64,000 bases of DNA, taken from the NCBI RefSeq assembly GCF_964355755.1, contig NC_092672.1, positions 29,756,501 to 29,820,500 on the forward strand, read 5' to 3'. Both the position numbers and the translations under genes were made by a program. The notes beneath the pieces are model-generated. The model was given only the letters and a program-made list of their open reading frames with translations, was not told the origin of the DNA and made no database searches. The DNA is from Antedon mediterranea. Taxonomy: Eukaryota; Echinodermata; Crinoidea; Comatulida; Antedonidae. Below are positions 1 through 64,000 of the stretch, piece by piece; the first letter of the stretch is position 1; every line of letters begins with the position of its first letter.

Positions 1-139
1 TGCTTTTAGTAATACATCTAATTTTTGCAAAACTTTTCCGTTACATTTATGAAGTGCACTTTTAGTCACACAATCTTTTTTACATTGATATTTATAGACC
101 CAATCTTCACTTTCATACCATGTTACCAAGTTGATCGAT

Positions 140-260
140 TAGTGTGTGGCCGAGTTGACGCAGGGCTGAGCTAATTTGGGCCGAATTGACATGGGGCCGA
201 GTTGTTTAGGGCTGAATTTACGCGAGGCCAAGTCGAGATAGTTTAGGGCCGACTTGGATT
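140..260. repeat. short degenerate GGGCCGA-type repeats
   Basis: Variants of GGGCCGAGTTGA recur about every 20-30 bp (for example near 147, 178, 204 and 247), with no coding frame. Related GGCCCA/CGTCC words reappear around 1,645-1,750, so this is probably the outer part of the composite element that follows. The rest of 1-345 shows no gene. Confidence 0.4.
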
Positions 261-344
261 GAATTCATTTGAAGTATTAATGCATTTATACAGATCATTT
301 GGGTCCTTCTAAATACCTAAGAACTACTGTACCATCAAAACTAA

Positions 345-1800
345 AACCCACCAAGACGGGTTTCACGAAACCTAAGACCATGAAAACTAAGACCCACTCC
401 TAAGGTAGCGGGACGATTCGGCCCTGAGACGAATCGTTATTATTCTTTGATTGTTTTTTAGGGTGGGTTACTATTAGAAGGGGAGTGGAGTGGGGGTGGG
501 GTTAACTATTGGAGTAGTGGGTTACTATTAATAATCTTAAATTAGGCACCTGAAAATAGTAACCCACCCCCAACTTTTCCGGTCAGCAACTCATAGCAAA
601 ATAATAAACGCCGTGGTTAGGATTCCGGCACCGGAACTCAACTGCCCACCGTTTGGGAATCCGACACGCTATTGCGCATGCCCAGAGATATGGGAAGTGA
701 ATTATAGCTTGCACAAATAGTGCCACACCACACCCACGCGGAGTGTTATAGGGATTTACTGTAGCCTAGATAGTCGTTGCGCAAGCGAGAGAGCGATGGA
801 TGGAACTTGGCCTATGCCATACAAGAATTAATAATTAAAATACGACTACGCCACGCGTTAAAATAATTATAGGCCTAATGATATTAATAAGTATCAGTAT
901 CTATCTAAGAATCGTAATGCTGTTTTTAGCGTTGTGACCCTGACTTCCCGAGCAGTTTTTTCACATCCACGCGGTGTCTGCCGTCAACAAATCAACTTGT
1001 GATTGCATGTTGTTATGTACAGTATAATGCGTTATGAAAAATCATAAAACTAGTCATGTAATTATATAATTCATAATGATATGAAGTTTATATATGAATG
1101 AAGCAACCACTTTTTAATTACAAAATAAATAGGCCCACTGGTCACGTCTAACTGGTAGTCCTAGCCTAGATTAGTGGATCCCGTATTAGTAGGCATCTAG
1201 GCTAGTTCGCCGTGTGGCTCAGCTATGAAATGATCCATTTCTGACGCTGTTGATATAGAGTCGCCGATTACCTCTCTCTGGGCATGCGCAATAGCGTGTC
1301 GGATCCCCTAACGCTGGGCAGTTGAGTTCCGGTGCCGGAATCCTAACCACGGCGAATAATAAAACAGACGTACAAATAAACAAATTTGGTTGAATTATTT
1401 TATAAACTCAAAAACACTCAATCCCCCCCCCCCCCCACACCACTCTTGAGATCAACATGCATTATCTCTTATTATTTTCAAAATACGGCTGCATCATGCC
1501 ATGGGTTACTATTAGAGTATGGGGATATTAGGGCCTACTATAGATTGACTTATAAGGTGGGTCACTATTAGAAAGGGGGTTACTATTAGAGTGTGGGTTA
1601 CTATTAGAAGATTTACGGTATGAATTTGGTCTAATGTGAGACGTTTCGGCCCACACAGTCGGATGTTTCGGCCCAAAAGTGGCCCAAATCGTCCTACGAA
1701 AAGTGGGTCGAATCGTCCCGGGCCGTATCGTCTCAGAGCCGAATCGTCCCAGAGTCCATAAGACCTAAGATCACGAAACCCAAGACCCAAGACCTTGTCG
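345..1800. mobile_element. composite element with nested inverted repeats
   Basis: Two inverted pairs are nested here. The inner arms, 609-688 and 1275-1354, are about 80 nt each and complementary with a few mismatches; both contain GCGCAATAGCGTGTCGGAT-like and CCGGCACCGGAACTCAACTG sequence. The outer arms are 409-436 and 1724-1750 (GGGACGATTCGGC / GCCGAATCGTCCC). The word GGGTTACTATTAGA recurs in both flanks (near 475, 520, 1502, 1575 and 1598), and tandem CTAAGACC words lie outside both ends (355-395 and 1765-1795). A C-tract lies at about 1423-1437. No transposase is visible, so this is probably one non-autonomous DNA element inserted in another; the family is unknown. Confidence 0.5.
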
Positions 1801-2029
1801 TTCCCTTTCGCACCTGTCTTGTATTTTAACTCTAAATGTGTTAACCAACTTTATCCTGAATACCACATCATACTACTTTTATGAAGAAGAATCAATAAAA
1901 TAACAAACAATAAATAAGATTTTAAAGACGTTTTTTTCGTGCGAATTCTATGTTGAGGTGTATATTCAGAGCGTCATTCTGACGGTCACACTCAAGTACT
2001 TCAGAAATAGAAATAGTACTACGGTAACT

Positions 2030-3245
2030 GTTCAAGCGGACCCAATTTAGCACCAGAGGAGCACAGTGATATAAAATAGATATAGGCCTAAGTCACTAAT
2101 TTTAATATCGTTTCGTATGTTAATACAATGTGCTCCAGTGGACCCAATTTGGCGTCAGTGGAGCACAGTGATATAAATAGAAACAAGTCACTGGATTTTA
2201 ATATCTTTTCGTATGTTAATACACTGTGCTAAGTGGAACCAATTTGTCGCCAGGGGAGCACAGTGATATAAAATAGAAACAATTCACTGAATTTTAATAT
2301 CTTTTCGTATGTTAATACACTATGCTCACGTGGAACCAATTTGGCGCCAGTGAGCACAGTGATATAAAATAGAAAAAAGTCAGTCACTAAATTTTAGGCC
2401 TAATATCTTTTCGTATGTTAATACACTGTGCTCAAGAAGCTTAAAAGATATATCACATCCAAGTATTAATTTTTATTATATTACATTTTATGATAATAAT
2501 TTTAATGATGAGTAACAAGAAGAAGACGATTCAATTCTTTATTTATACCAAAATTGTTTTTTGTTGTTGTTATTTTACTTATTTAGTTTAACCCATGTTA
2601 GGCCTATGTAAATTTTTTATATTGTTATTTCTTAATTTTTTTCATTTATTTATTTATTTATTTATTTTCTTTTTCCGTGTTGTTTTTATCTAATCTTTGT
2701 TTAGGCATGTCTGTCACAAGCTTTTTGCTTTTTTGATCATGCCTTCTTCAATCATATTACCTTTCTTTACACCATTTTGTTGACTGTTTTATTTTGAAGA
2801 AAATAAATGTTACTTTGAATTGAATTGAATTGAATTGAATTGAATTGAATTGAATTTGGCACTAGTGGAGCACAGTGATATAACATAGAAATAAAGTCAA
2901 TAAATTTTAATATTTTTTCGTATGTTAAGCATGCATGAAATATTTATTGAAAGCTTAGCTTAAAATATTGTTTAGTATTTATTATGCATTTTTTCTTCAA
3001 GGAGAAATAATAATAATTTTTAATTTGTGAAACATTGTGCTCAAGTGGACCAAAATTGGCACCAGTGGAGCACAGTAATATAAATTAGAAATAAGTCACT
3101 GAACGTTAATATCTTTTCATATGTTAATACACTGTGCTCCAGTGGACCCGCCCAATTAAGTTGACTATATATTTGTGTATTTGTGTATGTTAATACACTG
3201 TGCTCCCGTGGATTCAATTTGGCGCCAGTGGTGTAGCACAGCGAA
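2030..3245. repeat. 96-102 bp tandem repeats with a hairpin in each unit
   Basis: The word GAGCACAGTGATATA recurs at about 2061, 2163, 2258 and 2354, giving periods of 102, 95 and 96 bp. The array resumes near 2870, 3066 and 3230 after a LINE insertion. Each unit holds CACTGTGCTCCAGTGG followed after about 15 nt by its near-complement CCAGTGGAGCACAGTG, so each can fold into a 12-16 bp hairpin. No coding frame is conserved between units. Confidence 0.7.
2439..2852 (+). mobile_element. 5'-truncated LINE 3' end with (GAATT)n tail
   Basis: This A/T-rich stretch interrupts the tandem array between 'ctgtgctcaag' and 'aatttggcac'. It ends with an AATAAA-like signal near 2803 and about seven GAATT units (2817-2852). 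The same pentanucleotide tail ends the minus-strand LINE at 41,431, so it is probably the 3' UTR of a related family. No coding sequence remains. Confidence 0.55.
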
Positions 3246-3609
3246 ATAGTCACATACAAAAACATCGAGAAAAAATACTTCTGGATTTCAAAAATATTTC
3301 AAACTTGGTATATTATAAATAAATAAATATCGGTTACTCCATCTGTATTGGTATTTTATTTTTTATAAATTCTGTACTAAAATAAACTGGAAACGTGTAT
3401 GCATGGTCATTTCAACTTTTTGTATTAGTAATATACATTTTGAACGTGGAAATATTCTCTTTCAGATGTGCACTACATTTAATTTTTATTTAGGTATATT
3501 GTTAACTTAATAACTTATAAAATATCACTCTGTGCCAATGGAAGAATTATGGAATTGTTAGGACTTGATTCCCACTGCAATTGTTTGTTATCAACTGTAT
3601 GAACGTGTA
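3246..3609. other. no gene seen
   Basis: AT-rich intergenic sequence. I see no ORF, repeat or RNA gene in it. Confidence 0.5.
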
Positions 3610-3740
3610 ATTTGAACAAGGGTGTCGGCAACCCAGGTCCTCTATCGCGACAGCTGCGTCCTCCGTCGGACAAAAGATCAAGTCTACCCCTGGTGCAACC
3701 ACCGATCTAAGCTCCCACCGATAGCAATAACATTAACAAG
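3610..3740 (+). other. GC-richer island, possible exon remnant
   Basis: This stretch differs from its AT-rich surroundings and has high third-position GC in a frame ending at TAG near 3722. That frame reads as a Ser/Thr/Ala-rich peptide of about 33 residues containing SSIATAASSVG. A different frame stays open to 3996, but only by running into the repeat that follows. Neither matches a family I recognise. It could be a terminal exon, a captured gene fragment or chance. Confidence 0.15.
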
Positions 3741-4372
3741 TAATGTAACTCTTCCCTGGTTTAAATTAACCTGTATTCAAAATAGAATGACTACAATATA
3801 TAAGTGTCACTTCCTCCTACGACGCGAGTTAGTGTATAACTTTGCTTATGAATACAGCGGTAGTTTTTCCAAACTTTTTAAAAATGTAAAACCTTTGGCT
3901 CGAATCACACCTCCATGCTCGAATAAACAAATACTTTATTTGTACAAGACCTTGATTATTTTGACGGAAATTGCGCCTGGTGAACTTCATAAGTAAATCA
4001 TGTCGTCATTAGACCCCTCAATGACCGTGTTCGTACGGCGATTGAAATACACGTTTATTTGGTTTTTACCCTTGGGGTAAAACCCATACGACGTTCGTAC
4101 GAATAAACAAAGTACCGGTAAGCTGACACGAAACCAATTAAGATCGGAATTCTTAGGTCAAAAAGCGCCCTCTGTGCGTCGACCCATATCAATTGACATG
4201 GCGTGTTGACAAATTCAACTGGATATTGCATGTCGTTTCGCGCGCGAATCGTTCAATTATTATTTTTCAATCGACAACCAGACCTATATATTTATAATAC
4301 ATCGAATACAATTTACTTTTTAAATAAATAATGATCGAAAATCCTGCTAACGTATGTTGTTTGTTGACCACG

Positions 4373-4735
4373 TGTGTTTATCGTGCGAGCCGAACTATTG
4401 TTGTGGAAATTCCATTTAATGTACAAGCACTGTACCCCTCTTGTAAAAATCACCACGTGTATTTATCGTGCGAGCCGAACTATTGTTGTGGAAATTCCAT
4501 TTAATGTACACGCACTGTACCCCTCTTGTAAAAATCACCACGTGTATTTATCGTGCGAGCCGAACTATTGTTGTGAAAATTCCATTTAATGTACACGCAC
4601 TGTACCCCTCTTGTAAAAATCACCACGTGTATTCATCGTGCGAGCCGAACTATTGTTGTAAAAATTCCATTTAACACGCACTGTACCCCTCTTATCGTGC
4701 GAGCCGAACGGTTGATGTGGTAATTCACAGACACC
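4373..4735 (+). repeat. 85-bp minisatellite, array 1
   Basis: CGTGCGAGCCGAACTATTG starts at 4382, 4467, 4552 and 4637, an exact 85-bp period, followed by a shortened 59-bp unit at 4696. Each full unit carries the palindrome CACGTG, shortly 5' of the CGTGCGAGCC word. The frames are open because few stops occur in the unit; I do not consider them genes. Confidence 0.85.
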
Positions 4736-4807
4736 AGGCTACCACAATACAGAACTCCCTGACGTTACATGTACATTATAAGCCACCGATTCGCAAGTTC
4801 AGGTCAC

Positions 4808-4935
4808 CGGAAAAAAACCAACGAAAAAATGAATTTTGTCAATACAAAATGAATTTTGTGTTGACAAAATGAATTTTGTATTGACAAAATTAATTATGTG
4901 TAGACAAAATTGTAATATTTCGACAAAATTAGCAA
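4808..4935 (+). repeat. 22-23 bp tandem repeat (GACAAAATGAATTTTGT)
   Basis: About five units of GACAAAATGAATTTTGT-like sequence with a variable spacer. Each unit is nearly self-complementary (ACAAAAT...ATTTTGT). It lies only in the 3' part of copy 1 of the 1.2 kb duplication. Confidence 0.6.
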
Positions 4936-5578
4936 TGTCCCAAACGGCGCCCCGTACTTCCCTGGTTTAAATTAACCTGTATTCAAAATAGAATGACTAC
5001 AATATATAAGTGTCACTTCCTCCTACGACGCGAGTTAGTGTATAACTTTGCTTATGAATACAGCGGTAGTTTTTCCAAACTTTTTAAAAATGTAAAACCT
5101 TTGGCTCGAATCACACCTCCATGCTCGAATAAACAAATACTTTATTTGTACAAGACCTTGATTATTTTGACGGAAATTGCGCCTGGTGAACTTCATAAGT
5201 AAATCATGTCGTCATTAGACCCCTCAATGACCGTGTTCGTACGGCGATTGAAATACACGTTTATTTGGTTTTTACCCTTGGGGTAAAACCCATACGACGT
5301 TCGTACGAATAAACAAAGTACCGGTAAGCTGACACGAAACCAATTAAGATCGGAATTCTTAGGTCAAAAAGCGCCCTCTGTGCGTCGACCCATATCAATT
5401 GACATGGCGTGTTGACAAATTCAACTGGATATTGCATGTCGTTTCGCGCGCGAATCGTTCAATTATTATTTTTCAATCGACAACCAGACCTATATATTTA
5501 TAATACATCGAATACAATTTACTTTTTAAATAAATAATGATCGAAAACCCTGCTAACGTATGTTGTTTGTTGACCACG

Positions 5579-5941
5579 TGTGTTTATCGTGCGAGCCGAA
5601 CTATTGTTGTGGAAATTCCATTTAATGTACAAGCACTGTACCCCTCTTGTAAAAATCACCACGTGTATTTATCGTGCGAGCCGAACTATTGTTGTGGAAA
5701 TTCCATTTAATGTACACGCACTGTACCCCTCTTGTAAAAATCACCACGTGTATTTATCGTGCGAGCCGAACTATTGTTGTGAAAATTCCATTTAATGTAC
5801 ACGCACTGTACCCCTCTTGTAAAAATCACCACGTGTATTCATCGTGCGAGCCGAACTATTGTTGTAAAAATTCCATTTAACACGCACTGTACCCCTCTTA
5901 TCGTGCGAGCCGAACGGTTGATGTGGTAATTCACAGACACC
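5579..5941 (+). repeat. 85-bp minisatellite, array 2
   Basis: Second copy of the 85-bp array, with CGTGCGAGCC at 5588, 5673, 5758 and 5843 and a short unit at 5902. It is carried by the second copy of the 1,206-bp duplication. Confidence 0.85.
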
Positions 5942-6007
5942 AGGCTACCACAATACAGAACTCCCTGACGTTACATGTACATTATAAGCCACCGATTCGC
6001 AAGTTCA

Positions 6008-6560
6008 ACAATAGTTCGTCTCGCACGATAAATAATACACGTGGTGATTTTTACAAGAGGGGTACAGTGCGTGTACATTAAATGGAATTTCCACAACAAT
6101 AGTTCGACTCGCACGATAAATACACGTGGTGATTTTTACAAGAGGGGTACAGTGCGTGTACATTAAATGGAATTTCCACAACAATAGTTCGGCTCGCACG
6201 ATAAATACACGTGGTCAACAAACAACATACGTTAGCAGGATTTTCGGTCATTGTTTATTTAAAAAGTAAATTGTATTCGATGTATTATAAATATATAGGT
6301 CTGGTTGTCGATTGAAAAATAATTATTGAACGATTCGCGCGCGAAACGACATGCAATATCCAGTTGAATTTGTCAACACGCCATGTCAATTGATATGGGT
6401 CGACGCACAGAGGGCGCTTTTTTGACCTAAGAATTCCGATCTTAATTGGTTTCGTGTCAGCTTACCGGTACTTTGTTTATTCGTACGAACGTCGTATGGG
6501 TTTTACCCCAAGGGTAAAAACCAAATAAACGTGTATTTCAATCGCCGTACGAACACGGTC
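6008..6560 (-). repeat. inverted partial copy of the 1.2 kb repeat
   Basis: This is the reverse complement of about 5,227-5,800 of copy 2 (equally 4,021-4,594 of copy 1): it runs through 85-bp units, the FTTAAAAAGTAAATTG-like stretch read inversely, the TTTTACCCCAAGGGTAAAA word and the CCGTACGAACACGGTCA end. With copy 2 it forms a large imperfect palindrome with a short loop region. It ends at about 6560, where unique sequence resumes. Confidence 0.8.
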
Positions 6561-9444
6561 ACTATAGTATTTAGTAACTACAGTATAACTTCACAGACGT
6601 TGCACATTGACAATACCCAGTATGGAATTTCATGATTATAAACCAGTTTGTGTTTGTAATGGCATACCAGTTGTATTGTACTGTACTCTATGACTTAAGG
6701 CCTCCTTGATTGTATATAAACTGCAAGTCATGAGGAAATAAATTAAATACATTTTCATTGTTTATATCAAGTCATCATTTTGTTTAAAAATATTTTTGAA
6801 TTGGACATTTTATTTACTTTTATCAACAATTGAGCAACAATTTTTACAAGCGAAATCATTAATTCACTTAATTTTTTCCCGTCAATGTACAGTGAATAAA
6901 TGTATTAAAACTACAAAATGTCCTATTCAATTCATTTGATTTAATTTATGTTTAGCGGGAATACAGACATTAGTTTTAGGGTATGGAGAGGATTTGGGGA
7001 TTGTAAAATAGCTTAATCTAAATTCACAAGTAACCTATTATATAGACTATCTAAATAGTATTGATCTCAGAAATTGAGAAACTCATTTGCTCAGAGTCAA
7101 ACACCCATAATATAAATATTAATAATGATATAAATAAATATAATTTAATTTTAAAAGGCCAAACATTAAAATGAATACCCATGTTAATGATTGGAACAAA
7201 ATAATTGAAATTCAAACTAAGTGTGAATTTGTTTAAATATCAATCCGCTAGTGAGGTACTTACAAGGTTTTTAGACAAGTCCGTATGCGAATAAAAAATA
7301 ATAAAAGAGGGAATGGACCGGAAACAATTTCGACAACATAAAATGAAAAATATACATTAGATCATGGAATATAGTGACATATTACTCTTCCCATGATTAT
7401 TTCAAAATCTTTGGATCTGCCACTGCCATCATAATGCCTGATTTTTAAATACAATAAAACAAAGGTTTAAAGCATAAATCAATTGACTTCGGTATGATGA
7501 TAAATTATTATACCAAAATTAGATTTCTACAAACTAAAAAAAATGCGTTGTCTAGAGGCAGTATAATAATTATAATACTTGTATTCCAAGAGGCCATGTT
7601 TATGCAGAATCTCTTTGTCTCTGTAATGTAGTAATGTAATGTTTACAAATACAGGATCATTGGCATATGCAGCTTTTTAATATTATATTCTTAATGGCCC
7701 TATTACTACAATAGGGTTAGTTGTATTTGTTGGAAGTGAAATGATTGTTGGTATATCTTATGCAATTCCAGATCATCAAACGAAGAGGTCATGTGATGCA
7801 AACAAAACAATATTATGACCGAAACTAAATATTCGTAACTCATCAAACTTACTGTATTTATTTGTTTTCTGTTAAATAATTATTGATTTTGTAGTTTGTT
7901 GATGACAGAACAGTATGGTTTGAATTGTAAGTTTATTTTATTGTGTACATACAGGTAAAACAGCAGTCATGATATTTATATAATGCTTTAGTGAAGTTTT
8001 AATATATATCCCCAAGCGTTAGACAAAGAGGCTAATGGTTAGTAGGTCTATGCCCAATATTAATTATTTCTTATCAGTATTGAGAAAATATACCTGACCT
8101 CTTATTTCTACAAACTGACATAATAGTATGATGCCACAGTTTATACTTCATTTTACTCAACATAGTATAATTAAAAACTGAATGCAATTGAAGTGTGCTA
8201 CGGTAAAGTAGCCAATGCAAACAGCTTGAAAAAACTTTACATACGGTACCTGGTGATTCTGGAAAGAATCCTGTCGCCATTAGACTTAGTGATTTTGAAT
8301 GAACTAGAAACTAGTTAATAACTTCACGCACATTGCACACTGACAATACTGTAATACACAGAGGAATAGTTGTGTTTGTTATATTGGATTGTATGGTAGA
8401 TTGAACACGGACAAAATGATTGATATTTAAATCAAGTAGGAATGTATGTTGGTACCAATCTGTGAGTGAGGGCGGTGTTTTTCGACCAATTTTGAACACG
8501 GAAAAATGATTGATGTTTAAATTCAGAGTTTTTCGGACCTAGAGAGATAGATGCCATGTGTTGCGCCTATCCAGAAGAAAGGGACTACCTGTACATTTAT
8601 ATGTATTTTATGTTGTGTCGCTGGTGCACAATAATTAAAATATGAAGGTGTTAGCAAAATGAATGAAATTACTTTGGCTACAAGCAGTGTTTGTTGAAGG
8701 CATGGTGAAGGGATTTCAATGTACTGATACATGTCTTGAACTGTTTTGATGTTGCACATAATGTTGTGTTACGTTCCTGTGCTTGGAAGATGACTGTAGT
8801 TGATGAAGGAATCTAGTGGTGAGAGGATGCAGATACAATACAATCTCCATCTGGAGAGGCCTGCTTTATTTTCGTAACAACACAAGAGCCTGGGGGGATT
8901 TACTACAAATTAAACACAATTTGAATATCAAAAGACAGTTATTTATAGCACACATTTATTTTACAGTTTAAATGGTATTTTGATCACGATAAAAAAAACA
9001 CTCCATTTCATTTAGACCATTTTCTTTCACTCTCGAAACTTATAGCGAAGGTAACATTGTCTTAAAAAAACTTCATACCATATGTCTGCGCATATAAATG
9101 ATTTTGGTCGTATTTGATGACACTGTCTCTAAAACCGTGTCTTAATGGTATGCTACTTTGATAATCTAATTAGTTATAATTAATATTATATTAACCTTAT
9201 AATATTCACAATTACGGATTCTCCTTCTAAAACATGTCTATAATTACAGCTATAAACTGGTGTATTTTAAAATAAAATGTAATTGTTTTTCTCGATGCCA
9301 TTAGTCGAACTAGGATTGCTAATTTCTGTACGCACTTCCATACAGGGTATTAGAATTCATAAAAGTTATCATTGTCCTACCAAAAACTCAGTTACATAGG
9401 GAACGACAGAGTATCCTTTTGAACGAAAGCACTCGTTTTAACAT
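6561..9444. other. no gene seen; weak dispersed repeats
   Basis: AT-rich sequence with no credible coding frame. Two similar stretches (about 6,583-6,620 and 8,316-8,350) share TAACTTCAC...TTGCACA.TGACAATAC, and 8,405-8,435 resembles 8,493-8,525 (GAACACGGA...AAAATGATTGAT.TTTAAAT). These suggest old, diverged duplications. Minus-strand frames at 8,074-8,759 have no recognisable domain. Confidence 0.4.
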
Positions 9445-9680
9445 ACCCAGGTAGCAAGCCCATATGGGAACCATTATGGGACCTATATTAAAGCTTATGG
9501 GTACCATATGGGTTTCCCATATGGGGTTCCACTATTTTTACACCCAAGAACCATGTGGGTTCCACATTGGAAAGCCCACATAGCCCATATATAACCCACA
9601 TAGGCCCATATTTCAAAGCACATGGGCATTGTATTTTGTTGCCCATATGGGATTCTTCATGTTTTGACACATGGGTACGT
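9445..9680. repeat. cluster of CCCATATGGG palindromes
   Basis: About ten copies of CCCATATGGG or one-base variants (CCCACATAGG, CACATGGG) occur in 230 bp, on both strands. AAGCCCATATGGGAACC near the left resembles the inverse of GTTGCCCATATGGGATTC near the right. This looks like a small palindromic DNA element; no TSD was identified. Confidence 0.5.
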
Positions 9681-10012
9681 TCTGATAATTTCTACTATAC
9701 CTATACAGTATATAAGAAGCCAATTAAAAGGATATTTTAAAATAATTGCATGCAATATAACAGAATTAAGGATTTGGAGCATTACATGACATAAATGACA
9801 TGACTTTGGACGTCCTGACATCAGAGCTGCTCGCTCGAATGTTTACCATGCAAAAATATCTTTTCTATAGCCAACGTATAATAGCGTTTTTCTTTAAACA
9901 TAGTATTTTAATACCACAGAATACTGGAATTTATTTTCATCGACGTAGCATACCCCAATTATGATAATCATAACTCAAAAGCACTGATCTTGAGTTTAGT
10001 CAGTGCCCAGGT
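9681..10012. other. no gene seen
   Basis: AT-rich intergenic sequence between two repeat elements; no gene or repeat structure seen. Confidence 0.5.
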
Positions 10013-12476
10013 TTAAAGATGTATTGTCCCCCAAAAAATGAAAAATAAAGATGAAAAAAATCAAATTTTGAATAGACCGTTTTGTAGTTAACATAAAGTT
10101 ATTCACTTCCACCGAAAAAAAATCCGAAAAAAATATTGATTTCGCTTATAAAAAAATCAAAATAAGTTTACCATTTTTTCGAACTCATCGGCTCAGAAAT
10201 TAGGCCGGTAGAGCTAACTCATACATATGCATGATATGTTAATGAGCATCCACACAGCAGAGATCTGATCTAACAATGGACGATGCACGTTGTATGTACG
10301 TACAACAACACCACCAGAGATCGACGCGACTCGACTGTGGGTTTCCCTGGCCTGATCGTATGTAAAGCTGAGCTGTTAATTTGTCGGTAAGTAGGCCTAG
10401 ACGGTTATTTTAAATATAATAATATATATAACGCAATAATAACAGGAAGGTAAATTAATTAACTTAGCCTGGGATTTTTTCAGTTCAGGGCTAGGCCTAG
10501 GCCTAGAATAATTAATACATGCTGCTGCATATTACTAGGCTAGTAGCAAGCAGACTGTGACAATCGGGTCCCTGCAGAAGATGCCCAGCTAGGCCCTATA
10601 CATTGTACTCTTCATAGACTGGCCTAGGCTATATGCCATCAATCTTAGCTACATTCCGAAAATACAGCCAGCTTGCTGTACCATATATATTTACAGTTGA
10701 AGCTTGTTTAACTAATTTTTATGATAAAAATAAAACAAACATTTTTCAGGGAAAATGGTTGCAATACAAGCCTGAAATTGAGAACCTTCCAGCAGCACTG
10801 TACAAGTAGACAGAGGGGAAAAGCCAGCCTAGCCATTTTACAACACAAACAAATGTTCTCTGTACTGTAGTAAGTCAAATATTTATTTTCTCTTTTTATA
10901 AGTTATAACATTATAAGTAATGTGTTTTAATTACCATAGAAAGGTAGTATACTTATTTGACTATGTCAAAGTAAGCAATTTCACTAGCCCAATTTTTCAC
11001 TAAATATGCATGATCTATTTTTTCCAGATTTTCATACTTTGCTTTTACTTTTTTTAAAGACGTTGAGCTGATGAAGACTGGAACAGAGGTCACCCAAAGA
11101 CAACAATGATAGACTCGGTATTGGAATATGATTGGATATTGCAGGAAAAATATTTCTGACTCTCCTGCTGCATTCGGCCAAAATATTCTTGTCCAGCTTG
11201 TAAAATATTGTATAATTTTTTTTGTATTATATGTACAGTATATTATTTTGTAAACATAACATTCAATAAAAAAAAAACTACTACAACAGTACACAGGATA
11301 AATTCTTCAAATTTACTTACACTTCATAATTTTACTGTAAATATTACAGTGCAAAAGGAGTTAATAAAATATATATATACAGTATATCTTATTGAATTCC
11401 TCAGCTGTATTGTTTTTTGTGTCAATTTGTCTACTAATTATCAATGTGTTGATTGTGGCAGTAATTACGACAGCTATAGTCTTCTAAGATCGCTCACATC
11501 CATTACAAAGTGTCATTTTAATAGTAAGAAACGTTTCAATAAATTGTGAATGTTGCCACTGTACGACACATTTTATGTTTCTCACTACTTGCTCTTATTG
11601 TTCAATCAATCAACCTAAAAAAAAAAAGAAATTTGTGTCAAAATATCTGCATAAAATGTTTATTTGTGGAATGTTAATTTGAACCTATTGCATTTGATAC
11701 AGAAAATATTTTTAAAATATTGCATCAGTAAAACATCCAAAACAATATTTAGATTTTCTTTTTTTTTTAATTTTCACTGCCGAATAGATAGTTGAAATCT
11801 TTAAAAATTAAACCAATTCATCATGATTAAAACAAAAATACATCCCTTCTGGTGGTGGTCTACTGTATCCCTAGCTAGCAGTGTACTACCTAGGCCTACT
11901 ACACTCTACTTCTAGAGACAGAAGTAGGCAGCACTTAGGCTACTCGAGACTGTCAGTGCTAGTTAGTAGTAGTAGTAGTACAGTAGCAGCAAATTCGGGC
12001 CTAGGCCTAGCTAGGCCTCTCCTGTTAGCGAAACAAAAACTCACCTAAATGAATAAGATTCAACATCAAAGTTACCAACTGTAATTCTAACTTAGCATTC
12101 TGCTAGCTATAGTTTTCGTGTTTTCTTCAAGATTCGTCTCGCATCACTATTCGACTCTCTCGCACGCATGCATTGCTATCGTTGTTGGCTGTTGATTTGG
12201 AAAGCATCATCATCCACACGATGTATCCATACAATATGAATATTTATGAGCTAACTCAGGTCAAGGGTTAAATTAAACCGGAACACATTTGTCTTCCAGA
12301 CAAATAGCTTCCGGTTGGTTAATTTTTGCATTAAATTGCGATTTTCCCGTGTAAAAAATTATTTTTTTCAATCCAAATTGAGGTCAAAGTGAATAACTTT
12401 TATGTGCAATTAAAATGGCCTATTCAACAAAAATATTGAAAAATTTTTTTTTTTCAGGGGGACAATACATCTTTAA
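10013..12476. mobile_element. non-autonomous TTAA-flanked DNA element, ~2.46 kb
   Basis: The left end reads TTAAAGATGTATTGTCCCCC (TTAA at 10,013-10,016). The right end is its complement, GGGGGACAATACATCTTTAA (TTAA at 12,473-12,476). Similarity continues inward over about 110 bp on each side (TTGAATAG.CC.TTTT and AAAGTTATTCACTT). TTAA target duplications are known for piggyBac and Kolobok elements; the terminal sequence fits Kolobok better, but that is inference. Two 113-codon frames overlap on opposite strands at 10,953-11,549 without recognisable motifs, so no transposase is claimed. Confidence 0.65.
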
Positions 12477-14429
12477 CATAGGCCTACTGTAATATGCAAT
12501 TTGAAAGAATAGCGTTTTAACTAAACGAAGTTGCTTTAGTTATTCCTCTATAACTTTAATTCCGCAAAATATCTATTTCACTGCCCCCTATGAGTATAAC
12601 ACACCTCAGAATCCGCTTCCTCTGAATTTTGGATTTATAACGATGCCACTTAAGTGCCTCGAAGGGCCATCGAAGGGCCATCGCTACCACTAACTTTGTC
12701 AGGAGAATAAGAGCCGGGAAATGTTATATTTGATGTGATGCTGATAACTTATATGAAGCAAAATATGCGAATAATGTTGCCAATCTGATACAGACAGTTA
12801 TGAAGTATCATAAATGTAAGCAAACAATGGAATAATGATTGGACAAAGAAGAAGACGATGATAATTTAGTCATTATTCTACACATTAAAACATTTAGGCA
12901 TCTTATGTTTTTAAATGATTTATCTAGGAGGAGGACGGCCATTTTTAGGGTTAATCTGTGACAGTTATAATACATGTATCCCGTAGGGTCAGATCTAATA
13001 TCGTGCGTTTTCACATAATTACCATATATCTATATCTATATATAAATTATGGTTAATTCTGACATAGGCGAGCACAATGCAAAAACTTCGGTACAAATCT
13101 CCGCCTTGGATACCTACCTTATCTATCCGAGATGTACCGCGAAACGTAGATTTGATAACATTAGTGTGCACGCCGACGCTATTGTTCCATATTTATATCT
13201 TAGGAAGATATTATAAAGAGTTTTTTAACAACATTTATGATTTCAACATTGGATTTTCCTCTCAATTTCAATTCTTCCCGGTCAAAGTAATTTCCGGGTT
13301 TAAGATAAGTTCACCTTAGTTTCAAATATTTTCTCTCTTTTATACACAAGGGAGCAGTTAAAATAATAGATTTGACCCTAAAGGTGACTGGAAACAGGCA
13401 CTTTCCATCAATCAATACAGTGTTCCTTTGGAAGACGAAAAAAAAATTGGCCATTAATAATAGCCATTTCAGTTTTTTGTTTATTTTAAAACATACCACA
13501 CGTGTGTGGAGGTACAGTAGTTAAATAATAGGAATTATACTGCAAATTAATAAAGATCAAATTAAATATACGCCATAAAGAATCAGAATATATTGTGGGG
13601 AATAGTATTATAAAATTACATAGGGAGATTTGATAAGACATTTTTCGAGTGAAATCCCAATAGCTGAGTTTTATTGAGTAAGCTTGCAGGAATAACTGTA
13701 GGCTATCTTCCTGTGTCCCGTTAGGACCGAGATGTCTGCCCATGTTGCAAGCCGTAATGTCTTCTTTCTTGGGCCCACTCTGTCACGGCAGTTAGTTTCA
13801 AAAGATGATTAAATTAAATAATGTATTAATAATTATTAGGATGGTATTCATTTGAATAAACGCCTCTCCAATAAAACATCACTTTGAATAATAACCCCCC
13901 CCCCCCCCACACACAACCCAACTATCTAATAAACGTCCATTCACATATTTATAATAACACAATTATACTATTTGTAGTAGAATTCACCGCACTGTTATCT
14001 GCAATTTACCAAGCATTTGTTATTCTTTTTTACCACTTTTCATATCTATGAGAGGATTTCATTTGATTATAAATGTTACCATATTATTAGAACTAAAAAA
14101 TTTAACATATATCCCTCGAATAAGCACCTTCCTCAAATGACCTTCGCCTCCCCAAAGGGCCCTACCAAACAATAAAAACTATACTTTAAAATGTTATTAA
14201 CCATCTAAAACACTGTGAAACAAAGTAGTTCAGTTTTACGAATGTCAAGCATTTTCAATAATGGTAACCGACAGAAAATGTATAAGGAGAACATTATCAT
14301 TCCGAGAACCATCGTCTACACTTCCTAGAGGGGGAGCGAGCGAAGCGAGCTCACCCTCTAGTATACGGTAATTATTATAATAGTTAAGAAAAAGAATTTG
14401 TCTTCGATCTTGTAGGGGACCGGAATCGG
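12477..14429. other. no gene seen
   Basis: Intergenic sequence. It contains a short TATATCTATATCTATATATA stretch near 13,025 and a C-tract at about 13,896-13,908. The open frames at 12,808-13,743 lack recognisable motifs. Confidence 0.4.
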
Positions 14430-15110
14430 AAATTTGAGACATTGCTGTCAATGGTATTTTCGTATATCCCAAAGCCATGAGTAATACTGTAGTTACAATG
14501 CAAAAGGACTAGCCATGTGACTCTTCGAGTTATCAAATTTTGTAGGGGGCGAATCGGAAATTGTTGGGATAGTTCTACTGTCTGGGGCAACTTACATGAA
14601 AAAGTTGCTGTCAATGCCATTTCTGTATATCCCAAATGGTATTACTTACAATGTAAAAGGGATTTTGACGTGTGGCTTGATTAAATCTTGTATGGCCCAA
14701 CGGGCATTTTTGGACTACTGTCTGGGGAAACTTCAGGATAAAATTGCTGTCAATGGTATTTTTGTGCATCCCAATGTGTAGCAGTTACAATGCAAAAGGA
14801 ATTAGCCGTGTGGCTCTTCGCATGATTAAATCTTGTATGGCCCAACGGGCATTTTTGGGCTACTGTCTGTGGCAACTTACAGGATAAAGTTGCTGTCAAT
14901 GGTATTTTTGTGCACCCCAATGTGTGACAGTTACAATGCAGAGGGGAATTTGCCGTGTGGCAACTTACACGATAAAGTTTCTGTCAATGGTATTTCCGTA
15001 TCCCAATGTGTGTCTCTTGATATGAATAACACCAATTTTTAGTGGTCACTTGGGGCTACTGTCTCGGGTAACTTAGAGGATAAAGTTGCTGTCATTGCTG
15101 TTTTAACATT
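14430..15110 (+). repeat. diverged tandem repeat, ~90-160 bp units
   Basis: GCTGTCAATGGTATTTT-like words recur near 14,442, 14,605, 14,744, 14,891, 14,980 and 15,084. They alternate with GGCCCAACGGGCATTTTTGG and TACTGTCTGGGGCAACTTA words. Six units are visible, some shortened. Short frames run through it because stops are sparse, not because of coding constraint. Confidence 0.65.
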
Positions 15111-16494
15111 CTATACACATACGGACAATGTCCAACTTTTATCCGTGTGGTTTTTTAAATGATTAAATGTTTTACCCCTCCTATTTGGTGTCCCCAGGGA
15201 AAATTTACAGGATATGACCCGGCAGCAATATTGATTATAGAATCTTAGCCATATATCTAAATAATCAGCCCATCAAACCTTTTGTGGTTTTTCACATGAA
15301 TACATTCTCTGGGCGCCCGGTCTAGACGCTATAGTGCTGCAAACATCACAGGTTTGATTTCACGCAATTTTGTTTGCTTTATAATATATTGGTTTTTCCT
15401 CTTCAAAGCGATTGTGTAATAATAATTATTCTTCTATTGTATCTTGTGACCTTCAAGCTATATTTTTACTGGAAAACGATAGACCTACTTCAACTTATAC
15501 GATGTTGTATTGTATTATTATTACTTCATACTGCATGTATACAGTAAGCCCCAGGAAAAACTAAATCATGCATTACAAACGTACGCGCTGCGCCGAGCTA
15601 AAGAGGTCATTAAACTGTATAATGTGTCGACATTGATATAGGCCAAATCAGGGAAGAGTTAATTAACCAAATAAATCTACTCCTATCAGATCGATCTGAG
15701 AGAATTAAAAAGATGCTAATATTACGTAACTCATACTTGAATGTTTAGAAATGACCCCATGTGATAAAAGTATAAACAAACTCGTTTGTTTTTATATTGT
15801 GTCCACACTGAGGTTTTATTCACTAGGTGATCATGTGTCCACACTGATGACCATATTTATGTCTACATAAGTAGTCATTATTTCTCCAACAAATGTTCAG
15901 TACAGCGTACGTATCGATGGGAGATTATCTGATATTGCAGTCTCCTGATGTAAATGCTGAACGTGAATTCACAACAAATCTGTATAATCACTATCATGTT
16001 TATGGTGTAGTTATTTCCATTTTTTACAAAGTCACAATTCTAATTTTCATCAGCATGGGGCATTTTATTGTCCATGATTGTCCATTATAATCGTCATTAT
16101 CATCATATCACCATCATTCTTATTATAATCAGCAGCAGCAGCAGCAGCAATATTGCATCATCGATTCATCATCATCATTATCATCATCCTATCATCATCA
16201 TCATCACTAACTTCATCCCCATCACTGGCAGACAATCCCCCACATCGTCCATCATCAATGCAATTGGTATATTTCTTTAATTGTTTATTACCATTAGAAC
16301 TAAGGAGAAACCTTCGGGATCCAACGAAGCATTCCCTGAGGTGTCCCCTGATCGTATAGTGTAGTGTTAAAACATATGTTTTTTCTTGTGTATTACACGT
16401 GGGAATGTGCCTCCTCCTGAATAGGGTGTCCCAAAGGGGGAGTTCTACTTCATATTGTTAATACTTTAACTTCAGTGACATCAATAGCGTCTAA
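15111..16494. other. no gene seen; simple repeats
   Basis: Intergenic. Near 16,083-16,250 there are (ATC/ATT)n and (CAG)n microsatellites, which create His- and Ser-rich false frames. At 15,649-15,666 an 18-bp CAGGGAAGAGTTAATTAA word sits between two copies of CCAAAT (see findings). Confidence 0.45.
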
Positions 16495-17537
16495 ATGTTT
16501 CGAATCAATGGTGCAATGGTATCCTATCCAACAAAGAATCTACCAGTGTTGGAGCTCCTCAAGGATGTGTTATCTCTCCAATTTTGTTCTCTTTTTATTC
16601 TAGTAGTTTTAATATTTTAAGTAAAGATTGCAATATTGTAAAATACGCTGACGATACTGTAATTAGTGGTTTTCTTTGCGATAGTAAGCATAATGTAAAT
16701 GAATTTGTTAATGAAGTTGGAAGATTTGTTAATTGGTGTGAAGATATGAACTTAATACTTAATATTACTAAAACCAAAGAGATGATAATAGATTTTCGTA
16801 AAACTGCAGTTGAACATAATGTAATAACTATTAAAGAAACCGAGGTTGAAAGAATAACCCAATACAAATACTTAGGTACTATAATTGACAACAAATTAAA
16901 ATGGGAGTCAAACTCTCTCATGATTTCCAAGAAGGCATCTCAAAGGCTCTACTTTCTCAGAAAACTCAAGCAAATTAGAGTTGATAACACTATTTTAATT
17001 CTATTTTATCAAAGTATTATTCAAAGTATTTTATCTTTTAGCATTGGATGTTTTTATGGTAACTTTACTGAAAATGATAAGAAAAATATTGAGAGACCAC
17101 GTAAAATTGCACAACGTATTATTAAAGCTGATCTTACGCCTTGTTCATTTATCTATGAAAAGAGTATTCTAAAAAAAGTAAACAATATTATGAAAGACCC
17201 CACTCATCCGTTACATTACTGTTATAACTTAAATAGATCAGGCATTAGGCTACGACCTCCAAGAGCAAATCTTTGTAGAACTAGAAAATCCTTCCTTGTA
17301 AATAGCATTCATATTTTTAATTCTAATGTAAGACGATAAATGCAATTTTTAATAGTTTTACATTTTTAACAGTATTTTTAACTTTTATCTTGTATTTTTA
17401 ATCTGTTATAATACTAATAATATAATAATATAATCTGTTTTTAAATTGTTGCAATATTGTTGTTTTAATCTACCAAGCAAAGTGAATTTCCATTTTTATG
17501 GACAAATAAAATTTCTTGAATCTTGAATCTTGAATCT
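16495..17537 (+). mobile_element. 5'-truncated CR1/L2-like LINE
   Basis: Only the last part of the reverse transcriptase and the 3' UTR remain. In frame upstream of 16,584 the sequence encodes GAPQGCVISPILFS, the RT motif preceding the catalytic YADD box. The element ends with AAATAAAATTTC and a (TTGAATC)n tail at about 17,513-17,537. The upstream RT fingers and the endonuclease are absent, consistent with incomplete target-primed reverse transcription. Confidence 0.85.
16584..17339 (+). pseudogene. LINE reverse transcriptase C-terminal fragment
   Basis: An open frame of about 251 codons, entered mid-domain from upstream. It contains the RT catalytic motif KYADDTVISG near residue 20, the thumb-region KTKEMIIDFRK and YKYLGTIID motifs, and a C-terminal segment typical of CR1/L2/Rex1-type elements (MKDPTHPLHYCYNL). 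There is no host start codon, so this is the remainder of a polyprotein truncated at its 5' end and not an independent gene. The frame is intact to its stop, which suggests a fairly young insertion. Confidence 0.85.
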
Positions 17538-17748
17538 TTTATCAATGAACTAAACGAATTATCGATTGTTTTCAATTCAGAATAGGAGCAAATCGATGAG
17601 CCCTGGGAGGACAAAAAATGCGTCTTCTACATTAATCGTGAACAATCTATCGCCTAGGCGTGGACGTAGGAAAATAATATCTATGAAAGAAATTAATTTA
17701 TCCCCATGAAGGCGACCTTCCCGCCGAACGCCCGGGACAAACCATGTA

Positions 17749-18057
17749 ATGGACGACAAGAACAAACTTCGTCTGGACGGACATTACTGTGACGTCACTC
17801 TTATTGCAGACGGTAAACGACATCTCGCGCATAAGAATGTTTTAGTGGCGAAAAGTCCGTATTTTAAAGAGTTGTTTGAAGCCAAAGGTAACCAATACAA
17901 ATCGGAATTTAGGTTGATTGGTGTCCGCAGCTCAGCATTGTCTGTTGTTCTTAGTGTTGTGTACACTTCCAGTCTGAATGCTTCCGATGTGAGCGAACTT
18001 GACGACTTGCGGGAAACGCTTCGAACTGCGTACACTTTAGGTATAGAAGTAGTTAAT
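17749..18057 (+). CDS. kelch-like protein, exon 1 (BTB domain)
   Basis: This exon encodes about 103 residues starting MDDKNKLRLDGHYCDVTL, the canonical start of a KLHL BTB/POZ domain. HLAHKNVLVAKSPYFKELFE and the downstream YTSSLNAS segment follow. BTB domains dimerise and bind cullin-3. The ATG at 17,749 sits directly before the domain, as in short-N-terminus KLHL proteins, although a further upstream exon is possible. The BTB fold ends at GIEVVN, followed by a GT at 18,058 (GTCAGG, a weak donor); after it the frame becomes low-complexity and unlike KLHL. With the donor there, the phase is 0 and joins to the exon at 23,784. The intron is about 5.7 kb and filled with transposons. Confidence 0.85.
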
Positions 18058-19033
18058 GTCAGGCCCGAAGCCAGAATGCATCAGAGGGGGGTTTTCTTGA
18101 CACCAAGTATTTTTGCGAGCGCAGCGAGCAACTGTAGGCTGGGGCCAGGGGCCGCCAAGGGCCCCCGGTCGGGGTCCAGTGGGTGAAGGCCCCTGGAAGC
18201 TTTGGCTCTCAGAGCAATTTCGGTTTTTTAATAAGCTTACAGAGACATTTTTTACCTACTAAAATCTGAGTTATGCAGAGAAATTATATAGTACAGTATA
18301 TTATGGAAGTTAGTAGTAGGCCTACTGATCATGAAATACAGCTTTATTGTTGCAACAAAGTATATTATAATTATTAGGCTCTTAAATAATTTCTTATCCT
18401 ATAAACATAAAAACAAATAGTACCGTATATTTCGGTGTACAAGTCGCACCTGTGTATAAGACGCACCCATAACGGAGACTGAAATATTAGTATTTTTATG
18501 TAGTCGATGCATAAGACGCACTTATGTCTAGGCCGAAATTTAAACATTTTACAATCAAAACAATGGTATTTTAATAATAAAACAACGATATTTGAGACAT
18601 ATTTATTAGAATCAAATGATATAATTTTGTTTGATTGCCTTTATTTCATCGTAATCAGTCTCTACTTTAACTGAACGTTCAATGAAAAGGGAAATCCCCA
18701 TATTGTTTCAGTTACGATGCACTGTGTGGGTAGGGCTAGCCTATGTCTATTTAAGTAACTTTAAGTTCATATTATTTAAATATAATACCTTCTTATTGTG
18801 CGTATGACCATTATAAAATCAATCCAAATGATGTTCAGTTTTTTGGGCTGATAATGAACCAGGAATATCATGTTGGGTAGGCCTATTTGAAAATCTTTCC
18901 TATTTCCATGCATGCATTACATAACAGCAATATGAGGAGAGGAGAGCACTAACCATGTGCTCCTTGCCTGGTGGCCAGCACTGTTGGCCATATATTCATT
19001 CATTCATCCAGGCAACATGCCCAAGAATGTTAA

Positions 19034-19318
19034 ACAAATAGAAATCAAAATACACGCCCCTGGAAACGAAATAGACATGGTTATTATAATCAACAAGCAA
19101 GAAATGACAGTTACCAACACTTTAGTTATGGCTCAAAAGAGTCAAACTATATTATGTATGAACCATGCTGGAAATGTGGACTAAACAACCATCAAGCCTA
19201 CGAATGCTACTATCAAGAACAGTTAACATGTAAATCATGTGGTCAATATGGTCATAAAGCAAGATATTGTGGTAATGTACATAATTATGATCATTATTAT
19301 TACGAACGAAATAATTGA
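19034..19318 (+). pseudogene. LINE ORF1 fragment with two CCHC zinc knuckles
   Basis: This 94-codon open stretch (no ATG at its start) is basic at first. It then encodes two retroviral-type zinc knuckles, C-x2-C-x4-H-x4-C each: CWKCGLNNHQAYEC and CKSCGQYGHKARYC. Such knuckles bind nucleic acid in LINE ORF1 and gag-like proteins. The frame ends at TGA 19,316, about 180 bp before the endonuclease begins, the usual ORF1-ORF2 order. The N-terminal part of ORF1 is not recognisable in any one frame, so it is probably truncated or frameshifted. Confidence 0.7.
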
Positions 19319-19559
19319 CCAAAGAATCTAAGAAGTACATTAAAGTCACAGTCCGAAAAAGAGACTAACAATACTACTGAATGTTCCCAGGCCATAGATG
19401 ATGTATTAATTAATGATAACCACTCATATGTAATAAATAAAAGGAATAATACAATAACAGATATAAACCAAATAGTAAAAAAAGATCCTCATATATTTGA
19501 GGAACTAAATCAAAAGGGTTTTATATTTGCACATTTAAATATACGTAGCCTAGACTTAC

Positions 19560-21758
19560 ATGTTGATGAATTGCAACGTATTCTATAACAACAATTTCAA
19601 TGTTTTTGGCTTAAGCGAAACATTTCTAGATAATACATTTATTGATGAAGGTTTTCATGTTGACAATTATATATTACACAGACTAGATAGACGTAAAACT
19701 AAAAAAGGTGGAGGTGTATCACTCTATATAAACCTAAAAACCAACCACAAAATTAGGAATGATCTAATGTGTAATGAACTCGAACTCCTATCTATTGAAA
19801 TAGTACGTGATAAATGTAAAAATCTAATTGTTCTATTGTGGTATAGACCTCCAAATACTACAGCAGTTCTTTTTGAATATTTACAAAATATATTTCAAAA
19901 GATTGAACTGGAAAACAAAGATATTATGATGATGGGAGATTTAAACTGTGACGTTATGTCTGACAATCCACATTGCTACACAAAGAAACTAATTGAATTA
20001 AGTGAAAATTTTAATCTAAAACAGATCATTGAAGAACCAACACGTATAGAAAAACATTCCTCTATATTAATAGATGTTATGTATTTCTCAAATGTTTCTA
20101 AAATATTAAAGTCTGGAGTTATCCACATCGGCTTAAGTGACCACTCAATGCCATTCGCTATAATAGGGAAAGGGGCGAAAAATAATAAAGATTCCAATAA
20201 AACAAATAAAATTATTAAACAGGATCATAATTATAAAATGACACGAAACTTTAAAAAATGTAATGAAGACAGTTTTTTAAACGATTTATTAATGGTAAAT
20301 TGGAATGGTATTACCGCCAGTGGCGACGTAAGTCAGAGTGCCAAACTTCTCGAAACTACACTAACCAACATTTTAGATAAACATGCTCCTTGGAAAAAAC
20401 ACAGGGTACGTAAAAAAACAGCTCCTTGGCTCTCTGATGATGTATTTGAAAATATGAGAGAAAGAGATAAACTCAAAAGAGAATGTAAACATTCTAAAAA
20501 TGAATCACTCTGGAAAAGGTACAGAAAGTATAGAAATATGTGCAATAAATTAATACGTAAAAGTAAAGCTAATTTTATTCAAGAAAGTATAAAAGAAAAT
20601 AAAAACGATGTAAAAAAAACATGGGATACCATAAGATATATTATATCGTCAAAAAAGAAAACTCAAACTATTCAAACAATTTGCAATGATAATGGCGATG
20701 TCCTCTATAAAGCTAAGGACATCGCAAATGAAATTAATACATTTTTCTCAAATATATGTTCAAATCTTGCATCACAAATACATGAGCCGATAAATGATAT
20801 AAATTATGATGAAATCGATGCTTTCACCGAAAATAATTTTGAATTCGAACACATCACATGTGAATTTGTATATAAATACTTAAGAAATCTTTCAAAAAAC
20901 AAAGCCACTGGTCATGATAACTTACCACCGGGCATTCTAAAACTGTCTGCCCCGATTATATCCCCAACAATTACAAGAATCATAAATCACTCCTTCACAA
21001 CATGTACATTCCAAAATACGTGGAAAATAGCAAAGGTCACGCCAATTTTTAAGAATGGTGAAAAAACTAACCCTAATAATTATCGTCCCATTTCCGTCCT
21101 ACCTATACTTTCAAAAATAATTGAACGAGTCGTTTTTAATCAACTTTATGCTTTTTTGAATAATAATAATCTGTTATGTATAAATCAATCAGGTTTTCGA
21201 CCATCATACTCAACATCTACTGCACTTACAAAAGTGACGGAAGACTGGTATAGTGCAATAGACGAGGGTAAGCTGGTCGGAATCTGTTTACTAGATTTTA
21301 AAAAGGCCTTTGATACGGTAAACCATAACATACTATTAAGCAAATTGAGACTTTATGGTTTAAGTAAATATGTTTTAAAATGGTTCGAGAGCTATCTGTC
21401 TGAGCTAAAGCAATTCACAAATGTAAATAATACATTGTCTGACTATACACACATCCAATGTGGAGTGCCTCAGGGGTCAATCGTGGGCCCACTTGCTTTC
21501 CTCTTATATATAAATGACCTATCGAAAGTTGCAAACAAATGTAAAATAAGTATGTATGCTGACGATACTATAATTTATTGTTCTTCAAAAAATGAAAATG
21601 AAATATACCAAAGTATAAATGAAGAACTTATACAAATCGACGATTGGCTAAAAAATAATAAATTGAGTCTAAATGTCTCTAAATCCGAGTTCATGTTGAT
21701 CGGATCGACAAACCGATTGGCAACCACCAAAGAAAAAAATAGATCAGTTAATATATAG
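19560..21758 (+). CDS. LINE ORF2: endonuclease + reverse transcriptase (3' frameshifted)
   Basis: About 732 codons. Residues 15-210 are an apurinic-type (EEP) endonuclease: GLSETFLDN, WYRPPN, MMGDLNCD and LSDHSMP. Residues 440-700 are the reverse transcriptase: KVTPIFKNG, NNYRPISVL, LLDFKKAFDTVNHNIL, CGVPQGSIVGPLAF and the catalytic MYADDTIIY. The true start lies upstream: in the preceding frame HLNIRSLDLHVDELQRIL (about 19,528-19,585) is the missing endonuclease N-terminus, so one frameshift separates them. A second frameshift near 21,745 ends this frame early. Motifs place it in the CR1/L2 group of the Jockey superfamily. It is probably inactive as read here. Confidence 0.85.
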   Translation: MLMNCNVFYNNNFNVFGLSETFLDNTFIDEGFHVDNYILHRLDRRKTKKGGGVSLYINLKTNHKIRNDLMCNELELLSIEIVRDKCKNLIVLLWYRPPNTTAVLFEYLQNIFQKIELENKDIMMMGDLNCDVMSDNPHCYTKKLIELSENFNLKQIIEEPTRIEKHSSILIDVMYFSNVSKILKSGVIHIGLSDHSMPFAIIGKGAKNNKDSNKTNKIIKQDHNYKMTRNFKKCNEDSFLNDLLMVNWNGITASGDVSQSAKLLETTLTNILDKHAPWKKHRVRKKTAPWLSDDVFENMRERDKLKRECKHSKNESLWKRYRKYRNMCNKLIRKSKANFIQESIKENKNDVKKTWDTIRYIISSKKKTQTIQTICNDNGDVLYKAKDIANEINTFFSNICSNLASQIHEPINDINYDEIDAFTENNFEFEHITCEFVYKYLRNLSKNKATGHDNLPPGILKLSAPIISPTITRIINHSFTTCTFQNTWKIAKVTPIFKNGEKTNPNNYRPISVLPILSKIIERVVFNQLYAFLNNNNLLCINQSGFRPSYSTSTALTKVTEDWYSAIDEGKLVGICLLDFKKAFDTVNHNILLSKLRLYGLSKYVLKWFESYLSELKQFTNVNNTLSDYTHIQCGVPQGSIVGPLAFLLYINDLSKVANKCKISMYADDTIIYCSSKNENEIYQSINEELIQIDDWLKNNKLSLNVSKSEFMLIGSTNRLATTKEKNRSVNI

Positions 21759-22366
21759 ATAACGATGTAGTACCACGCGTTCGATATTGCAAACATCTCG
21801 GTATCATAATAGACGAACATTTATCATGGAAAAATCAGATTGAATACATTCGAGGTAAAGCTCTAAATGGATTGGGTATGCTTAGACGATGTAGCTATTA
21901 TTTTCCACAAAACATATTAAAACATATTGCAAACTCTATTCTAATACCTTACTTGTAACATAATTTGGGAAATAGTAGTCAAACTCTAATGAAAAGAGTT
22001 CAAACTATCCAAAACAGAACAGCTCGAATCGTGTGTGGTCTAACAAGGGACACACCTAGTAGTGAAGCACTAAGACAAATTAATTGGTCACCTTTATTTT
22101 ATCAAGATAGATATGAATGTTGTATGGTTATATATAAGGTTTTGACAGATAATGCCCCACCTTACCTAAATAATGTATTTACATTCAATGATATAAATTA
22201 TAATCTAAGGCACAGTAATACACATCTATTCATCCCAAAGCCAAAAACCGATTTTAAAAAACGAAGTCTGTCTTATCGTGGAGCAATTATATGGAATAGT
22301 CTCAATGTTGATACCCTTCCAAATTCAGTTAAGTTGTTTAAAACGTATCTGAAAAATGCATTGTAA
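21759..22366 (+). pseudogene. LINE ORF2 C-terminus after frameshift
   Basis: This continues the preceding ORF in another frame: RVRYCKHLGIIIDEHLSWKN follows at about 21,775, then a stop near 21,957. It then resumes from about 21,965 with QTIQNRTARIVCGLTRD and the C-terminal YRGAIIWNSLN motif of CR1/L2-type LINEs, ending at 22,366. The homology shows one ancestral polyprotein broken by a frameshift and a stop. Confidence 0.8.
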
Positions 22367-23639
22367 AACATAATGGTATGGTAATCTACGATGGTGTACA
22401 TCCAACTTTTAAAATGGCTAAATACTATGTAAAATGTGTGTTTTATCACTATTATTTTAAGGTAAATGAAATCCAAAAGATTTATTATGTATTACAGTTG
22501 AATCCCCATAAATTATACACTTCGATAAGGGTTTCCGTTTACACGGGAAGTACCGGTATGGTGTACCCTAAATAGAGGTGTCAGATGAAGGGGATTCTGC
22601 TGCAATTTTGTTTCTTTTCAATTTCAATTTTTTTTGTTTCTGTTGTATTTATATGGTGTTGATTTTTTTTTGTGTAATACAGTATCACGAACTTGTGTAA
22701 AAACAATCAATATTGATTGAACGAGTTGTACTGCACATCAGTCTCGTGTTTAAATAAAGTTTATATATATATATACACTATGAGATTAGGGGAAGCTACT
22801 TAATCACAATAACAACAGACTCTTTTAGATATCGCTGGACATACGAACTATTGCCTACATGATTATACAATTATGTGATTGTTGACATAGAGATGTAATA
22901 AAAATAAACCACCGTGATCAAGGGAAATAGTTATTGTGTAATTAAAATGTGACACCACCGTAATTAATGGACTCTTCCATAGATGTGTTGCGCTGTGATG
23001 CTGCATGCTGCTAGAATACACACCCGCGAGTTCAGAGAGTATTACTAGGCCTGGGTAGAATATCTAATGCGTACTGTAATATTAATTAATACAGTCGAGG
23101 ATGACAATTTACCTTAACTAAAAATTCAATAAACTTGTTACCACACTGTGGTTAGACAGGAGTGAGTAACTAGCTAGGCCTACATTGCAGAGTAGTACAC
23201 TATTTTAAATTAATTTAAGTATTAGTAGGTAATTAAATTAATTAGGGTAATATTTAGAGGTCAAATTTTCGTGTCAAAAGTGCGTCTTATACACCGAAAT
23301 ATACGGTAGGCCTACGTACACATACCATTTTTATTCAAGTTTACACAGTGAAATTCTTTGGTTTAATGAAAAATATTTCCAGGAAAAAAATTAAAATCCC
23401 CAAAAAGATTGAACTGAACTGAACGTGATCTTGTGCGTTCCGAAAAGCCCGGCCGAAGCACGCGATTGGTGAGTCCATTTTTCTGTCATATTTATAACCA
23501 TCATCTCTCAACAATCTCTCGATCTCACGCTCAGCAGTGACTTTGACATCGGACAATCTGTATATTCGATCGATTTGTTAATAGAAGAAAAATGACAAAA
23601 AAATCTGCTATAATTGATAATTAATTGCACGATTTTGGA

Positions 23640-23740
23640 AGTGGGGCCTTTGTTTTTCAAGGGGGTTCGCTGGTAAAAGGGGGGTTCGCGCAAAAGGGGG
23701 TTCGCACGAACCCCAAAAACCACCCTGGCTACGGGCATGA
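23640..23740 (+). repeat. G-run repeat just upstream of the Kelch exon
   Basis: AAGGGGGTTCGC-like words occur three times, followed by the complementary GCGAACCCC-like text. There are four G-runs of 4-6 at about 23,642-23,700. The sequence ends at CCTGGCTACGGGC, a terminus I would expect for an echinoderm repeat (inference). It lies within about 45 bp of the proposed splice acceptor. Confidence 0.4.
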
Positions 23741-23783
23741 ATGTCGTCTGCGGGAAGTTTATGATCGCGCGTTTGAAGTGTAG

Positions 23784-25115
23784 TGTAAGAATTGTGTAGA
23801 TTATTTTTTGCTCACTAAAGAGTTCCACATGGACGATATTGAGTATATTGCCAAGAGTTTTGGTGAAGTCATTGATAGTAATCTCCATTTAAATCTGTCT
23901 TGCCAACAGATAATTCACTTTTTAAGTAGAGATGATCTATCGGCAAAGTCTGAGATTTCGATTTTTGAAGCTGTTATGGAATGGTTACGAAGCGATTGGC
24001 AAGACCGAAAAGACTACGCCCCTCTTATTATGACCCACATTCGTTTTCCGTTGATACATCCCAATGACATCGTAAACAAAGTCCAAGCTGAGGAAGCTTT
24101 AATGGACATACCAGAGTGTCGAACATTGATTACAGAGGCAATGTCATACCATTTGTTACCACACAATCAGCATTCCTTCCAAACTCTAACACGTGCAACA
24201 ACGGACGTATTTGTTGTCTTAGGTGGTGAGGATATGCAAGGGTTAACCAGTGAACAAACATACGTATGTGATATTGAGACAAACGTCTGGAAACCGTTCA
24301 CAGACATGCCAATTCGAAGACTCGATTTAGCTGTGGCCACCATGGATAATTTCTTGTACGTAGCTGGTGGCCAGTTCTCTGGTGATTCCTTAGGCATTGA
24401 CAGCATTGGCACGGTTCACCAGTATAATCCACGGTTTGATACATGGCGTCAACTCTGTCCTATGAAAAAGAGACGCTCGCTTTTCTCTTTAGATGGAATG
24501 AATACGTATCTGTATGCAGTTGGTGGGAAGAATACTCAAGGAGGATTGGCAAGCGTTGAAAGGTATGACAGTGGCACGGACTCTTGGGAGTACGTCGCAC
24601 CTCTGACGCTTCACACATTTGGGCATAGCAGCGCAGTTGTAGGCGGTAAACTTTTCATCACCGGCGGAGTCGTTGACGGTGGACATTTCAGCAATGCATT
24701 ACAAGTTTACGATCCAAACCATGATAAATGGACGTTTAAAGCGCCAATGTCTTCGACAAGAGCCTTCCATGTCATGTGTTCCGTGGGTAAGAAAATATAC
24801 GTCATAGGCGGCAACACGCGGGATAGTAAAAATCGACGAGTTGATTGTCGCGCTGTTGAATGTTACGATGCGAAAAATGAACAGTGGTCGACGTTAGCGC
24901 GTATGCCGATTGGGGTCAGTTTAGCAGGTGTGTGCGTTTATAGCAAATGCGTGTACGTTATTGGCGGATATACTGGCAAGTTTTCTGACAGACATTCTGA
25001 GGTTCAAATGTATGATATTGAAACCGACAAATGGAAAATTGTTTGTAATTTACCAGAGTGCGTAATCAGACACAGGTGTTGTATACTATCTGTACCACAA
25101 TCACGCTTACTTTGA
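23784..25115 (+). CDS. kelch-like protein, exon 2 (BACK + six Kelch repeats)
   Basis: About 443 codons. The first ~110 residues are a BACK domain (KSFGEVIDS, FLSRDDLSAKSE, AVMEWLRSD, HIRFPLIHP), linking BTB to the propeller. Six Kelch blades follow, each with a double glycine and a spaced Tyr/Trp: VVLGGEDMQG, YVAGGQFSG, YAVGGKNTQG, FITGGVVDGG, YVIGGNTRD and YVIGGYTGK. The best resemblance from memory is to KLHL9/13/26-type proteins, CUL3 substrate adaptors. The acceptor is placed at AG 23,782-23,783, because TAG there is an in-frame stop and the next codons (CKNCVDYF) match BACK. With exon 1 the protein is about 546 residues, some 15-25 short of the family at the BTB-BACK junction; a small exon may be missed. 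The frame is open to the TGA, so the gene looks functional. Confidence 0.9.
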   Translation, partial: CKNCVDYFLLTKEFHMDDIEYIAKSFGEVIDSNLHLNLSCQQIIHFLSRDDLSAKSEISIFEAVMEWLRSDWQDRKDYAPLIMTHIRFPLIHPNDIVNKVQAEEALMDIPECRTLITEAMSYHLLPHNQHSFQTLTRATTDVFVVLGGEDMQGLTSEQTYVCDIETNVWKPFTDMPIRRLDLAVATMDNFLYVAGGQFSGDSLGIDSIGTVHQYNPRFDTWRQLCPMKKRRSLFSLDGMNTYLYAVGGKNTQGGLASVERYDSGTDSWEYVAPLTLHTFGHSSAVVGGKLFITGGVVDGGHFSNALQVYDPNHDKWTFKAPMSSTRAFHVMCSVGKKIYVIGGNTRDSKNRRVDCRAVECYDAKNEQWSTLARMPIGVSLAGVCVYSKCVYVIGGYTGKFSDRHSEVQMYDIETDKWKIVCNLPECVIRHRCCILSVPQSRLL

Positions 25116-25442
25116 TCTGATTAAATTCTCGAACATTTTACTATTACTGTACGGACCATATTATCAAGATTATTCTACTGTAATAACTACAATTTGCTTG
25201 CTTTTTAACCGGATTGCCTTATTTAGCAAGTCCCTTTTTGGGTGGTAATTGTACATGCTGTTTATTACATAACCTAATGCATTGAAACAAACTAAAATAA
25301 CATGTTATTGCATGCCGTAAAAAATATAGTTACTGCAGTAACCTCAGTGGAATAATTCTGACATTGTCCCTAGTTATTGAAAGTTGAAAAGAAGAAACAA
25401 ATTTTGCTCTGGCATTTTATACGTGTGTCATCTTTATTGATG

Positions 25443-25488
<46 letters not shown>
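25443..25488 (+). repeat. long poly(A) tract
   Basis: An uninterrupted A-tract of about 46 bp lies between the kelch-like gene and the PHD-bearing LINE. It is either a retroposed 3' tail or a simple repeat. The sequence between 25,116 and 25,500 otherwise shows no gene. Confidence 0.8.
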
Positions 25489-25491
<3 letters not shown>

Positions 25492-25499
25492 CACAAATC

Positions 25500-28400
25500 C
25501 TGAACTAAATGATTAAGTTTACAGTACTATAGATAAGAGAGAATTAAGAGAAGAGGACAGTTTGATGGATATCTGTGGATATTTCCAGCTTTTTATATTA
25601 TTTTTCTGGACTATACCTAGGCCTAGGCTAGGCATAGCCTCTGTGGCAACGGTGTCGACCCATGATATACACCAGGGAATAGAAGCCTCATACCCATTCT
25701 TCTCATTGCCCTTCTCTGGGCCTAGCCAGTTGACGTGCATGAATACTACGATGGATGTAGGATGTCGTTATTGTTACAAACATATTGAGAACACCCCGCT
25801 TATTTTATGTTCCAGCTGCCTCAATGAATATCATCAGCGTTGCCAGGGAGTGACAGATATTGACTTTAATGATATTATTTCATCAAGAAAAGAATGGATT
25901 TGTCTGAAATGTGTCCTTCCACATAATGCTTCGTTTTTTGATGGATCAGCTGGTACTTGCAGCAGTGAGTCTTCAAACAGTGTGGTTTCTCCCAGTACAC
26001 AACAACTTACTGGACTGCTGTATAACGCCAGAAGTGTCTGCAATAAATTAACTGAGTTGCAGCTTGTTGTGGATACAGAAAAACCTCACATCCTTGCGAT
26101 TACAGAAACGTGGCTCGGCAATGAAATCAATGATGCAGAAATAATTATAGAGAGTGGTTACCAGATATTCAGGAACGATCGAAATAGGCATGGTGGTGGA
26201 GTGATGCTGGTCATCAGTGATGCGTGTAAACCAACAACAACTGCGTTTAAACACAACAACCTGGAAATTGTATGGGCTGAGATTACATGTAAGCTTGGTA
26301 AGATCTTGATCGGATGCTTCTACCGCCCACCAAATGCACCTATGCTGTACACACAAAACTTTTTAAATGCCATGGAAGAAGTACTAGATAATAGTCATCA
26401 CTACAAAGCCATCATTCTTTTAGGGGATTTTAATATTCGTCACCAAAGACAATATCTTGTAAATAACTTTGAACATCTTATTTTTGACTCCATGGAGTCG
26501 CTTGATTTTGTACAAATGGTTAATTTTCATACAAGAATAGCTAACAATACTGCTGAAGGCAACACCTTGGACTTAATTTTTAGCAATAGGCCTGAGTTGT
26601 TCAATATTGAACAAATCGAAGGCCTGGGTAAAAGTGATCATGTGGGTGTGAAATTTAATATGAATGTAAAGTTAACTGGTTTTCGAAAACTACCAAATAG
26701 ATCAAAATTTCTGTACTCAAAACTTAACCCTAACCTATTACACGAAGAATTAGAATCTGCAGATTGGAATTCGTGTCTAGTTGTAGATGATGTTGATACA
26801 TCCTGGAAAAATTTTAGGGATATGCTTTTGAAAGTGTTTAATAAGATCGTACCTAAAGGCAAAGGTAGTGTTAAAAAAAGACCTCCGTGGATATCACAAG
26901 AGGTTGTCAGGTTAAGTCGAAAAAAGAAAAGAGCCTATAAAAAGGCTAAATCTAAACCAGAAAATGTTAATCTATGGGACAGGTATAAGGTAATTAGAAA
27001 TAATGTAAAATATATGTGTAAAAAGAGTTACTATGAATATGTAAAACAATTAGCAACAAACTCAAAAGACCAAAAACCTTTTTGGGCGTTCGTTAATGCT
27101 AAAAGACATAAATGTTTTCCAACAAGTTTTAAGTTTGATAACATCACAACAGATGATCCTAGTTTAATTGCTAATAAATTTAATACATTTTTTCATAGTA
27201 ACTTTTCTAAACCTGTACCCAATAATAACCAGATGATAGCTTCATTGGTTGATCCTCCTCTTTCTGATCTGCTGATCAATGAAGCAGATGTTAAATGTCT
27301 GATTACTTCATTAGATGGGAATAAATCCCCAGGGCCTGACGGTATCTCCCCTAAAATGCTTAAACTGTCATCTTTCACAATCATTGGTGTTTTGACTGAG
27401 ATATTTAAGATCTCAATTAAAACCGGTAAAGTCCCAGCTGACTGGAAAGTAGCCCATGTTGTACCAATACATAAATCAGGCCCTGGTGATAATGTTGTAA
27501 ACTATCGCCCCATCTCCCTGACGTCAGTGGTCGGGAAAATGCTTGAGCGCTTTATTGGAAAGCACATGGTTTCTCATGCTGATAAACTTGGCCTTTTGCC
27601 TTCCACACAACATGGTTTCTGTAACAAAAGATCGTGTGTAACACAGCTTGCCACAATTTACCACCAATGGGCTAAATGTTTAGATGTAAACAAACCACCA
27701 AGAGTTGATGCTGTGTTTTTAGATTGGTCCAAGGCTTTTGACAAGGTTTGTCATTCACTTCTCATTAATAAGCTACAAAAATATGGCTTTGCCGGTAAGC
27801 TCATGAGCTGGTTACAATCTTTTCTGATTAACCGTAGCCAAGCAGTGTTATTCAAAGGTTCACTTTCTGATTGGAAAGATGTATTATCGGGGGTACCTCA
27901 AGGTTCCGTGTTGGGACCTATTCTTTTTAATTTGTATACATGTGAGCTCCCATCAGCAGTTAATTCAAACATTGCATTATATGCAGATGATACTGTGTTG
28001 TTCAGAGTAATAAATAATCAAGATGATTGTTTGAAGCTTCAAGACGATCTAACTGCCATAGCCCTATGGGGCAATGATAATTATATGTCTCTAAATAACA
28101 GTAAATGTAAGGTTATGTCGATCTCTAGATCGAAAGTAAAACAGTATTTTCATTATAAAATAGATAATAAAGTACTAGAAAGTGTAACAGAATACAAGTA
28201 TCTTGGTGTTACCTTGTCTTCAGATTTGAAGTGGAATAAACACATCTCTCTGACTACTGGTAAATGCAATAAACTTGTAGGATTTATTAAGAGGTGTGTT
28301 AGAACCAATGATCAGACCGTTTTTCCTAAATTATTTAAGTCTATCATTAGGCCTGTAATTGAATACGCTTCACCTGTCTGGTTTCCATTTCTGCAAAGCA

Positions 28401-29003
28401 CCATCAATCAGATTGAATCTGTTCAGAGACGCTTTACACGATCATGCTTCCCACGTTTTTTTCACATGGATTATGACATGCGGCCGTCATACGAACAAAG
28501 GTTACGGACTCTCAAATTACCCACGATTTATAATAGACTTAAATTCATCCGTGTTAAATTTGTTGTGAAGTGCCTCTGTACAGATTTCCTAATTGATGGT
28601 GCTTTGCTACCTAAACCTGTTGAACGTAGAAGTGAGAAACTTGTTTTCAGACATGAGAAGTCTCGTACTAATGCTTTTTTTTATTCTGTTTTTATTTCAT
28701 TTCCACGGATGTGGGATGAGATTCCGGTATAAATCCGGTAAATAAAAAAAAATATAAATAAATAAATAAATAAATTCTATGTTACCGGGTTGTTAAATGT
28801 TTATCCTTGTTAATGTTATTTTGCCACCAGTGCTATCAGGAGAGTCTTTTATAGCGATATTTTTTGCTTTTTGACAATCCGCCAGGATAGTGTTCTGCGC
28901 TTTTTCTCTGCTTGTTGTTGTTCTTTGTAATTTTTGCTTTTTGTATTGTTTTTGCTTTATATTTTTTCTGGATAATAAATGAATATGAATATGAATATGA
29001 ATA
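25500..29003 (+). mobile_element. probably complete CR1-like LINE with PHD-like finger
   Basis: A single long open frame (25,565-28,732) is followed by a 3' UTR. That UTR has an (AAAT)n stretch at about 28,750-28,775 and a (GAATAT)n tail at 28,979-29,003, preceded by GGATAATAAA. The 5' boundary is uncertain and may lie just after the poly(A) tract. Compared with the other LINEs in the window, this one has no visible lesion in its coding frame and may be recent or still active. Confidence 0.8.
25565..28732 (+). CDS. PHD-like finger + endonuclease + reverse transcriptase
   Basis: An intact frame of about 1,055 codons from the first ATG; ATG 25,739 may be the real start. Near residues 62-120 is a PHD/RING-like zinc finger: CRYCYKHIENTPLILCSSCL, then EYHQRC and WICLKC, a C4-H-C3 spacing. 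An EEP endonuclease follows (LLYNARSVCNKL, AITETWLGN, CFYRPPN, ILLGDFNIRH, KSDHVGV), then reverse transcriptase (VVPIHKSGPGD, YRPISLTS, FLDWSKAFDKV, SGVPQGSVLGP, catalytic LYADDTVLF) and a C-terminal CR1-type region. PHD fingers are known in ORF1 of some CR1-like LINEs; here the finger is in the same frame as the enzyme. All catalytic motifs I can check are present. Confidence 0.9.
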   Translation: MDICGYFQLFILFFWTIPRPRLGIASVATVSTHDIHQGIEASYPFFSLPFSGPSQLTCMNTTMDVGCRYCYKHIENTPLILCSSCLNEYHQRCQGVTDIDFNDIISSRKEWICLKCVLPHNASFFDGSAGTCSSESSNSVVSPSTQQLTGLLYNARSVCNKLTELQLVVDTEKPHILAITETWLGNEINDAEIIIESGYQIFRNDRNRHGGGVMLVISDACKPTTTAFKHNNLEIVWAEITCKLGKILIGCFYRPPNAPMLYTQNFLNAMEEVLDNSHHYKAIILLGDFNIRHQRQYLVNNFEHLIFDSMESLDFVQMVNFHTRIANNTAEGNTLDLIFSNRPELFNIEQIEGLGKSDHVGVKFNMNVKLTGFRKLPNRSKFLYSKLNPNLLHEELESADWNSCLVVDDVDTSWKNFRDMLLKVFNKIVPKGKGSVKKRPPWISQEVVRLSRKKKRAYKKAKSKPENVNLWDRYKVIRNNVKYMCKKSYYEYVKQLATNSKDQKPFWAFVNAKRHKCFPTSFKFDNITTDDPSLIANKFNTFFHSNFSKPVPNNNQMIASLVDPPLSDLLINEADVKCLITSLDGNKSPGPDGISPKMLKLSSFTIIGVLTEIFKISIKTGKVPADWKVAHVVPIHKSGPGDNVVNYRPISLTSVVGKMLERFIGKHMVSHADKLGLLPSTQHGFCNKRSCVTQLATIYHQWAKCLDVNKPPRVDAVFLDWSKAFDKVCHSLLINKLQKYGFAGKLMSWLQSFLINRSQAVLFKGSLSDWKDVLSGVPQGSVLGPILFNLYTCELPSAVNSNIALYADDTVLFRVINNQDDCLKLQDDLTAIALWGNDNYMSLNNSKCKVMSISRSKVKQYFHYKIDNKVLESVTEYKYLGVTLSSDLKWNKHISLTTGKCNKLVGFIKRCVRTNDQTVFPKLFKSIIRPVIEYASPVWFPFLQSTINQIESVQRRFTRSCFPRFFHMDYDMRPSYEQRLRTLKLPTIYNRLKFIRVKFVVKCLCTDFLIDGALLPKPVERRSEKLVFRHEKSRTNAFFYSVFISFPRMWDEIPV

Positions 29004-29134
29004 TTGTGTTGTCAAAAACATTGTGGATTTTCAATTTTGATGTCTGTTTTTTTAAAGTTACAACTCCTATTAATACTACCAGCTCATTAAAACCAAAAAT
29101 CTAAGTTTTGTAACTTATTTTGTTAATGCTTTTA

Positions 29135-29385
29135 AAGATATTGTCTCCAAAAACATGAAAAATGCAGATTAAAGGGCCATTTAACACAACACAAATAATA
29201 AGTTCACTTTATAAAAAGACAGAATAGACTTAACCAAAAACCATTACCATTTTACTTTTTCTTGCTTTAAATTACAGTTTTTCTGGTAAATAATTTCATT
29301 TTTTTCGATCCAAACTATTATGTGAAACTAAAATGGAATATTAAAAAAAAAACAATTTTTGAGGACAATATCTTTCATATTTTCT
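29135..29385. mobile_element. miniature TTAA-type element
   Basis: The left end TTAAAGATATTGTCTCC (from about 29,137) is mirrored by GAGGACAATATCTTTC at about 29,367-29,382. The termini resemble the 2.46 kb element at 10-12.5 kb (AAAGAT...TTGTC.CC), so they are probably related. The right TTAA has decayed to TTCA. About 245 bp, non-coding. Confidence 0.5.
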
Positions 29386-29732
29386 ATTCGTAACCATCAC
29401 AGTGACTTTTCATAGTTGACTTGAGTGAGCCCGGCCCTCTATATTTTGTTGTAAGTTTCATATTTTAGAGGGCGCACTCTTATTTTTACATTTTGCGTAT
29501 TCGACTTCTTCGATTTGTTGACTATATTTAACTTGATATTTTTTTTAGTCTAGTGGTACAGTATGTAAAAAAAAATAGAACTCAACGAAAGTGCGTTGAG
29601 ATTAGTTTGAAGTAAACAATTGTATAAAGAAGGCGAGAAAGAACGACCAGTGTTTTGCTTTTATCTTTTTTTTACTCGTTGGCCTCCTGTGAATAAATTT
29701 CTTTTTTAATTTGTACTTTCCGTTTTTTTTTA

Positions 29733-31045
29733 TTCAGTTATCCGCATTCAGCGGATAACTCCTTGTAACTGTCCTGTTTCATCATCTTTTTTTTTTCTGT
29801 ATTCTTCTTTCTTTCTGTCATTTTTGTGCAGAGCGTATCTCTAAAACTTTTAAACATAACATTTCATAACTTTGTCAACATGATTGTGTGCATTCACGTG
29901 AAGTTGTGCACCTGCTTTTGTGAATAACGTCAGAGTTATTTTTTACGCGCGCGGTGCGCACGTAGCGTTGAAAACAATTTTTTTTCGCGTGATTTATGTT
30001 TTCCAGCCTTTTCTAGTAATTTTACCAACTTTTGAACAATTTCGACCTAACATTACGTCATACGGGCACGTCGAATTGGATAATTTACGTTCTTTTTTGA
30101 TGAAAAAGTTAAAAGATTCGTCAAAATGTGTCAAAATTATACCTTTTTTTAAACAGTCGTAGTAGTATTTTTATTATGTATTCTGAAATATGATGAGTTG
30201 TAGATATCGAATCATGCATCAATATGGCTAACCGGACATTCTGACGTCATCGTATGGTCATGCGAATATAAAATATAGGATTTTTGTATCTTTCGTCATA
30301 GCGCATCACATTTAATAGAGCGCATCTCCACTTATTCGTTTTCCATTTTAACCCAGATTTTTATATTATCTAGGCCAATCAAATATTTTTCGCATGAGTT
30401 AAAAATATTTTAAATTTTATGATGTCATCATGTCTAAAAATGAAAATAACGTGGGTCACTTATTTTCATCTTTACAGTAAATTTCAATCTGTTATAGTTC
30501 ATCAGAAAAAACGTGATAATCATGATTAAAACGTTTTCTGAAAGCTATTGGATTGTAGATACGAATTCATGTAAACATTTTGCCAATCAGATGTTGTGAC
30601 ATCATGATATGGCCAGTTGGATATAAAAAGTCGTATTTTCATATTTTGCGTCATAGTTCATCACATTTAAAAGAGCGCGCATCTATATTTTACGTATTCA
30701 AATTTCTTATACACGGTAATATGTTGTTGCTGAGATAATTTCCTTCCGAAATTGCTATCTTAGTTTTTCATTTTGATACCGTCGCCATGTTAAAAATTGG
30801 AATAAATGGCGGGTCCCGTAATTTCACCTATTCTACACTGTATGTAATAATATGTATACAGATTTTACAGTTTATACTATATGACACAAAATTGACAGAA
30901 TTCAGCACTAACAGCATATGATATTCTTCAGTTCAGGTCATAATGCCATAATCTTTTTCCGTGTGCAAAATTCCAACGTATGACGTGCGCGTGGCGTTTG
31001 TCGTGCGGATAACTAACTCGTCAAAGTGACGAGTTCAAATCTAGT
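29733..31045 (+). mobile_element. non-autonomous Helitron2/Helentron-like element 1
   Basis: The 3' end shows a 9-bp-stem hairpin (AACTCGTCA AAG TGACGAGTT, 31,015-31,035) nine nt before CTAG (31,041-31,044) and a following T, the Helitron 3' signature. Just inside it, GCGGATAACT (31,005-31,014) is the inverse of AGTTATCCGC at 29,736-29,745 near the 5' end. That is the asymmetric terminal inverted repeat of Helitron2/Helentron elements. The 5' copy also forms its own hairpin (AGTTATCCGC ATTCA GCGGATAACT). No Rep-helicase is encoded; the 80-codon frame at 29,920 has no motif. A sister copy lies at 56.6-58.8 kb. Confidence 0.65.
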
Positions 31046-31810
31046 ATTTTATTTGTAACTGTTATACCGAGCTTTACGAACCTTTAAAATTAGACGGAAA
31101 ATATTTTACAATTTTTATATATCGCTGTGTGACGTTGATTAGATTTGTGATAATGGTGTCTTGCAGTGTGTAGAATACACAAATATTGCGGCGGCGAATA
31201 TTTCTTCTTTATACGTAGCAGCTGCACCACCAGGTGGCGTTTTTTTTTAAAGCAAGTACTTATGATACACTATGTGTGCCAACATTTTATTGACAAATAT
31301 TAAGCCGAATTGCTGTCAAGAACCTAGACTAGACGAAACGTTAACATATGAAAAAGATTACGCATGCGTAAGGCAGGATGGCGCCATTTCCCGTACCTAA
31401 AGAGCCAACAATATCGGCTCCTAGTCCTGGTGGTGGAACAAGTCTCCTCGGATAAGGACTATAAACCGTAGGTCCAATGTAGGCCTACACAGTGTGTCCG
31501 TGTGGACTGAGTTCATTATTCGAGACGAGTAGGGGGTGAACTAGTTTATTCATTCATTCATTCAATCTTTTCGAAATCTCAGGTCCATAAAAAGTAAAAT
31601 TATTAATTAAAAGATAAGCACTAATTATTACTAGGCCTACTCATCTCAGGATGGCATTTCACATGGAGGGCATCTTTGACTTGTACAAGACGTTGCCTAT
31701 AATCGTTGGGACTAAACCTAATGACATGACAGTGCCTAAATGGATAAAATATAAAATAAAATAAAAGTATACCGTAGGCCTACATGTTAATATTATCATC
31801 AGCCTAATCA
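31046..31810. other. no gene seen
   Basis: Intergenic, with a short (ATTC)n at about 31,540-31,565. Nothing else supported. Confidence 0.4.
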
Positions 31811-31939
31811 TCATAACGTTACGTAACCTGTGGTGTAATATGTGTCGTCATCCACGCGTCTTCTTTTGCTCGGTGAAGCGTGGTTCCCACTGAGCGACGC
31901 AACGCAACATACGCAGCGTAAGAAAATGCCCTTCCAATC

Positions 31940-32200
31940 ATTTTGTTTGCCCCCGCCTGCGTGAAATAAAAAGTGTGTAAAAACCTTTTCTTTAAAACCA
32001 GATGGTATTATTTTATAAAAACTGCACAAATGTTCACTAGATATGTTATGAAACTCTCTCAAAAGCTGTAAAAAATGTCCATTAAATTTGTCATCTCGTT
32101 TAGCATGCCTAATAAACATTTTTAATGAATTTGAAAATCTTCCAAAAAATGTTGTATTTCTGAAGTTGTTTTGGACATGTGATTAATCACCCGATTCTGC
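31940..32200 (-). pseudogene. NLR receptor fragment (between NACHT and LRR)
   Basis: On the minus strand MFIRHAKRDDKF, LLREFHNIS and FKEKVFTHFLF align with MFIQHVSKDENV, ILREFHKIS and SKGKVLTHILC of the intact NLR (LRR-proximal part, about 39,000-39,160). Just upstream, in a shifted frame, VINHMSKTTSEIQHFLEDF matches its LLNHILNTNLEIKEHLEDI. One frameshift near 32,130 therefore breaks it. Neither the LRRs nor the NACHT domain is visible nearby. This is a decayed paralogue, implying that more than one NLR once stood in this locus. Confidence 0.7.
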
Positions 32201-32317
32201 TACTGTCCACAGGTGCTATCTGTAAAACTATAGAAAGTTATACACGTTGATGTCTGCTATAAATGCTGTACTTTTAACACACGGTACATTGTCTGTTAAA
32301 AGTACGGGTGTCACGAA

Positions 32318-32395
32318 ACCTAAGACCACGAAAGCTAAGACCCCCTAAGACCTAAGATCACGAAAGCTAAGACCCAAGACCTAAGATTACAAATT
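32318..32395 (+). repeat. CTAAGACC(A)CGAAA tandem repeat
   Basis: CACGAAACCTAAGACC-type units recur every 12-24 bp, six or so copies. The same words occur at 355-395 and 1,765-1,795, marking a dispersed repeat. Confidence 0.6.
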
Positions 32396-32717
32396 CGACC
32401 GCGCTAATTACAACAATACATTGATAGCATTGTAAGGGATTTGATGCTGCTTCTGGTTCTTCACACAGGTATTCTATAATCACATTAATTATTGTGAACA
32501 TGCAAAAGACAGCGTATCAATTAAAAATTAATTGGGAGTATACATCGTACTTTAGGTATAATCTGGTTGATAATTTTGGCTACCCACAGGTGCTAATGGT
32601 AAACTTGAGACTTGAAAAATACTTATTGGGTGTGGGTATATTTTAAAAAGTTCGCCTATTATTAGACGCATTAAAACAAATTAAAAAATCAAATGGAGGA
32701 CAAAGTAAAAAACATAG

Positions 32718-32944
32718 ACAATATATCAAGCCACAAATAAATATTTTAAAAAATTACTGGATTTATACAATTTAAAAGACTACACTAGTATGGATATAGG
32801 CCTATTTAGACTCTCCGGAGATGATTCACCTGCAAAAATTGAACTAATAAATGAATGTAACAGAATAGTAAAAAGACCAAGAGAGGAAGAAAAAATAAAC
32901 ATGGAAACAACACAACAATTAAAAAGGAAATATAAATTATAATA
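32718..32944 (+). CDS. possible short exon or ORF fragment, unknown
   Basis: About 75 codons are open between TAG 32,715 and TAA 32,942, with an internal ATG near 32,790. The peptide looks protein-like: amphipathic FKKLLDLYNLKDYTSMDIG, then LFRLSGDDSPAKIELINECN, then the basic/acidic VKRPREEEK. GLFRLSG faintly recalls a RhoGAP motif, but too little is present to assign it. No convincing splice sites or neighbouring exons were found. It may be part of a transposon ORF or chance. Confidence 0.2.
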
Positions 32945-34357
32945 GTGTAAGAGAAACACCATAGAACCATCCTGTCCGGCAGAGCGGAAGTAGAATAAAA
33001 TAGGTAAAAGCGCCATGTCGCAAGACGAGAGGATGATAAAGATGACAGTTCACCTCTTGAGCCCCACAATTAAGTAGCCCAAAAGGCTTGTCCAATATAC
33101 TTGGACAGACGTTGCGTTTACTAAATCGTAGAGCTATGCGTTCCATAGATCACAGTAGATTATTCCCAAACTTGAAATTACTTACAATTATTATTCGATA
33201 TTGCACTTTTATGAAAACTGCATAAGTTCTGATGGTAAAGCTTAGTCCAATCTACATTAGCAAAACAACTCTTTGATTGCAAACTCCAGGATCATACTAT
33301 GACTACAAGGTAAACATAGAAGGGCACTCAGAGAGCGAGAGCAAAACCTCCGCATGTAGGCATGAAAATGGAATCATGTGTTCCCATGCAGCTATGCAAT
33401 TATGCTTTAAAATCTTATGAACATTTTGAGTAATCCTGCTAAGAAATATAGAAAGAAAAAACATTCCCGATTGACCTCATAACCTGTCGCGATTATTCTG
33501 GCGGAGGTAAAGACACAAACATCAGCAAATCAGTTTGTCAAGAAGGTACATACCCTACTTCTGCGAACTAGTTTTCTGCTACTTTGGAAAACTTTTCTTG
33601 TTAAATTCGGAGTTTACTGGTGTTTGCAAATACATATTTATATAGGCCTAAAGCATTAAAAACCTTTGATTATTATCTAATAATTCATAATAGCGTAAAA
33701 CTATTTAATAATAGTCAGCATTTAATTTGACTATTGCAAGTATATTATTATATTATGTGAATGTGATGTACGGACCCATTGGACATGATGATGTCATATC
33801 ACTACCATATGTCGGCATATCACTACGTATGGGCATATCACATTCTTTTTTTTGTCAAACTAGTTTGATAAGTGTAGACAGAGCTTTACATGAAATTAAT
33901 AATCATATTGTCGACGATGCTAAATTGTTTTAAGTAGGCTACTCTACAGAGTAGATTTTTTTTTAATTGACAAAATCGTAATCTCCATTAAAAAATGTAC
34001 AGTAGTCGATTTTGCACTTTTTGCACTTTTGAAATTTAAATTGTCCACTTTTTAACGTAGGCCTACATGATTGTAAACCAGGAAGAGATAGCCTAATTCC
34101 TCATGATTTTACAAATTATTACATTTATATTTCCTAAAGTCAAAAATAATCTCTTTGATCTTTTTGCCTATTTACAACAATATATATTTTTTATTTCATA
34201 CTCATCCAACAGCGAGTAACCCGCCAATTACAGGATGGATAAACTATTTAATAATTTCACAAGACAAACATATACACAAGATGCTCTACATAAACAAAGA
34301 CTTATTATTAAGTCTTTGGGAGTGGAGTTGTAATTTGTCATGAGAAAAAAACCCTGA
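32945..34357. other. no gene seen
   Basis: Intergenic. Three overlapping minus-strand frames at 32,780-33,146 are hydrophobic and lack motifs. Nothing else supported. Confidence 0.4.
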
Positions 34358-34430
34358 CATATGACAGGGCTTGAACCCAGGACCCTTAGATTGGTAGCCA
34401 AGCATCATAACCACCAAGCCACAGCTCCAC
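34358..34430 (-). tRNA. tRNA-like pseudogene or SINE head
   Basis: Read on the minus strand from 34,430, the sequence has an A-box-like TGGCTTGGTGG and a B-box-like GGGTTCAAGCCC at the normal spacing. The anticodon loop would be CTACCAA, with U33 and A37 in place. The 5' GTGGAGC lacks its acceptor partner at the 3' end and the T stem has two mismatches, so a working tRNA is unlikely. A CCCTGACATATGTCAGGG hairpin and a T7 run follow, resembling a Pol III terminator. A tRNA-derived SINE is the best reading. Confidence 0.5.
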
Positions 34431-36904
34431 TACAGGATGCAGTGTATATAACTTGTTATAGATCAAACTAATTATGCAACATAAACTTTTTTTTTATCTG
34501 CAATGCCAATCACATAGTAGTATATAAAAATGACAACAAAATCGGAAACAATAGAATAGAATATCGGTACAAAATGTAATACTGGCCTAAGTTGTTCCAT
34601 CGCATCCTTTGATGAGTTCATTAGAAAATCTGTTTTAAAAATCGTGTGAACGCAAGTAGTAATTCTTTGATCATGGCCATTAATCGCCATGTTCTTAATG
34701 TGTGATGAAGAATGCACATACATTGTTGCATTGACTTTTTATATATACACATTTTTGTTTCTGTTCTATGAGCTCTTAGATTAAGATTTGTTGTTTCTCT
34801 TTTGCTATGAATATATTGTGTCACCATGGTATTCCGAAATAAAAAGATGAATGAATGAATTTCGTTGCAACTGTTACGATAAAATCAAACTGTTTTCCAG
34901 AACTTTATTTATCAATCACGGTAATATGTATAATATATTTTTTTCTCAAAGAAAACAAGAGAACATATCAGTATATAATATAAAATATCGGTTCATCATG
35001 TACTATTTGACCATTTTATTGATTACAATAATATAGGCGCCAAAAGACTAAACGGGTGCTTGACAATGGGTACCTATCATTAAATGTAGGCCTACACACA
35101 GACACCTCCAGAGTGAGACACGTCTCCTTCTGGGAAAAGGGGAAACCCCTTTACTCTCAGGACCCCTTGACGACGCTTGTGAACAATGTTTCGTCAAGCG
35201 CACATTAACGTGTTCACCACAGGAAAGGTAAATAACAAGGCCAACAGCCATAAGTCGCGTGCTAAAACGCATAGTGATACCGGACCGACAGACAGACCGA
35301 CCGACCGACCGACATAGTGAACTATAGAGTCGCGTCCACGTGACTAAAAACACAGGAGAAACCCCGTTAGTTCACCGAAGGTCGTGATTGGTATAAAATA
35401 ACAATCACGAACCACTTTTTAGAATTAAAATATATTTTAAGATTCTTAGGTATGTATGTTTGGTGATTCTTAGTATGTACTCAATTCTTTAATTTTAATT
35501 TTATAATGTTATAGAGAACATTCATTGTAGGCCTATTTTTGGTCCGTGAATATAGATTTTTACATAACGGTCTATGAAACTATTGCCTGTTCAACTTATT
35601 TATTAAAAATCGTGAGTATAAGTAAAATTGTTCATATTGGAACGTCTCTCTTTTTATTTGTCTAACTATTAGTTTCTTTAAGTTGTGTGTCTTTTCAATA
35701 TGTGTTGGACATTCTTTTCCACATCTAACGTTTTGATTTTGAAGATGTGGCAAGATAAGGGCGTTATAGATTTATTTTATTTATTTATTTTTTTGTGTAG
35801 AGAAAATGTAACATAATTTTGTTTGCATCATATCATAACCGTCCCGAATTGTTATTTTGTCAACGGCGCTGGGTCCTGGTAGTACTGTATAACCAAGGTA
35901 TGATGGAACATCACTGTGCACCGAACAGACTCGCTACATGGTTTGCCTTACCATAGTTATAACTAAGTATCGATGATAAAAATGTCGATGGATTGAATTG
36001 AATTGATTTATTTTATAGATATTATTGTGATCAACTCATTAGTATTTATTATAATAAACTACGTCATCTCTGAAACAGTACATCTCCATTCTACATATAG
36101 GCTCGCACGTGCATTAAAAGCGTATAAAGTAAACCTAACATGACTCACACAGAAATTGGTCATAATACAACTTTCAGTGACAGTTTTTACGAGACGCGTC
36201 TCAAACAGTTTAATTATTTGCATATTAACAAATTGTGACGAAGATTTCAGATGTTTAGAATTGAATTAATAGATAAGATAAACAAAAATAACTCAACAGG
36301 TATAAAACTGTTTCATTACGAGTCGCCAGATAAAGACATTACCATTCTCGTTAAAAGTCACTAGGCCTATATTTAATGAAATACCAAAACACAAATACAT
36401 AACCATTAGCCAGTGCACCAATCTGTGAAATAAATACAATTAGCAGACAAATTTGTTTCATTTCCTTTATTCAGAAAAAAAGAAACTAAAAAAAAAAAAA
36501 TCCTCAAAATAATGTAAATGGATACTTATCTACAATATGGTGTAATTCTACTCAGTTCATTATTACAAAATAATAAAATGTATAAAAAATGTATATACCT
36601 TAAGCCTGGTTCTCACTAGAAACAACGCAACGACGTAAGATAAGGAAATACTCTTTCAATTTTGCATCCCCTCTCCCCCACCTCTTACGAGAAATTGGAT
36701 TAACTGCCGTGATGAACGTAAAGCAGCAGAAAATGTGTTATAACGTCTACGGTACCGTGCTTACGTCATCGGTTGCCACTTATGACACGAAATCTTATAT
36801 AATTATTGCGTCAATACTTTGAATATGTCGTTTCATCTAGTTGGAACCAATCTTTCAAACTACTAATAGTTTACTCCTACACTACTGAAGTCAATAATTG
36901 ACAG
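34431..36904. other. no gene seen; simple repeats and LINE-tail-like words
   Basis: Intergenic. AAATAAAAAGATGAATGAATG at about 34,838-34,858 and the inverse of AATAAATCAATTCAATTCAA at about 35,993-36,015 look like LINE 3' ends without bodies. A (GACC)n microsatellite is at about 35,283-35,312. The stretch 35,600-35,740 weakly resembles the NLR intron at 45,260-45,410 (CTAACTATTA..TTT and TCAATATGTGTTGGA.ATTC). Confidence 0.4.
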
Positions 36905-37400
36905 GTTAGTATTGACGGTTTATTTATTTTAAATACAAATACAGTACTAGTTTACTACTCTGAAGGTCCATTGTAAATTATTTATAGACAATAGTTTACT
37001 AATGGTATTTCAGATTAATATTGTAATCCATTACATAACCATATGTCAAACTAAGGTTTATTTATTTCAAATACCATTATACTATTACTTTAACTACTCT
37101 GAAAGTTCATTGTACATTATTTATAGACCAATAGAAATACTACTGGTATTTTTGATTAACATTGTAATCCATTACATAACCATATGTTAAACTAAGGTTT
37201 ATTTATTTCAAATACAATTATAGTATACATTAACTACTCTGAAAGTTCATTGAAATGAAATACTACTGGTATTTCAGATTAATACAGGAATTCATTACTT
37301 AACATAAATGTTAAACTAATGGTTTATTTATTTAAAAAAATTAACTTTACTACTGAAAGTTCTTCTGTTCACATATTATTATTAGTCTAATACTATCAGT
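36905..37400 (-). repeat. ~125-141 bp tandem repeat downstream of the NLR gene
   Basis: GGTTTATTTATTT recurs at 36,917, 37,055, 37,196 and 37,321, alternating with TACTCTGAAAGTTCATTG and TGTAATCCATTACATAACC. This gives about 3.5 units, AT-rich, with no coding. It begins about 370 bp past the NLR stop codon (minus strand), so it may reach into the transcript's 3' UTR. Confidence 0.65.
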
Positions 37401-37769
37401 GTTCTAATCCAAGTAAACATCAAGAGTAAATACAAGAGGACTTCAATACTATTTGTGTACCATCACCACCTCTATGCAAATGAGTAAATTAATAGTAAAT
37501 GCGATTATAATGCATTGAAAACAGTTCATTAATTTCTAACTAACACTTTGTACAATATTGAAACAAAAAATCATCAAATCACATTTGCAGTAGGCTCTAC
37601 TTAAAAAACACCATTTGGTGACACTTTTCTTATTAAAAGAAAAAATTGTTTGTGAAATCCATTTTGCACACATTGAGATGACAGAACGTTTGAGCTGGAG
37701 AGGAATAATCAATTAACCCAGTAGATTACAGTCAATGTTATTTACATCTATCAGTGATACTGTGTGTCT

Positions 37770-40644
37770 TTATGCCAAAAAAGTTACTCCTCTATTTGAA
37801 CAGTCTCTCTTTATTTCACTAATTACCCCATCTGATAAATAGCATTCATGCATGTTAAGCAACCTTAGTTTAGGTAACATATTTAATAAAGAACGCAGTA
37901 AAGTAACATCAATGTCACTAAGATTATTACAACTGATATTGAAGTGACCTAATTTCAACTTAACTCCATTATCAGAACACTCTCTACTCATAGCATTCAG
38001 TATAGTACCTGATAGATTACAATTATGCATTTCAAGTGTAAGCGCATCATCATCACCACCATAATCATCATCATCATCATAATCATCATCATCATTATCA
38101 ATCATACTAAATAGATAACACAGTGATGTACCATCAATGTCACTAAGATTATTACCACTGATATTGAAGTGATATAATTGCAACTTAACTCCTTTATTAG
38201 AACATTCTCTACTCATAGCATTCATTACAGCACCTGATAGATTACAATCATGCATGTCAAGTGTACCCAGCCTAGTCATCATACTCAATAGATAACACAG
38301 TAATGCACCATCAATGTCACTAAGATTATTACCACTGATATTGAAGTGATCATTTAATGTCAACTTAGTTCCTTTATCAGAACACTCTCTACTCACAGCA
38401 TTCATTACAGCACCTGATAGATTACAATCATGCATGTCAAGTGTACCCTGCAAAGGCATCATACTCAATAGATAACACAGTGATGTACCATCAATGTCAC
38501 TAAGATTATTACCACTGATATTGAAGTGATTTAATCTCCACTTAACTCCATTATTAGAACACTCTCTACTCATAGCATTCATTACAGCACCTGATAGATT
38601 ACAATCATGCATGTCAAGTGTAATATACAAAGTCATACTCAATAGATAACACAGTGATGTACCATCAATGTCACTAAGATCATTACCACTGATATTGACA
38701 TCATGTAAACAAAACTTAACTCCTTTATCAGAACACTCTCTACTCATAGCATTCATTACAGCACCTGATAGATTACAATCATGCATGTCAAGTGTACGCG
38801 GCCTAATCATATTCAATAGATTACACAGTAATGCACCATCAATGTCACTAAGATTATTACCACTGATATTGATGTGATCTGATGTCCACTCAACTCCATT
38901 ATAAGAACACTCTCTAATCATAGCATTCATTACAGCACCTGATAGATTACAATCATGAAAGTCAAATCTAAGGTTTATACACTGACCAAACGTTGAAATA
39001 CATAGAATGTGTGTAAGAACCTTTCCTTTAGAATCAAATGATATTGTATTTAAAAAACTCCGAAAATTGTTAGTCAACGATATTTTATGAAATTCCCTCA
39101 GAATATTTATAAAATTTTTATCAACGTTTTCATCTTTGCTTACATGCTGAATGAACATTCTTAATGTATTTGAAATATCTTCCAAATGTTCTTTTATTTC
39201 TAAATTTGTATTCAATATGTGATTAAGCAATGTTTGTTCAACATTATCCATATGATGTTTTTTCACTAATGCTAAGTTATCATCAAAAGATCGATATGCT
39301 GCCAAATCATTTGTAATCCAATGATTTAAGAATGTTCCAGCATCAGCTCCAAGGAACCCAATGGCAAATTCTCTTGTTATTATGAAATACCAACTTCCTC
39401 GTATTTCTTTCCATTCCTTTTCATCTAATGGCGCAAGTAATGGGTTTTCCATAGATTCACTCTCACATAGTTTGTATAAATAAAATCCCACCAACGACTC
39501 AACTATCAATTTGTGTGGAGGCATATAATTCTCTTCAAAGCTAGACTTTGAAATTGGTGCATCTTTATAAACAAACCCAAGTTTCAGGGCAATATCAATC
39601 GTATTTTTGTCACCTGTAAGGCTTTTCTTGTTTATCGAAAGTTGATTTCTTTTTAAGTTACGATACATGCATTTTCCTAAACAAATCATAGCATTTACAT
39701 ACTCCTCTGGAGCATCATCAAATTTTGAAATCAAATGGTGTTGTTGTTGTTTTTTATTGAACTGATTTAAAATACTTCGAAATAGTTCTTTAAAAAGATC
39801 AGATTTATCGAGAGGAAGATTTTGGTTGTCCTCCCACATTATACAAATTGTGACAAGTAACATTGGATTTGTGGACATATCGCGTAATTCATGATGTTTT
39901 CTATATTCAATGTAGAGCTCATTAATTAGTGATTTTCCCAGGGCAGGTTTACCAAAATGCTTAAAATGCTTGTCAATATACTTTCTAATGTTTCTTTCCG
40001 TGAATCCTTTTACTCTTACGTGTACATTACACTCATTAATGAATGCACTTATGTTCTCTGTTCGCGAGGTCAGTATCACTACACTATTCTTTAATGTTTG
40101 CCCTCTGAATAGACAAATAAATTCTTCATTCTGAAATCGTAATTCATCGAATCCATCTAGCAACAATACAATGTTGCTATCATGTTTTAATATGAATTTT
40201 TTGATTACTTTGGAATCTTCTCCAAGATCAGTTTCCAGGTCAAATTCTTTCATATTAGTTTATCTACCATAAGATCAAAGATTCCCTTCCCTTCCTCTAA
40301 ATCTCTTATATTTAACAGAAATACAATTTTACCTTCAAATACATCAAATGATTTATCTGTACCTGCATTGTATGCTATGTGCCTTAATAGTGTAGTTTTA
40401 CCTATACCACCTTCACCGTCTATAAGGACTTTGCACGCATGTGTGGATTTGATGGTAGCTAACACATCTTTTAATGTTGTTGACTCACTCTTTTTTGTGT
40501 TTTTATTTCTCTTGAGTAGGTCCAACTCTGTGAATAGTTCAGAAATATCGACTTGGTAGGATTCATTCCATGTTGCTGGTGTAAACGTCTTGGCATTTTG
40601 CAGAAATGTCTGCTGTTTACTTAGTAGATATACTTTTATCTTTT
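37770..40644 (-). CDS. NLR receptor, exon 4 (NACHT + LRR), one frameshift
   Basis: About 957 codons on the minus strand. The acceptor is at AG 40,646-40,645 (ttatccaacag); phase 1 matches the upstream donors. Walker A GEGGIGKTTLL and Walker B VLLLDGFDEL, VVILTSRTEN and NPMLLVTICIMW define an NTP-binding NACHT domain. Six and a half double LRR units of 58-60 residues follow, each built on LDMHDCNLSGAVMNAMSREC plus FNISGNNLSDIDG, and end in a short cap (GVTFLA). NACHT-LRR proteins sense microbial or danger ligands and oligomerise. At 40,250-40,253 the frame shifts by one base between DLMVDKLI and KEFDLETD, in the middle of NACHT. As read the protein would stop there, so this is a pseudogene, an allele or an assembly error. 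Unit 5 carries an acidic insertion. Confidence 0.9.
38041..38104 (-). repeat. (ATC/ATA)n expansion encoding an Asp-rich loop in the LRRs
   Basis: On the minus strand GAT/GAC/TAT codons give a run of about 18 residues, mostly Asp with Tyr and Gly. It lies between the fifth and sixth LRR units, where the other units have none. The frame is kept. It would form an acidic loop on the solenoid. Confidence 0.85.
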
Positions 40645-41860
40645 CTGTTGGATAAAATGAAAGGTAAATAAAATAGGTGACACAACAAATGACATAATAA
40701 ATGATGACGACGACGACAATGATGACGGAACACATTAATTGTGCTTACGCCATAAACATACACGCGTGTGTTTCTTACTGTATATTGAAATTAAAATTAA
40801 TATTTTGCCTTGAGAACGAAAACAATAGTAAAATAAATCATGAAATAAAAGTTTTGTTTTCCTGAAGCTAAATTTATTGCAGTGGAAAGGTTATTAGTGT
40901 TTCTTTTTTTAAGAAGACGTGTAAAATACATTAATGGTCAGGAAATTATAATCAGTCTTGTACAAGTCACAATAAAAATAACTTTTTTCTCAAAATGCGA
41001 GATTTGATATCCTTAACTATAAAATCCAAATGTATCCGAAAAAAAGGTTCCTGTTTTAGGATACTGTATACTGCAACAAATTATAAAAACTCTCTGGCAT
41101 TTGTTGACAGGTATCACAATTTAAGGTCTATGTCATCTGAATATGTACAGATAAGGGTTTACGAAACACAAGGCCATTCTGTGGTTCATTTTAAGGCCAA
41201 CCTGTGGTTCGAGGGCGCTAGACATGTCGGTCAGCTGTGGTTCCAGGGCGCTAGACATAACTTTTCTTCAGCTTTTTTCACATAATTTTATTTTACCTGA
41301 AACATTAAAAGTTATAACACTTTACCTACTAATTTTTCCAAAATATTTTGGTATGAATAAATGTGCGAATGATAATTAATGTCTGTGAAGTACCTAGCTT
41401 TACGAACGTTATAACACTTTACCTACTTAATTCAATTCAATTCAATTCAATTCAAGGAACATTTATTCACGTCCAAAAGACAAAAGTAACAAAAACAAAA
41501 TGGCAAGTGATAAAACAAGAAAATGGACGAAGGCAAATCCCAAAAAGATTACAATCTTGTGACGGGATTGCCTTTACAAAATATTTAAATTAAGAGAAGA
41601 AAAAAAAAAAAAAAAAAAAATAAAGAAAATAAATTAAACAATAAAGAAATACAAAATATATATAAAACCAGTAGATAAAAGTTGGAATAAAAAATAAAAA
41701 AAGAACAGAAAAAAGTACAGCTGCATGGCATATAGCGAATAAGATAGCAAGTCACGGAACATGGAAACAACGACCATATCAAACAGATCGATCAGTAATG
41801 AGACAAAAGGTAATTTTTTATGTTATTATTGAATGAATAGCGGTTAGCAGCACAGGAAAT

Positions 41861-42547
41861 TCAGGGGGGTAAATTGTTAAACAATAGAGGTCCAGCATAT
41901 CTAATGCTATGTTGAAAATAATTGGTGTTATGGTTAGGGATATATATGTTATTTCTTGTTCTAGTATAATATTTATGAACGGTATTATTAGGAGCGAAAA
42001 GGTCGTTTAGATGGCAAGGGAGAAGTGAGTGAGTGGCCAAAAAAACAAAGACACCTTGCTGGGATAGGTTAATGTCCGAGAGTTTGAGAAGATTGAGTTT
42101 GGAGAATAAGTGGGAGGAATGTGACAGTGGATGAGCGCCAGATATAGTCCTGATAGCTTTTTTTTGTAGGATAGAGAGTTTAATGATGTTTGAAGGGTAA
42201 GTGTTGGCCCAGACAATGTTACCATAGCTCAAATAAGGAAGGATGAGTGTGCAATAAAGGGTCCTGAGAATATTAGTTGGGAGGAAGGAAGAAAGCCTAG
42301 AAATGATCCCAAGGTTCTTAGACACTTTGTTCTCAATTTCTTGGATATGGGGTTTCCATGAGAGAGAGTTGTCGATGATAATGCCAAGAAATTTATTATA
42401 CTTAACAGAGGGGATTTCTTGATTATCAATAACGACTTTAAGTGGGGACACATCAATACCTCTAGTCAACTGCGGGGTTCCGAATAGGATGTAACTACAT
42501 TTATTATGATTGAGGGAGAGTTTGTTGGCAATAAAGTACTGGGACAA
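41861..42547 (-). pseudogene. LINE reverse transcriptase C-terminus
   Basis: On the minus strand this continues the RT: FIANKLSLNHNKCSYILFG, KFLGIIIDNSLSWKPHI, ILPYLSYGNIVWANTYP and a C-terminal GPLLFNNLPP typical of CR1/L2-group LINEs. A short gap with a stop (42,548-42,583) separates it from the YADD-bearing frame. Confidence 0.85.
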
Positions 42548-42583
42548 GGGGATAACGTTGGTATTAAAAGTGTCAAAAAGAGT

Positions 42584-43773
42584 TTAGATATTTTTGTTGG
42601 CATGAAAAACTGTAGTGTCATCAGCATATAGAAAACAATTTAGCAGGTTTGAGGTTCGGTGGATATCATTAATGTAAAAGGTGAACAGAAGCGGGCCAAG
42701 TAAGGAGCCCTGGGGAACGCCACAGGTGATAGGGCAAAAATTAGAAATAGAGTTAAAATATTTAGTACATTGGGAGCGGTTAGTGAGATAGCTTTTGAAA
42801 ACGTTTAAGGCGGGTCCTCGGATTCCATAGTGAGACAATTTAAAAAGAAGAATATTATGATCAATGGTGTCGAAAGCCTTGGAAAGGTCGATGAAAAGTC
42901 CGATTCCAAATTGACGATTTTCGAATGCATGAATAATTTTGTTAGTGAGGTCGATCAAAGCCATGGAGGTGTTATGTCCTTTTCTAAAGCCATATTGTCT
43001 CTTGAAGAGGATGTTATGTTTGCTGATAAATGAAAATGTTCTATCATAGATAATTCTTTCCAAGGCTTTCGAAAAGATTGACAGGATGGAGATAGGACGA
43101 TAGTTAGAAATGTTGGATTTGGGGCCAGATTTGTAAACAGGGGTAACGCGCGCCAGCTTCAACCTGTTCGGAAAAACACCTTTGCAGAGGACAAGATTAA
43201 AAATGTGACACAAGGGAAGGGAGATAAGGTTGATAACATGTTTAATGGCTTTAGTATGGAAATCATCAGTACCAGGAGCTTTATTGTTATCGAAGGAGGA
43301 GATAATTCTTATGATATCCTCTTCTAGGACGGTGGTTAAGAACATTGATTTCGGATTTGGTTGAGGAAGAAATTCTTTGAAAGAAACATTGCTGGGAGGG
43401 ATTTTGTTAGCAAGGGAGGGATTTTGTTAGCAAGGGAGGGTCCGATTTCGACAAAAAAATCATTAAATGCTTTAGAAATAATGACGGGGTCTTTAGTTGG
43501 TACTCCGTTACAGTTGACAGGGGTATTGCTTTTGTGTTGGTTTCGGTTTTTATGGTTCAATAAAGAGTTAATTGATTTCCAGGTTGCCTTAATATCATTT
43601 TTTTGCTTGGTGAAAATATCATGAAAGTGGATTCTTTTGGCAATTTTGATAGTGGAGTTAAGTTTATTACGATATCGTTTATATTTGATTTCATTGGCAG
43701 GAGAAGGGCGGTGAAGAAATTTTGCATAGAGTTTATGTTTATACTTTATTGATTTTAGCAGTCCATTTGACAT
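42584..43773 (-). pseudogene. LINE reverse transcriptase, frameshifted
   Basis: Two overlapping frames read in order on the minus strand. 43,773-43,336 is the connector (KSIKYKHKLYAKFL). 43,345-42,584 is the reverse transcriptase: [49 protein letters not shown] and the catalytic [10 protein letters not shown] frameshift separates the frames near 43,340. The RT frame stops soon after YADD. Confidence 0.85.
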
Positions 43774-44896
43774 CCAAGATTTAATTTTTTTGTTCTTGTT
43801 TGTATTGTTCCTTTTCAGTAACGGGAAGTGTTGGTCATAAAGGGCTTTAAGTGTGTTATCAAAGAGGTCATAAGCAAAGTCAGGATCATTAGAATTAAGG
43901 ATATCAAACCAAGTTTGATTAGAGACATCATGGTAAAAGTTGTTAAGAGACGTATTGTTAATCTGTCTGAGAGATGGGATCTCTTCATTGTTTGAGCTAG
44001 TGGCAAAACTATCAGAGAGGTTTGAAATATTAAAAACAGGGAGATGATCAGAGATATCACTATATAGCAGACCACTTATATGAGAACAATCAAATTGATT
44101 TGTAATAATATTATCTAATAATGAGGCTGTGGAATTTGTTATTCTGGATGGTCTGTCGATAAGTGGAAGATAGTGATTGCTAAACAGTGTGTTAATGAAT
44201 TTTATTTTCTTTTGTTAAATTGGAAAGGTCAATGTCAGGTTCAATTAAAAATTGATTTGGGTCAGAGGAGGGGGGTCTATATACAGTACCCACAATAATG
44301 TTTTTGTGATGAGGCCGTTTAATTTCAATAAAGATGGATTCGCAGTTGGAAGAGTGTGGGTGTAGGTCACTTCTAATGGAGAATTGTAGAGAATCAAGGA
44401 TATACATGGCGACTCCTCCACCGTCTTTATGGGTTCTGTGGTTAGAGACAAAATTATAATTTGGGAGTTGGACCAAAGGATTATCGTACTTGAGCCAAGT
44501 TTCACTTACTCCAATAATATCGAAAGGCAGATTAATGGATGATAGGAGTTGTTTAATTTCATCAATGTGCTTGAGGATGCTTCTAGAGTTGAAATGAATA
44601 GTGGAGAAGCAATCAGAAAGTGAGTCAACAGGAAATTCATTAGGATCATAATATTGAGAGGGACTGTGGTTGCTGTTGGTGAAAAAATTAGAGTCGGGAT
44701 CAATGTTAGATGTAGAATTACCAAGGTTCCTGTTAATGTTACGGTTGTCTGAATAGCTGGGCAAGGGGAAGAAGTTTATGTTTGATAATCGGTCGTGGTA
44801 CGATGTTCCGTCATCTGCGTTAAGGTTGTACATCAAGTAAAAATGAAAATATAAAAAGAGAAATCTGTTCAGTGAATTTAAAAGGACATAAGACAA
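43774..44896 (-). pseudogene. LINE endonuclease region with internal deletion
   Basis: On the minus strand the frame from 44,896 encodes an EEP endonuclease: IHFNSRSILKHIDEIKQLL, GVSETWLK, DGGGVAMYI and TVYRPPSSDPNQF. Next should come the catalytic GDFN motif. Instead FLIE is joined to PDIDLSNLTKENK, so about 20 residues including GDFN are missing. After a frameshift near 44,195 the SDISDHLPVF motif and the connector (44,190-43,815) follow in other frames. Endonuclease activity would be lost. Confidence 0.75.
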
Positions 44897-45528
44897 AATG
44901 AACCCTGTTTGTCCTCCGACATTATACCGATCATGAGCGAATCAGTAGGCATATGCCTAATATTTTTGTTTATTTTCTCCCCCTTTGTTAAAGAAGTATG
45001 TACTCAATATCATTTCTTTAGTTTTATTTTTAACAGAGTATTTGGGATTTTAATGTATTGGTTTTATAGAGCGTGTTCCAAATATTTGCTCCGTGAATGA
45101 ATATGGATCTATGACTTATTGCAAGTCTGGAGAATGGTATGCACATTTTCGTTGAATTTCTAAGAGTTATTTTGCGCGTTCACTTTTTTTACTTTGATCA
45201 AGGATTTCGCACAAGGGAGGGGGTAATTGTCGAAGATCACATTGAGTCATGAAACATATTGCTTGTAACTTATTTAAATCAACATTGTGAGTAGGTTAAA
45301 TTATTTAAATAAGGGACGTGATCTAGATGAGTTCGTTATTATTCTAACTATTAATTTTTGTAATGTAGTTTCTCAATATGTGTTGGATATTCATTTCCCC
45401 ATACAATTAGTTAACAGACAAGTTTAAAGTTATACCAGTTAAAAATGTCTTACATGATTGTTTAGAATTGTATAAGTATAGTCAACAAGATCCCATGAAT
45501 AAATACTAGGTTAATATTTGTTTTTTAC

Positions 45529-45588
45529 CTTCTGGTTGACGTTTGGAAGCAGATACTACACATTTGTCATCATCACCCTCCCTATTTC
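45529..45588 (-). CDS. NLR receptor, mini-exon 3 (60 nt)
   Basis: The minus strand shows acceptor TTTTTTAAG before GAAATAGGG and donor CCAGAAG|GTAAAA. The exon is exactly 60 nt, phase 1 on both sides. It encodes a hydrophilic linker (N-REGDDDK...SASKRQPE) homologous to mini-exon 2 in length, phase and the SxxRxPEG end. It can be included or skipped without changing frame. Confidence 0.7.
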
Positions 45589-46281
45589 CTTAAAAAATAA
45601 AATAAAACCTTTATCATAATATTTGTAAATGTTTACACAATTGACAAATAATTAATATAGATGGTTTGAAAATTGAAAAGAAGATTGAATAAATTGTTAG
45701 AGATAGAGTATACGATGTTATGATTATGTGTAGATATGTGATTTGTTCTTTTTATTCAAATGATGTTATGTATTTAATAAATTTGATATATCAATTAATT
45801 AAATTATCGTACATTGCATAGGCATATTATGCGATAAATATTATTTAATAAATTTTTTTGATATATTATTATTATTATAATATTAATAAAAAGATATTTG
45901 TTAGTATAAATTTAAAAATATAGATATAAAGAAGAAAAGCAAAGAGATTATGGAGCGGCTGTACCAGAATATACAACACTAAGTATTGTAAAGTTAATAT
46001 ATTACAAATTTAGGCGATCTTGTCAAAGGTCTAAACTTTCCATTATTTAAAAGTCGAAGATAGCCAGGTCTCGGGGCCATTCTATTGTCACCACAGATTG
46101 ATATCTTCATTAGTACTTCTATGAATGGATGATTAGGTGGGAACACGAACGCTAGTTGATCATACCCAGTACCGTTTTGATCATACGATTAATCGGGAAA
46201 CCACCTCACGACGTTGTAGTTCGTAATTCAAGTCAAGTCAAGGTTTGAAAATTAAAATTAAATAATTATAGTTTTCTATGC

Positions 46282-46370
46282 ACCACTGCGGGCTCGTTAA
46301 TTTCTAAGATGTACAATTTTGTCGAAGAACATTGTAAAATACATCTTCTTTTTTTTCTTATAAACGTTGA
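46282..46370 (-). pseudogene. decayed duplicate of the NLR exon 1 tail, in intron 2
   Basis: The plus-strand text CACTGCG...ATGTACAATTTTGTCGAAG and ...AAAATACATCTTC parallels the end of exon 1 at 46,687-46,775 (CACTGCG...ATGCACAATTTGTCGAAG, CAAATACATCTTTC). On the minus strand it still reads KKDVF..LRQ. The splice donor present at 46,673 is not conserved here, so it is probably not used. It lies between mini-exons 2 and 3, as expected if the exon tail and a mini-exon were duplicated together. Confidence 0.6.
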
Positions 46371-46434
46371 AATGGATATTTGCTAAAAAAATCAAAATGT
46401 TTTAACATTCATATAAATATCGGTTCACCTTTAC

Positions 46435-46494
46435 CTTCTGGTCGTCTGTTAGAACCTGATGCTTTACTATCGTCATATTCATCTTTCCTACGTT
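46435..46494 (-). CDS. NLR receptor, mini-exon 2 (60 nt)
   Basis: The minus strand shows acceptor TTTTTTATAG before AACGTAGG and donor CCAGAAG|GTAAAGG. The exon is 60 nt, phase 1 at both ends. It encodes the hydrophilic linker RRKDEYDDSKASGSNRRPE between the DED and NACHT parts. Confidence 0.7.
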
Positions 46495-46673
46495 CTATAA
46501 AAAATGTTTAAAAACAAATTATAATATAACACATACGAGTAAATCTGCTTTTAAAATACAACTTAAAAACAATATATCTATTTTCCAAATTAATGTAAAA
46601 AACTGTTAGTTGTGATGGTTTGAGGATTATAATTTATAAAGTAAAAACAAAATAAATATCACATGTTGTATAC

Positions 46674-47238
46674 CTTCGTGACTTCCACTGCGTTGAGGTA
46701 CATTACTATGATGCACAATTTGTCGAAGATCATCAAATACATCTTTCTTGTCTTGTTGTTTCGATAAACATTGGCCAGTTTCCAATTTGAATGTTACATC
46801 CCAAATGTTGGTGTCTTCGTACATTGCCAGATTATAATGAGAGATAACCCTCTTTAACGCATCTGGTCCAACATTTCGCAAATCTTTAAACATTTGTTTT
46901 CTTTCTGATGATATTTTTTCTTCACCGGTATTTTCAATATTATTGTCTCTAATATACTGGACTACACAATCTTCAGCTTTCTTTAATTGACATAATTTGG
47001 AAATATCTAATAATAGGTTAACATTATTAGGTGCGATAACGCCAGTGTCTTCGAGATGATTAAATAGATCATTTCCAATGGCATTTGGTTCTGTAAGGTC
47101 TCCGATAGGTATGTGGTCGAATAAGATAAACTTCAACCAACGCAACCTATTACCGCAAAAGAATGTGCTGAGATCAGACTTCAATTTAGTGAACTCTGGA
47201 TTAGTTTCAGACGCTGCCATTTAAGCACTTTCTGGTTC
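46674..47238 (-). CDS. NLR receptor, exon 1 (DED-like domain)
   Basis: On the minus strand the ATG at 47,220 begins MAASETNPEFTKLKSDLSTF, with an in-frame TAA directly before it. An acceptor (ctattttgcag, AG 47,240-47,239) 18 nt upstream suggests a non-coding first exon beyond. Residues about 12-85 resemble a death-effector domain: LRWLKFILFDHIPIGDL, then NDLFNHLEDTGVI and LLLDISKLCQL, with the RxDL motif altered. A second helical part follows (KQMFKDLRNVGPDALKRVI), then KKDVFDDLRQIV. The exon ends at CACGAAG|GTATAC (donor 46,673), phase 1. DED-type domains recruit signalling partners; DED/DEATH-NACHT-LRR is a known echinoderm NLR layout. The DED call is from pattern and could instead be another death-fold domain. 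Confidence 0.75.
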
Positions 47239-47289
47239 CTGCAAAATAGAGTGAGTTTTTTAAATAACATTACATAAGTCATTTTTATC

Positions 47290-48141
47290 TTCATTATTTA
47301 GTTTAAAATTGCCGAGTCCACCCACTTTTCAAAAGGAAAGATAAGTGTGACGTCACCAACTATAGACCAATCAGCATTTTAAGTGTTTTGTCAAAAGTTC
47401 TTGAAAGAGCAGTTTATGTTCAAATCGAAAAGTACCTTAAAGATAATAACATAATGTTCGAATTTCAGTCAGGATTTATAAAACATTTTTCTACCGACTC
47501 TTGTTTAATCCATATTAATGATTATATTAGAAATCAAATGTCAATTGGCAATTAAATTGGCGTTGTATCTTTAGATTTATTTGCAAAAAGCATTTGACAC
47601 AGTTGACCATGGTATATTGATCGAAAAACTAAAGGCAATTGGGATTGGACCAATAGATTGGTTCAAATCATATCTTAAGAATAGGCAACAATTAGTATAT
47701 ACAAATAAGGTAGAATCTAAGCCACTTGGAATTTCTCATGGTGTGCCTCAAGGAAGTATATTGGGGCCTCTATTATTTCTATGCTATGTTAACGATATGA
47801 AAATAAGTGTAAATTGTAAGTTGATTTTATACGCTGACGACAGCGTTCTTTTAGTATCTGGAAAGAACCCATGTGTAATAGCCTCAAGACTAAGTTCTTC
47901 AGAATTGTCAGCCTGTGTAATAAATGGCTAATTGACAACAAGTTATCCCTCCATATGGGAAAAACTGAGGCCATGTTATTTGGAACCAAACATAAAATGA
48001 AAATGGTCAGGGATTTTAAAGTATACTGTGATGAAATCCTTATAAAGACAGTGTCAACAATCAAATATTTAGGTGTAACACTTGATGAAAATCTCTCAGG
48101 TGAACAAATATTAATCCAAAGTATAAAATGTATAAATGGTA
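47290..48141 (+). mobile_element. CR1/L2-like LINE (A), 5' part, interrupted
   Basis: 5'-truncated within the [22 protein letters not shown] at about 47,360, then a stop near 47,553 and a frameshift, QKAFDTVDHGILIEKL, SHGVPQGSILGPLLFL and the catalytic LYADDSVLL. The RT thumb (KWLIDNKLSL, IKYLGVTLDE) follows in another frame. It is cut at 48,141 by a second LINE and resumes at 51,101. It lies just upstream of the NLR gene, in the opposite orientation. Confidence 0.85.
47581..47931 (+). pseudogene. LINE (A) reverse transcriptase core fragment
   Basis: A 116-codon frame with KAFDTVDHGIL, HGVPQGSILGPLL and ILYADDSVLLVSGKN, that is RT motifs 3-5 with the catalytic aspartates. The N-terminal RT lies in another frame upstream, and the C-terminal part continues in a third frame from about 47,871. 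Two frameshifts make it non-functional. Confidence 0.85.
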
Positions 48142-49664
48142 TAGATAACAGCATAAGTATTATTGGAAAGTTTGGAGAGGTTTCTGGATTAAAATTAAAT
48201 AAGAATAAAACAAATGCTTTTTGGCTTGGCAGTTTAAGAGACTGCAAGGACACACATGGTAACATTTCTTGGACATCCACACCAATTCGGATATTAGGTA
48301 TCTATGTTGGACATGATAAGGAATATTGTTATCAAAAGAACTGGAAAGAAAAAATAGACGCATTAGAAAATACCCTAAAAACATGGGAGAAAAGACACCT
48401 CACTTTTTTTGGAAGAATTACTATTGTAAAAACATTAGCGCTCTCAAAAATTATATACAATTCCTGCATTTTGCTAGTACCAGAAAAAATAATAAAAGAG
48501 GTGGATAAATTAATTTTTAAATTCATTTGGGAAACTAAGAAAGAGAAAATAAAAAGAAAAACCATGTGTGCCAATTACAGTCAAGGTGGTCTAAAAATGG
48601 TAGAATTCAGATCTCAGGTAATATCTTTCCAAGTTAAATGGTACAGGAGACTGTATGAAAACGATGATGCCAAATGGAAATATTTACCTACATTTTATAT
48701 AGAAAAGATAGGCCCAAAATCATTAACCTCAAATTTATCAAAAGTTCCGTGTAATATATCCGTACCACCATTTTACCTCTCAGTTATTAAGTCTATAGCA
48801 GTAGCTAATGCTTGTAATAATAGATTAAATAAGAAACCAATAAGCTATGATGACATTATTAATCAATCATTATGGGGTAATGAGTTTATATGTATTAAAA
48901 AGAAGCCGTTATATAACTGTAACTGGATTAGTTCAGGGTTTTTAAAAATATATGATGTAATAAGTAATAATGTGTTTAAGCCTGCGATAGAGATAAAAAG
49001 AAGGTTAAGATGTACACAAAATTGGATCAGTGAATATTCATGTATATTGAAAGCCATTCCAAAAGAATGGAAATGTATTTTAAAATCAACACATGACATT
49101 AATGTAAATGATATACCTATTACAAACAATAAGGTCTTAAATATGACGTCTAGACAATTATATAGATTCATAATAGATGCTCAATATATTACACCTACGG
49201 CACAGGTTAAGTGGGAATCCATATTTGGTAATATGCCATGGACAAAAATATGGGTTAAAAAAGTTTCTGGTCTTAAAGAAAAAAAACTGGCACATTTTAA
49301 TTTTAAATTGTTGCACAGAATATTGCCAACAAATGAAAGATTACATAGGTGGAGACTTGTAAATTCCCCATGTTGTGACACTTGCAATGTTATTGAGAAT
49401 GATAAACATATGTTAGTAGAGTGCATAACAGTAAAATGTTTATGGAGAGAGATAAACGAAATAATTAGAGCAGTAAGCATACATATTCCTGTTTTTTCTT
49501 TCAAAAGACTTTTATTTGAAACTGACAATAATTACGTAAATAAATTATACACTTTAGGAGCATTTTGTATTTATAAAGTAAAGATATTAAGTTTATTGGA
49601 AAAAGAAAAAAAAATCAATCTCCTACAAATGTTTAAATCTGAAAAAAAGATAAGAAATATGTAA
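47871..49664 (+). pseudogene. chimeric LINE frame: CR1/L2-type RT thumb fused to L1/Tx1-type RT end
   Basis: This 597-codon frame looks like one protein but joins two transposons. Residues 1-90 (KWLIDNKLSLHMGKTEAMLF, IKYLGVTLDENLSGE) belong to LINE A. From 48,142 the reading changes to an L1/Tx1-like C-terminus: FGEVSGLKLNKNKTNAFWLG, LTFFGRITIVKTLALSK and a CCHC motif CDTC...H....C near residue 525. The boundary coincides with a 16-bp target duplication, so the fusion is accidental. It would not be a host gene. Confidence 0.85.
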
Positions 49665-49746
49665 ATCTGCAGGTATACTGTATATGCTCAACCAGATTAA
49701 GGAAGAAAATATGTAAATGAGATACCATGAATGATGAATCTATTAT

Positions 49747-49786
<40 letters not shown>

Positions 49787-51100
49787 ACTATACTGTATGT
49801 TTTGTAAACATGTATACCTTGATGATTTGAAAACAAAAAGACAAAATGTGAAAAGCTTTTTATAGATTGATGATAAAAAAAAAATGATGAAGGATAAGAA
49901 GGTTTAGGTTTAATTGGGGAAGTGTCTTCATCAAAGCTTTCATATTATAGGTATATACCGTATGTAATTTGCACATTCTTACTGCATGTGGAATTTTGAA
50001 ATGATAAAATGGTTAAAAAGAAAAAAAAGAATGTCTAATTTTTTTAATGGATCATTAAACACAAATGTTGTTAAATGATAATGTATGTATAAAAAAATAA
50101 TAGAATAAATAATAAGTAAAAAAAAATAATTGAATGAACCCACATAGGAAAAAAAAAAAGTTAAATGAAACTTTGATGGGTTATACTGTAGATGCAAAAA
50201 AGGATAATCTGTTGGAAATAAATTTTGTAAACATTTAAAGATCAAAAAAATCAATGTTAAAGGATGAGGAAAATATAATGTTAACAGTAAAAAGTTAGTA
50301 AGTAATTAGTATAACAGAGAATATGCATTGTTTAAATGAAAATATGTTTGCATAGATAAATCCAAAGAAAAATAAAATGGGACAAACCCATGGGATGGAT
50401 TTATTAAACATAAACGTATTATAATTGTATGAAATATATATGCATGTAGATGAAAAAAACAAACAAAAACAACTATGTAAGAAAAAATAAGCTTTGTTAA
50501 TGAAAATGTGTTATAGATAATATGTATAAAAAGAGGAAACTATGTAATCAATGTGGTTAAATGATAATGTATGTATAAACAAAATAATATATGGAAATAG
50601 TTTTTTTTTTTTTTAAAGAAAATAAGTAAAAAAAAAAAAAAAGTGGAATGAATCCACATAAGAGAAGAAAGTAAAAAAGTTAAATGAAAATTTAAGAAGT
50701 TATAGATGCAAAAAAGGATCTGCTGGTTTTGTAAACATTAAAGAACAAAAATATTAATATTAATGTTAAAGGATGAGAACAATATTATGTTAACAGTAAG
50801 CATGTAGTAAGTAATGAGTATAACAGAGAATATGCATTGTTAAATGAAAATGTGGTAGATGAAAAAATCAAAAACAACTATGTAAGAAAAAAAAAAGCTT
50901 GTTAATGAAAATGTGTTACAGATAATATGTTTAATCAATGTGATAATATGTAAACAAATGAATAAATAAGTATATGTATACAGATGATTAAACAAACATT
51001 GTAAATATAATGATATGTATAGTGTATAGTGAAAAATATATGTAAAGAGAACAGTGGTTTGGAAATAAAAGTGGGATGAACCCACATAAGATAAAAAAAA
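48142..51100 (+). mobile_element. 5'-truncated L1/Tx1-like LINE (B) inserted in LINE A
   Basis: It is flanked by the direct repeat AAATGTATAAATGGTA at 48,126-48,141 and 51,101-51,116 and ends with an A-run (51,093-51,100), the marks of target-primed insertion. It contains the RT end and C-terminal CCHC region (to 49,664), then a 1.4 kb AT-rich 3' UTR. The 5' part (endonuclease, RT core) is absent. It is younger than LINE A. Confidence 0.9.
49670..51092 (+). repeat. tandemly repeated 3' UTR of LINE B
   Basis: Blocks of about 430-510 bp recur. GATAATGTATGTATAAA is near 50,082 and 50,570, GAATGAACCCACATA-type words are near 50,133, 50,647 and 51,075, and AACAGAGAATATGCATTGTT is near 50,315 and 50,825. 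A T36 tract is at about 49,748-49,783. No coding. The last block runs directly into the A-tail. Confidence 0.65.
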
Positions 51101-51953
51101 AAATGTATAAATGGTAGACTTAAATTTCTCTATAGACAAGCATCTTTTCCTAGAGAAAAACGAACGAAAAATTCTTTGCTATGCCCTCATTCAAAACCAC
51201 TTTGACTATGCGTGTTCATCGTGGTACACTGCAGCACCAAAAACACTAAAAAATAAACTGCAGATTATGAAAAACAAAATGGTGAGATTTATTCTTAATG
51301 AAGGTCCTCGATTTCATGTAGGACAAAAGAACTAGATAGCTTAGGGCTATTGTGTGTTGAGGATAGGGTGACTCAAATAAAATTAAACACTGTGCACAAA
51401 ATGCAGTATAAAAATGTAGCATCTTATCTTGGTAATAATTTTATAAAGGCTGGGAACCAACATGCACATGGTACCCGACAAAGTTATTTTAATTTGGTTC
51501 CACCAATCTCTTTTAAGGTTATAGATGGCACATTTTATGCTTCAGCAATTAAAGAATGGAACAAATTACCAAGTACGATGAAAAGTACTGAGAGTGTAAA
51601 TGTATTTAGAAATTTAGTTAAAAACAATCTCGCATCGAAACGGCATATCATCTAAACTTATTTTTAACTTTTTAAAACTTTTTTTACCTCAAGGACTCCA
51701 ATGGAAATAAACCTGAGTTATTGGTTTTCTTGGACGATCCTGATCGAAATCACTTTTTCTCACCCTTTTTATCTCTTTTAAGATTTTTTAATGGTTTTTA
51801 AATATTTTAAACTTTGTTTTTATACGGTTTTAGATGTTTTAAAATATTTTTATCATTGTTTTATATGTTGTTTTTATACTGTTTTATTCATGAACCTTTT
51901 TTACTTGTTTTTATGAGATTTTGATCAAATAAATGAATGAATGAATGAATGAA
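51101..51953 (+). mobile_element. CR1/L2-like LINE (A), 3' part
   Basis: This continues LINE A after the insertion. Skipping LINE B and one target copy, the frame reads from CINGR into LKFLYRQASF. ILCYALIQNHFDYACSSWYT and a C-terminal domain follow (51,350-51,655, SAIKEWNKLPSTMK), with a stop and frameshift near 51,335. The 3' end has AAATAAATGAATG and (AATG)n at about 51,928-51,953. Confidence 0.85.
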
Positions 51954-52759
51954 TAGTTTGAATTTAATTAAAAATAAAAACAAATTTATCAAAATTATTT
52001 GTAGCTATTTTAATTTAATATGCCAATTCAATATAGACAGGTTCCATTTCTCAAAAAACGGCCTAGAAAACGAATCAAGAAGCATTTTTGGGTAGAAGCT
52101 GGGATCCACTTGATTTAGGATATTTCGACCTCGCTGATTACGAATATGGCGGATCCCAAGCGAAATTCGGCCATCTAAGCCCTTAATTTGCATAATTAAA
52201 ATGGCGGCCATTTTTTATAATTACCCTATATCTCGAGAACCACTAGTCACAGATAATTAATTTTGGTCTCAAAATGTTTTAAATATATGTTTTTATATTC
52301 ACTTTAATGACACATTTTCTCAAAAAATGGATGCAAGTCTTATTTCTGACATTTTGACCTTTGACCTTTATTTATCGTATCTCAGTAACCAATAATCGGA
52401 GAGACACGAAATAGGGCTCAAATTGTTCAGAAACTATACATTCATATTTATTATAATGAAATGTTTTTACAAAAAATGGCCGATTCTACAACTATTGACC
52501 TTTGAACTATTAGTCAAATATAATAATATAATAATAATATAACTTTGAAAATTGTGCTCTTATGAATTTTTTTTTCTTTTTAAATTGTTTAAAACATGTG
52601 TGTTTCTATCCAGTCTTAATGGCACATTGTGTACAAGAATGGCCGATAGTATGGTTATTGACCTTTAAACTACAGCATAGGCCTACTGTATACTAAATAT
52701 AATATAATTGCATAACTATGAAATTATTTATACACAATAATAATTAGTAAAATTATAAA

Positions 52760-53135
52760 ATTCACTGCCATCAAATATGATGGAGTATGATTATAGATTT
52801 TTAAAAATGTGAACATGTCAGCTACATTAGGAAATTACCTGCCATCAATATGATGGATTATGATTATACTAGATTTAAAAAAGAATTTGAACACGTAAGC
52901 TACATTTGAAAATTACCTGCCATCAATATGATGGATTATGATTATAGATTTAAAAAAGAATTTGAACACATCAGCTACATTTGGAAATTTGGAAATTACC
53001 TGCCATCAATATGATGGATTATGATTGTATAGTACCTGCCATCAATATGATGGATTATGTTTATAGATTTAAAAAAGAATTTGAACACGTAAGCTACATT
53101 TGAAAATTACCTGCCATCAATATGATGGATTATGA
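52760..53135 (+). repeat. ~76-bp tandem repeat (CTGCCATCAATATGATGG)
   Basis: CTGCCATCAA occurs at 52,764, 52,839, 52,917, 53,000, 53,036 and 53,111 (periods about 75-83, one short unit of 36). Each unit has the palindrome CCATCAATATGATGG and an AT-rich spacer ending in AGCTACATTTG. It lies inside the foldback element. Confidence 0.7.
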
Positions 53136-53304
53136 TTGTATAGATTTAAAAGAAAATGTGAACACGTAAGCTACATTTGGAATGAACATGTTAAGGGCAT
53201 CAGTTTAAGATCATTCATGCAAAGGTTTCCGTCATCTTTAGCGTTGTTACAGCGGCATAAAACTGTACATGGTAGTTTTGACTTCTTGCGCCTACATCTA
53301 TTGG

Positions 53305-54265
53305 TTATGCATCGCGTGTCTTGCATCCACAATAAATCAAATCTAACGAAGCAGTAGGAATAGCTTCATTTTTCAGAAGCACTGGTTGAAGTTTACCATT
53401 AGATAGCTCCCAACCAAAATCTGTTGGTGATGGCAAATGCTGGATTGGCGATACAGCTTTTTTCCATACGAGTGCTTGGAAGTGTGCTCTTTTTATATGT
53501 TGGTGCACTGCCTGTTGGAGGTAATGCCTCTGTTTTTTTTTTTTTTAAAGCCTAACTTCATTGGTACTTTTAACTTGACCAACACCGTAAACGTAGCAAA
53601 TGAATCTTTCCGATTTCATAATAACTTGGTCACTGATTTCTCCCAGGTCTTTAATTAGTTCATGATTTTTTTTTAATACTTCCCATGCCGATGCCTTTGA
53701 GTGACCACTTTAGATATGAACAGGGAAGAGTTAAATTACTGTATGTATGTATTAATGTAATTTAACTCTTCCCTGGATATGAGGTAGTATCGCATCCACT
53801 AATAGTGTGGAATGGAATCAGTGCTTTTACATAACCCTCGGGCAAGGCTTGAAAAATGTCTTTTATAGATACTTTCTTTTTTTTGGATGTTCCTGTCATC
53901 ATCCATTTGGATACCATGCTTTGGTAGTGAGACACTAGAATCACTAGTACGTCTGTATCCCTAGAAGCAACTACAACTGTGTCGTATCGGACATTGGCAG
54001 CATGACAAGTCTCGTGTCCGATTCTTCATGATCTGCGACCAGAGACAACGTATTCGTGTAGACTTTTGATGATTTAACAACTGATTCTTTCATAAATCCA
54101 CCAGCTGTGACAATTTCTTTGTCTATAGGAGCTTGACGAATCAACTCCTTTGATAGAAATCGTGCCAGATCTGCTTTATTATCTTGTAATGCCAAAAAGT
54201 TTGACCAGCAATTTGGCAGCGGTATTTCACCACTTTCTATAATTCGACGAATTGGTCTCTGTGTT
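53305..54265 (-). pseudogene. broken ORF of an uncharacterised transposon-associated family
   Basis: On the minus strand, in order: RPIRRIIESGEIPLPNCWSN and LARFLSKEL (54,265-54,120); ADHEESDTRLVM; a frameshift; DTVVVASRDTDVLVILVSHY; LIPFHTISGCDTTSY. A tiny insertion follows, then GHSKASAWEVLKKNHELIKD, ERFICYVYG, and HIKRAHFQALVWKKAV, PSPTDFGWEL and LIYCGCK. I recognise this motif order from recurring uncharacterised proteins of invertebrates and fishes (AD.EE.DTR, DTDVLV, GCDTTS, HI.RAHFQ). The DTDV motif might be metal-binding (inference). At least two frameshifts and a 55-bp insertion inactivate it. Confidence 0.6.
53721..53775. mobile_element. 55-bp hAT-like miniature insertion
   Basis: A perfect 18-bp terminal inverted repeat, CAGGGAAGAGTTAAATTA and its complement, surrounds a 19-bp centre. 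Flanks are GATATGAA (53,713-53,720) and GATATGAG (53,776-53,783), an 8-bp target duplication with one mismatch. CAGGG ends and 8-bp duplications are hAT traits. It interrupts the pseudogene just after GCDTTSY. Confidence 0.75.
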
Positions 54266-54351
54266 TTGGTTCATCTTTGTCTAGTGGTGTCCTTTATCGA
54301 CAGTTTTAAGTTAGGCATGCCATGTTAAAAAAAACAAAAAATCAGAGGCAT

Positions 54352-54478
54352 TACCTCCAACAAGCGATGCAGTGCACAAGCATATAAAAAGAGCACACTT
54401 CCAAGCACTCGTATTGAAAAAAGCTGTATCGCCAATCCAGCATTTGCCATCCACCAACAGATTTTGGTTGGGAGCTAT
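54352..54478 (+). pseudogene. inverted second copy of the ORF 3' part
   Basis: The plus strand here repeats, in reverse orientation, the minus-strand coding segment at 53,405-53,530: CATATAAAAAGAGCACACTT, CCAAGCACTCGTATTG and AGCTGTATCGCCAATCCAGC. It encodes the HIKRAHFQALVLKKAVSPIQ segment. Only about 125 bp are duplicated. It probably arose by the same inversion process that made the foldback arms. Confidence 0.7.
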
Positions 54479-55717
54479 CTAATGGTAAACTTCAATCAGT
54501 GCTTTAGTCGAGTCAAACTGTTTCATTACCCCAAAAAAATTGCAAAAAAATGTTTTTTGATGAATTACAATAAAAAATGGTCTCAAAAAACATATATCAA
54601 AAGTTTACCAAAATCGGACTACCGCAAAGGTTCAAAATTTGACGTTAAAAAAGATGGCAGCCAATTTTTGAAAATCGGTAACCGCTTGAAGTAGACAGCT
54701 GTATTTGGTGTCAAATTGTTCAAAATATATATGTTTATATTTACACTTTTTGAACATTTTGTTGAAACATGACCGGAAATTCCATTTTGTGACCTTTGAC
54801 ATATATGGCATGATGTTTATATATCTACGTAACTGCAAACCATAGAGTCTTGATATTGGTGTCAAAATGTTCAGAACATACATATTTATCTTTACTCTTT
54901 TTAAACATTTTGTTGAAACATGACCAGAAATTCCATTTTGTGACCTTTGACCCATATATGGCATAAAAAAATGTTCATATCTACGTAACTAAAAATCATA
55001 GAACCTTGATATATAAATAATTTCATAGTTATGCAATATTATATTTAGTATACAGTAGGCCTATGCTGTAGTTTAAAGGTCAATAACCATACTATCGGCC
55101 ATTCTTGTACAAAATGTGCCATTAGACTGGATAGAAACACACATGTTTTAAACAATTTAAAAAGAAAAAAAAAATCATAAGAGCACAATTTTCAAAGTTA
55201 TATTATTATTATATTATTATATTTGACTAATAGTTCAAAGGTCAATAGTTGTAGAATCGGCCATTTTTTGTAAAAACATTTCATTATAATAAATATGAAT
55301 GTATAGTTTCTGAACAATTTGAGCCCTATTTCGTGTCTCTCCGATTATTGGTTACTGAGATACGATAAATAAAGGTCAAAGGTCAAAATGTCAGAAATAA
55401 GACTTGCATCCATTTTTTGAGAAAATGTGTCATTAAAGTGAATATAAAAACATATATTTAAAACATTTTGAGACCAAAATTAATTATCTGTGACTAGTGG
55501 TTCTCGAGATATAGGGTAATTATAAAAAATGGCCGCCATTTTTAATTATGCAAATTAAGGGCTTAGATGGCCGAATTTCGCTTGGGATCCGCCATATTCG
55601 TAATCAGCGAGGTCGAAATATCCTAAATCAAGTGGATCCCAGCTTCTACCCAAAAATGCTTCTTACACCATATTTCAGAGGAAATAGAACTTGTCTAATA
55701 TTCTAATATTGAATTGG

Positions 55718-56575
55718 AATAATAATTTCCCCCATTTTATTTTCCCAATCATTGATTGAAAAATCAAAATGCTAATTTATCTGTATGTCCTGCCATTCAT
55801 ACTTAAAAGTAAGAAATTATATCTGTTACTAATACTAGTTAGTGATAGACGAATGAACCAAAAACTAATATTGCATGAAACAAAATTCACTGTTACAAGG
55901 AAGGCAAAATGAATAATTATGAATCTGGGGAAGAAAATAGAAAATGGAGATGGCATCCTTCTGTATTAGGGGCATTAAAAGCTTGTCAAGAACGTATTCA
56001 TTGTGGCTGTAAAACATGTGTAATAAGTGGAAATTGTAAATGTTGAATCGGTGAATTTAGTTGCACTGCTTTTATTATAAAATGAACGATTTTCGTGCTA
56101 AGAACCCCTACCACACAACAATGATAGTAATACAATAAAAGAAATATAAAATAAAGATGTGGACTGACTTAATTTCTAAGCCTATGTTGGTAACAACATG
56201 GAGGTATAAAATAATTATTTTATACCTCCATGGTAACAATAGTTCAGTTTACCAAAGTTGTTTGTTTTTCCAGTTAAAGAAGATTGACCAGGCATGGTAG
56301 GGCTGCAGGATTGTTTAACGTAGAAGTGCTAATATAGTCTATTTTATATAACACCTAAATAAATTCCTGTCATGTGATTGGACCATTGTGGGTTACATGG
56401 CGTGCAATAGTCACTATTAAACGATCGTTTAATAGTACTTTTTAAACATTTTTGTGTACGGATGAAAAAAAAAATCTAGTCAAATTACTGTGAAATACTA
56501 CAGCGCCGCCTGTTGTCTTGCCTCAGTTTTGTTTGTAAACACTAGCAGCAGCAGATTTTTGTGTACGATTTGGAG
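55718..56575. other. no gene seen, apart from a 35-bp palindromic insertion
   Basis: AT-rich intergenic DNA with no supported gene. The notable feature is at 56,197-56,231. Confidence 0.4.
56197..56231. mobile_element. 35-bp palindrome between perfect 8-bp direct repeats
   Basis: CATGGAGGTATAAAATAAT continues into its own complement, a perfect palindrome. GGTAACAA stands directly on both sides (56,189-56,196 and 56,232-56,239). This fits a transposon reduced to its two terminal inverted repeats with an 8-bp target duplication (hAT-like). Confidence 0.6.
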
Positions 56576-57211
56576 AGATATATAATTAGGTGATCATTTA
56601 GAATAAAATGATTACCTATTGTTATTGTATGAAATCTTTATTCTTTCTGTACAATATTTTGTGTAACAATTATCTCAAAAAGTTAAATGTCAATGATTAC
56701 CAAAATTTCACAATGTCTTTCAAATACTGTAACTTAGTCCTAATAAGCTTTTCAGTGTGATCATTCATCCGTGACGTCATTTATACGCCATTTTGTGAAA
56801 TCACATTATCAATCATATTTCCATAACTCATTATCACATATTAATAAAATTCACTACACGTAAACTTCAGGTCAAGGGTAAAAATATTAGCAAATAAAAA
56901 CGCACGCGCACGTAGGGTCATACGCGTAAAATCGCGCGTTAAAAATTTAAAAAGCTCAAAATTATGTTTTGATCAATTTAGAGCATGAATTAGGCCATTT
57001 GCGTGTTTTAAAAAATTACTGCGCAAAAACTCGTTTTTGTGCGTGCGTACACAGAAAGTGTAAAAAAATACAATTTTTTTGTACAAACTGCATTCTACTC
57101 ATCTTCCTTGGTACATCCACCAAGTTTGAGTCCATTTCGACTTAAAATAGTGCTATACGAGCACGTTAAAAATGACAAAATGCGCACATTAATTGTACAA
57201 AAGTGCTAAAA

Positions 57212-58096
57212 ATGGTATATTCCTTGTATACGGCCGATTACAGATCTTTAAATGATGAGCTTTGCCCCGTTGTTAAATTCGCTGATGACACTAGTACTAT
57301 TGGTCTCATAGTTTCAAACAATGATGAAAATTATCGTAGCGAAATACAAAGATTTGTTAAATTTTGTGCCGATAATTATCTCCAAATAAATGCATCAAAA
57401 ACAAAGGAGATGATCATTGATTTTAGGACTAAACATAAATTTAATTTTCAACCAATCACTATCAAAGGTAAAGAAATTGAAATTGTTGACCAGTACAAGT
57501 ATCTAGGAATTGTTTTCAATGATAAACTGAGTTGGGGAGACCATATAGACTTCATCAGCAAAAAATTAAATCCCAGAATGTATTGTATGAGAACTTTATA
57601 TAAATTTAACTCCTGTGATTTGATGTTACTTTCGTTCTATAGATCCGTTATATGTAGTGTTTGGACGTATTGCCTCTCCTGTTGGAGGGAATAAAGGACG
57701 CCTTGAAACTTTCATCCGTCGGGCTGGTAAAATGATTGGTCTGGAACTGCCTTCCTTTACCGAAGTGCACCTAGAACACCTCCAGAAAGATTTCGAACGC
57801 ATTTAGTCGGATGCCTCTCATCCTCTCTACAAAGTGATCATAGACCAACTTAATCCAAGTGGTAGATTGAGGCTCCTCAGTGTGAAAACAAATCGATTTG
57901 CTAAATCCTTTATTCCCTCCGGTATCATCTAGTACAACAGGAAGTCAAGAAGATAATTTTATCTTGTAATTTTTTAGATGTTTTTATATGAATGGTTTTA
58001 TGCTATATTTGTTTTTATTGTGTTTTCTTTGTTATTATGACGAGCAATGAATTTCCTTTTTGAGGATCAATAAAAGTTATCTTATCTTATCTTAAA
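57212..58096 (+). mobile_element. 5'-truncated CR1/L2/Rex1-like LINE inside the Helitron-like element
   Basis: It begins within the RT just upstream of the catalytic box (SLYTADYRSLND, then KFADDTSTIG, an F-A-D-D variant). KTKEMIIDFRTKHKFN and YKYLGIVFNDKLSW follow. After a frameshift near 57,690 the end reads ETFIRRAGKMIGLELPSFTE, with one more stop near 57,806. The tail is AATAAAAG plus (TTATC)n at about 58,074-58,095. Confidence 0.8.
57213..57694 (+). pseudogene. LINE reverse transcriptase fragment (FADD box)
   Basis: About 160 codons covering RT motif 5 (VKFADDTSTIG) to the thumb (LGIVFNDKLSWGDHIDFISK) and part of the connection (LSFYRSVICSVWTYCLSCWR). The first residues of any longer frame come from Helitron-like flanking DNA. 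The remainder of the C-terminus is frameshifted downstream. Confidence 0.8.
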
Positions 58097-58795
58097 AAAT
58101 AAGGCATTTCTGAAATGAAAATAATTCTTCAGAATGCACAGTGACCCCCAATTTTTTAAACTTATTATGGAAGCCAATGAGTTGCTATATAAATGTATAC
58201 ACATTAGACGTACAAAATGGTATGACGTCACCATTTGGTCACATGAATTTTTAAAATAGGGGTTTTCCCCCTTTTGTCATAGACCACCATATTCAACAGA
58301 GCGCAACTCGCTTATCTGTGATCGATTTTCTTTTAATTTTTAATACATTCTACCTCAACCAATTATGTTACTAATGAGTTGCCAATACTTTCTTTTGGAT
58401 GACTTCATCACGTCTTAAAATTTAAATAACGGGGTTACGTAATTTTACCTACGGTACAACGTATATTTGAATACCATACAGCTCTTCTGAATTAATTAAT
58501 TATTATTAAATTATTATTATAATTAATTAAATTTTTTTTGATAATGTCATCAGTGCCAAAAACTTAGAACATGATGTGTGTCCGTAATTTCACCAATGCT
58601 ACACTGTACAAGATATACAGTATACTGTACATAATGGCCTATATTAATAGGCACAACTCAGCACTAAAGGCGTATAAGAGGATGGCATACATCAACATTT
58701 TCCGATTGTACGTGCATGTTTAAAAAATATTAATGTCAATAAAATGATAAAAATGATCACCTATAATTCGTCAAAGTGACGAATTAAATTCTAGT

Positions 58796-60163
58796 TATGT
58801 ACTACAGGTATTAACTAATTTCATTCAAAAAGGCATTTAAATTAACTTATTTAGATCGTTTTTAGGATTTGATAAAATAATGGGAACATTTCTACAAGAC
58901 GTGGAATCGTTGGAAAAAACATAATTAGCCTAGATGAGTTTCAGTTGCCTGTCAAAGTTTGGTATTATTGCTGTCTTTCATCCTAGGCCTAGCTAGAGGC
59001 CTAGCACTAGTAGTACTAGGCCGCCGCCTAGGCGGCGCTAATGCAGTTTCGTACCCACCCCTTAAAATTACTCAAAATGGTTTCAATACTTCATCTAACC
59101 TACTCACGAGTTGTCTACAACATTCTGCAAGCATAAAATGGTAAAATATCGATAATTTGTTATTTATAACTATATTTATTCAATTAATAATTGAGCACCC
59201 TTCAGAAACCCATCGCCAGCTTGCTTCGCGAAAATCATCGCTAGGCCTCCTGGCCTGCCGATAAAAGTACGGAGGCCTCTTAGGGCATCGATCTATAGAG
59301 GACGCTGTGACACATGCGTGATATGGATGGGCCTGTTATGGTCGCTTGACATGGAACAGCGCAGCAGTTTCTTGTTGTTAGACATGAACCGTACGAGAAT
59401 CGGGTGAAATCGGAGAAAATGATGAATTATGAAATGAATTGTATAGCATTGTCAAACCTATTAAAAGTCAACTACGGATTTAGTTGTATGAATAATAACA
59501 CAAACAAGTATATAGCCATCCATTAACAACATTTACATTTGGAATTAAACTGTAAAGTAAAGTATGATTATCGTTGGATAATATATTATAAATCCAGATT
59601 ATAGAATTGAGGCGTAAATATTTCCAACAATGAACTTGTTCTTAAAGATATTTTCCTGTTACCGGAAATGTTGTCTACTAGATCGCTTCGCTAGCGTACC
59701 ATCGAGGTCGTGCCCAGATGGATCTCGAATACACAGTAATTTCAGCGTAAAAAACTGGCGATTTTAAATGTACGTACGTCAGGACTATAATACATTGTCG
59801 TTTACAGAAACGAATAAATAGACACGATGATTTATACAAAGAGAAACCAAATTTTTGATTTTTAGACTCATTTTAAAGAAACCCAATTTGTGTTCTGTAA
59901 ACATTAAGTTTGAGGGAATGTACAACCATTTTAAAATACATTCTTTATCCATTCAGCTACGAAATATTTTGTTAATGTTTTATAGGCCTATAAATAATAT
60001 ACCACTAAATACAGTAAAACATTTGCGATTTAATACTTTGTTAAAACTGTCACTGTCATAGTCGATTGAAATAGTAAAGTAGCCTACATGTGAAGATACA
60101 CCACTATGACGTTTATTTTTGTTGTATTTATCAATTAATACAAATGTTGAGAAGTAACTGTCA
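58796..60163. other. no gene seen
   Basis: Intergenic. The segment 58,980-59,040 is dense in AGGCCTAG, CTAG and CCGCCTAGGCGGC palindromic words. Nothing else is supported. Confidence 0.4.
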
Positions 60164-60556
60164 GGGCCTGTTTCTGCTACAACTGCTCAAAATACGGTAT
60201 AAAAATACGGTATAAAATACGGTATTTTTTATACCGTATTCAGTACCCCGTTTCTTGGGTGGTCGTGTTAAAATTCATCCTTTTTACCCAAAATTGCCAT
60301 TCATTTATTTGGTCAATAATTAAAAGTCGCAATAAAAGAAGTTTTACGCCTCACTTTTAACAGCCTAGCCCTAGTGATAGAGATGTTGTGAGAGTTTACT
60401 TGCTTTGGAGACAAGTCTATTCCGTACTCCTGCTTTATATTTTTAGAAATGTCTTTATAAATGTGGTTGTCCCTTTTATTACCTTTTAGTTGGCCGGACA
60501 TTTTAGCTTCCCCTCTCCGCACATATTTATATTGTAAATATAGCAGAAACAGGGCC
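60164..60556 (-). mobile_element. PIF/Harbinger-like miniature element
   Basis: The termini GGGCCTGTTTCTGCTA (60,164) and TAGCAGAAACAGGGCC (to 60,556) are inverse apart from two bases, and a TCA stands on both sides (60,161-60,163; 60,557-60,559), a 3-bp target duplication. GG(G/C)CC-type ends and 3-bp duplications fit Harbinger elements. A strong hairpin AATACGGTA...TACCGTATT lies near 60,210-60,240. A minus-strand peptide inside (next entry) fits a Myb-like partner protein. Confidence 0.6.
60313..60522 (-). pseudogene. Myb/SANT-like DNA-binding fragment
   Basis: On the minus strand a 69-codon frame contains NHIYKDISKNIKQEYGIDLS then PKQV. This resembles the central helices of Myb/SANT-like domains in Harbinger-encoded or MADF-type proteins (W/Y..I...I....G...S..Q...K). 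The usual K-WK..L end is lost after QVNS, probably by frameshift, and the N-terminal Trp helix is absent. Call by pattern only. Confidence 0.4.
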
Positions 60557-60559
60557 TCA

Positions 60560-61331
60560 TTAATATAGTTTATTTGTATATATTATGTGTTTATAAGCTA
60601 ACAGTGGGGCCTCCCACACTCACAGTAATAAAGTTTATCTGTATATACAGTATGTTTATATTATATAACAGTATCAACACTCACAGTAAGAAATTTGCGA
60701 TTCAAATGGCGATCAAAAGTACAGTGGTTAATAGGTATACAGTATTGTATAGTAGTATTGCAATACTATATCTTAAGGCATTGTGCCCATACATTTACCT
60801 ACTTCCTCCATGTTAAACCTACATGGTTAAACCAAATAATGTGTTCCATTCATCGCAAATCAATAAATTTGTATAAACGTATATTAAATCAATCAAAATA
60901 GTATTTTTTAAAGAAAATCGGCTGTCTTCAACCTTGTGATGCTGTACTTGAGCTCTTCAGGTGGTTAAAATCAGTACCGAAAGTACGAACCAACTTTATA
61001 TACCATCGAGTAAACATTCTAGAAATTACGCGCGATTTACCGATTTTTGCCCTTACGTAAATTTATATTTAGATTAACAATGTCCTCCAGTGTACTACCA
61101 TTACAGTAACTCTTCCCTGGTACTACAATGGGTACTGACATTATTGACGCATTCTCGAGGGTAATCCATTATTTAACATTCGCTCAAAAAAGATAGGTAG
61201 GCCTATCTGAAGCAAGATGCAAGAAGACATATTACATTCTGTCTTTAATGCATTACACTCATTGTCTCGTACTCCAGATAGGATATCATATAATATTGTT
61301 TTAATGTTGTATTTAGTACGTTTAAATATTG
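60560..61331. other. no gene seen
   Basis: AT-rich intergenic sequence leading to the minisatellite. It holds a 19-bp hAT-end-like word at 61,101-61,119 between near-identical direct repeats GTACTACCA and GTACTACAA (see findings). Confidence 0.4.
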
Positions 61332-64000
61332 GTGTCGAGTTGTATTCTATGTTATACCATTGCTCACATACAGGTGTCGAGTTGTATTCTATGTTATACC
61401 ATTGCTCACATACAGGTTTCGAGTTGTATTTTATGTTATACCATTGCTCACATACAGGTGTCGAGTTGTATTCTATGTTATACCATTACTCACATACAGG
61501 TGTCGAGTTGTATTCTATGTCATACCATTGCTAACATACAGGTGTCGAGTTGTATTTTATGTCATACCATTGCTCACATACAGGTGTCGAGTTGTATTCT
61601 ATGTCATACCATTGCTCACATACAGGTGTCGAGTTGTATTTTATGTCATACCATTGCTCACATACAGGTGTCGAGTTGTATTTTATGTCATACCATTGCT
61701 CACATACAGGTGTCGAGTTGTATTCTATGTCATACCATTGCTCACATACAGGTGTCGAGTTGTATTCTATGTTATACCATTGCTCACATACAGGTGTCGA
61801 GTTGTATTCTATGTTATACCATTGCTCACATACAGGTGTCAAGTTGTATTTTATGTCATACCATTGCTCACATACAGGTGTCGAGTTGTATTCTATGTCA
61901 TACCATTGCTCACATACAGGTGTCGAGTTGTATTCTATGTCATACCATTGTTCACATACAGGTGTCAAGTTGTATTCTATGTCATACCATTGCTCACATA
62001 CAGGTGTCGAGTTGTATTCTATGTCATACCATTGCTCACATACAGGTGTCGAGTTGTATTCTATGTCATACCATTGCTCACATACAGGTGTCGAGTTGTA
62101 TTCTATGTCATACCATTGTTCACATACAGGTTTCGAGTTGTATTTTATGTCATACCATTGCTCACATACAGGTGTCAAGTTGTATTCTATGTCATACCAT
62201 TGCTCACATACAGGTGTCGAGTTGTATTCTATGTCATACCATTGTTCACATACAGGTGTGGAGTTGTATTCTATGTCATACCATTGTTCACATACAGGTG
62301 TGGAGTTGTATTCTATGTTATACCATTGCTCACATACAGGTGTGGAGTTGTATTCTATGTTATACCATTGCTCACATACAGGTGTCAAGTTGTATTTTAT
62401 GTCATACCATTGCTCACATACAGGTGTCGAGTTGTATTCTATGTCATACCATTGTTCACATACAGGTGTCGAGTTGTATTCTATGTTATACCATTGCTCA
62501 CATACAGGTGTCGAGTTGTATTTTATGTTATACCATTGCTCACATACAGGTGTCAAGTTGTATTCTATGTTATACCATTGCTCACATACAGGTGTCGAGT
62601 TGTATTCTATGTCATACAATTGCTCACATACAGGTGTCGAGTTGTATTCTATGTCATACAATTGCTCACATATAGGTGTGGAGTTGTATTCTATGTTATA
62701 CCATTGCTCACATACAGGTGTCGAGTTGTATTTTATGTTATACCATTGCTCACATACAGGTGTCGAGTTATATTCTATGTTATACCATTGTTCACATACA
62801 GGTGTCAAGTTGTATTTTATGTCATACCATTGCTCACATACAGGTGTAAAGTTGTATTCTATGTCATACCATTGCTCACATACAGGTGTCGAGTTGTATT
62901 CTATGTCATACCATTGCTCACATACAGGTGTCGAGTTGTAATTTATGTCATACCATTGCTCACATACAGGTGTCGAGTTGTATTCTATGTCATACCATTG
63001 TTCACATACAGGTGTGGAGTTGTATTCTATGTTATACCATTGCTCACATCCAGGTGTCGAGTTGTATTCTATGTTATACCATTGCTCACATACAGGTGTC
63101 GAGTTGTATTCTATGTTATACCATTGCTCACATACAGGTGTCGAGTTGTATTCTATGTTATACCATTGCTCACATACAAGTTTCGAGTTGTATTCTATGT
63201 CATACCATTGTTCACATACAGGTGTCGAGTTGTAATTTATGTCATACAATTGCTCACATACAGGTGTCGAGTTGTATTCTATGTTATACCATTGCTCATA
63301 TACAGGTGTCGAGTTGTATTTTATGTTATACCATTGTTCACATACAGGTGTCGAGTTGTATTCTATGTTATACCATTGCTCACATACAGGTGTCGAGTTG
63401 TATTTTATGTTATACCATTGCTCACATACAGGTGTCGAGTTGTATTCTATGTTATACCATTGCTCACATACAGGTGTCGAGTTGTATTCTATGTTATACC
63501 ATTGCTCATATACAGGTGTCGAGTTGTATTCTATGTCATACCATTGTTCACATACAGGTGTCAAGTTGTATTTTATGTCATACCATTGCTCACATACAGG
63601 TGTAGAGTTGTATTCTATGTCATACCATTGCTCACATACAGGTGTTGAGTTGTATTCTATGTCATACCATTGCTCACATACAGGTGTCGAGTTGTATTCT
63701 ATGTTATACCATTGTTCACATACAGGTGTCGAGTTGTATTCTATGTCATACCATTGTTCACATACAGGTGTCGAGTTGTATTTTGTGTCATACCATTGCT
63801 CACATACAGGTGTCCAGTTGTATTCTATGTTATACTATTGTTCACAAACAGGTGTCAAGTTGTATTTTATGTCATACCATTGCTCACATACAGGTGTCGA
63901 GTTGTATTCTATGTTATACCATTGCTCACATACAGGTGTCGAGTTGTATTCTATGTTATACCATTGCTCACATACAGGTGTCGAGTTGTATTCTATGTTA
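61332..64000 (+). repeat. 42-bp minisatellite, ~63 copies, continues past the window
   Basis: The unit GTGTCGAGTTGTATTCTATG + TTATACCATTGCTCACATAC + AG repeats at exactly 42 bp, with no insertion or deletion noticed in 2.67 kb. Variation is limited to a few positions, mostly transitions: CGA/CAA/GGA near the start, TTC/TTT, GTTATA/GTCATA and GCTC/GTTC. Because 42 is a multiple of 3 and the unit lacks stops in several frames, 14-residue periodic frames of up to about 760 codons stay open on both strands. These match no family and I do not call them genes. Confidence 0.95.

Follow-up and report, generated by a model that had tools for sequence, protein, structure and literature searches.

Duplicated, frame-preserving mini-exons between a DED-like and a NACHT-LRR exon point to a modular linker in an NLR family of Antedon mediterranea

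The window analysed here is a stretch of 64,000 nucleotides from the crinoid Antedon mediterranea (NC_092672.1, positions 29,756,501 to 29,820,500), and all positions below are counted from its first letter. An echinoderm source is plausible in view of a Hox cluster whose sequence is deuterostome-like and of the 11 large contigs inferred for the genome; a search for COX1 gave no match. An NLR-type gene with two short exons between its first and last coding parts is found on the reverse strand. The features are, in the direction of transcription:

46674..47238, reverse strand: exon 1, with its acceptor at 47239 and a DED-like domain, ending in phase 1
46435..46494, reverse strand: mini-exon A, 60 nt, phase 1-1, hydrophilic, ERRKDEYDDSKASGSNRRPEG
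46300..46347, reverse strand: decayed duplicate of the exon 1 3' end, lying in the intron that follows A
45529..45588, reverse strand: mini-exon B, likewise 60 nt and phase 1-1, a homologue of A
41440..44941, reverse strand, the same as the gene: decayed LINE-type non-LTR element in intron 3 with endonuclease/RT-like frames, its boundaries and type assigned by eye
37770..40644, reverse strand: NACHT-LRR exon, accepting phase 1, with a stop codon at its 3' end
40250..40252, reverse strand: premature TGA in NACHT, resulting from a length that differs by one base from that of eight paralogues

Exon 1 begins at 47238, directly after the acceptor TTTTGCAG. Its ATG is found at 47220 with an in-frame TAA just upstream, and it contains 182 codons plus one nucleotide (547 coding nt) before the phase 1 donor GAAG/GTATAC that follows 46674. 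Mini-exon A is bounded by TTTTTTATAG and GAAG/GTAAAG and encodes the peptide E-RRKDEYDDSKASGSNRRPE-G, and mini-exon B is bounded by TTTTTTAAG and GAAG/GTAAAA and encodes G-NREGDDDKCVVSASKRQPE-G. The acceptor of the NACHT exon, ATCCAACAG, directly precedes 40644, and the first two bases of the exon complete the split codon. A sequence-only reading had proposed two separate 60-nt exons of the same phase at 46494-46435 and 45588-45529, preceded by an exon ending in phase 1 and followed by one accepting phase 1, and these coordinates and phases all hold. Its proposal that the cassettes can be skipped without a frame change is borne out as well, in that all four combinations of inclusion and skipping of A and B stay in frame as far as NACHT. 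The presence of duplicated, frame-preserving mini-exons between the DED-like and NACHT exons is confirmed.

The domain order DED-NACHT-LRR had also been suggested, and it stands for the last two domains. A Pfam scan gave NACHT (PF05729) 31.7 and 35.0 bits on the two halves into which a frame break splits the match (cut-off 26.7), while the LRRs C-terminal to NACHT reached 35.3 bits for LRR_1 and 34.2 bits for LRR_4, both over their cut-offs. Exon 1 can be called only DED-like; it matches DED (PF01335) with an E-value of 5.7e-5, but the 23.7 bits are below the curated Pfam cut-off of 35.9. A DED match at E≤0.01 was obtained for 8 of 11 aligned exon 1 relatives, including the one in the window. 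When exon 1 alone was compared with PDB sequences no DED was retrieved, and an exon 1 profile found a caspase-8 chimera at E 0.6, ranked behind an unrelated glutathione S-transferase. For exon 1, single-sequence AlphaFold2 gave an unusable model (pLDDT 39.8). The NACHT-LRR part retrieved 5irm, 5irn and 5irl from the PDB sequences, all labelled 'Uncharacterized protein', which we take to be NOD2. In exon 1 and both NACHT-LRR frames, as far as 37770, Pfam at E≤1 detected neither Fisna nor B30.2.

The NACHT exon as assembled is interrupted, which the earlier reading had overlooked: its frame stops at 40252-40250 and resumes in another frame to 37770, a break absent from the eight paralogues compared. 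Since the break lies inside NACHT, any isoforms of this copy as assembled would be truncated. There is about an even chance that the gene is dead, with the mini-exons as relics and the finding limited to a pseudogene. The LINE in intron 3 fits such a state, as do the neighbouring paralogue L001, whose exon 1 contains a TAG in frame, and the closest NACHT relative, C3:29571886 (98%), where the open frame spans just 225 aa. Apart from the break, however, no lesion was seen in exon 1, in A or B, or along some 958 codons of the last exon, and L002, which has the same A and B, keeps its NACHT frame open over 1,230 aa. In L003, another near relative, the NACHT frame is open as well. The copy in the window is probably a recent pseudogene, a broken allele or an assembly error; a dead copy is nevertheless compatible with an explanation that covers the whole family, and would leave the family-wide trait standing.

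That the two mini-exons are homologous, as the sequence-only reading had noted, is upheld at the DNA level. In an ungapped alignment 39 of 60 nucleotides are identical, and when A was compared with all 5,831 60-mers of the interval from exon 1 to NACHT, this score was reached at the position of B only, the runner-up having 30. By blastn the similarity extends over 76 bp with both splice sites included (71%, E 1.4e-4). The fragment in the intron after A matches the 3' end of exon 1 with 81% identity over 48 bp (E 1.3e-7) and is likewise present in L002 and L010; it is what remains of the duplication by which the linker exons were multiplied.

Using tblastn (E≤1), both mini-exons were matched in L001, L002 and the four L010 units, A in addition in L003 and L005, and B in L007. 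The remaining loci searched gave no match to either, which restricts these two exons as such to the near relatives. Exon B changes its length by whole codons, from 60 nt in the window to 45 nt in L005 and 42 nt in L003. For distant copies of A, pS is 0.36-0.45 and pN 0.22-0.30, and for B compared with L007 the values are 0.28-0.43 and 0.29-0.37; the differences between close copies are mostly replacements. Selection on A and B thus appears weak, which fits a loosely constrained linker and is also compatible with relaxed constraint.

The number of linker exons in paralogous NLRs, a comparison that the sequence-only reading had called for, does differ. Of the scored rows, 125 of 150 for exon 1 and 118 of 130 for NACHT were carried forward, giving 49 pairs less than 15 kb apart. 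Five pairs were excluded, as the gap was too large or exon 1 was shared with another NACHT, and three more were omitted. The sample scanned is therefore 41 DED-NACHT intervals, that is, the window and 40 paralogues, with L010 outside it. With ad hoc splice-score matrices and thresholds fixed after a first look, 60 phase-1/1 cassettes were called on the sense strand and four on the opposite one, a count that leads one to expect about four false calls among the 60. The density is 0.46 per kb in the intervals versus 0.08 per kb in the background, where 103 kb of strand, taken from the window without the gene and a terminal tandem repeat, contained eight such cassettes. The lengths of strong-site cassettes are distributed modulo 3 as 54/6/5 in sense and 4/4/4 in antisense, an excess with a nominal binomial p of 2e-16, although overlapping alternatives and related genes make these counts non-independent. 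A phase-1 donor follows exon 1 in 37 of the loci, and a candidate phase-1 acceptor, in some cases weakly scoring, is found at the NACHT exon in all 41. At thresholds 2/6.5 the sense strand gave 49 calls in phase 1, 33 in phase 0 and eight in phase 2. Only three phase-0 calls and one phase-2 call are free of phase-1 overlap, so most of these coincide or overlap with phase-1 intervals that can be read in a second frame too.

Cassettes vary in number, length and sequence from gene to gene. At least one was called in 35 of the 41 loci and exactly one in 19, while six have none. The window, L001, L002, L003 and L005 have two each; L004, L008 and L015 have none or one, L011 has four and L022 five. 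Most are 15-23 aa long, and mean hydropathy is negative in 53 of 60. At least two cassettes were called in 16 loci; a similar pair within the gene was found in eight of these and not in the other eight. Duplicated linker blocks are seen in L022 (618 bp), L011 (465 bp), L016 (473 bp) and L035 (803 bp). On such sequence grounds, intragenic duplication is what multiplied the short hydrophilic linker exons in several genes.

A different kind of exon is predicted in the same place on contig C9. The strict test for a transmembrane-like (TM-like) exon was a phase 1-1 exon with a 17-residue Kyte-Doolittle mean of at least 2.0, applied to 76 loci, 22 of them in the C9 cluster (C9:22.6-22.95 Mb) and 54 elsewhere. 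Such an exon was predicted in 13 of the 22 cluster loci versus one of the 54 others, and none was found in any other phase or strand in the cluster. Seven more cluster loci have weaker candidates (L023, L053, L056, L027, L039, L046 and L052), with only a short hydrophobic stretch in L039 and in L046, and L044 and L057 have none. Outside the cluster, L002 gave one phase-0 match, taken as the frame of a poly-isoleucine repeat.

Splice signals and phases, the homology, the duplications, the TM-like variant and the recurrence among family members all support the exon structure. We consider it likely that A and B are genuine coding exons in a modular linker slot that the NLR genes of this genome have between the DED-like exon and the NACHT-LRR exon; use of the cassettes in mRNA, their function and any alternative splicing are what we infer beyond this. 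Both flanking exons meet the slot in phase 1, and 1-1 exons with a length divisible by three can therefore be gained, lost, duplicated or skipped without harm to the frame. Duplication of short hydrophilic exons would make the spacer between the signalling domain and the ATPase vary from gene to gene, and in the C9 cluster the slot may also, or instead, carry the TM-like exon. The most likely effect would be tuning of the tether on which the death-fold domain sits over the NACHT oligomer, in length, in charge and in some genes in membrane attachment. Paralogues that differ in a fixed way would account for most of this tuning, and skipping of exons may contribute.

The receptor isoforms that had been proposed are putative, since the symmetric phase only allows skipping. 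It is in fact nearly an even matter whether the mini-exons are constitutive, in which case every transcript would include them and each gene would have a fixed linker and no isoforms. The donors of A and B are good (scores 8.0 and 8.3) while that of exon 1 is weaker (5.0), and differences between paralogues could alone explain the variation in cassette number; against this, the 1-1 phase permits skipping, without proving it. It is very improbable that the AG...GT intervals read as A and B arose by chance in AT-rich intron sequence, for although short exons are easily invented and A is open in a second reading frame too, a chance origin was rejected by the antisense, modulo-3 and background controls, and splice sites are conserved among paralogues while lengths change by whole codons.

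If the modular linker slot is real, it is conceivable, though somewhat doubtful, that it acts as a plug-in port for the NLR repertoire as a whole, where hydrophilic cassettes lengthen the tether, a TM cassette makes an otherwise cytosolic DED-NACHT-LRR sensor membrane-anchored, and skipping that one exon frees a soluble form encoded by the same gene. The findings point to the tether between death-fold and NACHT as a module that evolves fast within a large family of invertebrate NLRs, and one symmetric exon might offer a simple genetic route between soluble and membrane-attached receptors.

In the titles and abstract openings of the open-access papers that the searches listed, linker or TM cassettes between DED and NACHT were not found. 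The closest precedent is the large zebrafish NLR-B30.2 family, where groups 2-4 have several peptide repeats of about 30 aa N-terminal to a big NACHT exon; each is encoded by a single exon, and they are extensively duplicated in some groups and shuffled among genes (PMC4852459). The likeness to these repeats, with one unit per exon ahead of the NACHT exon, is one of organisation. The zebrafish genes carry Fisna and B30.2, neither of which was detected in the exons of the window, and in the text on the repeats the words 'phase' and 'splice' occur 0 times (PMC4852459). In A. mediterranea the units are mostly 15-23 aa, follow a DED-like exon and precede an exon that combines NACHT and LRRs, and are joined in one cluster by a TM-like exon.

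For human NLRs, symmetric repeated LRR exons are described as a precondition of in-frame alternative splicing; exon 5 of NLRP3 is skipped, such splicing is shown to give isoforms with altered activity, and most exons outside the LRR break the frame when skipped (PMC6642158). The human modules thus encode LRRs, whereas here the LRRs are inside the NACHT exon and the linker is the modular part. Putative membrane-bound NLRs with predicted TM segments, as in the C9 loci, are reported from the sponges Dysidea avara and Amphimedon, and the text available describes no exon cassette, with 0 occurrences of 'exon' and 'linker' (PMC12909245). Among echinoderms, AjNLRC4 and AjNLR-new of Apostichopus japonicus are NACHT proteins with transmembrane segments; these have Ig domains (PMC13133943), whereas in the C9 loci a TM-like exon of phase 1-1 goes with a NACHT exon and, wherever an exon 1 could be assigned, with a DED-like exon.

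The window gene was reconstructed from the raw sequence, and the model consists of the following exons:

Exon 1 (DED-like), minus strand, ATG at 47220 and end at 46674, acceptor at 47239; 182 codons plus one base, leaving phase 1
Mini-exon A, minus strand, 46494-46435; exactly 60 nt, AG before and GTAAAG after
Mini-exon B, minus strand, 45588-45529; exactly 60 nt, AG before and GTAAAA after
NACHT-LRR exon, minus strand, 40644-37770; the first two bases complete the split codon, and the stop is at 37770

An in-frame stop lies immediately 5' of the ATG at 47220 in exon 1. Both mini-exons are open in the phase left by exon 1 (A is open in frame 0 too), and all four splice combinations (A and B, A only, B only, or none) run in frame into the NACHT exon. 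The sequence-only reading had described duplicated 60-nt phase-1 mini-exons that can be skipped to give receptor isoforms, and its coordinates and phases for exon 1, A, B, and the NACHT exon are right. Intron 3 holds a decayed LINE-like element. A 30-nt candidate in phase 1 (GKILILISIY or similar) at about 40779-40808 is weaker, with a donor score of 5.7, and falls below the counting threshold; such candidates are found at the matching place shortly 5' of the NACHT exon in the paralogues L001, L002, and L004 as well.

Overlooked in that reading was a TGA at 40252-40250, which splits the NACHT-LRR frame between the P-loop part and the remaining NACHT. All four splice forms end here, at codons 354, 334, 334, and 314, and past it the exon is open as far as 37770. 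Alignment with eight paralogues shows the NACHT of the window gene to be one base short just upstream of the TGA. The gene in the window is therefore either damaged, as a recent pseudogene or a broken allele, or misassembled. Relatives with 95% and 96% NACHT identity have open frames of 1,307 and 1,230 codons; that of the closest match (98%, C3:29571886) is only 225 codons. The neighboring paralogue L001 (C3:29754929-29755366 in the same genome, G000) has an in-frame TAG in exon 1 and an open NACHT-LRR frame, so lesions are spread over the copies of this cluster.

The homology proposed for A and B was borne out, as 39 of their 60 bases are identical without gaps. The interval between exon 1 and NACHT supplied 5,831 60-mers for comparison with A; 39 identities were reached only at the position of B, the runner-up having 30. 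By blastn the two match in the window gene at 71% over 76 bp, both splice sites included (E 1.4e-4), and likewise in L002 (E 4e-5). The intron after A contains a degraded copy of the 3'-end of exon 1 (46347-46300; 81% over 48 bp, E 1.3e-7), also present in L002 and in the related locus L010, and the duplicated unit therefore appears to have taken in part of exon 1. An exact match of 13 bases downstream of B was considered as a further exon 1 trace and rejected as too short (E 0.01). In L010 (G000 C1:2295425-2299915) a 1,315-bp unit made up of exon 1, A, and B is present four times in tandem, a bigger version of the process that gave A and B. None of the NACHT matches listed for the genome falls there, and L010 is possibly a DED-only array or an assembly feature. 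By tblastn, A and B were found in near relatives of the window gene only. Sequence constraint inside them is weak, as expected for a linker.

Across the genome, 376 exon-1 candidates yielded 150 scored matches, and the NACHT search yielded 130. Pairing exon 1 with a NACHT exon less than 15 kb away gave 49 pairs, and the interval was read in 41 loci, the window counted. Exon 1 has a phase-1 donor in 37 of these, and all 41 NACHT exons have a candidate phase-1 acceptor. When the intervals were scanned for cassettes of 24-150 nt with phase 1-1, 60 were called in sense and 4 in antisense. As background, the window outside the gene and the terminal tandem repeat, amounting to 103 kb of strand, gave 8 calls. 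Controls and scan shared identical thresholds, which were picked after an initial look; the splice matrices were our own, and the paralogues are not independent. The number of predicted linker exons does differ between paralogues of the same genome, the comparison that had been suggested: six loci have no cassette, 19 have one, ten have two, four have three, one has four, and one has five. For open cassettes of 24-120 nt with strong sites and phase-1 entry, the lengths modulo 3 were distributed 54/6/5 in sense and 4/4/4 in antisense, overlapping alternatives included. Mean hydropathy is negative in 53/60 cassettes, and 8 of the 16 loci with at least two cassettes contain a similar pair.

Cassette sequences differ from subfamily to subfamily. 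The window clade (the window gene, L001, L002, L003, L005, and L010) has an A of 60 nt and a B of 60, 45, or 42 nt. L011 and L016 have repeats with SET at the end, L020, L022, and L036 have D.PGTSKQ repeats of 45-48 nt, and L033 and L037 have 45-nt repeats. Cassette-bearing blocks are duplicated inside the gene in L022 (618 bp, 87%), L011 (465 bp, 77%), and L016 (473 bp, 84%), and L035 has a linker duplication of 803 bp (96%). In L007 a minisatellite with units of about 52 bp, 92-98% identical, occupies most of the DED-NACHT interval (871-2732).

In the NLR cluster at C9:22.62-22.95 Mb (22 loci: L023, L027-L029, L039, L040, and L042-L057) the final cassette before NACHT often encodes a strongly hydrophobic stretch, e.g., ALAMVFAFIVVISAVILSYLFHVFANRFSDCELTE (L045, L047). 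By a strict rule that combined splice scores, phase 1-1, a hydropathy of 2.0 or more over 17 residues, and a position within the last 1.1-1.2 kb 5' of NACHT, this transmembrane-like exon is found in 13/22 cluster loci versus 1/54 others (Fisher p 4e-8), the single exception, L041, likewise being on C9. The same rule found none in other phases or on the other strand in the 22 loci; with weaker candidates included the count is 20/22. In six of the 16 cluster loci examined (L042, L043, L045, L047, L048, and L052) the transmembrane-like exon is preceded, at a distance of 120-220 bp, by a candidate mini-exon that is short, hydrophilic, and mostly basic. Exon 1 is paired to the NACHT exon in L023, L027, L028, L029, L039, and L040; an exon-1 donor was looked for in L039 and not found.

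With phase 1 shared on both sides, the exon 1-NACHT interval most likely serves as a slot where exons that keep the frame can be gained by copying or disappear. Cassettes, if spliced in, would vary the death-fold-NACHT tether in length and charge, and the transmembrane-like exon of the C9 cluster would probably anchor the receptor to a membrane. Judging from how NLRs work in general, a changed tether may alter assembly of the death-domain platform. Each symmetric cassette could be alternatively spliced, with about even odds that this happens.

Related arrangements are described elsewhere. Zebrafish NLR-B30.2 genes have peptide repeats of about 30 aa, encoded by single exons N-terminal to NACHT (PMC4852459), resembling the Antedon cassettes. 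The exons of the window gene showed neither a Fisna nor a B30.2 domain, and the gene is therefore not placed in that fish family. Human NLRs also have frame-preserving exon modules, with skipping demonstrated in NLRP3, but these encode LRRs (PMC6642158). The C9 genes with the transmembrane-like exon resemble the membrane NLRs reported from sea cucumber (PMC13133943) and suggested for sponges (PMC12909245). Distinctive here are arrays of linker exons in an NLR family of DED-like type and, in one cluster, a transmembrane-like exon in the same slot.

By rough first-look counts, exon-1-like DED exons outnumber NACHT exons (376 vs. 141 candidates). Such DED exons at L077 (C4:17.0 Mb), L078 (C3:23.2 Mb), and L079 (C4:30.7 Mb, two exons) have no NACHT-like frame of at least 120 aa within 5-6 kb by eye. 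Other features of the window, also identified by eye, are:

19554-21758, 25517-28732, 41861-44941, and 47838-49664, both orientations, LINE-type endonuclease/reverse transcriptase frames
17710-18186 and 23784-25115, BTB-Kelch-like gene pieces

The NLR gene has one of the LINE-type frames within its intron 3 and another, on the opposite strand, just upstream. The tandem repeat at 61294-63834, with several frames open on both strands and a unit of about 14 residues (e.g., YRCRVVFYVIPLLT, by eye), is probably a satellite rather than a gene. Twelve Antp-like homeodomain matches are found on C2 at 7.83-8.21 Mb, and what they show would fit an echinoderm, perhaps a crinoid. By signatures that we take to be those of Hox9/10, Lox5, and Ubx/Abd-A, none of nine inspected by eye has Lox5 or Ubx/Abd-A flanking motifs, and one is Hox9/10-like (deuterostome type).
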